A stretch of DNA of 64,000 nt from contig NW_026570322.1 of assembly GCF_019649055.1 (NCBI RefSeq), positions 124,001-188,000 of the forward strand, given 5' to 3'. The position numbers and the translations under genes are program-made. The notes under the pieces are model-generated. The model was not told the DNA's origin. It did not search any database and saw only the letters and a list, made by a program, of their open reading frames with translations. Positions 1-64,000 of the stretch are shown here, piece after piece. The stretch comes from Paramacrobiotus metropolitanus. Taxonomy: Eukaryota > Tardigrada > Eutardigrada > Parachela > Macrobiotidae. Position 1 is the first letter of the stretch. Every line of letters starts with the position of its first letter.

Positions 1-554
1 TCACTGCTATAAATGTGTTCAGAATTAGTTTCAAGTTTGACAGTCTACTGTATTACCTAACCGAAGAAGCCATACAATAATTTCCTGGGTGCCCGAAAGT
101 TTGTTGTAATTTTACTGCACACAATCAATACTGCTACAATTCAGTATGTGTGCACCAAAATATGTTACGCACCAGTCACGCATCTCAAGGTCTCCAGAAA
201 GTCTTCACCTTTGAGCAAATTACTTGCTTACGTAATATCCTGCTTTTGTGCCGGTACAGATAAGATAATTTTGACAGTCTCCATATTCCGTTGATTCAGC
301 CGCCCTTGTTAAAAACTGTAAAGACTCCCTTTATCAAGCAAATTCTGGATACTACTTCATAAAACTGACTGATAATAAATTTTCTACACTTACTTACAAA
401 ACACACGCACACCGATAGATTATGTCGTTATCTATAACAACTTTCCTTGTGGTATCGTTCCTTTTCAGTCGATGCAAAGAGACGAAAGGAGCAATTCATG
501 GCCCATTAGAACGTTCGCAAGTTTTTGTTGACAAGTAAAATAACAGTTTCTACC
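1..554. other. upstream flank of first astacin-like gene
   Basis: AT-rich non-coding sequence with no supportable gene. It lies immediately 5' of the signal-peptide ATG at 555 and presumably holds the promoter and 5' UTR of that gene. I could not pick out a convincing TATA box at the expected distance. Confidence 0.4.
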
Positions 555-3500
555 ATGTTGTACTCGGTTTCGCGGCTGTTAACCTTTGGAGCTCTGCTCA
601 GTGTTGTCCACGGAGCGGGTTATGGCGTACCACGAGCACGGAGATGGCCCCGCAACCCGAACGCTGCAATGGACAACAACGGGTACACTGATCCTTTAGT
701 GAAGATACCCTACGATGTTCCAGACGATTACAGTAAGTATCAATTTTAAAAAAAGCGCAAGGACTACGGTAATGAACTGTCGTACAAATGACGTCACGGT
801 GCTGTTTTTTTTTATATATACCTTTCTGCAGCTATTCCACAGTACACTATTTTCCAAAATGCCATCACGAAGATCTATGAAGCCACCAATAAATGCATCA
901 GATTCGTCCCGTGGAGTGCACTTTATACTGACGTACTTCACGTGACCTATTATATCAATTCCACCACTCAGTACGTTTGTGAACTTGGATGTGTCTTACT
1001 TAAAAATGTCTTACTTGGATGCTGTCTTACTTAATTGTGCTTAACACTGCTGAACCCATACCACTGCCGACAATAAAATTTAATAGTAATACTGTAATAA
1101 TCAAAATTTAATGGTTTACAAACAATGGAAATAATGTACTGGTTATGTCACAACTTTCAGATCTGTCTCGCCTGTATGCCGAGGTCCTCTTGGCTACACG
1201 GCGGGCAGTCAAACTTTGTTGATGGTGTCTAACGGCCGCACCGGTTGTCTGGACCCTGTGGACGGTGAGCGTGACGTCACCCGTATGCTGTTAAACGTGT
1301 TGGGTGTAGTCAGTGAATACCAGCGCCCGGATCGCGATGATGTGGCTAAAAGTCCCATGCAGTTCCTGTCAGGTTATAACGACAAGGTGCTGGATGTTCT
1401 GCAAGCCGATGGGATTTTCAATATAAAAACTGACACAATTCCGCTGTATCCTGATGAGTTTGATATGGATTCCGTCACGATGGTGCGAACGGCGCGGTAT
1501 GCGAAAGATCCTAGTATTCCGGTATTTACACGGACAGACGGCAAAGACGCACCCACAAGCGCAACGCTCAGTCAAAAAGATTGCGAGGCGCTCAATTACA
1601 TGTATCAGTGCAATATAGTCTGCGCCTCCACTTCGGGTAATGTTTACCGTTGTTTTAACGTGAATACGATTAGTGCCGTGCTATAACTACAGATTTCCTC
1701 AAACGTCATCTTCAGTCGGTTTCCTTGAAATTTGTATTTTTAAAGCCTGAATATTGTTTCGTTGATATTAATTTTAAAATGAATTTTGTTGAATTCTGAT
1801 TTCAATTTTCATAACCGAAATCAATATTTCCAAAAAAAAACCGTTGCAGCAAGTGCCACTTTTTCCATCTACAGGAGATTTAGGCCTGCCGAAATTCAAT
1901 AAGGACGAGATATCAGAGAGCTACTTCTGCTGGGAAACCACAACAGCTTCCGTTAACGATGCCGACGTTTTTGAGGACACCATATCTATCGTAGAGGTAA
2001 CACCATAACACTATTGTCCAGAATTCGTACGCGTACTATAGCTGAAAAAACTCAATCAGCATATTCAGTCAAGATATCTTTATATTTGACTGTGCTACTG
2101 ATGGTGAGTGGTGCTCGCTGATGCACATATTGTGAAAATTGGCGCAATAATAAAAATAAAACTAGCCAATTTTATTAACTAACTGAACGAATAGAAGGTG
2201 AACCAAATATAAATTCTATTTTGATTTTTTGTTAGTGTATTAACTGCATATCTGTATATGTACGAGAATAATGTCTGTACTGCACTTCGAAGTTTCTTTA
2301 AATTGCTAATTTGAGGTACAATTATATTGCTCATTTGGGTACAGTCTATACTTACTTACACGCTTTAAATAAGTACTTCGTACCAAGCAAAAGTGTCCAT
2401 TCTACGCGAGCTACAGCGAGCGGCAGTTACTCATGACAGTAACCTATCGCATGGCTGACATACAGATGTTTGCTGACACTATCCGCGAACTTATTGGCTA
2501 ATTCAAGGTCAGCGGCATGCTTTTGCTTGCATAATAATGCGATATTAATGATGAACTTGAAGTATTTCTGCGTTTCAAGATCACGCCACGATTAATTTTG
2601 TTTTTATAACAAAATATTGAGATTTTGGTTGTAAGTAAAACCCACAGTACCGGTCGTCGGGCCTGCCTTTTTCTGACAAGTGAGGGCAGTAAAAACTGGT
2701 AAGTATTTCTATTGCAGTCGCCGATTTATGGCCTGTCGCAGGATACAAACCAGCTTAGTTCTTTCAATTTCCCATAGGATTCCAATCCGATATCGGCTAC
2801 CAGTATATCATACGAGTTCACTCCAGCGATTGGCGTCACAGCAACATCACCTAATTCCGCCACCCCAAAGACCGCCCAGCTGAAGTTAAAAAATTCAATT
2901 ATTAAGGGCTTCAAGTCATCGGTGCGTCTCACCGCCAAAACCGGCAGCACTCCTGTTGCGGCGGATGACATCGAGGTCAGTGTTAACTGCTGGCCCCGAT
3001 TCCAACTGGCGGGGGCGGGGGAGCTGCCTTGTGGTACGCCTGGTAAACGGGGCAAGGCTGCTGCGGACTTCATCGTTGAAAGAGAATGCGCTCGTAGCGG
3101 CGCAACAACATACACACGGTCAGGGTTGCACTGTAACCCGTCTGGTGGAGATAATTTTATTGCCGAATTCCGGAACATCATTACTATTTCGGTACAGCAC
3201 ATTCCTAACCGCTACGCATATGTGACATTGTACAAGCTTGTCCGGTAATTTCTGCCGGTTCAATACAGCGAAGTATACAAATTTGCGTGTTACGCCAAAC
3301 TCTGTGCTACGGCGCGCCACGCCACACTGCTTAAATACTGTACGTAACATGCATCTGGCTGGCAGGTGGCTTGGTGCACGCCAGATAATTCAATGAGAAT
3401 AACAGAAACTGCCTGGCTGAAGGTGGTTAGAATAGAAAACGGTCGGTGTAGTTAATGGGCAATCTATCTGCGGAGCGCATTTAGACAATCCGATAGGCGT

Positions 3501-3861
3501 AGTGACGTGGCCATCATTTTAAGCGCAAATTTCGCGCTAGCTGTACCTTTACGACAGAAATTGCCGGACAAGCTTGTACAGTCTCTGGCTAGCTTTACAA
3601 GTAAACTGTATTGCATTACAGATTAACGATCCCGATGGAACGACACCAGAATTTCTTGGTTTACGAGTGCATCGTGACGGTAATCCTGGTAACGACTTTA
3701 GTAGCAGCTGGAAATACGTTGAAACCTCCAAATCATTAATGGTCACTGCGAGTAATTTTGAACCGGGAAATTATGCCTTTCAATTATTATTCGTTGACCC
3801 GGACGCTGCTGGTCTTCCCATTGCATTCACCTTCGCTGCCACACTTAAGTGTAAAGTGTAA
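555..3861 (+). CDS. secreted astacin-like pseudoprotease, paralog 1
   Basis: Six exons in consistent phase: 555-732, 832-970, 1161-1636, 1875-1996, 2778-3191, 3622-3861, giving about 522 residues. Residues 1-20 are a hydrophobic signal peptide. It is followed almost directly by the RRWPRN segment matching the N-terminus of a mature astacin domain, so no propeptide with an FxGD motif is present. Exon 2 encodes the KCIRFVP helix region typical of astacins. Exon 3 encodes the active-site helix ending EYQRPDRDD, but the HExxHxxGxxH ligands are replaced: Arg147, Met148, Asn151 and Ser157. The Met-turn/Tyr region reads FDMDSVTMV instead of YDYxSVMHY. The domain closes with LSQKDCEALNYMYQC. Exons 4-6 encode a C-terminal extension of about 257 residues with an NCWPRF motif and a terminal LKC, shared by the two downstream paralogs. 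By known astacin chemistry it cannot bind zinc, so a non-enzymatic secreted role is inferred. The start is the ATG before the signal peptide. Confidence 0.8.
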
Positions 3862-5173
3862 ACCACCCTCAACTTTCCTGTAATTTTCCTGTAGTCGTGC
3901 GTGCTCGGTTGTATCCCAATGGGTGAATGTTAGTCTGAGCATGAATTCCTTTTGAGTTTCCCCAATGCAAACATGATTCTTTTGAAAATAATTTAGGTGC
4001 TTATGGCGTGTTATAGTTAAACTGTCTGCTGTTCGTGCGTAGAAAAGGTATCCAACTTGATAAAAAAATGGTACTGTGAATATGACGGAGTCACTGGTTT
4101 GTATTTTGACATTTATCTTTCCATCTTTCTTGTCCTCGCAGTTTTCATACATATTAAAACATTGGGTGGTGTAAAAAGCAGGTATCTGACAAATGATATA
4201 CCGTAGATAAAAGCTAGAATGAACTAGCAATACCAGAATTAGGGGATCATCGGAGCCCCGGCAAGTTATGAAAATAATTGTTACCCTAAAAAAACCAAAG
4301 CAGAGTATTGGCTTTGGCATAGGGGCACGCTGGACAATAAGCCTTTCCACAATGAGTTACGCAAAACACACAATAATTGAATCATATACAGTCTTTACTG
4401 GAGAGATATTTGCTGAACGAAGAAAATTATGGTGTACAACAGTTGTTAACTTTCAGTGGTCATTCGTTTCCGGTGTGCGGTTGCAGAGTATCATGCAATT
4501 TTTTTTTGGGTTACAAATGTACGGCAATAGTACTCCGTCACGTGGACATATGTAGAAACAGTACGTAGTGACGCAAATATCAATATACATCAGGTACTGA
4601 TACCCAGCTTGTTGGGATCAACACCCGCTAGCTACCGAGCTGCCGCGGCCGAGAATCTTGAGAACACCAATGGATCGCAAATCAGTGTTCTAAAAGCAGT
4701 CGTCTGAGCGTTGGTCCACAAGAAGATCATATTTGTTACACAAGGGTAGCCGGTTAATAAAGATCTGTAACCCGCAATACTGCTTATACTTACTTCTACA
4801 CATAACTATCATCTGCATACTTTATCCTCGTTACCTCGTAACAGTCACCCTATTACAGCAACGTTGTTGATTTAACGATTATCTCGCTAATACGCCGGTA
4901 ATTATGCAACTATGTAGTCGTTTGATAGGAAAAGTACAAGTACACCAAGCGTTTTGACCAAAGCAAGTTTTGGTACGAAGGTGACTGACAATAAAATTTC
5001 CGCGCTTATTTGTGTTTTCTTATTTTTTAATAACAATTTCCGTAATCATCAGAATTGCCTTCCGTAATCATCAGAAAACGAGCACCATAATATTATTCGC
5101 AAGAAATTATTGAGATTCTGTTTGCTTTATGTTAAGCGAATTTGTAGTATAGTATACAATTGCTCTCAGTCAA
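3862..5173. other. intergenic region between paralogs 1 and 2
   Basis: No exon-like sequence was found here. Open frames at 3787-4350 (-) and 4268-4555 (+) have no recognisable family and no splice or paralogy support. The last part is the probable promoter of the next gene. Confidence 0.4.
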
Positions 5174-7443
5174 ATGTGGGCCATGCAGGGTTGCATTATT
5201 CTGCTTTCCATAATAGTTGAGTTTTCATATTCCGCCAGTCATCTGCAGCTGCCCAATGGAATGTACAATTTCTGGCCTATCAACCCCAGCGCAACAACAA
5301 CGACAAACAACGGCGACACTGCATACCGAATCAGCCGTGTTCGTATTGGTTATGTTCGCGATTCCATTTACCGTATGTAAAAATAATAGAAAACTCGGAC
5401 AATAATTAGTTTTCTGTGGGCAACATTGTATCACAGTGAAGTATCTGTATGTGTTTAGCACTGGCGGAATATAGCACGCTGACCAACGCTATGGACCGAA
5501 TCAAGACGGCCACAAAAGGCTGCATAGAATTCGCGCCGTATGATCAGTTGCTGAGTAGTGTACCGCAGTCGAAGCTCCACATTCGAAACCAACCTGAAAC
5601 CGGGTACAGGCGATTTTCATTCCACTGACAGTATAAAAATAGTGTGCCATTTGATTGTAATTATAAAGGCACGGCTTTTTTAGTACGATTAATGCTTGTC
5701 GCACCCACCCGGGATACGTTATCGACAGCCAAGGAGCCGGACAAGTTATATTTCTTTTCGGATCGCTGAGTAAAGGCAATAGTACTGCGGAACATGGATG
5801 CCTTGACGACGAACGGGAAACCACACGCTATCTGCTGAATCTCCTTGGCATCGTCAATGAATTCCAGCGTCCTGACCGGGCATCCGTTGGCGTCTCGTTT
5901 CCTAGAGGGTATAACAACCGCACCAAGTCGTACCTACGCAATGAATACCTCTTTTTCCCCAAACAAGATGCCGTGGGCGTTGAACGTGATCTGGATGTTG
6001 ACTCAGTGACCATGATAACACCGGAACAATATGCCGCTTCGCCGGATGAACCGTTGTTCGTGCTAGGCACAGGAGTGTCGGTATCCCCGTCCATCTCGGG
6101 TCGTTTAAGCCAAAAAGACTGCGAGCTGCTGAATCTAATATATGACTGTGGAATTACGTGCGGTATGAGTGTAGTCAGATTAGCAGTAAACGAGCATGGC
6201 CGGCTGACCTCTGAAATCATATTTTGCCGTCTAATAGCATTTAGCCGCATTAAGCAAGATTTTGGTTACTGGAAGTATCGTTTATGTGACATTTTTAATG
6301 TTGCAGCTACATTTAGGTTAATTTGGTTCAAGAGTTCAAAGGCCGCATCGATGTGATGGCCGAGTCTTGTTATTTTTGGGGGAAGCGTATTTCGCATGCA
6401 ATAGATTGCCACGAAGTATTAATGCGTGGATTTTGTGCTAATCCGCAGCTTGTGAATAGGCTCCGCTTTACCGGAAATCGTTCTGAATCCACCAACCCGC
6501 GTCGCTAACTTCCATTGTTGGAATCCTAATGAAGCTGGTCAACCGTTTTCCGCCTTAGAAGAGCGGGGTGAAACAGGAAGAATTGGATCACTAGAATTAA
6601 ATCTTCCCGTGGGAAAACTCACAGATTATTTTTTACTTATAATATGTATTAAGCGATTAAGTACATTACGCCTCCTGTTCTTGCGCAGGCACCATCGACA
6701 AGTACAGATGTACTGCAGTACTCCTTTGGTTCATCCGATCCTAAACTGAAAATACGAACTCAAACGTTTAACAACGCTGACAAGTCAGTAGCGATTGGAC
6801 TGCCGGAGAAGATTTCCCGCGGTTTCCGCACTAGTGCCACGGTGGGTGCCCGGGCGGGAGGCAGAGTGGTGGCCCGAGGCGACATCGAAGTATGGGTTAA
6901 CTGCTGGCCACACTTTCGCGTGAATAACGGCATCATGGTACCCTGCGGCTTTGGAGATAATCCGGAGGAAAACCCGGTATTGGGACTACGTGATGTTCCC
7001 TTTTGCTCCTATGAGCATGGACCACCACTTACTACCACATCCGCATGTGAAGAAGATGGGTCACTGCGACCTGGACAAGTGGTCTTCAGCATTCGGGTAA
7101 AATACAGTGTCGTTTCTTTGTCGATCATCGCCAGGGAACATTTTCGCGGTTGTAGGCAACGGATCCAGACGGTAGTGCCACGCAGTCGGAACTAATTGCG
7201 GTGACTACGAAGAAACCTGATCCAGATTCGGGCGTGCCTGTGGAAGAGGATGAAACCTCGAACTGGATATACAGCACCGAAACCGGGGCTATGATAACGC
7301 TGGCACGCATATCAAACATTAACGAGGCACCTCTAATGGCCTTCCGTGTACTATTTCATGATACAACATATTCCAGCATAGTCAATCCAGAGGGTTCTGT
7401 TCTGTTAGAGTTAACTGTTAATCTGAAGTGTCCAGAAAATTAA
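5174..7443 (+). CDS. secreted astacin-like pseudoprotease, paralog 2
   Basis: Six exons in phase: 5174-5372, 5459-5603, 5684-6162, 6460-6608, 6689-7096, 7156-7443, giving about 555 residues. Phase at every intron is the same as in paralogs 1 and 3. It has a signal peptide at residues 1-20, then FWPINPSA and RVRIGY, matching the WP...IPY start of a mature astacin, again with no propeptide. Exon 2 has the TKGCIEF helix end. The active-site helix ends NEFQRPDRA and lacks all ligands: Arg163, Tyr164, Asn167 and Asn173 stand where His, Glu, His and His belong. The region SVTMITPEQYAAS replaces the Met-turn. Exons 4-6 carry the shared C-terminal extension with HCW, VNCWPHF, DVPFC and a final VNLKC. 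The intact frame and conserved Cys suggest a functional, non-catalytic secreted protein. Function unknown. Confidence 0.82.
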
Positions 7444-8387
7444 TAGGTTCTTGTAGTGTTTCGTTGCTAACATTTGAAGTTTCTTGATGGTGCACAGATG
7501 AAACAGAAGGCAAAAAGTGAAACGACTGACGGCACGTCGATAGATCTTTGTTTCAAATTGTCACTTGTACAAGGCCCGTTCATTTAAGGTTTTTTGTAGA
7601 ATGTAAAAATCGCGTGCCGTTTACCATACATTTTAAATTTTATGGAAATCAGTAGCGTGTCGGCATAGAATGGAAATCATGGAATGGAATCATTTTATGG
7701 AAATCAGTAGCGTGTCAGTAGCGTAGAATTAACAAAAGTCCCCACCGGCAGAACACAGCAGCTGTATTTCACCTCAAATGTAAGTAACTGCATTAGCACA
7801 GTAAGTAGTAAGTACCGTCTTTTTGTGCTGCGTTATGGTACAGAATGCAGTATAAATGTGACATTCTTACTGAATACTATATCTGCGTACTCTTATCACT
7901 GCCCAACGTTTACTTTTTTTCGCTTCCGTCATCTTAATCTTTCACAGAGTAATAATGTTATGCAAGAGTACTTGTACTACCTTTTCTTCGTTGTGTAATG
8001 AAGTGCCACTTACTGCATGCCGGCTACGAGCGCTACGGCGCAATGCAAATTCGCAGCTTTCTCAACAAGAAGCGTTATCGTTCTTTGTTTAGAAGCCAGT
8101 GTGATAAGACATACGTTGATTCATTTCCTTTCAATACCTGTGACGCGTGGCTGCACAAGTTTCAAGTTAAGTCCATTACTATCGAACTTCTCTTTTAATT
8201 TATTATTCTGCATTTTCTTTCGTCACTAGAATAGGCGTGCGTTCTGCAATTTAAATGTGCGAGCATAATCTACTATAATAATAATTATGCTTTGCTTCCT
8301 ACGTTGCAATGGCTATTGATTGAATTTAATGATATAAATTTCCCGTTTCCGGAAACAGAAATTTATTTTTTTATTTCGCGGCAAAGG
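7444..8387. other. intergenic region between paralogs 2 and 3
   Basis: Non-coding. A short imperfect direct repeat around TTTATGGAAATCAGTAGCGT occurs at about 7638-7660 and again at about 7692-7715. No gene is seen. Confidence 0.4.
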
Positions 8388-10750
8388 ATGTGGACGGCAG
8401 CATATTTTCTCATTTTATTCGCTGTTTTTGCTTTTTCTGACGCTGCCAGTCATATGCGCAAGCCGAATGATGAATACGATTTCTGGCCCGTTAATCCCAA
8501 TGCCACACTAGTGCCAGATGCAGGCGAGATAATGTACCAAAGAGGTCGTGTAAGGATCGGTTATGATTTGGACAGCATGTACCGTAAGTATATTACCACA
8601 TCCTCGAAACGCGATAATACCTTATTACCGTTTCCGGTCAAGGTTATCTGTTTGCAGCTTTAACGGAGTACACGACGCTGGTTAGCGCAATGAACCATAT
8701 CAAAACCGCTACAAAAGGCTGCATAGAGTTCCTACCATATGATTTGATAGCAGGCACCTTACCTTTATCACGATTACATTTCCGCAATCAGCCAATATCC
8801 GGGTAATCACATGTTCCTGTTGAACGAATAACAGCATCTTATCTTATACTAATTTTGGGCTGATTTCACACAGTTCAATTAACGCGTGTCGAACGCATCC
8901 AGGATATGTCCGGAACAGCAGCGGCGCCGGTCAGCAAGCGCTGTTCTTCGGATCCAGAAGTAAAGGCACCAGCGCAGCGGAGCATGGTTGCCTCGATGAT
9001 GAACGCGAGACCACCCGTTTTCTGATGAAAATGCTTGGAGTGGTCAGTGAATTTCAGCGTCCGGATCGTAGCGCAGTCGGACTGAACTTTGGAACCGGGG
9101 TACAATAATAAAACCAAGACATACCTGCGGAATGAATTCCTGTTCTTTCCTGAACAAACTGCTCACACTCACAAACTTCTCGATATGGTCGATCTGGAAT
9201 CCGTCACCATGATCACACCAGAACAGTTTGCGGCTTCGGAGAGTGACCCAGTGTTTACGTTCGCCAATGGAATGTCACTGATGCGGTCTATCTCAGGGAA
9301 ATTGAGTCTTGCGGATTGTGAAGCGTTGAATTACATGTATCAATGTGGAATTCGTTGTGGTGTGTATGTGTGTACGCTTCGTATTATTGCTTACAGTATT
9401 TTCAAGAGTACTTACATTGTACACAATTTACGACCTTACAGGTTCAACAATGCCTGAAATTACCATGGTACCAGCCACGCGAGTCGTTAATATGCACTGT
9501 TGGACTGCACAGCAAGCAGGTCAACCAATTTCTGCTGCGGACGAAGCGAAGCAAATAGGCGAAATCGGAAGAATAGCATATCCAGTTAGTACAAGACACA
9601 AGTAACCCGTAGATTTCTGCTTCTCAGTTTCATCTGCATGTACAAAACAACCGATTTTTTAATATATCTGTGAACAATTAAAATCGTATTTTCGAATGTA
9701 TATTATTACTTAATGCCGGAAGATGTTTGCACTGGGTATCTGCCGTCTTCCAAACTATGCAATATGAGCGTAAATGCAAGCCAATCGTTTATAAATTATA
9801 CCCACAGTAGTTACGGTCACGCAAACGCTGCCACCAGTGACAGCACTTGCGCGAAACTGTACTCAATTTGATGGAAATTATATAGGCGCCGGCTTCAGAT
9901 GTTCGCTATACATTTGGGTCATCCAATTTCCGGTTAAAGGTAAGAAATGACCCTTCAGCGACGTCCGCTGCAGTTGGATTGTCGCAAACAATTTCCACGG
10001 GCTTCGAAACCACCTTCACTGTGGATGCTCGTGTTGGAAGTAAAGTTGTCGCTACCGGAAGCATCGAAGCATGGATAAATTGCTGGCCGCAATTTAGCAT
10101 CCGAAATCGACTTATAGATTGTCGAAACGACGAAGCGGATGATCTTGGACCTTCTCTTGGATTAAGAGACGCACCACGTTGCGTTAGCATGGAAGACGAT
10201 CCCACATTGTCGGTACCTTGCTCAAGTGAATTGATTTTTTTGTCCAATACGGAAGCTTTCCGAGTGGCTGTAAGTGTGCATACTTGCAGCAACATGTGAC
10301 AAATGACAGGTGACAAACATTTGGAATTTAAAAGCAAAAGAAATTTATTGCATGCAGTTTTTGCCGCATCCCCTCGTCAGCAAAACGAAAACTGTTTGTC
10401 AACAGTGCCTTCGTTGTTCGATACATTTCCTTCCTATTAAAAATACATATGATTGTTTTAAACGAGAAAATTCTGTACAGGTATTCGATCCGGATGGATT
10501 CGGAAATACCGAATCTGAAATGATTGAGGTTGTTAAGGGTGAAACGGAAGAAGACGAAACGTCCGCCTGGATCTATGACAATGTTACCAGATCTGTGCGA
10601 CGATTGGGCCCTCTTGAAGATTTGGAAAACACTCCACCTCGCATTTTCCGAATTTTATTTCGAGATACTACGTATTCAAACAATGTTAACCCTGATGGAT
10701 ATATAATATTGGAATATTTCGTGAATCTTAAATGTGAAGAACCGACGTAG
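8388..10750 (+). CDS. secreted astacin-like pseudoprotease, paralog 3 (one frame break)
   Basis: Six exons: 8388-8583, 8658-8802, 8874-9359, 9442-9584, 9886-10269, 10481-10750, about 540 residues if one extra base in exon 3 is discounted. Signal peptide is at residues 1-21, then YDFWPVNPNA and RVRIGYDLDSMY, the mature astacin start without propeptide. The helix reads ETTRFLMKMLGVVSEFQRPD, so the ligand positions hold Arg, Phe, Lys and Ser. The C-terminal extension (INCWPQF, DAPRC, NVNPDGYIILEY, VNLKC) parallels paralogs 1 and 2. In exon 3 a run of four G at 9097-9100 puts two TAA codons in frame at once. Dropping one G restores alignment with paralog 2 and the splice phase, so this is either a sequencing error or a recent null allele. 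Nearest neighbour is paralog 2. Confidence 0.78.
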
Positions 10751-12103
10751 GCTGTCTGATGCAAAATGGCCCAAGAGGTTGTCTAAAGCAAGTTCATGAC
10801 CGAAAAGCTGAAGCGCTTTTGGGGAAATTTATGATATATCAATTGATTCAATTCTAAAATGTGTTCATAGTTAAGTGAGTTTCTCAAAGGCAGTGGTCTC
10901 CTAAACTGCTGAACTTTTCACAATGCTTACCTACGTTAAAACTAAAATGCACCGAATAAGCTCCAGCACTCTTAAAAAATGAATCATTAAAAACAGTAAA
11001 AAATTTGAATAATGAAGCTGTTACAGGTTTTTTCAGTGGCTACAGTTTCGGTTGTTCATGTTTTGACGTTTGTTACGGTTTGTAGATTTTATTAGTGTTG
11101 TTATAATTTTGTCCTTCGCAAGTAGCTGAAACATAACATATCGTTAATAACCACAGTTAATTATCGTCAACAATGTTGACGATAATTAACTGTCTACAAT
11201 TGACGATACCGGTATCCTTTGCACTGGCATTTTTCCCAGCATGACGTTACCCATTTGCCTCCTCACTTTTTTTCGTTTTGTATACCTGGCTTTAATAGCA
11301 GTTTAAAATGTTTATGTCATGTTAATATTTATCGGCTGATATTCACTATTCAGCATTTGTGCTGTTGCTGCTTTATAATGCTATTTTGTGCGCTGAACTC
11401 CTGCCCCAGGTACGTATTCCATATATAGCTCAGTAAGTCACAAGATTGCTACATTAGTGTTTATAATGAAGGCAGTTATTTAAAAACAAACTCGAAGAAA
11501 CTTGCAGTGATAACTGTAACGAACGACACGCTCGCAAGTCAGAACATGTACAGCAGTTTCACTGGCAAAACGGTAGTATGGTAAGTAATGCATTGCCAAT
11601 ACATAGGATACCACCATTACAGCGGTATCCACAAACTGGTGTTTGGTCACGCCCACTGGACCGTTGCGGATGAAACTATTTTTTTAAGTATTCCCAAACA
11701 ACAAAAGAAATTTTTCTGATGGGAAAGGCGTTGACCTTGCCCTGGTAAAACAGATTACAGTGAACACTTAGGGAAACACATACATACGGTAGGCATGCCG
11801 CATACAGCTAGAGTATTATGCAAGGGTAGTAATGGCAATGCGGAACAGAACAACAGGGGAGATTCATAGGGATACGTAACCATTGGCATGCATGGCATAT
11901 TGACACAATATGTTATGTATGCTGCACAAAAAAAAACTACGAGTATAAAAACACTCCTTTAATTTTTCCGCCATACAGATACACTAGGCACTACGCTCGT
12001 ACTGGATTTGTGTCTGGCGAATGGCGAGTCTGGCGTTGTCTTGCGCTTGCGCCACGGATGTCGCCGGGTTCATGATGCGACCGCCTACAAACCATAGTCG
12101 CAA
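10751..12103. other. intergenic region
   Basis: No gene supported. It contains a perfect hairpin at 11153-11193, listed separately, and AT-rich sequence. The right end is the 3' flank of the minus-strand gene ending near 12104. Confidence 0.4.
11153..11193. repeat. perfect 20-bp inverted repeat
   Basis: Arms at 11153-11172 and 11174-11193 are exact reverse complements around one central base. The left arm is ACAGTTAATTATCGTCAACA. It could form a cruciform or RNA hairpin. No surrounding element or target duplication was recognised. Confidence 0.85.
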
Positions 12104-14341
12104 TTAAGTACATGTTACTGCTGTTTTATAATGGTCATTTTCTCTAATCCTTAAGATGCAAATTTTTCTAAAACTCGTAACCTTTCCTGTAATATTTTGA
12201 GGCAACTGGACTCGTTGATTCCCCATTGTGTTACTATCAGCCAGCGGGAATTTCCGCTCCTGCTTCGGCGTGGTAGTAATGGTGACCTTTCGGTGAATCT
12301 CTCGCGTGGAAATCTCGATTTCCCTGGCATTCTCCAGCCCACCATCCTTCTTGATATCGTTGAAGGCATCGCGGACGGCCGCCTCAAACGGTGTCTCGCT
12401 ACGCCTTTCTGGAACATTAGTAGATGTTGCCACGATCTTTGTATCCCCGTTGTTCAGCTGATCCAGCTGCGAGTAGACGTCGCTGAACAGCTGATCTAGT
12501 TCTTCATCTGACACCTATAAAGTCGGAAGCAGTTAAGGGTGAGATAAAGCCGACCAGGGGAGGACCAAGCATAAATGCTGACCAAAACACACCTTGTCAT
12601 CAATGTCGCTTGACCATTCATGTGTTTTAACAGCGAACTTTCCGCGATTGAGAGCCGGCACAGACGTGCTCCGATAAAACCTTTCCTTATCCTCATTTGA
12701 ATTGCGCGAAGACAATCTTGACTGGTAGCCTATTTCAGTATGCAGGAAGTCGTCCCGAGATCGACTGCGAGAACGCGAGCTGATGTCCGATGTTTTGCCG
12801 GCTACGAAAAATTGTCTAGAATTTAAAAAGAAACCTATGCAGTACTTTTTAGGCTTTCGCCTTTTTACCGGCAGAATATTGTGAATGCACGGAGCTGCTG
12901 GAATTTCGTCCATTCATAGATGTCGCAATATGCGGCGCCCAGTTGACCGTTTTAAGGATCGGGGCTTTCGGTGCCAATGAATTTGACACAGATTTCAGTT
13001 GCACACCGTACGGACTGCTCCGACCATCCGTCGCACCGCTCCCATTTTTCTTCAACCCCAAATATTCCCGCCGCAGTGTCTCGCTGGAAATAGGTTTGTT
13101 ATGCGAGTTAACAATGGTCTCCTGTTCAATCTCCTTCGGGAAGAGTCCCTTCCCCACCACCGGGAGGTAGTTTGCCCGACTGGGACTCAACGCCCGGCTG
13201 CGACTCGGGGTTGGCGAACCCAAACGTTTCCGCACCGCTTCCGGGTCGTCGCGAACATAGGTAGGAGGGGATTTCCGGGCTGCATCAGGATCATCACGGA
13301 CGTATGTTTTCGGCGAAGAGCGACCGGAATCGGGGCCGTCCCGGATGAAGGTGGGGTGGCCAGGGGATAGTGGGACGGGTGTTGGGGGCGCTGGGGGCGT
13401 CATAACGCGAGGAGGCGTTCGACGTCTGGCTGAAGCGGCTTCCTGGTCGGGATGAAGCCGGGGAATGGGTACCAGGAAATGACGGTTCGGGACTGGGACA
13501 TTTGGGAGGATGCTGATTGACGAGAATAGCTCGTTGCTGTTACATCTGAAAGTAAATAAATATAATTACATATTTATTTGCTATTTGTTTTGAAAACGGC
13601 CTTTTAGGCATGGATTTTTCATGTACAGATAGGAATGGAAAGGCCTAATAAAACCTGTCTGGTATCGAAAAAATACGAGTATTGTAAATTATTGCAAAAT
13701 TCGAGTACAGGCTATATTTTAAAGAAGAAAATTGCTTTTTTTAACAAATTCAAGCGAATCCCGGCACAAGAAACGCTCAGAAACACGAGCTTAAGCCAAA
13801 ATATCCCCCGTTAATGCTACCGGCATATTCTGTTACCGGCACTTTCCGCTACCATCAGCAAAATTGCCAACGGACAACGGTTACTTTATTGATTCATAAC
13901 TCCACAAAACACAAAACATATGAATCAGTGCCATTATTCATGCATTATCACAATCATTTATCGGGAAAAATATCGACTTACTGTTTCCGGCGGAAGACGA
14001 CCCGAATGTTGGGCTGCTGTGATCCCGAATCTGGCTGCGATCCACGCGCGCCAATTTTGGACTTTTCCGAATATCCGCCATTAATTTTGCCCGATTATCC
14101 GTATAGTCGGCCATCCCGGAAATGGACTGCGGGAATACGGTCGCGGTGTCACCGTTGCCGGCGGCGGTGGTGGTGGCGGTGCCTGGCGTTTAACGGGACT
14201 TCCGGTGCTCCCGGCCGTCGGAGAATTGCGATTATTCGGATATGCTACACTGGAATCACTACTGGACAGCGATATCTTATCGTCGTCAGCTAAAATCAAG
14301 CTGGTAATACTCTTCACTTTCTTCTTCAAGGTCATCAACAT
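12104..14341 (-). CDS. Ser/Arg/Pro-rich probably disordered protein, several frame breaks
   Basis: Minus-strand exons inferred: 14341-13982 (donor A|GTAAGTC), 13545-12869 (donor G|GTAAAA), 12801-12593, and a last exon from 12514 to 12151 or 12104. The last three join in correct phase. The N-terminus is Lys-rich, then SSSDSS and a run of seven Pro. The middle contains two imperfect copies of a TYVRDDP(D/E)A(A/V)RK repeat, many SPxR-like motifs and an SRSRSRSRDD stretch. The C-terminus has an acidic SDEELDQLFSDV helix and, in one frame, a CLKILQERLRVLEKFAS helix. No enzyme domain or transmembrane segment is seen. The coding frame switches in exon 1 near 14118, about twice in exon 2 (around 13490 and at the G runs 13384-13397) and at CCCC 12221-12224. 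The breaks may be assembly indels or decay. I do not recognise the family. A cytoskeletal or scaffold role is only a guess from composition. Confidence 0.5.
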
Positions 14342-15572
14342 TTTAAAACATTCGCTTCAGAAATCAGAGTAAAACTGAACTGTTACGATTTGTGTTGTAA
14401 CGGAAAGGATTATATGCCTTCAAAAAACGCGTTAATCATAGCAACTGATATCATTCTGGGTTTTCGTTTGCTTTTGGGATTAAAGCTGTGACAAGTGTAT
14501 ATATTTATAACTACAGCATTATTGTGTTGCACATCGCCGATCAGTTATATAAGCTAGCCGGCATTAATCACCTGTAGACGGTGTATAACAAGTGTTGCTT
14601 ATTGCATTAAGTCTGTTTGTTTTTCCCAAAGGATTAGGCAGTGATATTTGATTTGAAGTGGCGGCTGCAGTGGAAAAATGCCGGTTCAGCATTTTCTCCC
14701 CACCGAAGAGAACACTGAGGCGATTCATTAAGCCGAATGCCACGTGCACACCAAGCAGCAGTGGGTGGAGCGGAAACGGGTGAGTCAGGTGGGAAATTGG
14801 TCGGCTTACCCTGGTTAGCATTGGTAATTGATCGCGATATCTGTTGGCTCAGTGTTTGCACAGATGCGAGTTTGATGTGTGGAATTCTTCAGATTGCATC
14901 AGAAGTACCGAATCAAGCCTGTTAAAATTAATGTGTTTGGATGTTGGCAAGCGGGAAAACGTCGTGTTGACCGTTGGTGCCACACCCAGCGGATGAGCCA
15001 TCTGTTGGCCGAAGACGCTGAATTAATGTTTTTTTATTCGGCTGCTATCGATCTCTTGCGCTTAATTCCCGTGCATTTATTTTCTAAAATTGTGAAAATA
15101 AATAACTGATTCTCTTGTTTTTAACTGTAATATTTCCCTCTTAATTGTTATATGAAACTGCAGATCGTTTTAGCTACTGTACATGTATTTGACTTCTTAG
15201 GATGCTGGCCTGGCGCGATGTTTTGTGTCTGGAATTGGTGACTTAAAATGTACTTGAAAGAAAACAGTTTTTTATATAGTTATACTGTATAGTAAAAAGC
15301 TAAAAATGTAATTACTGTGGTCAGACAAAAACAACACGCTGAGGTGGATTTTCTGGAACAACTCAAACATACGCCACGTCAACACAAAATAGTTAACTGA
15401 TTTTCGAGGCCTTCAAATAAAGGTCACAATTTCTGGCTGCTTTGCTCGTGTGCCGCCGATATAATCTTTATTAGAACATTTATTAATAATTTATTGATAC
15501 AACTTTAAATCACAAATACCGGTACATTATAATTAATTCTGTAAGCAGTGCGCTCATTTAAACGTGCTGGCG
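14342..15572. other. intergenic region with possible upstream exon
   Basis: Mostly non-coding. On the minus strand a segment ending at about 14811 has a good donor (CCAGG|GTAAGCC) after an open frame reading QTLSQQISRSITNANQ. It could be a 5' exon of the gene to the left, but no acceptor or start was settled. The right end is the 3' flank of the secreted repeat protein gene, with minus-strand AATAAA-type motifs. Confidence 0.3.
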
Positions 15573-17200
15573 TTAAAGGGGGGTTACAGGGCCGTTCGGG
15601 GAAATTCCTTGAGCGTTGCCAGCTTGTTGGTTAAAGTTGTATGGTACTTGCTGGTTAAAGTTTTGCGGGACTTGTTGGTTAAAGTTTTGTGGGACTTGTT
15701 GGTTGAAGTTTTGTGGTTGTTGGTTATTCGAGGGTCCGGGGAAAGGGGCACCGTTGATGTTGCCACCGTTGGGAGGAGAAGGAGGTGGCATACCGTTAAC
15801 GCTGGGTCCAAAGTTGCTGCCACCCTGGGGCGGCGGGAACGGGGGTGGCATGCCGTTAAAGCCCGGTCCAAAGTTGCCGCCACCCTGAGGCGGAGGGAAG
15901 CTGGGGAACACACCGTTGGTAGGTCCGAAGTTGTTGACACCCTGAGGCTGGAAGCTGGAGGGCATACCGCTCACGGATTGGAAGTTGGTGCTACCCGGGG
16001 CACCGATGAACTGGCCAGGCGTAGGATTGAAGCCGTTCACTCCCGCATCAGGTAGCGGAAAACTTCCGTTCGGTCCCGTAGAATTGAACGTCAGGATCAT
16101 AGAGCTGTTAATGGCAACAGGGATGGATCCGTTCATTGGGTATGAAAAGGGCGGATTGCTGAAGTTTCCGTTAAATCCTGGCCCAAATGGATGGCCGGGG
16201 AAACCATGGAACGGTCCATTAGGATGTCCCTGGAACGGTCCTCCTGGATGTCCCTGGAAAGGTCCTCCTGGGTGTCCTTGGAAGGGTCCTCCTTGATGTC
16301 CTTGGAAGGGTCCACCATGTCCCTGGAAACCGTGACCCGAAGGCTTTCCACCAAACGGTTTCTTTCCACCAAAACCAAAAGCTCCGCGGCGACCGCCCTT
16401 ATGACCTTTCTGTTCGTATTTGACTTTGAAGTCCTTCTCCACGGTCACTTTGACGGGGCACCAGAGGCGAGCTTCTTGAGGAGGATGGCTTTCAGGGCCT
16501 TTCCGAATTTGCCCTTACCGAACTTGCCCTTACCGAATTTGCCGGGTTTGCCGTGGGGGCGACCGTGGGGACGACCGTGCGGGCGGCCTTCCAACATTCC
16601 CGGATGATCTTGCGCTTGCACTTCACCGCTCCCAGATTCGCTAGATTCGGAATCACTGTCCGAGTCACCATCTTGATTACCGTCCTCATGGCTGTCCGAC
16701 TCGGAGCTGGATTCCGACGAGGGACCACCTGGGTGACCGTAGTGTTGGGGAGCACCTCCCGGATGACCTGGATGGTGTTGAGGAGCATGGTGTCCACCGA
16801 ACTGATGGTGTCCGGGGTGGTTAGCTAGCGATCCGTTGTGAGGATGTCCAACGTTCCCGTGTGATTGGTTACCGGCGGTTTGAGTGAAGTCAACAATGGT
16901 GGTGTTGTTGAGGGTCGAGTTACCGGTGAAGGTGGTGTTGCCGGTCACGGTGTTGTTGCCTGACACAGTGCTGTTATCCAGGGTACCGTTCTTCTCGGCA
17001 TTGTGATGGTTGTGGGGTCGCGGCCAGGCTGGGCGGTCCGGGCGAGCGTTCCCGTTAGAGAACAACTCGTGCTGTTTGCCTGCCGAACGGGTCTGTTGGG
17101 CGCCACTATCATCCGATGATGTGGGCAGTACCAGTCCCGGTGGCAGTTGGTGCGCCGTGGCGCAGTAGACGAAGAACGCCGTGACTATGAGAAACTTCAT
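15573..17200 (-). CDS. secreted low-complexity Gly/His/Asn/Pro repeat protein, one frame break
   Basis: Single-exon minus-strand gene, about 540 residues if two overlapping frames are read as one. It starts with an 18-residue signal peptide (MKFLIVTAFFVYCATAHQ). Next come a region crowded with NxT/NxS sites, a His/Gly/Pro region, a Ser/Asp/Glu block, GRPHG and GKFGK repeats, then at least five GPFQGHPG-type repeats, Pro/Gly-rich FGP units and three to four QNFNQQVP repeats. The frame changes at GGGG 16455-16458 (plus strand). Before it the protein ends LASGAPSK and stops; in the other frame it continues APVKVTVEKDFKVKYEQKG, so one miscounted G explains the stop. Composition suits an extracellular structural protein such as a cuticle, egg-shell, mucin or glue component. 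That role is inferred from composition only. A TATA box lies about 80 bp upstream of the ATG. Confidence 0.72.
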
Positions 17201-17276
17201 CTTGGAGGCGGTAATCCGGACACAAATGGAACAAATTAAAATACCTGACTGACAATTACAAGTTCCGTGTTGCCGG

Positions 17277-17283
17277 TTTTATA
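17277..17283 (-). promoter_or_regulatory. TATA box of secreted repeat protein gene
   Basis: The minus strand reads CTATAAAACC here, 77-83 bases upstream of the ATG at 17200. Spacing fits a TATA-driven promoter with a 5' UTR of about 50 bases. Confidence 0.55.
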
Positions 17284-19563
17284 GGAAGGTCTGCAGTCAG
17301 CACTAATGCGTGGTCATTTTGCTAAACCAGGAATGTGCGAGTTTCACATGTATCCGTGTTGGGACTTGCGGTTTCAAGTACCTAATGTCGTCTATTACCC
17401 GAAAATCCACTTTTATTTTCTGCTGATTATGCCGCGAAACGTCAAGTGCGTACGCAAATTGCCGGCCGGTGTAGTAGTTGTTATTTGGACAGGGTTTTGC
17501 ATTGTAAAGGAATTCACGTTTTCGGCACATGATGCTGCAGTAACATTCTACATCGCAATGACTCCGGAAACCGGACGCGATCTACAGAGTTTTCGATTAA
17601 GTGGACCATGGACGCTGTTGCTGAGTTTGTCAGTTTTGCAATATTTTTATTAACAGTGTGAATAGACATTTCGTACCAAATCTGGATTTTCTACCATGAA
17701 TTGTTAATTTACTCTTGCAAAGGCTTTGTAGCGCGCCCATCCGAGCTTTTAATTAATTTTCGAAGTTTTTATAATACTGGGATCATGCAATATCACACAG
17801 GATTGGACCAGTTAATTAGGATTACGTATTATGTATGTTTTAACCGGAGAGACCATAGCAGTTTCGTTTTTTAACCTTCGATCTTTATTTGCTGTTAAAA
17901 TGCCACTGTCACAGCAAGACTGGTTAATTATGTGTGAAAATTATGTGACAATTGTGTTGAGTCTGAATTATGATATTTATTACTTCATAGTTTGTGAGGC
18001 ATCGCAGTTCGGTTAAATGTGACCACGTGGCTTAATGTGCTTCCAGCGGCAGCGACATTATTGGACCCTACCGGTAAAAAACTTTAGTTATAATTAGAAG
18101 AGCAAGAAAACCGCGTCACTTTGATGTTGGAATTAAGAATCTCTTAGCAAACCCAAATTCATCTGATAGCTGAGTAAACCAAGAACAATAAAAAAAAACA
18201 AGATTGAGTAGTGACGTCTGTGTCACAGCGCTTCACGCTTAGCGGATTACAGATTATTTACGCGGGTCAGCCTAAACCGAATAAGAATTCCGAATTCGAA
18301 TATTCGAAACGAACGCGTGTCTACCGATGGACACACGCTCGTAATCGAGTTCGGGTTCCTAACTAAACTGGCATTTAAATTGGTGACTAAATTACTGAAT
18401 TGTAGTTCGGGATATACTTACAAATTAATAAGACAGGAAAGACTAAAGCTCAACAGCTCTGAAAATTTTGTTTCCACCATTTTGGTTCAAACCGCCACTC
18501 TTTTGCTAAGCCCCGGTAGAAAACGAGAAATATTAATGAATGAAAAGTAAAAACAAAGTAAAAACAAACAAAGAGTACAAACAAATAGTTCCGGTATGCC
18601 CCTGATCGTGTTTTCATATTAAGGTCAAAATGTGTAGGATTATAGAGAAATATATAGGTAAATTATTTGCATGGTCGCAATCCGCATGGCGTTCGTTACA
18701 ACGTGGAGAATATATGAGTAGATAAGTCGTTTTGCGCCCATTATAAACTTTCCATTGCTTTTGTTAGTTTGTTTAATCAGCCAAAAATGTTCAATCAGTC
18801 TGTCGTTTTGCAATCAACCAAAAATTGTTTTCTTCTCGTTGTGTGGGTGTTTTCTGCTGGGCGAGTAATCTCGCTCTGGATGTGTGCATCAATAAACTCC
18901 AGTTTCCTGTTCACGTTCACATGGGTTGTTATTTACTTAGGTAGGCGAGATCTAACATGATGTACAAAATTATTAATAACATAGGAATAGGTATTAAAGT
19001 CGTATAGCTCTTGCTAGTACGAGTCGTACAAGTGCACCGACTCATCCATGTGCACATTCTACAGGTAGCGCACATCCAACGTCTTGTACACCGCTAAACT
19101 GCTGAACGTTAACAAGTTGTTCAATACACTGCATAAGTGGAGATCACTCACTCCGGGTTTGTCTTAAATTGTGGAGGTGTGCAATAAAGACTGTATGAAA
19201 ACTCCCTTTCATGATCATCCTCCCATGACCATAACCTTGAAAAATTTCCGGATTGCTCGAACTCCGCCATGAATACAATGGATCACGCGTCAGGAAACGT
19301 TTGTATGCAGATATGCACTTGGCAGATTCGAAATGTACAGCACATCACCGGCGTCTTATAAAGCAAGTCCGCCCTTGGCAAAAGTGCCAGTTAATTGTCG
19401 ATCATCATCAACTCGCATCGGCGGGTGTTGGACAGCTTAACCTTTCTCTGGAGGGTCAGTCGATAATAATTTTCACCAGCAAAGGAAGATTTAGGCTTTT
19501 AAAGGGTACACGGTGCCTCATTTTTACAAAGCTGGTGATTACGCTATTGAATCTGGCTTTACA
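17284..19563. other. intergenic region; left part of duplicated block from about 18590
   Basis: The part from 17284 to about 18580 holds no supportable gene. An open frame at 17306-17653 lacks similarity and splice context. From about 18590 the sequence is a diverged copy of 39990-40985, including TTTGTTAGTTTGTTT and the region just upstream of the four-TM gene. It is the left end of the segmental duplication. Confidence 0.55.
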
Positions 19564-20555
19564 ATGAATATATTGTGGAATTTTTTGAAAGATACGCGGG
19601 TTTTGTTGGCTCTTTCCATCGTGGAGGTCATTCTAGCAGTAGCAGGATTTGGCGCGAATTACTACAACCTCTTTTATGGTAAGAAGCGGAGTAGATATTT
19701 TCATTTTTTATAACTGAGAAGCTGAAAAATTCTTGCTTAAATTTGCAAAACGTTCTACTTTCTCCACTTTTTGAAAGCCTGGTTATACCTGACCTTTGGA
19801 CTTTTTTATAAGCTTAGAAATTTAGGCTTAAATTTTGCAAAACGTTCTATCTGTACTTTCACCATTCTTTGAAAACTTGTTTATACATGACCTGCGCACT
19901 TCGTTTTTATTTTTTATTTTTGTTTCTCGAAGAGAGCTGCCACGTGACATTAGTGCAGCCCTCATGCATCCTGTAATCGCTGAATGTATCGCTTTCAGGG
20001 GTGCTGTGGACGGACGCCATGTTTCCTATCTTGCAGTTTCTGGGGTTCATCATGTCCATTCCCGTGTACGGTTTTCAGTTGGGGAACGGCATCTATCTCA
20101 TCGTGTATTGTACCCGTGTCTTGTGCGGCCACCGAGACCCGGCACGCTTCGGTAGTTATCTCGCTGCGGAACGGAACAGGGGGGTGTGCGGATGCTGTGC
20201 AGTTTTCCTGGCACTGGTGCTCCTTGCTGGACCCATGGAGTTTGCGTTTCATGCCGACCCGTTCGTCCGGTCACTGGGCGTGTGGGGCGCAGCCTCCTAC
20301 ACGTTCCAGGCGGAGTTTCCCGGACAGTTGGTCATGCTGGGGTGGATTGTGGTACACGCTGTCGCTTTCGTCGTGGCAGTGCTTATTGCCTGGGGTAGCG
20401 CTAATGTTTACCAGGAGCTGAAAGGCGAGACAAATTCTTTGGACCACTCGGGATCCCAGAATTCAGCACCGCCACTATACAAGAAAATTAACAGCGATCC
20501 CATTCCAGATGCTTGCTCTACGGAATGTCTGTTGTCCAACGCAGTCGCTTCCTAA
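19564..20555 (+). CDS. four-TM protein with PPLY tail, copy A
   Basis: Two exons, 19564-19678 and 19999-20555, joined in phase 1, 223 residues. Exon 1 encodes TM1 and ends with NYYNLFYG. Exon 2 encodes TM2 (FLGFIMSIPVYGFQLGNGIY), a Cys-rich loop with GHRDPARFG, TM3, the family signature SLGVWGAASYTFQAEFPGQL, TM4 and a cytoplasmic tail with APPLYKK. The Pro-Pro-x-Tyr motif resembles WW-domain ligands, which is general knowledge of such motifs. The family itself I do not recognise; a tetraspan or MARVEL-like fold is possible but unproved. It is nearly identical to the copy at 40988-42028, so the duplication is recent. The orphan first exon of an astacin gene follows on the same strand. Confidence 0.82.
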
Positions 20556-21477
20556 AAGCATGGATTGGCGTTGAATGCGCAGTCAACTACGCCGAAGGTT
20601 TATTGAAAACTTTTATTTGTGTGTTATAACGCTGCCCTGTCCAGTTATCCTTTGGAAATAGTATAGTACAACAAAATACATTTTTATACTTCGCACTTGC
20701 ATTATTTATTTCCATAAAAATACTAACATAAATTTTATTTGTTTTGCATCTTGACGAATAATATGTATTCCGATATGTTTTACTGTGGAAAAATGTCACG
20801 ATGCATGTACAGTACACATACAGATATGATAGCTTCGATTTAATTCGCGTTATCGGGTCGTAAACTTTTTACAAATTCGTCTTATTGTTGTAATACTCGT
20901 ATCAAAATTATGATGAATCGGTTTTAGCTAAAATACACCGAATCAACTAAACTACATCGAATCTGATAAGAGGAAAAAATGAAAGTCGTTTTCAGTATTG
21001 ATGTATCCTTCACCCATGAGTGTCATCTTAAATCTTGCAGTTATACAATACGGTCAACACCCACCAATGCCACTTTGTCCTGATATGTTCATAAATGTAC
21101 AAACGAGGTTTGGTGTTCATTGTAGTGTTGTAACAACTAAAACAAGAAGTTTTCAGCAAATTTATTTAGCCGTAATTACAAACCAGTCTTAAATTTTTGT
21201 AGCACTGTATTGCCCGAAGCTAAGAAAACTGCATATCTCCGCCGGCGTAAAATTTATGTTCACGCAATGCAGCCGTCTGCGTGCGCATGGTTTATGCGCT
21301 TGGAAATTTCAGATTTAAATGCCTGCATATGTGACGAACGGTGCCGTGAAATTACGCCAATCATCACAATTACATTGCTTGATACCGTAGTTATTACCGG
21401 TTCCAAATCCATCGAAATTCTGAACGAACGCAAGATTGTGCAATAATTAATTTAGGCAGAATCGGAAGTATCGCAAC
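20556..21477. other. duplicated intergenic segment
   Basis: Almost identical to 42029-42947. It contains a conserved short open frame at 21210-21446 (+), intact in both copies as 42680-42916 with few changes. Such conservation is expected from a recent duplication and does not by itself show coding. No recognised domain. Confidence 0.5.
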
Positions 21478-21568
21478 ATGATTTCCACCATGAATACAGT
21501 GATAAGAGTATTTGGTATAATTTTGCTGCGAAACATCGTTTCGACGTACGCTGCCATACTACCGGATA
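21478..21568 (+). pseudogene. orphan signal-peptide exon of astacin-ICK gene
   Basis: Matches exon 1 of the intact gene at 42948-43038, including the hydrophobic signal peptide (FGIILLRNIVSTYAA) and the donor GATA|GTAAGATAAG. Here homology to the other copy breaks off at about 21634 and resumes at 21641, where the other copy resumes at 45098. About 2 kb holding exons 2-8 is therefore absent. The exon has nothing to splice to and is a deletion relic. Confidence 0.85.
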
Positions 21569-21979
21569 GTAAGATAAGAAACGCTTTTAATTTACATAGT
21601 AAATGATTTCTACCAACATGTGATTTCTGTTAAATTGTGAATAATTATGCAATAGTCACCAATAAATAAAATAAGGTGCATTTCCCTTATCAAAAACGGT
21701 TAAACCAGCAAAAACAAAAGCTTAGAGCAGGAAGAGTAACATGGAAATTGTGAAGACAGATAACTTTTGATTATAAACGCGATATTGTTAAGTGCTATGT
21801 ATTTATACTCACGTTCAACGCAAATAACAATTTTTACTTTGTATAACGTTATGTTCACAGAGCAGCATGAAGCGTAAGATAGCAAAAGCGTACAATTGCA
21901 AAGCGTTTCCTGCAAGAGGCCGTTAAGCTCAATGTAGAATGTCAGCATCCTGACAACGGTCACACTGGACATGTCGTTT

Positions 21980-24900
21980 CTACACCGTGATCTTCATTTC
22001 GACGGATTCATAGGACGGTGGTGGCATGTTTCGTCCATCCGAGTGGTCGAGCAGTCCCTGTTTTTCGTTGGTGGACGCAGCCTTCGGATCGTTGCTGACG
22101 GGACCATAATGCGAAGCGGCAAGGCATACCACAACCATACTGGCGATTAGCGTCAGAAGCGATCCGAGCATGACAAACTGTCCGGTCCGGTCAGCATCGA
22201 CGACATGGTGGATGGTGCCCCGGACGCCCAATTTGGAGATGTACCAATCCGAATCAAACGCTATCACACAGAACCATGCAAAAATCATGGCCCCCAGGCA
22301 GACGCCGCAGATCTGGCTGCAGGCAGTGAACATTTCACGGTCGGCGATGGATGTCGGATCTCGGTGGCCGCGATGTACTTGCACACCGGCCTCCATGAAA
22401 CACATCCCGGCTGCCAGCTGTCCCAAGTACACTGGGATGGAGAGGACAAAGGCTAGGATTTGTAAAATCGGAAAATGGTTGGCCGGTGCCAGCGCTCCTG
22501 AAAGAAAATTGTTCCACAGATTGAAATAATATCAATGATTGTGATGCATGCAAATAATCTTTGGCACGTTTTCTTCAGGAAATCTACACGGAGCCATAAA
22601 TATATTGACCAGCACCATCTGAACCAGTAAATATTTGCGCTGAATAATTTATTTTGGGAACGAAAGCTGCACATTCTTCTTATCTTATACATGTTGCAGA
22701 GTTTTGATGGTTTTATAAATTTGGCAAGACAGATGATCAAGACTTCGATGTGGTTGTTACAGTGCCAACAATGCGAACAATTATTGGATGTTAATTTAAC
22801 TTGCTAATAAGCCGCGCTCTACTCTATATCCTGTACGTAGTACCTGTCCTACAAAGTGGTAAAGGTCACGATTGTGACTGATATGCTTGCGATGATATCA
22901 TCGATGAAATGTAATCCGCCTTGCCTTAGCCAGTCGGTCGATAACTGTTGAGGGAATGCCAATCTACAATTTGCATATCACATCTATATTATGCTGTTAT
23001 TTTTTATATTAGTTATTTTAGCAGGTAATATTCTTTGCGCCATGCTGATAACAGATCATTTAGCCGCATTTATAAAACCGAGATATCGGACAAAAACTCC
23101 AAAAAATGGAGCCGTTAGCGGTCTCAAAGCATCATAATCCGCCATGACCTTGCTCCACTATATCAGTGTTCTTGTTAAGGTGTAATATTCAGAACTAGGG
23201 ATAAACGTATTATGTATTTATAAATGGATGGCCAATGTCAAAACGACGGCGGAATTTTCTGCCGGCCGAAATTAAGAATTTTTCAGGTCAAAACGACGGC
23301 GGAATTTTCTGCCGGCGGAAATTTTGTCAGGTCAAAAAGACGGCGGAATTTCTCGTGGTCAAAATGCCGGCGGAATTTTTGTAACTTTTTAATTTCATTT
23401 ACTGTGCATATTTAAAAGCAATTTGGAAGAAAAATGTATCTTACATAGATTCGGGCGCTGCGTTATCAATATAAGCCTCTTTTTCCGGTCGCATGTATGT
23501 ACAGTCTGTATGTGCGTTGTTGCGTTTGCAGTTTGCTTAGAACGCGCGGATGAGTTCAAGAGAATACCTGAGCCGCGCAAAAGAGACAAACAACTAACAA
23601 GGTGTCTGACAATGGCTCTGTGGCGATGACACTGAGGTGTGATCTAGTCTGATCACTTTGGAGCTTTTCCTGGGAAGACTCACAACTTCTCTGAATGTAG
23701 ACTGGCACAGCTAACTCAAACGAAGAATCTCTACGCGCAGAGACACACAGAAACCGCGCCGATCGACGCATTCTTGCGGCAGAAGCGGCTGCACCACAAA
23801 ATTTATTATTCTTTCACGCGCAGCGCGGCAGCCGCTGCGGTTTGTTTTAAAAAATTGGCATCTGCAGACTTTTGCGAAAACAGACTAGTGCATTACCTGG
23901 TTATTACATTATCTGGTATCTTAATACTGGCATGGAGGAAGGTTTCGAAACGGATGACGCCGGCGGCAATGAAAGCGAACATCCGGCGTTAGTAACACAG
24001 TTTAGTTTTACTTAATTTTTTATTAGACAATTCTGCGGTAAATATTATACTTATAATTATTTGTGTTAATGCGGCTATGTCGTGCTCATTGGATATTTAG
24101 ATATTTATCGGAGATAGATACTGCCAATTATATCTGTCTACCGTAAAAATATTGCTGTTAAACGCTTAAAGAAAGCAGGCGTTACGCACTCACTTTGCAA
24201 TTTGCATTGCATTACATTAAGCAAGAAGTTGCATGGCACACTGACTACGCGCAAAATATGCTCGCGCGCATAAAGTTCCCATTGTGTTATTAAATCAGTA
24301 TTCTTTCAAATTTAAATAACATAAGCGATTATATTGCCCATGTCCACAGTTTAACGATAATAATACTATTAGTATTTAAGGTGATTTTGTTTTTTAACTT
24401 TAAAAACGCATTTAGTGTTCAGTGATCATACATGCTAAATGTAATAATTTCTTAGCTTCGGCACACTATGGTATTTCAAGCCCCACCCTACGATGAGCCA
24501 AAAGAGGCGTCGAGAATTTTGCTTGGACCTCATCGACCGTGACTACGAGACACCCAACCAGGAGCCCTTCGAGCCCGTAACTACGATGCCGATGGCCTTT
24601 CAAAACGCCATAGGTGATGGAATATTCCTGGCACAAATGGGTCGGAAGACACCGGAACTACTCTGAGTCCCGATGGCTGCGGCAGATGAAAAATAATGGA
24701 AGCACAGAGACTGGGGATGTATACACCACCTACTATCTCAATATTACTTGCCGGACATTTCATAAATACGCACGTGTCAGCACTTTTTTGTTATTTTGAT
24801 AGCTTGTTTAGCGGCCCAATGAGGATTAACTGATTGGTATTCGAGTACGTACGTATGTCTTTTTGTCATTGTTTTTGTTTGCTTGCGTTTTTTTTTAATT

Positions 24901-26541
24901 TTTCAACCTTTTTGAGTTATAGTTCTCGTTTGTTGTTGTTAACTGCCTATCTGCCGAACGATGAAGCATGTTTTGGAATTAGCAGAAGCAGAAGTTTGTT
25001 CTCTAGCAGAAGTTTGTTCTCTGTTCTCTCCCTTCACTCTAGTACCATGGGCACCTCGTGCCCATGGTACTAAAGTGAAGGCCGGACGCCATCACTCTAG
25101 TACCATGGGCACGAGGTAAACCACTGGCTGTAGATGTTACCTGCGTTGACACACTCGCGGCCTCCTATATTGATCGCACCTCCGTGAATGCTGGAGCCGC
25201 AGCGGAGCAAGCCGAAAGGGGAAAGTTATCGAAGCACAGTTGGCTGATGCCACGATACGATTTCGTTGCGGCTGCGTTTGAGATTCACGGACCGTGGAGC
25301 GGTGGCACTAAGAAACTTGTGGACAAGGTTGGAAGCTACCTAATATCTGCCACTGGCCAGAAACGCGCCAAAGAGTTTTTTCGGCAGCGTTTGTCTATAC
25401 AGATACAGCGCGGGAACGCGATATGCGTTATGGGCACGATTCCCGAGCAGGACAGTATAGAAGAATTTTTCTTGTTGTGATTGGGGTGTATCTGCCGCGG
25501 ATCATTGTTTCATTGTTTTCCGTTGTAATATAATGGCGGTTCTTGTCATAGGAGTTCTTTATGACTTAGCGTTAAATTTGTCGGTATTTGTCGAAAAAAA
25601 CAGAACATTACCCCCGAAGTTTGTTTGACACGAATACAATACACAGATACATAACACATAGAATGTCCAGATTGTGCTTACTGCATGACTTAGTTTAACA
25701 ATAAGTTGGTTTTGTATCAATTCGTGATTGCCTTAAGAATGAATGTTCAGGAAATTCCGCCGACATTTTGACCACGAGAAATTCCGCCGTCTTTTTGACC
25801 TGACAAAATTTCCGCCGGCAGAAAATTTCGCCGTCGTTTTGACCTGACAAAATTTCCGCCGGCAGAAAATTCCGCCGTCGTTTTGACATTGGCCTAAATG
25901 GATCAACAATGCTGAATTATTGCAGATGGATCTGCGTTACCGATCGATCAGAAAGCGAAACCGCTTAAATAAGTCCGCGATGACATCATCGCAAGCACAT
26001 CAGTCGCAATCGTGACCTTTACCGCCTTGTAGGACAAAATTAATATTACGCAAGGCGAATAAAGGAGACACTCACTTATACGCAAATGGATTAATATCAG
26101 CTGATTATTCACATCGCTGGCGCTGTGTCAACCACATCGAAATGTTACTACCTGTTTTCCATCAAATTTAAATCTTTTGCGAAGTGCATGAGATGCATGC
26201 ATGTATTTACAACTCGGAAACCACCGGTAGACCACAGCTGTTATTAATGGCTAATTCCAGAAATATTAAACTCGACGAAATTTGGATGGTTAAGGAGGGA
26301 GTAGCGAAAGTAAATCCAACGAAAAAAAATTTCTTAAAGAAACTTTTAGTTCTTGTGTCTAATATTGCCTACGGCTGCACTTTGCCAGGAATACGTAACG
26401 ACATCAGGATATAACCCGATTCTTACCATAGAAGAGGCTGTAGAAATTTGCGGCGAATCCCAGAATGGTCAACAGGATCTCCACGATGGCAAATGCCAGC
26501 ATATTGTTAGGATTTCCCGGTCGTTTCGGTGGTTTCTCCAT
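21980..26541 (-). CDS. four-TM protein with PPPSYESV tail, copy A
   Basis: Exon 1 is 26541-26427 and exon 2 is 22497-21980, phase 1, 210 residues. Exon 1 encodes TM1 and ends NFYSLFYG before GTAAG. Exon 2 encodes TM2 (LAFVLSIPVYLGQLAAGMCF), RGHRDPTSIADRE, TM3, SKLGVRGTIHHVVDADRTGQ, TM4 and a tail ending PPPSYESVEMKITV. The 3.9-kb intron is inflated by a 2.7-kb foldback element. The partner at 45438-47910 has the same structure and near-identical exon 2. PPxY-like tail motif suggests WW-domain or ubiquitin-ligase contact, inferred only. Exon pairing rests on synteny with the other copy. Confidence 0.78.
24469..24665 (+). other. two overlapping short open frames inside the foldback element
   Basis: A frame from ATG 24494 runs about 56 codons (start MSQKRRREFCLDLIDRDYE) to TGA, and an overlapping frame from ATG 24469 begins MVFQAPPYDEPKEASR. 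Neither is recognised, and no splice partner is visible. They may be remnants of captured sequence. Confidence 0.25.
25032..25105. repeat. hairpin with a third partial copy
   Basis: The motif AGTACCATGGGCAC is followed by its reverse complement GTGCCCATGGTACT after a short loop, with CTTCACT/AGTGAAG pairing outside. A third copy of the left arm follows at about 25096. It lies just before the LINE-like fragment. Confidence 0.75.
25105..25480 (+). pseudogene. fragment of non-LTR retrotransposon ORF, C-terminal region
   Basis: One frame reads GKPLAVDVTCVDTLAASY, then AAAEQAERGKLSKHS, AAFEIHGPWSGG, LISATGQKRAKEFFRQRLS and IQRGNA. This order (DVT..DTLA.SY, AEQ.K..KY, ..FE..GP.G, ..R...FL.QR.S..IQRGNA) is what I know from the region downstream of the reverse transcriptase in many animal LINE-type ORFs. 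The fragment lacks any upstream RT and lies inside the foldback element, so it is a captured or nested relic. Confidence 0.6.
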
Positions 26542-26799
26542 TGGACAAGCGGGCTAAACAGGCGAGCGCTTTAACTAAATCCATTCACTGTCGTTTGTAT
26601 TGTCCGGGTTCGATGACTGAACTGCGAGCGAACTGGTTTCGAAAATTGTAAAAAGAATGATTTTAAACTGCCGAATGCTACAAAGTTGGGCTGAGCTATT
26701 GATCGGTTTTCTTACACCATCACCAATTTAGTATAGTACGTACTCGAAAGACCAACTGCTGAACAACACATTCACGTTATACTACCATGTTAAAAGTAC

Positions 26800-26990
26800 T
26801 CGAAAATATGTACTATATATGTAATATGTAATATATATATGTAATATGTAATATGTAATATGTTAGTATATGTAATATGTAAAATGTGTAATATGTAATA
26901 AATATGTAATATGTAATATGTAATATGTAATAGGTTAGTAAATATATGCATTATATAATATATGTAATATGTAATATGTTAGTATATGTA
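26800..26990. repeat. AT-rich microsatellite (GTAATAT)n
   Basis: Many imperfect tandem copies of a 7-bp GTAATAT/ATATGTA unit, with short interruptions such as GTTAGTA. It lies upstream of exon 1 of a minus-strand four-TM gene and is absent from the paralogous stretch near 48.15 kb. Confidence 0.85.
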
Positions 26991-27688
26991 CTCGAAAAGT
27001 ATACTACCATGTTACCTCGAGAAGTTACTTGTGCAGCGAGCCAATCAGTAGATTTTGTATTAAACGACGTCACAACTCTCGAATGAATCGATGATTCGCA
27101 ATAATAGTAAACAAATGTTTCTAAGCTGCGCTGTAGCCGTTGTAATGTACGATCGTGCCTTTCTACATTGATCGGTAATCGTAAAGCTAGTCAAACGATG
27201 ATGTCCTTGAATGTCAACCTGGGTTAACAAACATTAGCGGAAACAGCGTAACGGGAGAACTGAAACGGGAAAGCAAAGGGCATTTCCGCTGCTCCGCCAG
27301 AGTGTTATAGTTTATCGAAATACTGTGCTTGTTTAGGGGCACATTTCAATGATCATGCGCATTTGATACTTCCGTCTGAGTGCAGGTAGGTGTTTTCTGA
27401 TAACGTCAGAGCATTTTTTGTGGTACGATTGTTTGAATGCTTCGCAAGCACCTGCGTGAACCTGCGTAGATGGTTGGAGCAAGCACTTCCGGAAAGAAGA
27501 GCATAAGTGCAAAGCGGGGAAAATTAAACACAAGATAAGCTTGGCGCAGTTAACGATGTATTCGAGAAACGCCGACATGGTTTTGAGGCATATGGCCAGC
27601 CTCGGCTCGGCCGCGGAGTCTCGTGGAAGACGTCAGAACATGCTCGGCCACCGGAAGGTCGTATACGTGTTATCGCGAGCAGTGCCAC

Positions 27689-28764
27689 CTAATCCGTGGC
27701 CAGGTGACCCCCTGATTCGTGGCCAGGGGTCGAAGACACCTGATTCGTGGCCAGGTGATACCCTGATTCGTGGCCAGGGAGTGAGCTGGATCCTGATACT
27801 GGCCAGGATGTTGCGGCTGCCTTCCGGTGCGGTTCTGTGCGTACCATAGCGAGAGAGCAGCGCGAGTGAGGAGGTGCCCCAAACAGATGTGGTACGCGCA
27901 GACTTTGCGGGCGAATGTAGCGCTTGAACGAGGACGACTTCCATTGTCCCCGTTCACATATAACTTCCGTGGACAGGCCATCAGCGGCGGCCGAAGTGGC
28001 GCCGCCAATTCGAAAGGAATGTGATGAGTAGCGGCCGTGATCCTCCCCATCTGGAAGGGTTATCTTCCGTGCACGCGTAAGGTCAAAGCGCGTGAGAAAG
28101 CGGCCGCTGCTGTTGATAAAGAATGGCAGGTAGGGAGGCTGTCGATGCTGACGTTGCTGTGCATAGGTAACACAGGCATTGTAGATGATCGGCGCTTCGC
28201 TAGCGGACATGGACAGTGTGGTTCCTTTCCTGTGCTGGTCTGTTTTTGACTGTTTAATCGAAAGCTGCAGCACAGTGTCGTTCCAGTACACGTCTTGCAT
28301 CAGGAGGTAGCCGACGGGTTGAAAGCAGTCGGGGATAGCGAAGTCAGTTCCGAAACGCGGAGGAGGAAACGATGAGCCATCGTAAAGGCGGCCCAAAACA
28401 TTTGCTGGTCGTATTGAATTAGGGACGTTAGGTGCAGTCTGCTTGGAAGGCGTCCCAGCAGTTCGGAAGTCACCGGTAGGCGCTGGTCTGGTTGTGTTAC
28501 GGTCGTCTGGCGGGCACCTTCTACAATCTGCTTCAGTCTGGGATTGGCTGTCGGGTCTGGCATGTTTCGCGACAAGTGGTACCGGGCTACAGCGGATAAA
28601 TAAACATTTATGGTCGAGGATGAGGACTTCCGGTTGAACAGGTGCGCTACATAATCTTCAACAGTCTCTTGAGGTGCGGGCCATGGCTTTCTCTTCGTTA
28701 ATCTGCAAAACTGCTCGAAGCTTCGCTCTCCATTGGCGTAAGCTCTTCGGGTAGCAGGAGCCAC
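27689..28764 (-). pseudogene. tyrosine recombinase of DIRS-like element, frameshifted
   Basis: The N-terminal frame (28764-28300) has the core-binding region with LTKRKPWPAPQETVEDYVAH and STINVYLSAVARYHLSRNM, then MAHRFLLRVSELTSL. The C-terminal frame (28396-27689) has SIKQSKTD, the HSFRIGGATSAAADG box holding the catalytic His-x-x-Arg, and GQWKSSSFKRYIR with the nucleophile Tyr. These are the recombinase residues known from DIRS and Ngaro elements. The two frames overlap out of phase near 28320. A minisatellite runs into the 3' end. Confidence 0.8.
27695..27785. repeat. minisatellite of about 20 bp, four copies
   Basis: Units around CTGATTCGTGGCCAGG repeat about four times with alternating spacers (GTGAC, GGTCGAAGACAC, GTGATAC). 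It lies at the end of the recombinase frame and may belong to the terminal region of the retroelement. Confidence 0.75.
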
Positions 28765-28856
28765 TTCGGCGGTGAAAAGGTCACCCGCGGTGAGATGGTT
28801 ATTGGAGGCTCTTTCCCCGTCAGGAACGGTCGCAGTCGTGTAAGCAAATCTGGCGG

Positions 28857-29642
28857 TTATATGCCGTCGACATTCGCCAGCGGATGGAGTTGACGGAAAC
28901 GTTGCAACTGCAATCGGGATAACGCGTCAGCAATATTGTTATCGGCACCCGCGACGTGCGTTATTTTTATCACAAAATTAAACTGAGCAGTTACAGAATG
29001 AATTCTACGTATAAGCTCCATCACCGCTTGGTTCCTGCAACTGCTTGACGACCATGTCTGAACTGTTCCTGTATTATCGCTGTGGAACATAACACGTTTC
29101 CCATGAAACTTTTTATTCCACACAACACCTGCTACATAAATCGGGTACATTTCGAGAAACGTTATTGGCGGGCTCAACTTAAGCAGCCACGTCGGCCATC
29201 CTCCGTGAAAATATTCATTACCGAGTACTCCTCCATAACCTATCGAGCCTGCTGCATCAGTGTACAAGTGCAGTACACTGACTGGTAGCCATTCTGGCTC
29301 CACAAACCCGGCCGTCCCGTTCCATGCCGGCAAGAACTGTCTCCACCACGCGATATCGCGACGGAAACCGTCGGTCAACGTAATTCTGTGATACAGCCGG
29401 TTTACTTTACAGCTAAGCTCGATCTTGCGTCTCAGAAAAATTCGGCTTGCAGGTATACATTTTGTCACAAAAGATAACTTTCCAACAAGGCTTAAAAGCT
29501 CACGCTTTGTGCATTGCGTACACGCGGAAAAATTTTCGAGCAATGCCGTTAACTCAGCTAAACGAGCAGCAGATACTGATAGCGTAAATTTTTCGCTGTT
29601 GATTTTGACACGCAAAAATGCTATCACTGTAGCTGGGCCCAC
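28857..29642 (-). pseudogene. RNase H region of DIRS-like element
   Basis: Open for about 260 codons. It begins with the thumb/connection region (LLSLVGKLSFVTKCIPASRI), then HLYTDAAGSIGYGG (first Asp), FHSDNTGTVQTW (Asp) and THVAGADNNIADALSRL (last Asp). This is the RNase H arrangement of DIRS and gypsy elements. The frame is intact but the flanking domains are broken, so the element is unlikely to be autonomous. Confidence 0.82.
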
Positions 29643-29672
29643 CAGATTTTTGTCATTTATGGAACGCCCAAA

Positions 29673-30173
29673 TTACGCCAAATACTTGCATACTGACTGA
29701 ACCTGCATCACTAATCTCTCACAAGCTGGACTTGCTGGTTTATCGCACATGAAATAATCGTCGAGAAAATGCAGAAATGTATCGCTACCAGTGCATTTTT
29801 TAAAAATCCACTCAAGCGCGCTAGCAAACGCGTCGAATAAAAATGGGCTTGATCGCAAGCCAAACGGGACCACTACATCATGGTAAAACATTCCTTCCCA
29901 CTTGTATCCCAGTAGGTGCCAGTCGGCCGATCTAACTGGCAAATTACGGAACGCGCTTTCGATATCGACTTTCGCCATCAACGACCCTCGACCATGAAAC
30001 ATTTTAACTGCATCATATACTCCTATGTATGTGAACGAGTACTTATTTTTCGGGATATAGTCGTTCACGCTGAACCCAAATGCCTGCGACAGGTCCATTA
30101 TTACCCGGTGGCCTGATGGTCTTTTTGGACGCAGCCCGAGCGGATTTACGACAAAATGCGGGTGCGTTTCCAC
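29673..30173 (-). pseudogene. reverse transcriptase of DIRS-like element
   Basis: Contains VNPLGLRPKRPSGHRVIMDL, then LMAKVDIESAFRNLPV (motif A Asp), VVPFGLRSSPFLFDAFA (motif B) and FLHFLDDYFM (motif C with LDD). This order is typical of DIRS-type reverse transcriptase. The preceding N-terminal region is in another frame (30499-30146), joined by a shift near 30180. Confidence 0.82.
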
Positions 30174-30504
30174 TTGAAAAGGACCTTTCGTGTGGTGGCA
30201 TTCACTTCTTTTATGATCATTGCTGTGATAACGTGTGGGTCAAGAAGAGCCGAGCGTGCGTTTGCGGTAAATCGGCGAATTTGCGGGCCTTCGTACCCGA
30301 TGGCAAAACCATACCTGAAACCCTGTAACAGGAAACACACAGACTCACGGTCATTATGCCCTACCATTAGTTCAGCGAGTCTCTCGGCGGAAACGGGCAC
30401 CGCTACTTCCGGCCTTAGCGTTGACATTAGCGGCGGCAGGCTTATGTTGGGCTGAATCGTGCTCGTGGATGGTGTGGTCGGCCGCCCTGCATGTTCCACA
30501 TAGG

Positions 30505-31150
30505 ATTTACGTACAATAACATTATAAAGTGCATAATATGCTCGTTTCCTTCCGTTTTCGGTACTAGTAACCCTTCAGCTGGGTTTCAGTGAACAACGGA
30601 AAAGACTGATACATGTGAAAAGCTGAACGCATTATACGTGTAATTACTGAATATAAGTTTTGGTTTAAAATTATTGTTACTGATTACTAATTTGCCAACA
30701 GAAACTGCAAACTGTTACTTAACATAGGTAAGTGCTCAAACTTCAGATCCTAAAAACGGTACCACAGAGGCCGCTATAATTACTAAATGTAATAAATAAT
30801 TAGTACCGCAATGGCTCGAAAAAGACATTATGAATTTATAAATTTATTGAATTTATGAACTCATTTATTTAGCCTTTGTTCTATCGACGTATCAGTTAAT
30901 GACCGTTGTTATCGCGCATTGAGAACGCCATGAAAAAAAATATCCTACAGTATAAAATACTGGGTTGCCTCAGGATCTTGGTTAGAATGTTCCTTGCTTC
31001 TGGCAGTAAAAACATTTATTAACAATTTGACCCGCAATACTGGAATAGTCAATTACTGGATTAGTTTTCAGAAATCGTTAGCGATCTTTACATTAATTCC
31101 CGTGGAATACGGTAATACTGTTAATGATATCTTGAGCATTATAATTGAAG
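30505..31150. repeat. inverted copy of module sequence
   Basis: The stretch 30505-30740 is the reverse complement of about 51050-51295, and 30770-31150 is the reverse complement of about 48635-49010 (also seen directly at about 55380-55770). With the truncated retroelement on its left, this indicates an inversion of roughly 3.6 kb spanning about 27553-31145. Confidence 0.7.
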
Positions 31151-31531
31151 TTAGCGTTTAATTGCTCACTTGTTTTAAAGATGCGAGAGAAACGCCGGCA
31201 AGAGCTACTCTCTTTCTGCACAGGACATTAAAGATTAGCCGCCGGACTTTGAGCGAACCGACGGATGCATTTTCTCCTCCTTCCTGGAATGTAGCACCAG
31301 CATGTATGCCAGCGAATCGCCTGCCTTTCCTGTTTGCGACGGTGTGCAAACTGCCTTTTTGCCTAAGGACTACCTAACCGTCAGTTCTATCTCATGCTGG
31401 CCTAGTTGTATCTATCGCATTGGTGTTTTCGGCATGTGCGAGTCCTTTGCCTGTTATCCTCACTTTTCGTGTGTGTCAGAACTGGATGTTGATCATTGAA
31501 AGTTAACGTTTGCAATTTTCCTGTTAATAAT

Positions 31532-32374
31532 ATGACCGGACGGCGCGGTAGGAGACCCAATGCGCCTGAACCACCTGCGGCACGGCCAGCTCGCGGCCGT
31601 CCACGTGCGCGCGTGAACCCTGTTACCCGTCCGACGACAACTGGAGAAAGTATTGACGCAGAAGACGCAGGAGATCTGGATGCTCGGATTGCCATGGCGA
31701 AGCAGCAGTTGCGGTTGTTGTTAGCGCAGAAGGCCGCGGACGTCATCCCTGTTTTGTCGACACCGTAGGCACCACAACCACTGCCTCCACAGCCACCACC
31801 GACGGAAACGACTATGCTGCTTCAGCTCATGATGAATTAGCAGAACCAGCTTGCCCAGCTTACTCAGAAAGTCAACGAGGCCCAGGCGACGCCATCCACC
31901 AGCACCGGAGCGAGTAACAGTAAAAAACCGCCCCCGTTGCCCGCTGGGTTCCCAATTGTCAGTGAGAAATGTCTTGAAGAGCTGTACGATCTCACGGTGA
32001 ACGTTGACTTAGATAAGCTGCTTAGGGCGAATACCATTATGTCGCCGATTCAGGGAGAAGCTAAATTCGAGATTAGAGATGGAAACTTCGAGATGGAAAC
32101 GTTCATTGTGTTTCGCCGTGTGCGCAGTTATTACCATCCAACTCTGCAGCAGCCGCTCGACTCCTACCATACCATTATAACTGAAATGGCAGGTGTCTAC
32201 CTGCCGCCGGTGTGGTTGGAGTATGATAAGACCTTTCGTGCATGCCGCATCCGTGATGTCACTAACCATGATCAATGGAACCTGCTGGACCGCATGCAGC
32301 GCACTGCGCTGCATGCGCTCGGAATGCTGTGGCTGCGGTTATGCGTCTTTTTTGTCCTAAGCTGTACCTGCTGA
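31532..32374 (+). pseudogene. gag-like ORF of DIRS/Ngaro-type element with two TAG stops
   Basis: A single frame from ATG 31532 to the stop near 32374, interrupted by in-frame TAG at 31766-31768 and 31838-31840. The N-terminus is Arg/Pro-rich (MTGRRGRRPNAPEPPAARPA). Beyond the stops it reads LPAGFPIVSEKCLEELYDL, SYHTIITEMAGVY, PPVWLEYDKTFRAC and QWNLLDRMQ. The pattern Y..II......P..WL.YD..FR......W.L.D is what I associate with ORF1 of Ngaro/DIRS elements. It is head-to-head with the pol genes on its left. Both stops may derive from CAG, which would suit decay. Confidence 0.6.
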
Positions 32375-32424
32375 TAAAAATCAATAAAAATAATAAAAAC
32401 AAATAAATATTTTCTGCCAGTGTA

Positions 32425-32581
32425 TAGGGATGGCAAAATTTTTTTAGTAAACTAATTAGTGGTTAACCGTCACTAAAATTTGCGAAACTAATGATTTTAG
32501 TTTAGTGAATTTTAGTGACTAAAAGTTTTGACGAAGTTTTAGTTTAGTGAAGTGAAGTCTAGTGAAGTCTTGCCATCCCTA
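32425..32581. mobile_element. hAT-type MITE with 8-bp target duplication
   Basis: 157 bp with inverted ends TAGGGATGGC...GCCATCCCTA, flanked by CCAGTGTA at 32417-32424 and 32582-32589. The paralogous site near 52671-52678 is empty. Short inverted ends with GGGATGGC and 8-bp duplications fit the hAT superfamily. Confidence 0.88.
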
Positions 32582-33394
32582 CCAGTGTAGACCAGCGCTG
32601 CTCACTGGTGTTACCCATCAGTAGGGCAGGATTAGTAGGTTACCCGTCGATGATATCGCAAGCACATCGGCTACAATTATGACCTTTACTGCCTTGCACG
32701 ACAGAACGTGCGGGGAATAGAAAGAGCATCGTATGCTCAAATTAGATTAACCTGAGCTGATTATTCGCATCGTTGGCACAATTGTAAAACTTGGCAGATC
32801 AGATAAGAGTGCCACTACCGGTCTCAAAGCATCATAATCCGCTATGACCTTGCTTTGCCATAGAAGTAATATTGTACATTTGTCGTTGTACAACAATAGT
32901 GTTAAACGTACTAAAAAAACGAAGATTGCTTACTAGTATTACCGATCGATTTAGAGCGCGGAACCGCTTAAAAAATGCAAAGGCGGCATCATCACAAGAA
33001 TGTTAGTCACAACCATGACCTTTAACGCCCTGTAGGACAGATACTGCAAACGGGAAATGGTTTATACGCAAGTTAGATTAGAATCAAACAAATATTCGCA
33101 TCTTCGGTACGGTGCTACCTCATCGAAATCTCGATTACCCCTCTCTTGTAAAGATTTATAAAATCATAAAATTTTGGCAAATGCGTATAAAACGGTTCAA
33201 CGACCAGTACTACAAATTGTTATAAAGGGCCTATAATTGAAGAATTAAACTGGATGAATCGGGAAGATTAAAAAAAAACAGCGAAAGTAAATATAACCTA
33301 AACTTCTCGAAAACCTTTCAGTTCTAGTGCCGGATAATGCTTACAGCTTGAGACAGGAAACGACATCAGAGTGCACTTACAGCCTGATTCATAC

Positions 33395-33500
33395 CGTAAA
33401 ACAGGTTGTAGCCATTGGCGGCGAATCCCAAAAAGGTCAACAGGAATTCCGTGATGGCAAGTGCCAGAAAACTGTTAGGATTCCTCGGCAATCTTTCCAT
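33395..33500 (-). pseudogene. orphan first exon of four-TM gene
   Basis: The minus strand encodes TM1 (start MERLPRNPNSFLALAITEFL), ends NGYNLFYG, and has a GTATG donor in the family's usual phase 1. It pairs with 54418-54523 in the other module copy. No exon 2 is found to its left, where the gag-like and retroelement sequences now lie, so it appears stranded by rearrangement. Confidence 0.7.
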
Positions 33501-34817
33501 TTGACAATCGGGCTTAACAGACTAACGTCTACGCTAAATCAATCTAGTGTCGTTTGTATTGTCCGGTTTTAACGGCTGGAAATGCGAGCGAACTGGTTCC
33601 ACAAATTGTTTAAAGGGTTGACATAATACACGTGTACTACTACCAACCTAACCGCAGTCAGCAAAGAAGGAACTCTGGAGATTGGTGTTGCCCTGCTGCC
33701 TACTTCCGTAAGCAACAGTGCAAAATACACGATTTTATCACACCACACTACTACACCACAGGAATACCGACGCGTTACTTCCGCCTAGGTACGCACTACT
33801 GCTTTCCCTAAACGAAGGTCACTCACAACACAAACACCAACAGGATCACAATGATGCTACTCACTTTAATCTTACTGATGTTCACCCAAACTCAGTCACA
33901 CCGAAACTGCCGAATGCTAGCCGACGACGAAGCGCAGCTTCTAATCGGAGGCTGCCGATAAGAACACGGATCATACGCCATCGCTAGTACAACCGGGAGC
34001 ACACGTACAAACGCACCGTAAACTCGTACAGCATAAAACCAATTATGTTAGGGTGATTTTAAACTGCAGAGCGAATGCTGCAAAATTATGCTCTTTTGAT
34101 CAGTTTCCTTATCACCAGTTCGGTTGACTTACTCGAAAGATTAAGTGTAGTACAACGCATTCACGTTATACTACCATAACCTCTGTAGATAGTTATATGA
34201 CAGCGAGCCAATCAGTAGATTTTGTATTAAACAACGTCACGACTCTCGAATGAATCGATGATTCCCAATAATGGTAAACAACTGTTACGAAACTGCGCCG
34301 TAGCCGTTGTGATGTACAGTCTTCTGCCTACCTCGGACGACCCTTAATGTAGAGCTGATCACCATAAAAATGTGATGCCCTTACACGTCATCCTGGGTTA
34401 ACAAACATTAGAGGAAATGCGTAACGGGAGGACTGAGACGGGAAAGCAAAGATCATTTCCGCTTTTCCGCCGGAGTGTTAGTTTATTGAAGTAATGTGCC
34501 TGATTAGCGGCAGATTTTGATGGCCTTGCGCATTTGATACTTCCGTCCGAGTGCAGGTAGGTGCTTTCAGATAACGTCACAACATTTTTTGTGGTATGAT
34601 TGTTTGAAAGCTTCGTAAAGACCTGGGTGAACTTGCATAGATTGTAGGAACAAGCACTTCCGGAAAGAAGGGCATAAGGGTAAAACGGGGAAAATTAAAC
34701 ACATAATACGCTTAACATAGTATCAGGTGGCTGCTGCCGCTGTTAACGATACTTATTTAATACTTTTAGTAATTATACCGCTCTTTATGGTATCGTTTTC
34801 AGGTTGGTAATCAATAT

Positions 34818-35245
34818 TGTAACAGTGGCCTATCTGGCTACTTCCTAGTGGGGTGGCGATCAGCCTTTACGATTAAACGGCTGTTGGTGTGAAAGGTGGT
34901 ACGACCGGCAACGATGCTGGCCGAGGACGCTTACTGATGTACACAATTACACAGGTGGCTCCGATTGGGATGACACAAGTTCATCCCAAGCGGTCAAACA
35001 CAACAACGTAACTCAAGGCGTGTTTAATGACAAGGCGTTCAAGAAACGGAGCAAGGTTTACGGCAAGAGTTTCAGCAAGAGGAACAATCAAGCAGATGCA
35101 AGCTGTAGCAAGCTGAGCACAAGACTGAATTCTAGAAATTCATGAGAAGGGAAACTAGCCGGTAAAGTGGACACATTAATTCATAACGCGATGGAATGAA
35201 TCATAACTGGGCGGTCTTATCGTTCGTACAAATACTATCGCTACA
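34818..35245. mobile_element. solo LTR with 4-bp target duplication
   Basis: 428 bp beginning TGTAACAGTGG and ending CGCTACA, flanked by ATAT at 34814-34817 and 35246-35249. The paralog near 55785 has the uninterrupted site. TG...CA ends and a short duplication fit an LTR left by recombination. No internal region is present. Confidence 0.8.
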
Positions 35246-35466
35246 ATATGTCCTTACGCTAAATAGAATGGTGGGTTCATTGACATGTAGGGTACTAGAA
35301 CATGATTGTATAACAATGCATAACAATAAACTCTGCGTGGATTACTACTCGGCTACTACTTACTTTAAGATAAAAAATGAATTTACAGGAAGCTAATATC
35401 GGCCTCTCCTTACAAACTGTATAAGCTGGGACCAGTACTTCTATGTTATATTATGTACTTCGAATG

Positions 35467-35725
35467 GGATCCCTGGAGCATGTTTTTTACTGGCTTCTGC
35501 TTCGTCCCAACTAGCCGAATGGAACGTGTAGTCTGTAGGAACGTACTGTTGCTTACTTGTTAGCTCCTGTCGGTAAATTACATATAAGCTGTTTTTATTG
35601 ATTTTAGACCACCAGATACCGACAGTCGGCGCTGTGTGTAATTTTGCACCTGCTGCAAAACCGCCAGTGTATTCGTGATTCTACACGAAGGAAGCGGAAG
35701 AAGGGGAATATGTGTGAGGCGCTAA
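35467..35725 (+). pseudogene. relic of astacin-ICK exons 7 and 8 (copy C)
   Basis: Aligns with the ICK exons at 44446-44800. The exon-7 part has the TGGCTTCTGCTTCGT and CCGAATGGAACGTGTA stretches, but TGCTGT is now TTTTTT, losing the Cys pair. The exon-8 part (about 35609-35725) keeps CTGCTGCAAAACCG and a GGAATATGTGTG end but is out of frame. Clearly decayed. Confidence 0.65.
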
Positions 35726-36411
35726 CCTTTTACTACAGTCTGTTATAAAGACGGGTAGATGCTTCTTTTGAACCCATATGGCGTGAACAATAACATGCGC
35801 TTCTCTGCTCGAACTCAGTGCTGGCGATGTGATGCGCACTGTGTAGAAGTATTGATTTAATTTTGAATTTTTAACCCGCTAACCGACCGGCTGATTTGTA
35901 TTTTTTTCATACCTCGTATTCTACGCCAACTGTGAAGTGGTTATTATCACCGTCACTGAACACTTTTGCGGCAGGCCGGTATTATGAGGATACGAGCGAT
36001 AAATTTAGGCTTCATGGTACCGAACCAATCAACATATTTATAAACAAATCGTTGCATAAACAAATCAACATATTTATGACAAAGCAAACTTCTCAAACTA
36101 CAAACTGAAATGCTTACATGTTCTTCAAGAATTTATAATAGAAAGAGAGTGCATATGGTGGCTCTTACACAATCAGCGCGACCCATTCTCACAATAAAAA
36201 CGTAAAAAAAACGGAAAATTAATGGCATTCCTCTACCATTTTGGTTGTATATTAATGACAGAGAAGGGAACATGACAGAGTCAGTGATAAATATACAAAA
36301 CACTGTATGAAACCGTTACGTGTAGTTGACTAGGGTTTCGGCGCAAATCTATTCTTAGAGTTAGAGGAACCATTAGATTCCGTGAAGAACATTCCAAATT
36401 TCCATCTTCAG

Positions 36412-37575
36412 TTAGACACCCTTGTATGGTGGCGGAGCTGAATACTGCACTCCCTTGTACCGAGTCGGAGCTGAATCCTGACTTTCCAAGTGGACAAGAA
36501 GCGTTGCCGCGTTTTTCTCGCGTTCAAGCTCCTCATAAAGATCCTTACTTCGCGCGGTAAGAAACATTGCCAGAACGAATTCGACGGCCAGAATCACAAC
36601 CAATCCCAGCAGGACCAGCTGTCCGATGGGTTCGGTCCGGAACACCTGATGAACGGCACCCCACACGCTCAGTGAGGGGACGAAGTGCCGGGCACGTTCC
36701 GAGAACTGGATTACTCCGAAAACGATCAGAAGAAGCAGGTAGAGTCCACAGAATATGCACAAGATCGGGTGGCGTTCACCATGATTTCTCCCGAAGCGTG
36801 CCGGGTCGCGGAGGCCGCGCAGGACACGTATGCAGGACACGATAAGATAGCCGCCGCTGACCAGTTGGAGAACGTATACCAGGGTGGTTGCGATGAACGC
36901 CAGAAGTTGGAGGGTCGGGAAATCGTTGACCGTAAGAAACGCTCCTAAAAAAGGTTAAAAAAACAGATTTAGCAAAAAATACATCACCACTTTCAGCATA
37001 ATATAACTTTTGAATGGATTGGTTATATTATGCTGCTAAGGTCACGTGGTAGTAACACTGTAGTTTTTACCCAGGGTAATTTCGTTTACTGCTGTTGCTC
37101 GCGTGCCGCTGGCGCTTTAGATCGATAATCAACGGTAACCGGTATGGTATCAACACATATTATATTTTGTGTGATGTCAGGCTGATTCAAGCAATCGATG
37201 ATATCACTGCAATACAGTAAAACCTACAGCGTACCAGAATAAGAGTAGATCCCATGGTATGTGTACGCCTTTACAACGGGAGTCACTGAGAGTAGTTTAG
37301 ATTAGCGCCGTCTGTTATTAATTATACGCTATTACCCAAAAATCGGCAAGTGGGACTTCAAGAAAATTAATAGTTCCAGGTTAAATTTACGAGTAGTGTT
37401 AGTAGCGTTTCAGAGTTTCACAACAACGAAGAATCGCATCACAATAAATTCGCTTCTTACCATAAAAGAGGCTGTAGAGATTTGCAGCGAATCCCAGCAC
37501 TGCCAGAACAACTTCCGCGACGGAAAGTTCCAACAAACTGCGCGTGCCTTTCAATAAATTTCGTACTGCCGTCAT
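36412..37575 (-). CDS. four-TM protein with repeated YKGV tail
   Basis: Exon 1 is 37575-37461 and exon 2 is 36944-36412, phase 1, 215 residues. TM1 ends NLYSLFYG. Exon 2 has TM2 (LLAFIATTLVYVLQLVSGGY), RGLRDPARFG, TM3, SLSVWGAVHQVFRTEPIGQL, TM4 and a tail with two tandem motifs, APTRYKGV and APPPYKGV. The tandem Pro-Tyr motifs could give a bivalent WW-type ligand (inference). Compact intron of about 0.5 kb. It has no nearby near-identical copy, unlike the genes in the duplicated block. Confidence 0.8.
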
Positions 37576-39186
37576 GGCAAAACTGGATTTAATGGCGATC
37601 ACTAACTTGGTGCAGAATCAAGTAGGGCGTCAAATTTCTGCTGTAGAAGAATTACTTTTTAGCGATAATGAATGAGGTATACCGACTGATGCTGCGATGC
37701 TGCGGAGAAAGATTTATACTGCATCACTGATCATGCTGTGTGGATAACGATCAGCAGTTCCACCAAGGTGGTACTTTGTGCTGACGTCAGTGCAGTATTA
37801 AAGTGATGCAAGTATATTCGGATATTAGCGTGATAGGTACCGATAGTGCTTCACGTTCCTGCTTTTTATATAGATATTCATCGTAAATGTATTATGTACG
37901 TAATGTCTGTCTACGTACTTGGTGGAGTAGTTGATTAGTTGTAGTAATGTGCGTGTTGTAATACTGTGTGAGTAATATCCAATACATACCCTTCCGACGC
38001 AGAACATGTAAAAAACTCCACTGCTGTTTGCTTCCCAATGAAGGGAGTCGACCCTCTTTCAAATGACGCAGATGCTGGTTATCGTTTACCTGCTGCGTAG
38101 ATTAAAAATGATGAACACCATCCACGACTACTTACACTTGAATAGTGCTGGAATCAAAAAACGCTTCGGGATACAATAAAATTCAGTTTGACATGCGCGG
38201 CGCGATGAGCCGATAAGTTACATGGCCTTCAAGTAGGATCATAAGTCACATAAGGATAAGTAACACATAAGGATAGGTCGGAGAGCGGGAGATCTAGAGC
38301 GGGAGATGTTGAGTAAACGTCAGGATGCTGCCCTCCGAACGCCGGATACGGGATACGGGCAACACCGCAACTGTACCGGCAGCTGGGGATTACACCAGCA
38401 AAAGATCGGTGGCGCCAGAAGGAAGCAGCCTGGCTGTTCAAGATCCGCAACCGGGAAAATTTTGCAGTACCGTCATACATGTGCGACTTGGTTCCCTCCA
38501 AGGACACTGGTTCGCAATATGGACTCCGCCGGACAGAGCGGATCGATGCTACCGCGCGGCGGAGCATCGGGGAGACGACCCTAGCGATGAGGCTTAAAGA
38601 TCTGTTTAATAAAATTATGAAGGATGGAGATAATCTGTTTCGTTGTGGTTCTGTTGAAGTCTTCCTGTCTTTACTGCGTCTGAAAAATATCGTTTAAATT
38701 TTCTGCTGTTTTATTGTTTGACATTTGACATTGACCAGACTATTGAGTGCCTCAGGGTTTGTCTGCTCGGAAACAAACCAAACTAAACTAAACTAAACAT
38801 GGCCTTTAAATGTAACTGAATCTGGATATTGTTATCGCTCTATTGGAAATAAATTCATTATCCTCAGTAGGATCTCCTAACGTTTACTAGCGCGACGCGG
38901 ACTAGGTATCCACTGCTTGGCTACTGCGAGACCGCCGAAGCGGGATTTACTTTATTAGCACCAGTAAGAAATCCGAAAATTTTTACCATGGTCCTTCTCA
39001 ATATTGCGCAACAAGATACCATGTTTTTACGGGTGTATATCTCTGTGTTTGCATTGAACCAATTATCAATGCTTTTACAGAAACAAAACGAACTTAAAAT
39101 ATCGTATTTGTTCTATATATGACCCATTGCCATTAATTCTATGGATGAATAAACTTTTATTTAACTATGATTATAGAACACATTAA
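37576..39186. other. intergenic region with GC-rich island
   Basis: A GC-rich stretch at about 38270-38600 is open in several frames on both strands (for example 38325-38597 + and 38567-38229 -), with no recognised domain. A tandem CTAAACTAAACTAAAC run lies at about 38780. The rest is AT-rich. Confidence 0.35.
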
Positions 39187-39809
39187 TAGAAATGGCCCGG
39201 TACATGGTGGCAAAAATGGGATACATGCACTAACGTAAAAACTTTCGCTTTCGCGCACTCCGAATCGCTTTTTTGTAATACTTTATGTCATTTTAAAGCT
39301 AAATGATTTGTGCATACGTACACTGTTCTGAAAACCGTTTGCGCGCGCAACATCCGGTTGCCGAGATATGGCGTACTAAAATGGGTGAAAAGTTAAAATG
39401 CATTATTGTGTACCAAAAGTCTGGTTATTAGCCGATCTTCCTGAAACTTTGCTGCAAAATACACATGGCTTTGAAGTCGAAAGTGAATCAATTTCAGGTT
39501 CATATTGTTTTCCCATAATTTTAAAATGAATTTTAAAATATTAGAAAAAGATTCAAGAAGATCGGGTAATAACCAGACTTTTGGTACACAATAATGCATC
39601 TAAACGTTTTACCCATTTTACGCCATATCTTGGCAACCGGATGTTGCGCACTCAAACAGCTTTCAGAACAATGTATACAAATTTTTATTTAACTTTAGAA
39701 TGATAAAAGTATTGCAGACAAGTGATTCGGAGTGCGCGAAAGCTAACGTTTTAGCGTACTCTGTATGTATTAGCGTACCATTTTTTACGCTATATACCGG
39801 GCCATTTCT
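39187..39809. mobile_element. hairpin MITE with TTAA flanks (623 bp)
   Basis: Long inverted arms: the left begins TAGAAATGGCCCGGTA and the right ends TACCGGGCCATTTCT, with pairing for roughly 250 bp each side, including CCGGTTGCC and GTGTACCAAAAGTCTGG with its reverse complement. TTAA occurs directly at 39183-39186 and 39810-39813. TTAA duplications suggest a piggyBac-type non-autonomous element. No transposase frame. Confidence 0.78.
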
Positions 39810-40987
39810 TTAAACGGGAAAAACTTGTATCACTATAACCTGTATTAAAGGGGAAAACCTGTATTTCCTGCATTAAGTACTAATAACTGCTTATTTTGCT
39901 TCACATGCAAAGGAACATTCTGCTGTTTGGTCTCCTTTTCTCGTAAAAAATTACTACCGTGTTACTTGAATTAAGTTACAACGTCCAAAGGTTCCGGTAT
40001 GCCCCTGAACGTGCTTCCATGTACTCGCAGATGTCAAGTTCAAAATGTATAAGGTTCAAAGAGAAATATGTACACGTATATTATTTTTATGGACGGGGTT
40101 CGCCTCGCTTCGGCATGGTGTTCGTTGCGACGTGGGGAACATGCATTGAGTAAAAAAGGCCGTTATTAACTTTCCACTGCTTTTGTTAGTTTGTTTGACC
40201 AGCCAAAAATGTTTCATCAGTCTGTCGTTTGCAATCAACCAAAAATTCTTTTCTTCCCGCTGTGTGGGTGTTTTCTGCTCGGCGAGTAACCTCGATCTGG
40301 ATGTGTACAGCAATGAACTCCAACTTCCCTGTTCACATGGATTGTTATTTAGGCGAGATCTAACATGTACAAAATTAATAAAATAGGAGTACTCTAAATA
40401 ATTCGTATAGCGCTTGCTCGTACGAGTCGTACAGTGAAATGACTCATCCACGTGCACAGTTTAGCGCACGATAAGCCGCACATCCAGCGCCTTTTATCGT
40501 TGTACACCGCTAAACTGTCGAACGTTAACAAGTTGTTAAACGCACTGCACAAGTGGAGATTACTCACTCCTGGTTTGCCTTAAATTGTGGAGCTGTGCAA
40601 TAAAGAGTGCATGTGAGCTCCCTTTCATGATCATCCTCCCATGGCCATAACCTTGAAACAAATTTCCGGATGGCTCGAACTACGCCATATTAAATACAAT
40701 GAATGACGGGTCAGTGAACGTTGTATGCAGACATATTTACTTGCCAGATTCGGAATGTACAGCACCGGCGTTTTATAAAGCAAGTCCGCCCTTGGTGAAA
40801 GTGCCAGTCAACAACTGTCGATCATCATCAACACAACATCGACCGGGTGGTGCGCAACTTTACTTTTCTCGGGAGGGTCAATCCGTAACGATTTTATTTA
40901 TTTGCACCAGAAAGATTTAAGTTTTCAAAGGGTGCATCGTGCTTTATTTCACACCAAGCTGGTGATTCCTGTAAATTTAGTTTTACA

Positions 40988-42028
40988 ATGATGAAAGTAC
41001 GGAATGTTTTGAATGATACGCGCTGTTTGTTGGTTTTGTCCATCGTGGAGGTCATTCTGGCACTGTTGGGATTTGCCGCGAATTACTACAACCTCTTTTA
41101 TGGTAAGCAGCGAACTAGATATTCTGATTTGTTTTAATTGGGAAGTTTAAAACCTCCTAGCATAAATTCTACTTTAGCCTCCTAGCATAAATTCCACATA
41201 AATTCTTCAAAACGTTCTACTTTAGCCAGCTTTGAAAGCTTGTTTATACATAGCCTTTGGGCTTTCGTTTTATAAGCCTAAAAATTCAAGTTTAAATTTT
41301 CCAAAAGGTTTTAGACCTGTACTTTAGCCGTTCTTTGAAAAGTTGTGTACACATGACCTTTGGATTTCGTTTTTATACTTTTATTTTTTGCTTGGAGAGA
41401 GCTACCACGTGACATTAGTGCAGCCCTCATAAATTCTGTAACTGCTGAATGTGAGCTTTATCGCTTTTTAGGAGTGCTGTGGACGGACGCCATGCTTCCC
41501 GTCTTGCAGTTTCTGGGGTTCCTCGTGTCCATTCCCGTGTACGGTTTTCAGTTGGGGAACGGCATCTATCTCATCGTGTCTTGTACCCGTGTCTTGTGCG
41601 GCCACCGAGACCCGGCACGCTTTGGTAGTTATCTCGCTGCGGAACGGAACAGGGGGGTGTGCGGATGCTGTGCAGTTTGCCTGGCACTGGTGCTCCTTGC
41701 TGGACCCATGGAGTTTGCGTTTCATGCCGACCCGTTCGTCCGGTCACTGGGCGTGTGGGGCGCAGCCTCCTACACGTTCCAGGCGGAGTTTCCCGGACAG
41801 TTGGTCATGCTGGGATGGATTGTGGTACACGCTGTCGCTTTCGTCGTGGCAGTGCTTATTGCCTGGGGTAGCGCTAATGTTTACCAGGAGCTGAAAGGCG
41901 AGACAAAGTCTTTGGACCACTCGGGATCCCAGAATTCAGCACCGCCACTATACAAGAAAATTAACAGCGATCCCATTCCAGTTGCTTGCTCTACGGAATG
42001 TCTGTTGTCCAACGCAGTCGCTTCCTAA
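40988..42028 (+). CDS. four-TM protein with PPLY tail, copy B
   Basis: Exons 40988-41102 and 41472-42028, phase 1, 223 residues. TM1 exon reads VLSIVEVILALLGFAANYYN and ends LFYG. Exon 2 differs from copy A at only a few residues (for example VSCTRVLCG instead of VYCTRVLCG). It has the same GHRDPARFG, SLGVWGAASYTF and APPLYKK features. Near-identity of exon 2 and its 3' flank against lower identity in exon 1 and the intron suggests gene conversion or uneven selection. Cellular role unknown; a membrane protein. Confidence 0.83.
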
Positions 42029-42947
42029 AAGCATGGATTGGTGTTGAATGCGCAGTCAACTACGCCGAAGGTTTTTTGAAAACTTTTATTTGTTTGTTAT
42101 AACGCTGCCCTGTCCAATTATCCTTTGGAAATAGTATAGTACAACAAAATACATTTTTATACTTCACACTTGCATTATTTATTTCCATAAAAATACTAAC
42201 ATAAATTTTATTTGTTTGTATCTTGACGAATAATATGTATTCCGATATGTTTTACTGTGGAAAATATGTCACGATGCATGTACACATACAGATATCATAG
42301 CTTCGATTTAATTCGCGTTATCGGGTCTTAAACTTTTTACAAATTCGTCTTATTGTTGTAATACTCGTATCAAAATTATGATGAATCGGTTTTAGCTAAA
42401 ATACACCGAATCAACTAAACTACATCGAATCTGATAAGAGGAAAAAATGAAAGTCGTTTTCAGTATTGATGTATCCTTCACCCATGACTGTCATCTTAAA
42501 TCTTGCAGTTATACAATACGGTCAATACCCACCAATGCCACTTTGTCCTGATATGTTCATAAATGTACAGAAACGAGGTTTGGTGTTCATTGTAGTGTTG
42601 TAACAACTAAAACAAGAAGTTTTCAGCAAATTTATTTAGCCGTAATTACAAACCAGTCTTAAATTTTTGTAGCACTGTATTGCCCGAAGCTAAGAAAACT
42701 GCATATCTCCGCCGGCGTAAAATTTATGTTCACGCAATGCAGCCGTCTGCGTGCGCATGGTTTATGCGCTTGGAAATTTCATATTTAAATGCCTGCATAT
42801 GTGACGAACGGTGCCGCGAAATTACGCCAATCATCATAATTACATTGCTTGATACCGTAGTTATTACCGGTTCCAAATCCATCGAAATTCTGAACGAACG
42901 CAAGATTGTGCAATAATTAATTTAGGCAGAATCGGAAGTATCGCAAC
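42029..42947. other. intergenic segment, promoter side of astacin-ICK gene
   Basis: Near-identical to 20556-21477. It holds the 3' flank of the four-TM gene and the upstream region of the astacin-ICK gene. A short conserved frame at 42680-42916 has no recognised domain. Confidence 0.45.
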
Positions 42948-44800
42948 ATGATTTCCACCAGGAATACAGTGATAAGAGTATTTGGTATAATTTTGCTGCG
43001 AAACATCGTTTCGACGTACGCTGCCATACTACCGGATAGTAAGATAAGAAACGCTTTTAATTTACATAGTAAATGATTTCTACCAACATGTGATTTCTGT
43101 TAAAGATTGGCGGGATTACATCCATCCTGACGTTCTCGCAAAAATGGTATTGGAAGCGCCGACGCGGTACGATAGCGAACTGATGGAAGGCGACATTGTG
43201 GGACTAGAAACACCGGTAGTACGTGGAGAAATTTAATCAAGTACAACGTACAATACTAAGAAATAACAGTTAGATAATCCTAAATTTACCAGTGCTTCAA
43301 CGCCGGCTCTTGATAGTTCTAGGGTATTGGGGGCACAAATACTTTATCTAAAACGGCATAAGGATGTACTCGTAATACCTTATTGCAGAAAACCCAGGGA
43401 GCGGCTAATGCAGTCGACGATGCGTCCTCATTTTGGCCAAACAACACTATACCTTACCAGTTCTCACGCAAATCTTTATGTAAACAACTTTTCGCGTGGC
43501 TGACGATATTTGCTTTTGCATAGTCCTTCGGAATTAGTTAACCAAAGAAAGATTGAGGAGAAACAAATCAAATAAAAATGTAACGGTCTTATATTCAATA
43601 GCTGTAAGCGATATCCAGATGATACAGGAATCCATGAACATCATAAGTCGCTTGACGGGCAGCTGTGTCAAATTCGTGGAGCGATCGACCGAGAGCGATT
43701 TTATTACTTTCCAAAAGGGTCTTGGGTGCGCCTAAGTTTCACGCAGCAATTTTGATATGTCTGTCGTGCATTGTTAAAATACACGTTATGGGGTTGCAGA
43801 TGTCTGTCGATTATTGGACGGATTGGCGGCCGGCAGACTATATCATTATCCAACGCGTGTTTGAAGCATCACGGTGACGTCCAGCACGAGATTATGCACA
43901 CCCTGGGCTTTTTACACGAACAGTCGCGCCAGGACCGTGACAACTACGTCATCATTAATTGGGATAATATTGCTGAAAGTACGCAGCCAGACGGCGTTAC
44001 GGTTTTCTTAAGATTTATTTGTGAACTGCAAATCCCTCAGGTGAACGCGGTCAGTTTGAGAAGTATGAAGCGGGAAACACTTACGGACTGCCGTATGATT
44101 ACGAGTCGATTATGCATTATAAAGTCAACGCCTTTGCCAAAGATCCCGCGCTGCCCACAATTCTTCCAAAGATCAGGAAGACCAAGATGGGACAGAACGA
44201 AAACCTTAGCCCGTTAGACGTAGTGCGCATTCATCGACGCTTTGGGTGCGCGGTGCCCACCGCCGCCAATTTCCTTGGTTTGGAGATTGTCATGCCGGTA
44301 CCGAGCTCCGAGCCTCCCACAAACGCCCTTACGGAATTAATTTCTAGTTCAACCGTTACACCAGCTGCTAAGTACGAGAAAGTTCTTTAAATTTTACACA
44401 GCAAAATCATCGCTTATGCGGAATTTTTATTTCGAAAAATTGTAGAGTACCGTCAAACTGTATAGCTACTGACCAGTTGTGCACTGCGAACGGGATCAAC
44501 GGAGCATATTGCTGTAGTGGATTCTGCTTGGTACTGCCCAACCAACCGAATGGAACGTGTAAACCGTAAGAGCACGTACTTATTGCAAAAGAGCGCTTAC
44601 GTTTAGTAGAGAGAATAATTACCTACTGCAGTAAATTTGTGTCAATTTTCAGGCCTCCAGGTTCCTGCATACCCATCGGCGATCCGTGTAGTTTTGACGA
44701 CAGTACTAGACTCTGCTGTGAACCGAGAAAGTGCTCACAAAAAGGAAGCGGTAGAGTAGGAATATGCGTTAAGAGATATCCTTGGGAGACGTCTTTATGA
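42948..44800 (+). CDS. secreted astacin metalloprotease with two C-terminal ICK (knottin) domains
   Basis: Eight exons, all phases consistent: 42948-43038, 43106-43215, 43389-43479, 43602-43725, 43800-43978, 44041-44371, 44446-44565, 44653-44800; 397 residues. Residues 1-26 form a signal peptide. The propeptide carries MEGD at 57-60, matching the FxGD aspartate switch. The mature domain starts near FWPNNTIPY (82-90). Catalytic motif HEIMHTLGFLHEQSR has ligands His168, His172, His178 and Glu169. YDYESIMHY (217-225) gives the Met-turn and Tyr, and Cys268 closes the domain. After a Ser/Thr/Pro linker come two knottin-type modules: Cys at 314, 321, 331, 332, 336, 347 and at 354, 361, 370, 371, 376, 387, spacing C-x6-C-x8/9-CC-x3/4-C-x10-C. 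If the 44371 donor is skipped, the protein would end at a TAA near 44390 without knottins. An active secreted zinc protease is inferred; knottins may be targeting or inhibitory modules. Confidence 0.85.
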
Positions 44801-45437
44801 TGCACAATTTCTAAAAAGCTATTGACTGACTACGAAGTACACATTCTAAACCTTTTCGAAAAAAATGACCTACGTTATGCTTGAGCTTATTATGCAAATT
44901 TAATAGTCTGTAATCAGTATCTTTGTAAAGTCATTACTTATAATTATGGCTTTATGGACATAATTCTGTCTGTTAAGCATTCAATTTTGCGCGTATGTCA
45001 GTTTTGATTACCGGCAAAAGGTTACCGAAAAGTGAGGAAATCAACGACATTATGCATCATTATACAGTACTGCTACTGCACAGCACATAGCACTTTAATA
45101 ATTATGCAATAGCCACTAATAAATAAAAAAAGGTGCATTTCCCTTATCAAAAACGGTCAAACCAGCTAATGCAAAAGCTTAGAGCAGGAAGAGTAACATG
45201 GAAATTGTGAAGACAAATAACTTTTGATTATAAACGCGATATTATTAAGTACTATGTATTTATACTCACATTCAACGCAAATAACAATTTTTACGTTTGT
45301 ATAACGTTATGTTCACAGAGCAGCATGAAGCGTAAGATAGCAAAAGCGTACAATTGCAAAGCGTTTCCTGCAAGAGGCCGTTAAGCTCAATGTAGAATGT
45401 CAGCATCCTGACAACGGTCACACTGGACATGTTGTTT
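44801..45437. other. intergenic region between convergent genes
   Basis: 3' flanks of the astacin-ICK gene and the minus-strand four-TM gene. From 45098 it matches 21641 onward in the other copy. No gene seen. Confidence 0.5.
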
Positions 45438-47910
45438 CTACACCGTGATCTTCATTTCGACGGATTCATAGGACGGAGGTGGCATGTTTCGTCCATCCGC
45501 GTGGTCCAGCAGTCCCTGTTTTTCGTTGGTGGACGCAGCCTTCGGATCGTTGTCGACGGGACCATAATGCGAAGCGGCAAGGCATACCACAACCATACTG
45601 GCGATTAGCGTCAGGAGCGATCCGAGCATGACAAACTGTCCGGTCTGGTCAGCATCGACGACATGGTGGATGGCACCCCAGACGCCCAGTTTGGAGATGT
45701 ACCAATCCGAATCAAACGCTATCGCACAGAACCATGCAAAAACCATTGCCCCCAGGTAGACGCCGCAGATCTGGCTGCAGGCAGTGAACATTTCACGGTC
45801 GGCGATGGATGTCGGATCTCGGTGGCCGCGATATACTTGTACACCGGCCTCCATGAAACACATCCCGGCTGCCAGCTGTCCCAAGTACACTGGGATGGAG
45901 AGGACAAAGGCCAGGATTTGTAAAATCGGAAAATGGTTGGCCGGTGCCAGCGCTCCTGAAAGAAAATTGTTACACAGATTGAAATAATCCGGGCTTTGCG
46001 GTGCTACTTGTATGCTACACAACTAAGGACCCATCAATACAAGTTACGCCATGGCCGAACCCACAATGCGGCGATTCGCTGCCGCGCAAATTAGATGTGT
46101 GCTTGTGTGAGGGCGGTGCAAAAATGCATACTCGTAAGAGCCTTACGCGTATGTATGTAACTCCACCCCCTAGCATGCATACATACACGAAACTGATCGA
46201 ACTGCCAGTGGATCTCGAAATTTCCAACGCTCGTCTTTCGTTTATTTCTCAACAGAACTTCCCAATCGATATATCAAAGATAGAGAATTAATTTTCAAAC
46301 TTTTTGGTATATAGCAAGTGAAAATCTATGGCAAATGAAGAAAGTTATGGCTGTTTTAGTTTCTCATAGACTTAGCATAGGATGCAAGCAACGCCTCCTC
46401 GCACGGGCCTATGCTTTGTTTACGAGAAACCAAAACAGCCATAACTTTCTTCATTTGCCATAGATTTCCACTTGCTATAAACCAAAAAGTTTGAAAATTA
46501 ATTCTCTATCTTTCGATATATCGATTGGGAAGTTCTGTTGAGAGGCAAACGAAAGAATCGTGCTGCAAGTTTTGGGGATTGACTGGCAGTCAGGTCGGCT
46601 ACTTGTATGTTTACGAGCGAGCTGGTCACATCTACACGCGTACCGCACACCAGCTCGTTTGAAGCCATACGCATAAACCAATTTCGACGGCCGGAAGTCT
46701 TACTTATGTAGATGGATGCTAACTTATATGACATACAAGTTGCAACGCAAAGCCCCTAATATCAATGATTGTGATGCATGCAAATAATCTTTGGCACGTT
46801 TTCTTCACGAAAGCTACACGGAGCCATAAATATTGATCAGCACCATCTGCACCTCCAGCGTAAAAATTTGCGCTGAATAATTTATTTTGGGAGCGAAAAT
46901 TTGCACATTCATATTATTTTATACCTGTTGCAAAGTTTTGATGAATTATTTATAAATTTTGCAAAACAGGTACTCGACATTTCGATGTGGTTGTCACAGT
47001 GGCAACGATGCGAATAACTTAATTTAACTTGCTAGTAAACCGCGCTCTACTCTATTTCCCGTACGTAGCCCTGTCCTACAAAGTGGTAAAGGTCATGATT
47101 GTGACTGATATGCTTGCGATGATATCATCGATGATAATTTGACCCGTCTTGTATTAACCAGTCAATCGATAACACTAGAGAGGAATGCCAATCTACAAGT
47201 GCAAATTACGTTTATCTGATGTTTATGTTTTAGTAGTTTTATTAGCAGTTCATATTCCTTGCACTATTATGCTATTAAAATCATTTAGTCGCTTTTATAA
47301 AACTGAGAGATCAGACAAAAACTTCAAAAAATTGAGCCGTTAGCGATCTCAAAGCATCATAATCTTGCTCTACTGTATAAGTGACATCATTACTTAGTAA
47401 AAGGTTGCACTTGGGATAAGTGTAATATGTACTCATAATAAGGAGAGTCCCTTTTATGCGCAAATTAGATTAATGTCAGCTGCTTAATCACATCGAGTGC
47501 ACTGTATTAACTACATCGAAAGGCTAATTACTAGTTTACCAAACAACCTAAAATTAATAAACCATTTGTGAAGTGCGTAAAATAATCACCGGTAGACCAA
47601 AGTTTTACTAATTTTCTTATTCCAGAAATATCAAGCTGGATGGAATTTGGGTGGTTAAGGAGAGAGTAGCGAAAGCAAATCTAACGTAAATTTCTCAAAA
47701 AATCTTTCAACGCTTGTGCCTAATACTTAATAGTGCCTACAGCTTGCCAGAAATGCGTAACGATATCAGAATATTACCCGTTTCTTACCACTTACCATAA
47801 AAAAGGCTGTAGAGATTTGCGGCGAATCCCAGACCGGTCAACAGGATTTCCACGATGGCAAATGCCAGCATAATGTTAGGATTTCCCAGTCGCTTCGATG
47901 GTTTCTCCAT
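45438..47910 (-). CDS. four-TM protein with PPPSYESV tail, copy B
   Basis: Exon 1 is 47910-47796 and exon 2 is 45955-45438, phase 1, 210 residues. TM1 exon reads MEKPSKRLGNPN..., ends NLYSLFYG. Exon 2 has LAFVLSIPVYLGQLAAGMCF, RGHRDPTSIADRE, SKLGVWGAIHHVVDADQTGQ, TM4 and a tail ending PPPSYESVEMKITV. It keeps the family Trp in GVWG, where copy A has GVRG. The intron holds a 768-bp TIR element. An open frame continuing upstream of exon 2 is intronic, since the splice acceptor and the TM1 exon match the other copy. Confidence 0.8.
45989..46756. mobile_element. 768-bp TIR element with TAAT target duplication
   Basis: Inserted in the intron: the other copy at about 22526 reads straight through GAAATAATATCAATG. 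TAAT occurs at 45985-45988 and 46757-46760. Ends are inverted: CCGGGCTTTGCGGTGCTACT at left, AGTTGCAACGCAAAGCCCC at right. Inside, 46237-46560 forms a second large inverted repeat around ATAACTTTCTTCATTTGCCA. No transposase frame, so non-autonomous. Confidence 0.85.
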
Positions 47911-50298
47911 TTGACAAGTGGGCTGAGCAGTCGAACGCTTTGGCTAAATCAATTCAGCGTCGTTTGTATTGTCCGGTTTTGATGACTGAAAATGCGAGCC
48001 AACAGGCTTCGAAAATTGTATAAAGGATGATTTAAACTGCTGATTGCTACGAAGTTGGGCTGAGCTATTGATCGATTTTTTTACACCAATCACCAATCTG
48101 GTATACGTACTCGAAAGACTAAATGCTGTACAACATATTCACGTTTTACTACCGTGTTAACTCGAAAAGTATACGTACAGACGTATTCGAAAATTACACT
48201 ACCATGTTACCTCGAAAAGTTACATGTACAGCGAGCCAATCAGTAGATTTTGTATTAAGCGACGTAAAGTTAGTCAAACGATGATGCCCTTGAATGTCAA
48301 CCTGAGTTAACAAACATTAGCGGAATAGCGTAACGGGAGAACTGAAACGGGAAAGCAAAGGGCATTTCCGCTGCTCCGCCGGAGTGTTTTATGTCTGTTA
48401 GTTTATCGACGTACTGTGTCTGTTTAACGGCACATTTCGATGGTCATGCGCATTTGTTACTTCCGCCGGTATCTGCTTTCTGATAACGTCAGAGCATTTT
48501 TTGTGGTACGATTGTTTGAATGCTTCGTAAGCACCTGCGTGAATCTGCGTAGACGGTTGGAACAAGCACTTCCGGAAAGCATAAGTGCAAAGCGGGGAAA
48601 ATTAAACACAAGATAAGCTTTGCGCAGTTATAATGCTCAAAATATCATTTATTATCTGTAGTGAAAGAAAAATCAATACACCCCACATTACACAGGAATG
48701 TAAAGATCGCTAGCGATTCCCGAAAACTAATCCAGTAATTAATTTTGCGGGTCAAGTTGTTAATAAATGTTTTTACTGCTAAAAGCAAGGAACACTCTAA
48801 TCAACATTTAAATCGTAAGGCAACCCAGTATTTTGTATAGTAGGATATGTTTTTTTATGGCGTTCTCAATCCGCGATAACCATGGTGATTAACTGATAAG
48901 TCGATAGAACAAAGGTTTATAAATTCATAATGTGTTTTTCGAGCCATTGCGGTGCTAATTATTTAATCTTTTAGTAATTATAGCGGCCTCTGTGGTATCG
49001 ATTTTTCAGCTTCTAGATAAATACGTCCTTACTAAACTAAAAAAGGGAGATTCATTGACATGTACAATGTACATATGGTACTAGAACATGACTGCATAAA
49101 AACTGCATTACAATAAACTGTATGTGTATTACTACAACGTACTTCGAGATAAAAACTGAATTTGTGGGAAGCTAATTGTCGATGTTCCTGCAGCATGTCG
49201 GCCATTTGTGTCGATTATCGATCTCTTACAAAATGAGTAGGCACAGACGAGTATTGTACGTACAGAACTATGCATATGGATGGGATAACAATAATAATAA
49301 TAATGAAGTTTATTGTCTTTGCAGCGGAGCGGTTGCCCTCTTTAGACTCCAGACAGCAATGAACAGGTCGAGAGAACACATGCAGGAAATAACCATCATC
49401 TCAGCGGTTTAACATTAAAAATCGTAAAAACAAGAAGATTATTATGACACCATGCAAAGAGAACAAAACAACAAGCGTTAACATATGAAACGGCACGCAG
49501 GGGTGTTGCTTAGTAGTTAGTACTCGGTACGGTTGCGATACGTTAATGCTATTATAGAAAAAGGGAGGGAGGCGACCGCGCTGGGGTCGATGCATAAAAC
49601 CAAAACCCACAAACATTAGTTGTTAAATCACAAATTTTCGAAAAATTTTCAAAATAAAAATCGTGGTAAAAGGAAAGCAAGGACACTTACGCACGTAATC
49701 GCCTTTTAGTGTGATTTCAACTGTGTCGCAATCGTGGTATAGCAGGTGGTGGTAGACGGAATAACGAAACACGATAAGCATAAACACACACATTTTTTCA
49801 TTGCCGTTTTTTAAACTGACGGCAACATTTCCCATTCTACAGTTTTCAGTGCTGCGGTGAAGGATTCCAGGGTGGCGTAGACGATAAGTTTCAGGGTTAT
49901 TTCAATTCCACGCGGCTGTGAGGTGGCAGAGATATGACGAATCTTGGACTGCGGTCACCGTCTTTCCCCATAAGGTCGTCGGAGCCGGTCTGATGGGGCA
50001 TGGATAATCCCTCATGCACTGGGCAAATCTGGTGTTGTCTGAAACAGACTCAAGCGCAGCAGCCGACGTTTTCGTATTTTGGCTGTTATACGGAAGTACC
50101 CGTACAGTTTATTCCCCAAAGGGTCATAACGCGAAACACCAATTTGTAAAGAAACACAACCGGTTTTCCAAAAGGCGCAAATGCAGGTTATCCACAGACC
50201 GAACAAATACGGGAGGGAATGCGTTGTAATACGGGAGAGCAAATACTTTATCTAAAACGGCATAAGGATGTACTCGTAATATATAATATTTTGTTGCA
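47911..50298. repeat. duplicated module without intact genes
   Basis: 47911-48630 matches 26542-27553. 48635-49015 matches 55380-55770 directly and 30770-31150 inverted. 49015-49230 matches about 55790-55985. From there to 50220 the sequence is not clearly shared and shows no gene. 50220-50298 resumes homology to about 43320-43388, just upstream of the third astacin exon. Confidence 0.6.
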
Positions 50299-50990
50299 GA
50301 AACCCAGGGAGCGGCTAATTCAGTCGACGGTGCGTCTTCATTTTGGCTAAACAACACTATACCTTACCAGTTTTCACGAAAATCTTTATATAAACAACTT
50401 TTCGCGTGGCTGACGATATTTATTTTTGCTTGATCCTTCATAAATAGTTAACCAAAGGAGGATTGAGGAGAAACAAATCAAATAAAAAAGCACCGGTCTT
50501 ATATTTACCAGCTGCAAGCGATATCCAGATGATACAGGAATCCATGAACATCATAAGCCGCTTGACGGGCAACTGTGTGAAATTCGTGGAGCGCTCGACC
50601 GAGAATGACTTTATTACTTTCCAAAAAGGTCTGTATCACGTATTAATTTTGATATGTCTGTCGTTCATTGCTAAAATACACATCATGAGCTTACATGTGT
50701 CTGTCGGGTATTGGACGGGTTGGCCGCCGGCAGACCATATCGATATCCAACGCGTGTCTTAAGCACCACGGTGACGTCCAGCAGGAGATTATGCACACCC
50801 TGGAGTTTATACACGAACAGTCGCGACAGGACCGGGATAACTACGTCATCATTAACTGGCGGGCGGTATTACGGTTTTTTCAAAGATATTTTTGGAAACT
50901 GCAATTTTTGCAGGTGAACGCGGCCAATTTGAGAAGTATAAAGCGAGAAACACATACGGATTGCCGTATGATTACGAGCCTCTTTTTTAC
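50299..50990 (+). pseudogene. decayed third copy of astacin gene
   Basis: Aligns with exons 3-6 of the intact gene. Exon 3 is at about 50300-50388 (WL replaces WP in the mature N-terminus), exon 4 at about 50513-50633, exon 5 to about 50860, exon 6 from about 50914, breaking off right after the YDYE codons. In exon 5 the zinc motif reads QEIMHTLEFIH, losing the first His and the Gly. The exon-5 acceptor TTGCAG has become TTACAT. Exons 1-2, the Met-turn and ICK exons are missing. Confidence 0.8.
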
Positions 50991-51780
50991 CCTGGCCTCT
51001 TTGTAGTGCACAAGCCTTATGCACTGATTACTGAATATTAAAAATACCGCATTGAAAATTATTGTTAAATTCGAGCACTTACATATGTTAAGCAATAGTT
51101 TGCAGTTTGTGTTGGCAAATTAGTAATCAGTACCAATAATTTTAAACCAAAACTTATATTCAGTAATTACACGTATTATGCGTTCAGCTTCCACATGTAG
51201 TCCAGTGTTTACCGTTGTTCACTGAAACCCGCCTAAAGGGTTACCGAACACTGAAGAAAACGAGCATATTATGCACTTTATAATGTTATTGTAAGCAGTA
51301 GGAACTACTTACTATAGTGTGAGATCTACCTATAGTAAGTTCTTGGCAGTAGTTATCAAAACAGCTTAAATTGCAAGCACGGTCGCTCTGATTCACAGTT
51401 AAAGGCATTAATTCACAGCATTAAATAAACAACCAAAATTTGTATCCTCCCAACATCTTTAACACAGTCGTAGCGTTTCCCTTACTAACTAATAAACTAA
51501 AGGTTACGGTGCTGTGCTTACGGCAGCTTATGGTATCATGAAAGACTGTGCAATAGCAAAGATGCATTGAGATACCGAGACAAAATTATTTAATATTGAT
51601 TGCAAGCGTGTTATGAATTCACACATGGCGTTTAACAAATAACAGCTGCGTACAGCATATTGTTCACAGAGAAGCAGAAGCGTAAAATTGCGAAGCGGGC
51701 CGGGCCGTTACGGGCCGTTAAGCGCAAACTACATGGAGAATCCAAGCCTCCTGACAACGATTCCACTGGACATCTTGTTT
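50991..51780. other. intergenic region with inverted-repeat partner
   Basis: 51050-51295 is the reverse complement of 30505-30740. A small hairpin occurs near 51300-51345 (GAACTACTTACTATAG with CTATAGTAAGTTC). The remainder is 3' flank of the minus-strand four-TM gene. No gene. Confidence 0.5.
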
Positions 51781-54523
51781 CTACACCGTGATCTTCGTTT
51801 CGACGGATTCATAAGACGAAGGTAGCATGTTTCGCCCATCAGCGCGGACCAGCAGTTGCTGTTTTTCGTCGGTGGACGCCAGCTTAGGATCGTTGCAGAC
51901 GGGAGCATACTGCGCAACGGCATGGTATGTCACAAACATACTGGCGATCAGCATCACAAGCGATCCGAGCATGACCATCTCTGCTGTGCGATCAACCTGG
52001 ACAGCGTGTTGCATGGCGCCCCCCACGCCCAGTTTGGCGACGTCACATTGAAACAAGAACACGAAGAACCATGCAGAAATCATTATCAGCAGGTATACAC
52101 CGCAGATATGGCCAACACAGAGCATTTCACGATCGATGATGGATGTCACATCTCGGTGGCCACGACGTCTTTGCACCCAAGCCTCCACGAAACAGACGCC
52201 GGCTACCAGCTGCCCTAGGTACACAAAGATGGAGAAGGCAAAGGCCAGAGTCTGGATGACCGGAAAATGGTTACCCGCCGACAGTACCCCTGGAAAAACA
52301 TTTTTCGAATGTTGAAATTACACATATTTTATTGTCATGCGAACAAGTATTTATCGTTTTGCACGTGTTCTTCACGAATTTTCCGGACCAGACCACGTTA
52401 CTGTACCAACTGAACCATCAACTGACCAGTAATGTTTTGCGTTGGCTGAATTATTTTAGGAGGGAAAGTTTCACACTCTCATTTTGTACGAGTGCACTGT
52501 CCAAAACTTTATAGTTTTATCACTTTATGCTTTGCAAAGTAGTACGTCATCGAGATTTCGATGTGATTGGCACCGTGGCTGAATGATTGTATCACTTTAC
52601 TGTAAAGGCCCCACGAATATTACCTGCTGATAAAAATTAATAAAAATAATAAAAACAAATAAATATTGTCTGCCAATGTGGACCAGCGCTGCTCATTCGT
52701 GTTACCGTTCTATATATAAGAAGTTAAGTCAGGCCATCAGACAGGATTAGTACTCTAGGTTACTTATCGATGATATCGCAAACACATCGGTTACAATCAT
52801 GACCTTTATCACTTTGTACGACAGAACGTGCGGGGAATTAATAACGGAAATAGAATAGAGCCTGGTGTATGCGCAAATTAGATTACCTTCAACCGATTAA
52901 TTGTAAAACTGACAGATCGGATAAAAATGCCAAAAATGGAGTGGCCAACGGTCTCAAAGCGTCATAATCCATGACCTTGCTCCACCGAATAAGCGATATT
53001 GTACCTTTGTCGTTGTACAGCAATAGGGATAAAGGTAATAAATAACATTATGGCTGCGTGCACGGGTAAACACGGGTTTTGGCTGCGTGCACGGGTGATA
53101 TTTTTGGGTCCGCACGGGTGTTGGCTGCGTGCACGGAGTTTGGCAACGGGTGTTGGCTGCGGGCACGGGATTCCTACACGGGCGTTGGCTGCGTGCACGG
53201 GAAATTATTTAATTTAAATTTAATTGTATATTTTAGTTATGAATTTTTTACATAATTACTACTTATGAAAACCTACTCACTTGACCCACAATTTCTCAAC
53301 GAAAATACCTACCGCAAGTACTGCGAAATTTGATACTATGTACAAGTAAAGCCGCTTGAGGAAAGTACTACTATGTTACCAGTTAATATCTATACTTGTT
53401 AGTGCAGTATCATGAAGTACTTGAAAGTCACCGTAAGTAGAGTCGAATTAAGACGTGAGAATCTCTCAAGTGTTTTTTTCCATGAAGATTTTTGTATTAA
53501 TGTAATGCCATTCCTGTGTAATATAGCCACGTAAGAATTTCTGTAATACTGCCCATGCTACTGCGTTCCTTTTCGGGATGGATCCTGGAACGGCCACTTT
53601 TGAGCAGGGTCTGATGCGAAATGCGGAGAAACTTGTGACTTGGTAGCCGCTTATGAATCATGCAACCGACACCATTTCCACTTGCATCAAGCCGCGTAGA
53701 AAACCTCTGAATCGTAAAACGAAGTGAAATAGCCGTGCACACAGCTAACACCCGTGCGGATCCAAAAAGGTCACCCGTGCACACAGCCAACACCCGTGTC
53801 CGAACTCCGTGCGCGCAGACAACACCCGTGCAAGCACCCGTGCAAGCACCCGTGCACGCAGCCAACACCCGTGTTTCCCCGTGCACGCAGCATCGACCAA
53901 TAAATAAATGGAGATTGCTTACTAGTATTACCGATCAATTTAGAGGGCGAAACCGATTAAAACAATTCAGAGGCGGTATCATCAGAAGAATGTTAGTCGC
54001 AGCTATGACCTTTAGCGCCTTGTAGAAAAGGTATTGCGAACAGGAAATGGTTTGTACGCAAGTTAAATTAGAATCAAGCAATTATTCGCATCTTCGGCAC
54101 TGTGGCACGTCAACGAAATCTCGATTACCCTTTCTTGTAAAAAATATAAAACCATAAAATATATATTACGCGCTTTTGGCAAAGCGCGTAAAACAGTTTA
54201 ACGACCAGCAGAGTGCAATTGTTATAAATGGCTTATAAGCGAGGATTTAAACTGGATGGAATCCGGAAGATTAAATAATTAACCTAAAAGTAAATAGCGA
54301 AAGTAAAATAATTAACTTAAAATTCTCGAAAAACTTTCAGCTCTAGTGTCGGATAATGCTTACAGCTCGCCAGAGACAAGTAATGACATCAGAGTACATT
54401 TACACCCTGATTCTTACCGTAAAAGAGGTTGTAGCCATTGGCGGCGAAACCCGAAAAGGTCAACAGGAATTCCGTGATAGCAAGTGCCAGCAAACCGTTA
54501 GAATTTCCCGGCAGTTTTTCCAT
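51781..54523 (-). CDS. four-TM protein with PSSYESV tail, copy C
   Basis: Exon 1 is 54523-54418 and exon 2 is 52289-51781, phase 1, 204 residues. TM1 exon reads LLALAITEFLLTFSGFAANG and ends YNLFYG. Exon 2 has TM2 (LAFAFSIFVYLGQLVAGVCF), RGHRDVTSIIDRE, AKLGVGGAMQHAVQVDRTAE, TM4 and a tail ending LPSSYESVETKITV. It is a more diverged relative of the PPPSYESV pair; the first Pro of the PPxY-like motif and the Gln of TGQ are changed. The 2.1-kb intron contains a GC-rich inverted-repeat element. Pairing of exons rests on spacing, strand and phase. Confidence 0.7.
53046..53898. mobile_element. foldback element with 9-bp target duplication (853 bp)
   Basis: Flanked by AATAAATAA at 53037-53045 and 53899-53907. 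Arms at about 53050-53205 and 53735-53890 are inverted and each made of tandem units around GGCTGCGTGCACGGGTGTT. The sister module near 32912 lacks the insertion. Arm architecture and 9-bp duplication match the larger foldback element, but the arm units are unrelated. No coding frame recognised. Confidence 0.8.
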
Positions 54524-57239
54524 TTGACAATCGGGCTAAGCGGACTAACGTTTGGTCTAAACCAATCTAGTGTCGTTTGTACTGTCCGGTTTCAACGACT
54601 GGAAACGCGAGCGAATTGGTTTCAGAAATTCTTCAAAGGACGTTCTTGAACTGCAGGGCGAATGCTACAAACCTGTGCTCGATTGATCGCTTTCCTTAAC
54701 ACCAATCCGGTTTAAATACTCGAAAGATCAAGTGCAGTATAACGCATGCACGTTATATACCATTACGTCGAATAGTTATACCGTGTGTACAGCGAGCCAA
54801 CCAGTAGATTTTGTGTTAAGCGACATCACGACTCTGGAACAAATCGATCATTCGCAATAATGGTAAACAACTGTTATGAAACTGCGCCGTAGCTGTTGTG
54901 ATGTACAGTCTTCTGTCTACCTACGTCGACCTTTAATTTGAATCTAGAGCTAGTCATCGTCAAAATACGTATATCTATCTAGAGCTATATATCTATCTAG
55001 AAAATATATATATTTAGAGCTAGTCATCGCCCTTACACGTTATCCTGGGTTAACAAACATTAGCGGAAGCATTGCAACAGGACGACTGAAATGGGAAAGC
55101 AAAGATCATTTCCGCTTTTCCACCGGAGTGTTAGTTTATCGAAGTAATGCACCTGATTAGCGGCACATTTTGATGGCCTTGCGCATTTGATACTTCCGTC
55201 CGAGTGCAGGTAGGTGTTTTCAGATATTGTCAGAACATTTTTTGTGGTGTGATTGTTTGAAAGCTTCATAAAGACCTGGGTGAACTTGCGTAGATTGTAT
55301 GAACAAGCACTTCCGAAAAGAAAAGCATAAGATTAAAACGGGGAAAATTAAACACATAATACGCGCAACGCACTTATAACGCCCAAAATATCTTATAGTA
55401 CCGTACTGAAAGAAAAATCATTACAAACCATGTTACACGGAGATGTGGAGAACAATAACGATTCCCGAAAACCAATCCACTAATTAATTTTGCGGGCTAA
55501 ATTGCGAATAAATGCTTTTACTGCCGAAAGCTAGAAATACACTAATCAATACTTAAATCTCAAGAAGGGCTACCCAGTATTTTGTAGTGTGTGGGATTTT
55601 TTTCATGGCGTACTCAGTGCGCGATGACCAGGGCGATTAACTGAAACACCGATAGAACAAAGGCTAATGAAATCATAATGCCTTCTTCGCGCAGAGCATT
55701 AAGCCATTGCGGTGACAGTTATTTAATACTTTTAATAATTATACCGGCCTTTATGGTATCGTTTTCAGGTTGCGAATCAATATGTCTTTACGCTAAATAG
55801 AATGGTGGGTTCATTAACATGAATGATACTAGAACATGACTGCATAACAATGCATAACAATAAACTCTATGTGGATTGCTCTCGCCTACTACTGATTTCA
55901 AAATAAAAAATTATTTTGTAGGAAGCTAATTGCTGGTGTTCCTGCGGCATATCGGCCAGTTGCATCGATTATCGGTCTCTCCTTACAAACTGTACGAGTA
56001 TAGGCTCGGACCAGTACTTTTGTATTATAGATATAATGCACTTCGAATGGGAGCATGTTTTTTATTGGCTTCTGCTTCGTACCAACCAGCCGAATGGAAC
56101 GTGTAGCCTGTAAAAACGTACTGTTGCTTACTTGTTAGTTCCTGTCGGTAAATTATAAGCTGTAATTATAAGCTGTATGTTCCGTTTTTATTGATTTTAG
56201 ACCACCAGATACCGGCAGTCGGCGATGTGCGTAATTTTTCGCCAGTGTATTCACAACAAGGAAACGGAAGAGAAGGAATATGTATGAGGCGCTAATCTTT
56301 TACTAAAGTCTATAATAAAGATTGATAGATACTTCCTTTGAAGCCATTTGCAAACAATATAAACATGCGCTTCTCTGCTCGAACTCAGTGCTTGCTATGT
56401 GATGCGCACTGGCAGTGATCTTGCTCCACACTGTGTACTGATTAAATTTTTGAATTTTTAAACCGCGGTTGGACCGGCTGATTTGTATTTTTTTCATACC
56501 TCGTATTCTACGCCAACTGTGAAGTGGTTATTATCACAATCACACTGAAATTTCGTTACTTCTAATGCAATGTTTGCATTGAACCAATTATCAATACTAA
56601 TATAGATATAGAAGTACTTCTATAGAAATTAAACGAACTTAAATACGGTACTCGTTCTATACATAAACCATTGCCATAAATTCTATGGATGAACAAACTT
56701 TTATTGAACACAGAACACACCAAAGAGGAAAAACCTGTATTACTGAATAAAAGTTGCTTATTTTCTTCACATGCAAGTGAAACATTCTACTGTTTGGTCT
56801 TCTTTACTCCTAACAACATTACTACTCTGTTACTTTAATCCGGCAGCAGGTACTCGATAACATTTGAAATTTGCAAACTTTACATACTTACACGAGACAG
56901 AGCTGACAACGGTTAAAATCATTTAAATACAAACTTAATAAATTTTGATAGAGAGTATGTACTTCATTCGAACAATGCAATCAGTGATTTTGTGAAATTC
57001 TACGGAAACTGATACATATCCAGGCGTCGATACAGAGTGCATGAACCTAGGCTTGTAAAAGAAAGATGTTTACCGAAGCCCACACTTAGGTATATTATTA
57101 ATTCCTACAAGGCAAGATACGCCATGCTTTTGTGGAATATTAAAGGTGATGATTTCCGTAAAGATACGGTAGGGCAAATTTATCAGGGTAGCTAGGGATG
57201 CAAGTCGCACGAGGCCTCCAGTTTCACGATCCGGTTACA
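54524..57239. repeat. duplicated module right part and unannotated DNA
   Basis: 54524-56550 is collinear with 33501-36000 (without the solo LTR). A short TATCTATCTAGA/ATATATAT repeat lies at about 54960-55020. From 56550 to 57239 the sequence is AT-rich with parts resembling 39020-39180 and 39900-39965, and shows no gene. Confidence 0.55.
56049..56290 (+). pseudogene. relic of astacin-ICK exons 7 and 8 (copy C')
   Basis: Sister of the relic at 35467-35725. The exon-7 part keeps TTGGCTTCTGCTTCGT and CCGAATGGAACGTGTA; the exon-8 part (about 56202-56290) has lost a further internal stretch including the Cys-Cys codons. Not translatable as a knottin. Confidence 0.6.
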
Positions 57240-57823
57240 GTGAGCATCCAGCGTCTTGATTCAACGCCGTGGACTCCACTGCGACTTGTCGTTTTTTCTC
57301 CGTCCTTCATGTCGTTGTGCAGGTAGCAGCTGTATAAGGCGGTCAAGAATGCCACCGGCATACTAACGCCCGACACCACAATGAATTCCATCAATACTTT
57401 TTATCCGGGCAATAGCCAATTAACAGAACAACAAGCCTGCGCTGGTAGATACTAATTAAAAATTTCGAATTTAAAAATCCCATCATAACCAGATGTCCAC
57501 AAATGTCGGCCTAGAAAAAAACGTGAGAGACGGCGCCCCAGGCGCCCATTTTAGCGTAGAACACCTTGGCACGGTTAGCAAATTTGACGATCCCGGACGA
57601 GCCAAGATGCAAGAAAGATAAAGGAAGCAATAAACAAGAAAACGGACACCGCTCCTATGCGGATATGCACAAAAAACGGTAGGATCATGCTTTCCACGAG
57701 CTACAAGCATGCAGGCCACGATGAGACAGCCTCCGTTCACCAGCTGCAGTCCATACAGTGCGATGGAAATGATGAACGCCACAAACTGGAAGATGGAAAA
57801 CTCTCCACCCTGAATCAGCGCTC
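57240..57823 (-). pseudogene. broken four-TM gene, exon 2
   Basis: The acceptor at 57823 is followed by the family's GALI... start, TM2 (FVAFIISIALYGLQLVNGGC) and RGKHDPTVF. Downstream the frame is lost: the expected KMGAWGAVSHVF signature sits in another frame, near 57515-57550. A TM4-like segment (VSMPVAFLTALYSCYL) follows near 57330-57385 after an unrelated stretch. No first exon was found upstream. Frame loss plus missing exon 1 indicate a pseudogene. Confidence 0.65.
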
Positions 57824-58611
57824 CTAATAATTTTCACATACATTCGGTGATAATTACAACAGGTATTGCGTTTAATTCGTGGCATGTAACAAGTGATTAC
57901 TATTGCTACTAACGCTGTTTCATGTCTTGTTCGCCTGTTACATGTGTACCAGGTGCCATGGCGTTTCAATAGGTTGTTCTGGCGAAGGAGCTTGAGCGTA
58001 GTCCGCCCCAAAACCAGACTGGCTCTCTACTTTATCGCTTCCAGAGTTATAATTGTATTCCTAGTTCCAGTTCGCATAAGACTCAAGCAAAAAGGTAAAC
58101 ATATTTTGGTCACACCGACTCACACGTGGAATAGGCCAAAACCAAACCTTGGTCGCTCATATGAGATTACGGAAGTGCAGGGAAAACTTCGGGACCTTTC
58201 TTGAAATACAGAGCACCATAACAAGCCCGTATTATTGACTATAGACCATAATATTTGCCGAAGTGGCTATGCTATGGCAATATTAATTAACATATTTGCC
58301 TAGTGCGAGGTAAAGCATAACGAAGCATCTTCGCATACAAGTTTTCTTAAATGGACACATAAACAAGATCGTTAAACAAAAACGACAATATACGAGCATC
58401 TGAAAGCCGTTATATAAAGGTTATACACACCTTAGCATAATAAAACACACCACTATGTTAACAGTGCCATAATGAATTGTTTGGTTTACATTTTATAAAG
58501 CGATTCGACAGGACAGCGTTAATAACGGTAAACATTTAAAACGCTTTATAAAACTAGCCTATACTCATGCGCATCGCGCAAATCCATGCTCTCGTGCGCC
58601 CGTCATCTTGA
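57824..58611. other. intergenic region
   Basis: No four-TM first exon and no other gene recognised. Open frames at 57893-58204 (+) and 58011-57685 (-) lack support. Confidence 0.35.
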
Positions 58612-59845
58612 TTAAATGGCGTCGGGCAGAGTGCAGATTGTAGAGAAAAAGTCTTGACCTCGGGTTATAATTAGGACGTCCTTGTACGGTGCCGGTGTTA
58701 CATTCTCCGATTCCGACGAGCCAAAAAGCACTTCCTGATTTCTGACACATTCAAGTTCGTGGTAAACAACAGCACTACGCCAGCCCATAGACATTGCCAC
58801 AACTATAGCGCTGACTAGTAGAGCAATTGTTCCCAGCAAGACCAGCTGTCCGGCGAGGTCGACCTGGAACACGTGATGGATGGAACCCCATACGCCCAGT
58901 GACTTTACGAATGGCTCGGCGCGGAACGTGAACTGGGCGAGTCCGCTACCGATCAGTATCACGAGGTAGAATATGCAGCATACGACCAAGCAGGTGCAGC
59001 GTCCATCATGACCTTTTCCGAAGTCTGCCGGGTCTTGGTTGCCGCGAAAAACGCGTATACAACATACGGTGAGACAGCAGCCGTTAACCAATTGGAAACC
59101 GTACACTGGAATGGACAGGATGAACGCCAGGAACTGGGCGATAGGGAAACTGTTGACCACAAACAGCGCTCCTGAAAAAGGCGCAAAATCAGCTGCAATA
59201 TATCGCGATCTTCTGAAGAAATGAGAAATCAGTGAGTAGGAGCTACTGCTAGGATCACTTGATAGCTTTGCACGATACCGTGGTAGCGGCGCTGTCGATC
59301 AATACAAGCCGTTACATATGTAAAGGGTAAGGTATGTTTTCGATCAAGCGATGGAAATCATTGCGCTGTGCACATACAGTACAGTGTGGTTACAGGAAAA
59401 GAGTAAAGGCAGTGCTATATTATTTGCGCTTACACCTTGAGTCTGTGAGTGGATTTTGATTAGCGCTTTAGGTTAATCGAACAGTCGACTACAACTTCGC
59501 CATCCCTTTTTTTGTATCGCATCTTTTATATTTTTATTTTGCAAAGCTAATGCAAATCACATTAAATGAAATTACAACCAAAATCTGAAGGCATTCGGAA
59601 TTGCTAAAGACTGGAGAAACCAGTACTTCTTTCGGGACTACGGTAATTCAAAATTAAGTGTCGTCTTTTTTGCGCCTAAAACATTTCATTAATAAAAAAT
59701 ATAGTCAGTTTATTACTCGCTTCTTACCATAAAACAGGGAGTAGAGATTTGCGGAAAATCCCAGAACAGCCAACAGAATTTCCACGATGGAAAGAACAAA
59801 AAGAGTGCACCTATCTGTCACAAAACATCTTCGCAGTTCTAGCAT
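58612..59845 (-). CDS. four-TM protein with APYKDV motif and longer tail
   Basis: Exon 1 is 59845-59728 and exon 2 is 59171-58612, phase 1, 225 residues. TM1 reads LFVLSIVEILLAVLGFSANL and ends YSLFYG. Exon 2 has TM2 (FLAFILSIPVYGFQLVNGCC), RGNQDPADFGKG, TM3, SLGVWGSIHHVFQVDLAGQL, TM4 and a tail with APYKDV followed by about 20 extra residues. In relatives the protein stops right after the Pro-Tyr motif, so the extension may reflect loss of the original stop. Otherwise intact. Confidence 0.8.
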
Positions 59846-62055
59846 TGTGAAACTGGCTATAAAGCAATCACCAGCTTGGCGCAAAATGAAGCACGGCGGT
59901 AACCGTCTTGTTCAAGAAAAATTATTTTCCGGCGATACTGACTGGTGAATGAGATGTATTTACAGGTCCTTCGAGAATGATTTGTTCTCTTCGTCACCAG
60001 TCGAGGCTGTATTGAAGATGTTCGGGTCTCGACAGTCAATAATCCGCAGTATCGCTGATGACGTTAATGGAATACATACTGCATCCGGCATGCATCTGTA
60101 CAGTACTTGATCCTGTACAGCTACCTTTTTTTAGTTATCCACTGCCAGAGGATAAAACAGCTGGCCAGGGACGTGTACGGTACGTATATTGCCTACCATG
60201 GACTAGACTTAGAGTATTTCTTGCCATCAGTAAGGCCTGCAACTGTCACTGCAACACTACCGGAAGCGTTCAAATGTGTACGAACGTGAAAGGTTGTTAC
60301 CGTCTCCAGCAGGTAGCATCCCAAATCAGCTTTACCATCACCGGCATCACGTACAAGGAAAAGGGCTCTTGCATCCGTACGTTTGTTGTCTTTGCGGTAC
60401 AGACCAGCGTGGTTTCCATTTGATAAGGATATCCCGCTAGTTGCAACGCTCACTCCGCTTAAACGTTTTCAGTAATAGTGGTATCTGGATCATACGCCTT
60501 CGTTGCTGGAGCAGTATAGGCTGTCACTGGCTGTGATAACTGTTCATGGACATGAGCGTCATTTGCGCAGCTGTACAGCATAAACACGGAAAAGATTATT
60601 CAATCAGTTTCACTAATCAACGTTCAGAGTATACTGAATAACCAGAGTAGTAATGGCCAATCCAAGAAAATATATATCGTAAATTAAGTTTGCTTGTGAC
60701 GCGATAAAGCGTAAACATTCGCGCAGAATACGAAGGAATGATACAAATTGTTGTACCTTTTTACGATACCTTTTTAGCCAGGAAGTATGATGCTGATAGG
60801 TAGAGCGGTTTCCATATTATGTTAATACTGGAAAACAGCAAAAACCGCTTTGAAATGCTTGATGAAACGTTAGGCATTTTTGATTGCGTATAATTTATGT
60901 GTCAGTGGCGTTGTCGATCAGTAACAGAAGTATCTGTAAAGGGTAAAGCCCGTAAAGGCAAAAAACATGTATCATAGTATTTTTAGGGTACCCTGCATAC
61001 CATAACAGAGAAGAAGTACTGTAATATCAGGAGTGCAGTAGCCTTCAGCAATATTAAGTAGGCGCGTTATGAATGTGTTATGTACGGTACAGGCTCAGTA
61101 CAGCAGGTAGTACTGTGGTATTTAATAGTTTTCCTGTTTTCTTCTTGTAGGTTGTGCATGTACTTTATGGGTTGGATCGCTCTTTAAACCGAAGTTGCCA
61201 CACTAGTTAAAGAAAGTGAAAAAGCGTTTTTTTCCAGTTAACAGGCTACCAAATGAAGTTATACTTGATGAAATGTAGTCATTATAGGCACCGATCTGCA
61301 TTTCTTGCAAACTTGCAGTTGAATAGCGATGGCGACACAGGGGTCACAGGCGAATATATGCACTGGATATTCAACTAAAAGTTAATGTTAACTTGTAAGA
61401 AAATTTTCACGTACGTTACTGGAAATGGCTGTTACAACTGTAACGTGCAGCTATTAATGGCCCAATTTTTTATGTGCACTCCTACACAAAAACTTTAATC
61501 AGTTGAAAGGTCATCAAACAAGAGCAAGGGAACGAAAAAGAATGATCTTAGGACAGTCAAATGTTTCGTAAAAGAGAAAATACGAGACCGTACGTATGAG
61601 AACTGGACAACGCATACTACCCGAGTAGCCATCAAATACACAAGTAGATGTTTTGGTTCTACCATCAATGAAACGCCCATTTACATAATTTATGATTGCA
61701 GTGTGCGCGTGACGCCTAACAACTTTGATCGGTTATTTATATAATATCGTATGGAAAAAGTATTTATGGTGCCATTAGAGAGAAAAGACGTGCTCATAAA
61801 GCTGTTACATATTATAAAGGCATTCGCGCGACGCATTCTTATTGCAGCACATTACTAGTGCACCGGAATATCCCTAGGTAGTACAGAAAACATATTTTTA
61901 GTGTACAATTTGCGCAAGGTCGTGGAATGGGGCAGCGTAAACATATGTACTTATGAAACGACTCAAAAAAAGTAAGGCGAAGACGTAATTGACTGTGCAT
62001 TCCGCGGACATCCAGGTTTTTCTGAAAAGCCTTTCGACTGGACAACAGACATATT
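59846..62055. other. intergenic region
   Basis: No supported gene. At 60058-60423 a plus-strand frame with a Cys cluster (ACNCHCNTTG) overlaps a minus-strand frame at 60453-60193; both are open, neither is recognised, and no splice partner was found. The remainder is AT-rich. Confidence 0.35.
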
Positions 62056-62789
62056 TTAGAGCTGCACAATCCTGTTCGTCGGATAGACATCATTGAACGG
62101 TGGCGACGGTGAATTTTGTGATTCCAAGTGCGACAGCAACGCTGCCTCGTTTTTGGCACCTGCAAGCACGTGATAAATATCTGCACTCCACCAGCCAATG
62201 ACCTCTGCCACGATCACTGTGACAGTTAGTATCACAATCGATCCCAGCATGACGAGCTGTCCGGTGAGTTGGGCGTGGAACACGTGATGGATGTCACCCG
62301 ACACACCCAGTGAGGGGACAAAAGGGTGAACGCGATATCCGAACATGATGAATCCGGCGAGGACGAAGGTCAGCAGGTACACACCACTCCATGCGCACAA
62401 TATTCTTCTGCGGATTTGGATAACAGAATGCGCGCCGAAGTGCCCCAAGTCCCGATGGTGGGGCAAGATGCGTGCACAGCACATGATGAGAAGGATGCCG
62501 TTCGCCAACTGGACACGATGTGCAGCAGAAGTTGGAAGTAAGGAAATATTAATATGTTGAACATAAACAGCGCCCCTGAAGGATGTTCATTGTTCAATAC
62601 AGCAGGTTCAAAATACAGCTATTTTTTGAAGGGATTTATGAAAGAGCTGCAACAGAGTATAACTGATTTCTTACCACTAAACACAGTGTAGAAATTTGTG
62701 GCAAATCTCACTACTGCCAGAACGACTTCCACTACGGAAAGAACCAATAAACTGCGCGTATCTTTCAAGAGATTCTGTAAATTCTGCAT
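62056..62789 (-). pseudogene. four-TM gene with disrupted TM2
   Basis: Exon 1 (62789-62675) encodes TM1 and ends TVFSG rather than the usual FYG. Exon 2 (62575-62056) begins GALFMFNILIFPYFQLLL, then changes frame near 62525 with apparent loss of part of TM2, and continues ANGILLIMCCARILPHHRD, SLGVSGDIHHVFHAQLTGQL, TM4 and a PSPPFNDV tail whose Tyr is replaced by Phe. Exon lengths total 635, not a multiple of three, which agrees with a frameshift. Probably a pseudogene, though a short assembly deletion cannot be excluded. Confidence 0.65.
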
Positions 62790-63621
62790 TATTCAAGTGG
62801 ATTTCCTAACAAACACAAACGTGGCGCGAAGGGAGATACGGCGGTAACGATCTGCTGCAGAAATATTGTTTTCTGGGGATGTTGAACAAGATTGTACCGA
62901 AAATCTTTGAAGTTTTGATTGAACCAGTCGACGTTAAGCTAACTCTAATTTTATGATTGACAGCCAACCGGCAGTTCTACCAAGGCAGCAAGTACTTGCG
63001 AGTCGCGACGACCAGTAAATTACACTCAAATCTGGCAAGTAAAGCGAAAAGTAGCGATAATGGTACTATTTATACGTTTTACCTAATCGGCTTAGTGTAT
63101 GCTGTATAAATAAACCGTGCTGCTTTGCTATTATGAGCCGTTTCAGATTAGCATCCCAAGGTTCAAATTGGTGTGTTGGGTTCGCTGTGTTGCGTCGGCG
63201 GATATGTTCGGACATAATTTTTGTATCGTCTTCATGACGGTTGGAGTTACCGTCAACTTACCCAGTTTATGGTAAAGCAAGCAAAGCGTTTTCGAAAATT
63301 CTTCAATTGTCACACAAACGGGTTCTTCAAGAGGAAAAGAGACCGTACGTGCGCCTGAGAGTTGCTATGGAAAGGCGAAACACATTTTAACGCAGCAAAG
63401 TGAAAAGCTATAATAGTACTATACAATTCGGTATCTAAATTCCGTAGGGCGAGAAATCTTCGGATAACCCCAAACTGGCACGCCAACGTGTTCTTCAAAT
63501 AGAAAAAACTGTACGTGCACCTCAAATGTAAACTGTTTACAGCGAATCCCTGCTACCGGGAACCGGCTGTATTGACTAAATGGTATCCAGTAGAACGTAG
63601 TAAGTACATCGGGATCTCCAG
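62790..63621. other. intergenic region
   Basis: No gene supported. Two diverged copies of a stretch with TTCTTCAA and GACCGTACGTGCGCC-type sequence occur near 63320-63365 and 63490-63520. Confidence 0.35.
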
Positions 63622-64000
63622 TTAAACTTCCTTGTACGGTGGTGGTGGTGTTGAATTCTGTGGTTTTGATGAGACAAGAGGCACGGTCTCTTTTTCGGCA
63701 CGTTTAAGTCCGTGGTAGACGGCAGCACCGCGCGAGCCAACAGACATGGCCAATGCTATAGCGCTGGGTAGCGCCACAACCGATCCCAGCAGGACCAGCT
63801 GTCCGGTGAGTTCGTCCTGGAACACCTGACGGATTGAACCCCACACGCCCAGTGACGGAACAAAGGGCTGGGCGCGAATGGCGAACTGGATAAATCCGGG
63901 AATGACCAGGAGCAGCAGGTATGATCCACAGCATCCGGCCAATATGATGCTGCGTCCACCATAATATTTCCCGAAGCGTGCCGGGTCGCGTTGGCCGCGC
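63622..64000 (-). CDS. four-TM protein, partial at window edge
   Basis: 3' part of exon 2 only; it runs off the right end of the window. It encodes RDPARFGKYYGGR, TM3, SLGVWGSIRQVFQDELTGQL, TM4 and a tail ending TPPPPYKEV, with a full PPPY motif. TM1, TM2 and the start lie beyond 64000. Frame intact as far as visible. Confidence 0.75.
   Translation of the reverse strand, partial: RGQRDPARFGKYYGGRSIILAGCCGSYLLLLVIPGFIQFAIRAQPFVPSLGVWGSIRQVFQDELTGQLVLLGSVVALPSAIALAMSVGSRGAAVYHGLKRAEKETVPLVSSKPQNSTPPPPYKEV

Follow-up and report, generated by a model that had tools for sequence, protein, structure and literature searches.

The sequence analysed was a 64,000-nt window of the Paramacrobiotus metropolitanus genome, in which a cluster of three genes, here termed A, B and C, occupies positions 555–10750. 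Exon borders were set from the sequence by comparison of the three genes, each of which comprises six exons at matching positions separated by GT-AG introns and encodes a signal peptide, followed by an astacin domain and a common C-terminal tail. The features of the cluster, all on the plus strand, are:

Gene A, 555..3861, plus strand: 522 aa; exons 555-732, 832-970, 1161-1636, 1875-1996, 2778-3191 and 3622-3861; GT-AG borders, open frame, intron phases 1,2,1,0,0
Gene A exon 1, 555..732, plus strand: signal peptide, about 10 residues, then RWP; no propeptide
Gene A dead active-site helix, 1282..1314, plus strand: RMLLNVLGVVS in place of HExxHxxGxxH
Gene A tail, exons 4-6, 1875..3861, plus strand: NCWPRF, terminal LKC; possibly two degenerate cadherin-like repeats
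Gene B, 5174..7443, plus strand: 555 aa; exons 5174-5372, 5459-5603, 5684-6162, 6460-6608, 6689-7096 and 7156-7443; borders and phases as in A
Gene B dead active-site helix, 5826..5858, plus strand: RYLLNLLGIVN in place of HExxHxxGxxH
Gene B tail, exons 4-6, 6460..7443, plus strand: NCWPHF, terminal LKC
Gene C, 8388..10750, plus strand: exons 8388-8583, 8658-8802, 8874-9359, 9442-9584, 9886-10269 and 10481-10750; frame change in exon 3
Gene C dead active-site helix, 9016..9048, plus strand: RFLMKMLGVVS in place of HExxHxxGxxH
GGGG run, 9097..9100 (approximate), plus strand: the frame of gene C changes here; assembly error or recent break
Gene C tail, exons 4-6, 9442..10750, plus strand: NCWPQF, terminal LKC

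A preliminary description of this DNA had reported kept reading frames and identical intron phases throughout. This holds for A and B, which share phases 1,2,1,0,0 and are open over all six exons. In gene C the borders match, but the shift in exon 3 divides the gene into two open pieces of 191 and 356 aa, the second running from exon 3 to the stop. A tRNA search of the window found none.

Gene A scored above the Pfam Astacin cut-off (30.8 bits vs 22.5, E 3e-7) and matched structure 3lqb (E 3.9e-4), which is also the top match of an intact astacin. A Pfam scan of gene B and both pieces of gene C up to E 1 gave no match, and the best result of a PDB sequence search with gene B (E 2.6) was taken as chance; exon 3 of gene B is 45% identical to that of gene A. 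The astacin framework described earlier was recovered in all three genes, with the WP start, E.QRPDR and the LSxxDCExLNxxYxC end all present. A–C share with astacins (MEROPS M12A, PF01400) the same domain by sequence, the family Glu followed by xxRPDR (the full EXXRXDRD in A only), four domain cysteines, counted by eye, and secretion. They differ in lacking the zinc histidines, the catalytic Glu, the SIMHY Tyr and the FXGDI propeptide, which are defining astacin features (PMC9848320). At the H, E, H and H positions they carry R, M, N, S (A), R, Y, N, N (B) and R, F, K, S (C), which bears out the earlier claim that all four residues are replaced; the HEXXHXXGXXH zinc site with catalytic Glu that characterizes M12A is therefore absent. 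The SIMHY Met-turn with its zinc Tyr was read by eye as SVTMV/SVTMI. A search for HExxH in all plus-strand frames of positions 1–11200 found none, with one match on the minus strand, so a hidden exon restoring the site was rejected for the coding strand.

The propeptide, likewise said to be missing, is absent from A, B and C: only 30, 33 and 32 residues, respectively, precede the Trp of WP, counted from the start Met and so with the signal peptide (by eye in B and C), and the FXGDI switch is lacking. Propeptides of known astacins are given as 34–486 residues (PMC9848320). Elsewhere in the family, 32 N-terminus rows were collected, 11 of which were dropped by eye as chance, and the remaining 21 rows represent 19 N-termini. 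Thirteen of these have 28–33 residues before the Trp, again including the signal peptide, and the other six (L015, two in L020, L024, L031 and L032) have 37–73, so the absence of a propeptide is not extended from A–C to every member. The intact astacin of the window carries a MEGDI switch motif upstream of WP, and locus L046 carries FHGDI. Counts of a loose FxGD pattern do not separate the two sets, with eight matches in 21 active-set stretches, of which two are clearly propeptides by position (window and L046) and one possibly (L044), and 14 matches in 12 of 36 dead loci; the argument was accordingly based on motif position, judged by eye, many active stretches being without N-terminal exons. 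IFGDI in L066 was rejected as a propeptide switch, as it lies upstream of a signal-peptide-like stretch. The near-identical dead copies L016 and L028 have IFGDV directly after the Trp.

The family extends far beyond A, B and C, which account for little of it, and its loss of the site predates the cluster. A search of the genome with the astacin model gave 164 or more exon matches, and 85 astacin cores were examined (some fetched loci, such as L003, L032 and L035, gave none). Twenty-one cores have the intact HEHH set, one of them in the window at 43.0–44.4 kb, and 64 do not (58 dead, six partial); because dead genes were gathered with dead-gene queries and active ones taken from the Pfam list, 64:21 does not give their proportions in the genome. 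Cores retaining at least two of H, E, H and H were labelled partial, and L050, L088 and L089, with one left each, were placed there by hand before the tree was read. In the tree of the 85 cores, computed with the active-site columns masked, the 58 dead cores lie on one side of a branch with support 91/82, found in 89% of 200 bootstrap trees, the bootstrap being unsettled (0.986 vs the wanted 0.99). All 21 intact and six partial cores fall outside that side, and five of the partial rows group with the 21 active ones in a set of 26 (99/95). In an earlier tree, 35 of the 38 rows without an intact site had shared one side of a branch (96/92); both trees rest on 72–74 columns.

None of the 58 dead rows has a full H, E, H, H set, and some keep a single His, for example L030 (HFNN) and L025 (KTHS). 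Across the 64 non-HEHH cores the replacements are patterned: the first His position is K/R in 51, the third is N/S in 44, and the Glu position is taken by a hydrophobic or aromatic residue (Y, F, L, I, M, W or V) in 53, with the second His position variable (N 20, I 15, H 7). The family Glu, which holds the mature N-terminus, is kept in 63 of 64, in a profile seeded with a Glu-requiring pattern. Such patterning would fit a re-wired site, in which the K/R and N/S residues make a new catalytic or metal centre. We nevertheless regard this as scarcely credible, given the hydrophobic or aromatic residue in place of the Glu, the variable second position and no apparent general base.

Selection was assessed as dN/dS by NG86. 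Wherever dS was measurable, values ranged from 0 to 0.51, and none near 1, as the preliminary description had named for the case against selection, was found. The pair C96–C446 gave 0.24 for exon 3, 0.19 for exon 4 and 0.51 for exon 5 of the tail, which evolves faster (0.34 overall), and gene A against C446 gave 0.18 for exon 3, 0.37 for exon 5 and 0.26 overall. C3c against C75 gave 0.09 over 25 codons, and the C87 pair gave 0 at a dS of 0.04. Genes B and C are saturated over all exons (pS 0.77, pN 0.31), with 0.18–0.32 in exons of finite dS, so selection on A–C was deduced from pN, from these exons and from relatives. Proteins with the dead site are under purifying selection, as seen mostly in relatives. 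Dead copies drifting as pseudogenes after duplication would fit the frame changes in gene C and in the last exon of its relative C96, and in view of these breaks some members may be decaying. As an account of A–C, however, drift is very improbable: A and B remain open with regular borders over six exons, the dN/dS values are those above, and the patterned dead site belongs to a single group of 58 sequences. Moreover, pN in gene C is low on either side of the break (0.20 and 0.29 vs pS of 0.82 and 0.70), which points to a recent break or, possibly, an assembly error.

The tail had been called shared and novel; it is common to A, B and C, and its novelty is tempered by a weak cadherin-like resemblance. 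Among the genes fetched, eight showed the NCWPxF...LKC tail, and these constitute exactly one subclade (97/83). Profiles built from the eight genes themselves, for which only absence elsewhere is informative, matched none of the active-astacin loci fetched; many of all the fetched stretches were too short to include a tail. Against cadherin repeats of the same genome, both halves align in consistent register, with DPDG near the D.D site and NCWPxF near the NDNxPxF linker. Profile scores against cadherin were 23.5 for the second half and 17.9 for the first, compared with 8.1–12.5 for the full tail sets against fn3/Ig and at most 13.8 in 60 shuffles each; with window-gene subsets, the second half scored 24.0 for cadherin vs 15.8 for fn3, and the first 14.5 vs 14.4. 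The hhalign probabilities against cadherin were 28% and 5%, and aligning one half with the other gave no match (score 11.6, probability 0.3%). Unlike cadherin repeats (PF00028), the tail lacks LDRE and an acidic linker, and Pfam scans up to E 10 returned no cadherin; the sole match, a phage tail tube model (0.064), was taken as chance, as were the best results of a PDB sequence search with the tail profiles (E 0.64 and 2.3), which included no solved cadherin. On this partly mixed profile evidence, the tail may comprise two degenerate cadherin-like repeats.

We favour, with moderate confidence in the reading as a whole, that the dead astacins are a large, old family of secreted astacin-like proteins, and that A, B and C are putative non-enzymatic binding, scaffold or extracellular-matrix proteins of this pseudo-astacin clade. 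Selection for a non-enzymatic secreted role, as originally proposed, is supported by the 58-row grouping, the patterned replacements, the kept cysteines and the low dN/dS, the role itself being putative. On this reading the astacin fold is kept, the zinc site (three His plus the Tyr of the Met-turn) has been lost together with the catalytic Glu and, with no activity left to restrain, the propeptide has gone too. Signal-peptide cleavage alone would leave the N-terminus some 10–14 residues before WP (sites judged by eye), and the freed N-terminus may pair with the kept family Glu as in mature astacin, to judge by the position of the N-terminus of crayfish astacin relative to its Trp. The cleft, lined by Lys/Arg and Asn/Ser without zinc ligands, is probably a protein- or glycan-binding groove, and in the subclade of A–C the two possible cadherin-like beta-sandwich repeats after the domain could serve as a spacer or adhesive stalk.

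A regulatory variant, in which the dead domains act as decoys of active astacins by competing for substrates, inhibitors or partners, draws on the many active astacins of this genome, including that of the window, and on the ability of pseudopeptidases to regulate active cousins (PMC11266112). We consider it unlikely, since a substrate decoy would be expected to keep the substrate-binding cleft, whereas the cleft residues here are re-made (K/R, N/S) rather than merely lost, the family is old and diverse, and the tail profiles match none of the active loci fetched.

The binding role favoured here has parallels. AEBP1/CPXM of M14 are unrelated to astacins in fold and family and are alike only as dead metallopeptidases, offering an analogy of role. 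Collagens are extracellular interaction partners of M14 pseudopeptidases, and ADAM2, 11, 22 and 23 are M12 pseudopeptidases without zinc ligands and base that act as extracellular binding proteins (PMC11266112). The latter resemble A–C as metzincins that have lost zinc ligands and base, the binding role of A–C being putative. ADAMs have a prodomain, a typically kept Met-turn, and disintegrin, Cys-rich and EGF regions (PMC11266112), whereas A–C are astacin-type, without prodomain or SIMHY and with a different tail. A literature search for such a dead astacin family found none among the matches listed, and the main text of the astacin review contains neither "inactive" nor "cadherin" (PMC9848320).

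Pseudoproteases as such are known, but a clade of this size, with coupled loss of catalytic site and propeptide and a distinct tail in one subclade, provides a natural experiment on what the astacin fold does without zinc. Astacin counts in such a genome can therefore include a sizeable non-enzymatic group. The clade also makes testable whether the salt bridge between the kept Glu and the N-terminus is structural rather than catalytic, and whether matrix or the active enzymes are among the ligands of the dead astacins. More speculatively, and with rather less likelihood than decoys, a secreted tardigrade protease may have been turned into a large, diversified set of at least 58 binding proteins, a recognition or adhesion system based on the zinc-less cleft with its new Lys/Arg and Asn/Ser lining, with no maturation step and with some members on cadherin-like stalks; if so, individual members could have ligands of their own, whether from matrix, microbes or gametes.

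Genes A (555–3861), B (5174–7443) and C (8388–10750) lie head to tail on the plus strand of the window. Exon borders of the spliced models were set by mutual comparison of the three genes, yielding products of 522 aa for gene A and 555 aa for gene B, with GT-AG introns. The identical intron phases of the preliminary description were borne out for A and B (1,2,1,0,0 in both), and gene C has the same six exons with matching borders; the accompanying claim of preserved frames did not hold for gene C, whose reading frame shifts within exon 3, at a GGGG tract close to 9097–9100, and is open again downstream to the stop. As pN is low before and after this change (0.20 and 0.29, versus pS of 0.82 and 0.70), the break should be either young or an assembly error. 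Run-length errors, which are common in nanopore assemblies, bear on this point. The assembly paper names Canu as the assembler, and the reads used included nanopore data (PMC11191345).

Gene A matched Pfam Astacin at 30.8 bits (cut-off 22.5) and, in a PDB sequence search, structure 3lqb (E 3.9e-4), which we take to be zebrafish hatching enzyme and which was also the top match for an intact astacin of the same genome. Genes B and C alone fell below the reach of Pfam Astacin, and exon 3 of B is 45% identical to exon 3 of A. Read by eye, the cysteines that form the domain's two disulfides, the family glutamate along with its xxRPDR, and the domain-ending LSxxDCExLNxxYxC are conserved in all three genes. 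As originally described, the three zinc-binding histidines and the catalytic glutamate (H,E,H,H) are all replaced, HExxHxxGxxH reading R-M..N..G..S in A, R-Y..N..G..N in B and R-F..K..G..S in C, with SVTM[VI] at the position of SIMHY. Alternative exons restoring HExxH had been considered, and a pattern search found none on the plus strand of 1–11200.

Only 30 (A), 33 (B) and 32 (C) residues, hydrophobic signal included, separate the start Met from the Trp of WP, which leaves no room for a propeptide and agrees with its reported absence. By eye, 19 N-termini of dead genes were accepted as real. The Met-to-Trp distance, which includes the signal peptide, is 28–33 residues in 13 of them and 37–73 in the other six (loci L015, L024, L031 and L032, and two in L020). 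Known astacin propeptides span 34–486 residues and share FXGDI, according to the text of an astacin review (PMC9848320). In active paralogues with the N-terminal exon at hand, the switch motif is MEGDI (the window's intact astacin) or FHGDI before WP (L046), and L044 has a possible IFGDI. A loose FxGD pattern gave eight hits in 21 active-set stretches and 14 in 36 dead loci, which does not separate the sets, so the propeptide argument depends on position. The same text has the mature N-terminus pairing with family glutamate E103 (PMC9848320); with this residue retained, signal-peptide cleavage alone, at sites placed by eye, would yield a mature-like fold.

Further features of the window are as follows.

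43000–44400, plus strand: astacin gene with an intact site (HEIMHTLGFLHE), sharing the window with the three dead genes; it has MEGDI as its propeptide motif and an exon encoding SIMHY
50150–50960, plus strand: decaying duplicate of the intact astacin, with Gln for the first zinc His and SIMHY lost; it may belong to a larger duplication of the area
19977–20552 and 41357–42025, plus strand: repeated ORFs, by eye one multi-membrane-span family
21983–22531, 36415–36954, 45441–46022, 51784–52317, 58615–59298 and 62059–62586, minus strand: repeated ORFs, by eye of the same multi-membrane-span family; one representative of the family as a whole, both strands together, had no Pfam match
27692–30574, minus strand: tyrosine-recombinase retroelement-like ORFs (by eye); Pfam gave a sub-threshold RVT_3 match (E 0.0051) and nothing for the recombinase-like ORF
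15576–17278, minus strand: low-complexity ORFs with Gly/His/Pro and Asn/Gln repeats, with no Pfam match in one piece scanned

The genome (169.8 Mb, 533 contigs) was searched with A and B and then with their relatives to gather the dead set, and references were taken from the Pfam list. This gave 85 astacin core segments, 21 with H,E,H,H and 64 without. In these 64, the first His is mostly Lys (29) or Arg (22), the second is Asn (20), Ile (15), His (7) or others, and the third is Asn (31) or Ser (13). At the catalytic Glu position, 53 carry a hydrophobic or aromatic residue; catalysis by a re-wired site is very improbable. The family glutamate persists in 63 of the 64, a count favoured by a profile seeded with a pattern requiring it. 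Of note, several active astacins among L036–L049 run on into a long, by eye leucine-rich-repeat-like region; Pfam returned only Astacin and a chance-level Coat_X for the two scanned.

In a tree of the 85 cores, built with the site columns masked and a bootstrap not fully settled, 58 of the 64 non-intact cores form one side of a branch (support 91/82; 89% of 200 bootstrap trees); in a first tree of 55 rows, 35 of 38 did so (96/92). The trees rest on 72–74 columns only, making inner forks unsure. The simplest reading of these sequences would be a single site loss followed by many duplications. The other six non-intact cores, three of them (L050, L088 and L089) labelled partial by hand, show partial or separate losses, and five fall together with the 21 active rows in a set of 26 (99/95). 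Partial zinc-site losses outside the 58-row side occur in L050 (LKHY), L054 and L065 (both HLHH), and L088 and L089 (both RLLH); these appear to be separate inactivations. Genes A, B and C group with C96 and C446, relatives elsewhere in the genome named by contig, as five genes (99/95). By eye, the same kinase-like ORF comes after a dead astacin in both L001 (C96) and L002/L003 (C446), an arrangement that could reflect either segmental duplication or divergent haplotypes.

Selection was assessed as dN/dS from Nei–Gojobori counts. C96–C446 gave 0.24 for exon 3, 0.19 for exon 4, 0.51 for exon 5 and 0.34 overall; A–C446 gave 0.18 for exon 3, 0.37 for exon 5 and 0.26 overall. The relatives C3c and C75 gave 0.09 (25 codons), and the C87 pair 0 at a dS of 0.04; of further comparisons, one pair showed no differences and another was saturated. 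For B–C, synonymous sites are saturated overall (pS 0.77, pN 0.31), and exons with finite dS gave 0.18–0.32. Constraint is strong on the astacin part and weaker on the C-terminal tail (exons 4–6). Where dS was finite, mostly among relatives, ratios of 0–0.51 stand apart from the value near 1 that the preliminary description had raised, and make drifting pseudogenes a decidedly unlikely account, although C96 carries a frame change in its last exon, so that some family copies may be dying.

Of the loci scanned (controls for cadherin, fn3 and Ig excluded), profiles of the two tail halves matched only A, B, C, C96, C446, C85, C66 and C124 (E at least 0.76 for other rows); together these eight genes make up precisely one subclade of the core tree (97/83). 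Because the same eight genes supplied the profiles, only absence elsewhere is informative, and for many loci the fetched sequence was too short to reach the tail. The second half resembles a cadherin repeat in C85, C66 and C124, with a pattern of the type ATDPEGG...F.ITSDGIL...AVDSTGG, and NCWPxF sits at the position of cadherin NDNxPxF. In profile comparisons with 20 cadherin repeats from the same genome, 19 fn3 and 14 Ig domains, both halves aligned to cadherin in consistent register: the second at a score of 23.5 (hhalign probability 28%, pairwise E 6e-4) and the first at 17.9 (5%, E 0.009), versus 8.1–12.5 for the full tail sets against fn3/Ig, 12.5 and 10.4 for reversed sets, and best scores of 11.2 (first half) and 13.8 (second half) in 60 column shuffles. 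With window-gene subsets, cadherin versus fn3 scored 14.5 versus 14.4 for the first half and 24.0 versus 15.8 for the second. Pfam scans and PDB sequence searches found no cadherin in the tail. The halves did not match each other (score 11.6, probability 0.3%), which lowered a reading as degenerate cadherin-like repeats from slightly favoured to roughly an even chance.

The motifs that A, B and C have lost are those by which the astacin family is defined in the text of the astacin review (PMC9848320), whose main text lacks the words "inactive", "non-peptidase" and "cadherin" and whose tardigrade passage gives four accessions. In its available text, a pseudopeptidase review (PMC11266112) deals with ADAMs and other groups; astacins come up there a single time, as metzincins. 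No such family appeared among the matches listed in literature searches on tardigrade astacins, inactive astacins and astacin–cadherin proteins, although this is not proof, as subscription papers are thinly covered; the main text of the P. metropolitanus assembly paper (PMC11191345) mentions neither astacin nor protease. We regard the family as an astacin-domain clade of pseudoenzymes. A decoy or regulatory role towards active astacins, one of which shares the window, is rather unlikely. The secreted product is instead predicted to be a binding or scaffold protein, in which the old cleft would be relined with polar and basic side chains and the domain perhaps presented on a β-sandwich stalk.
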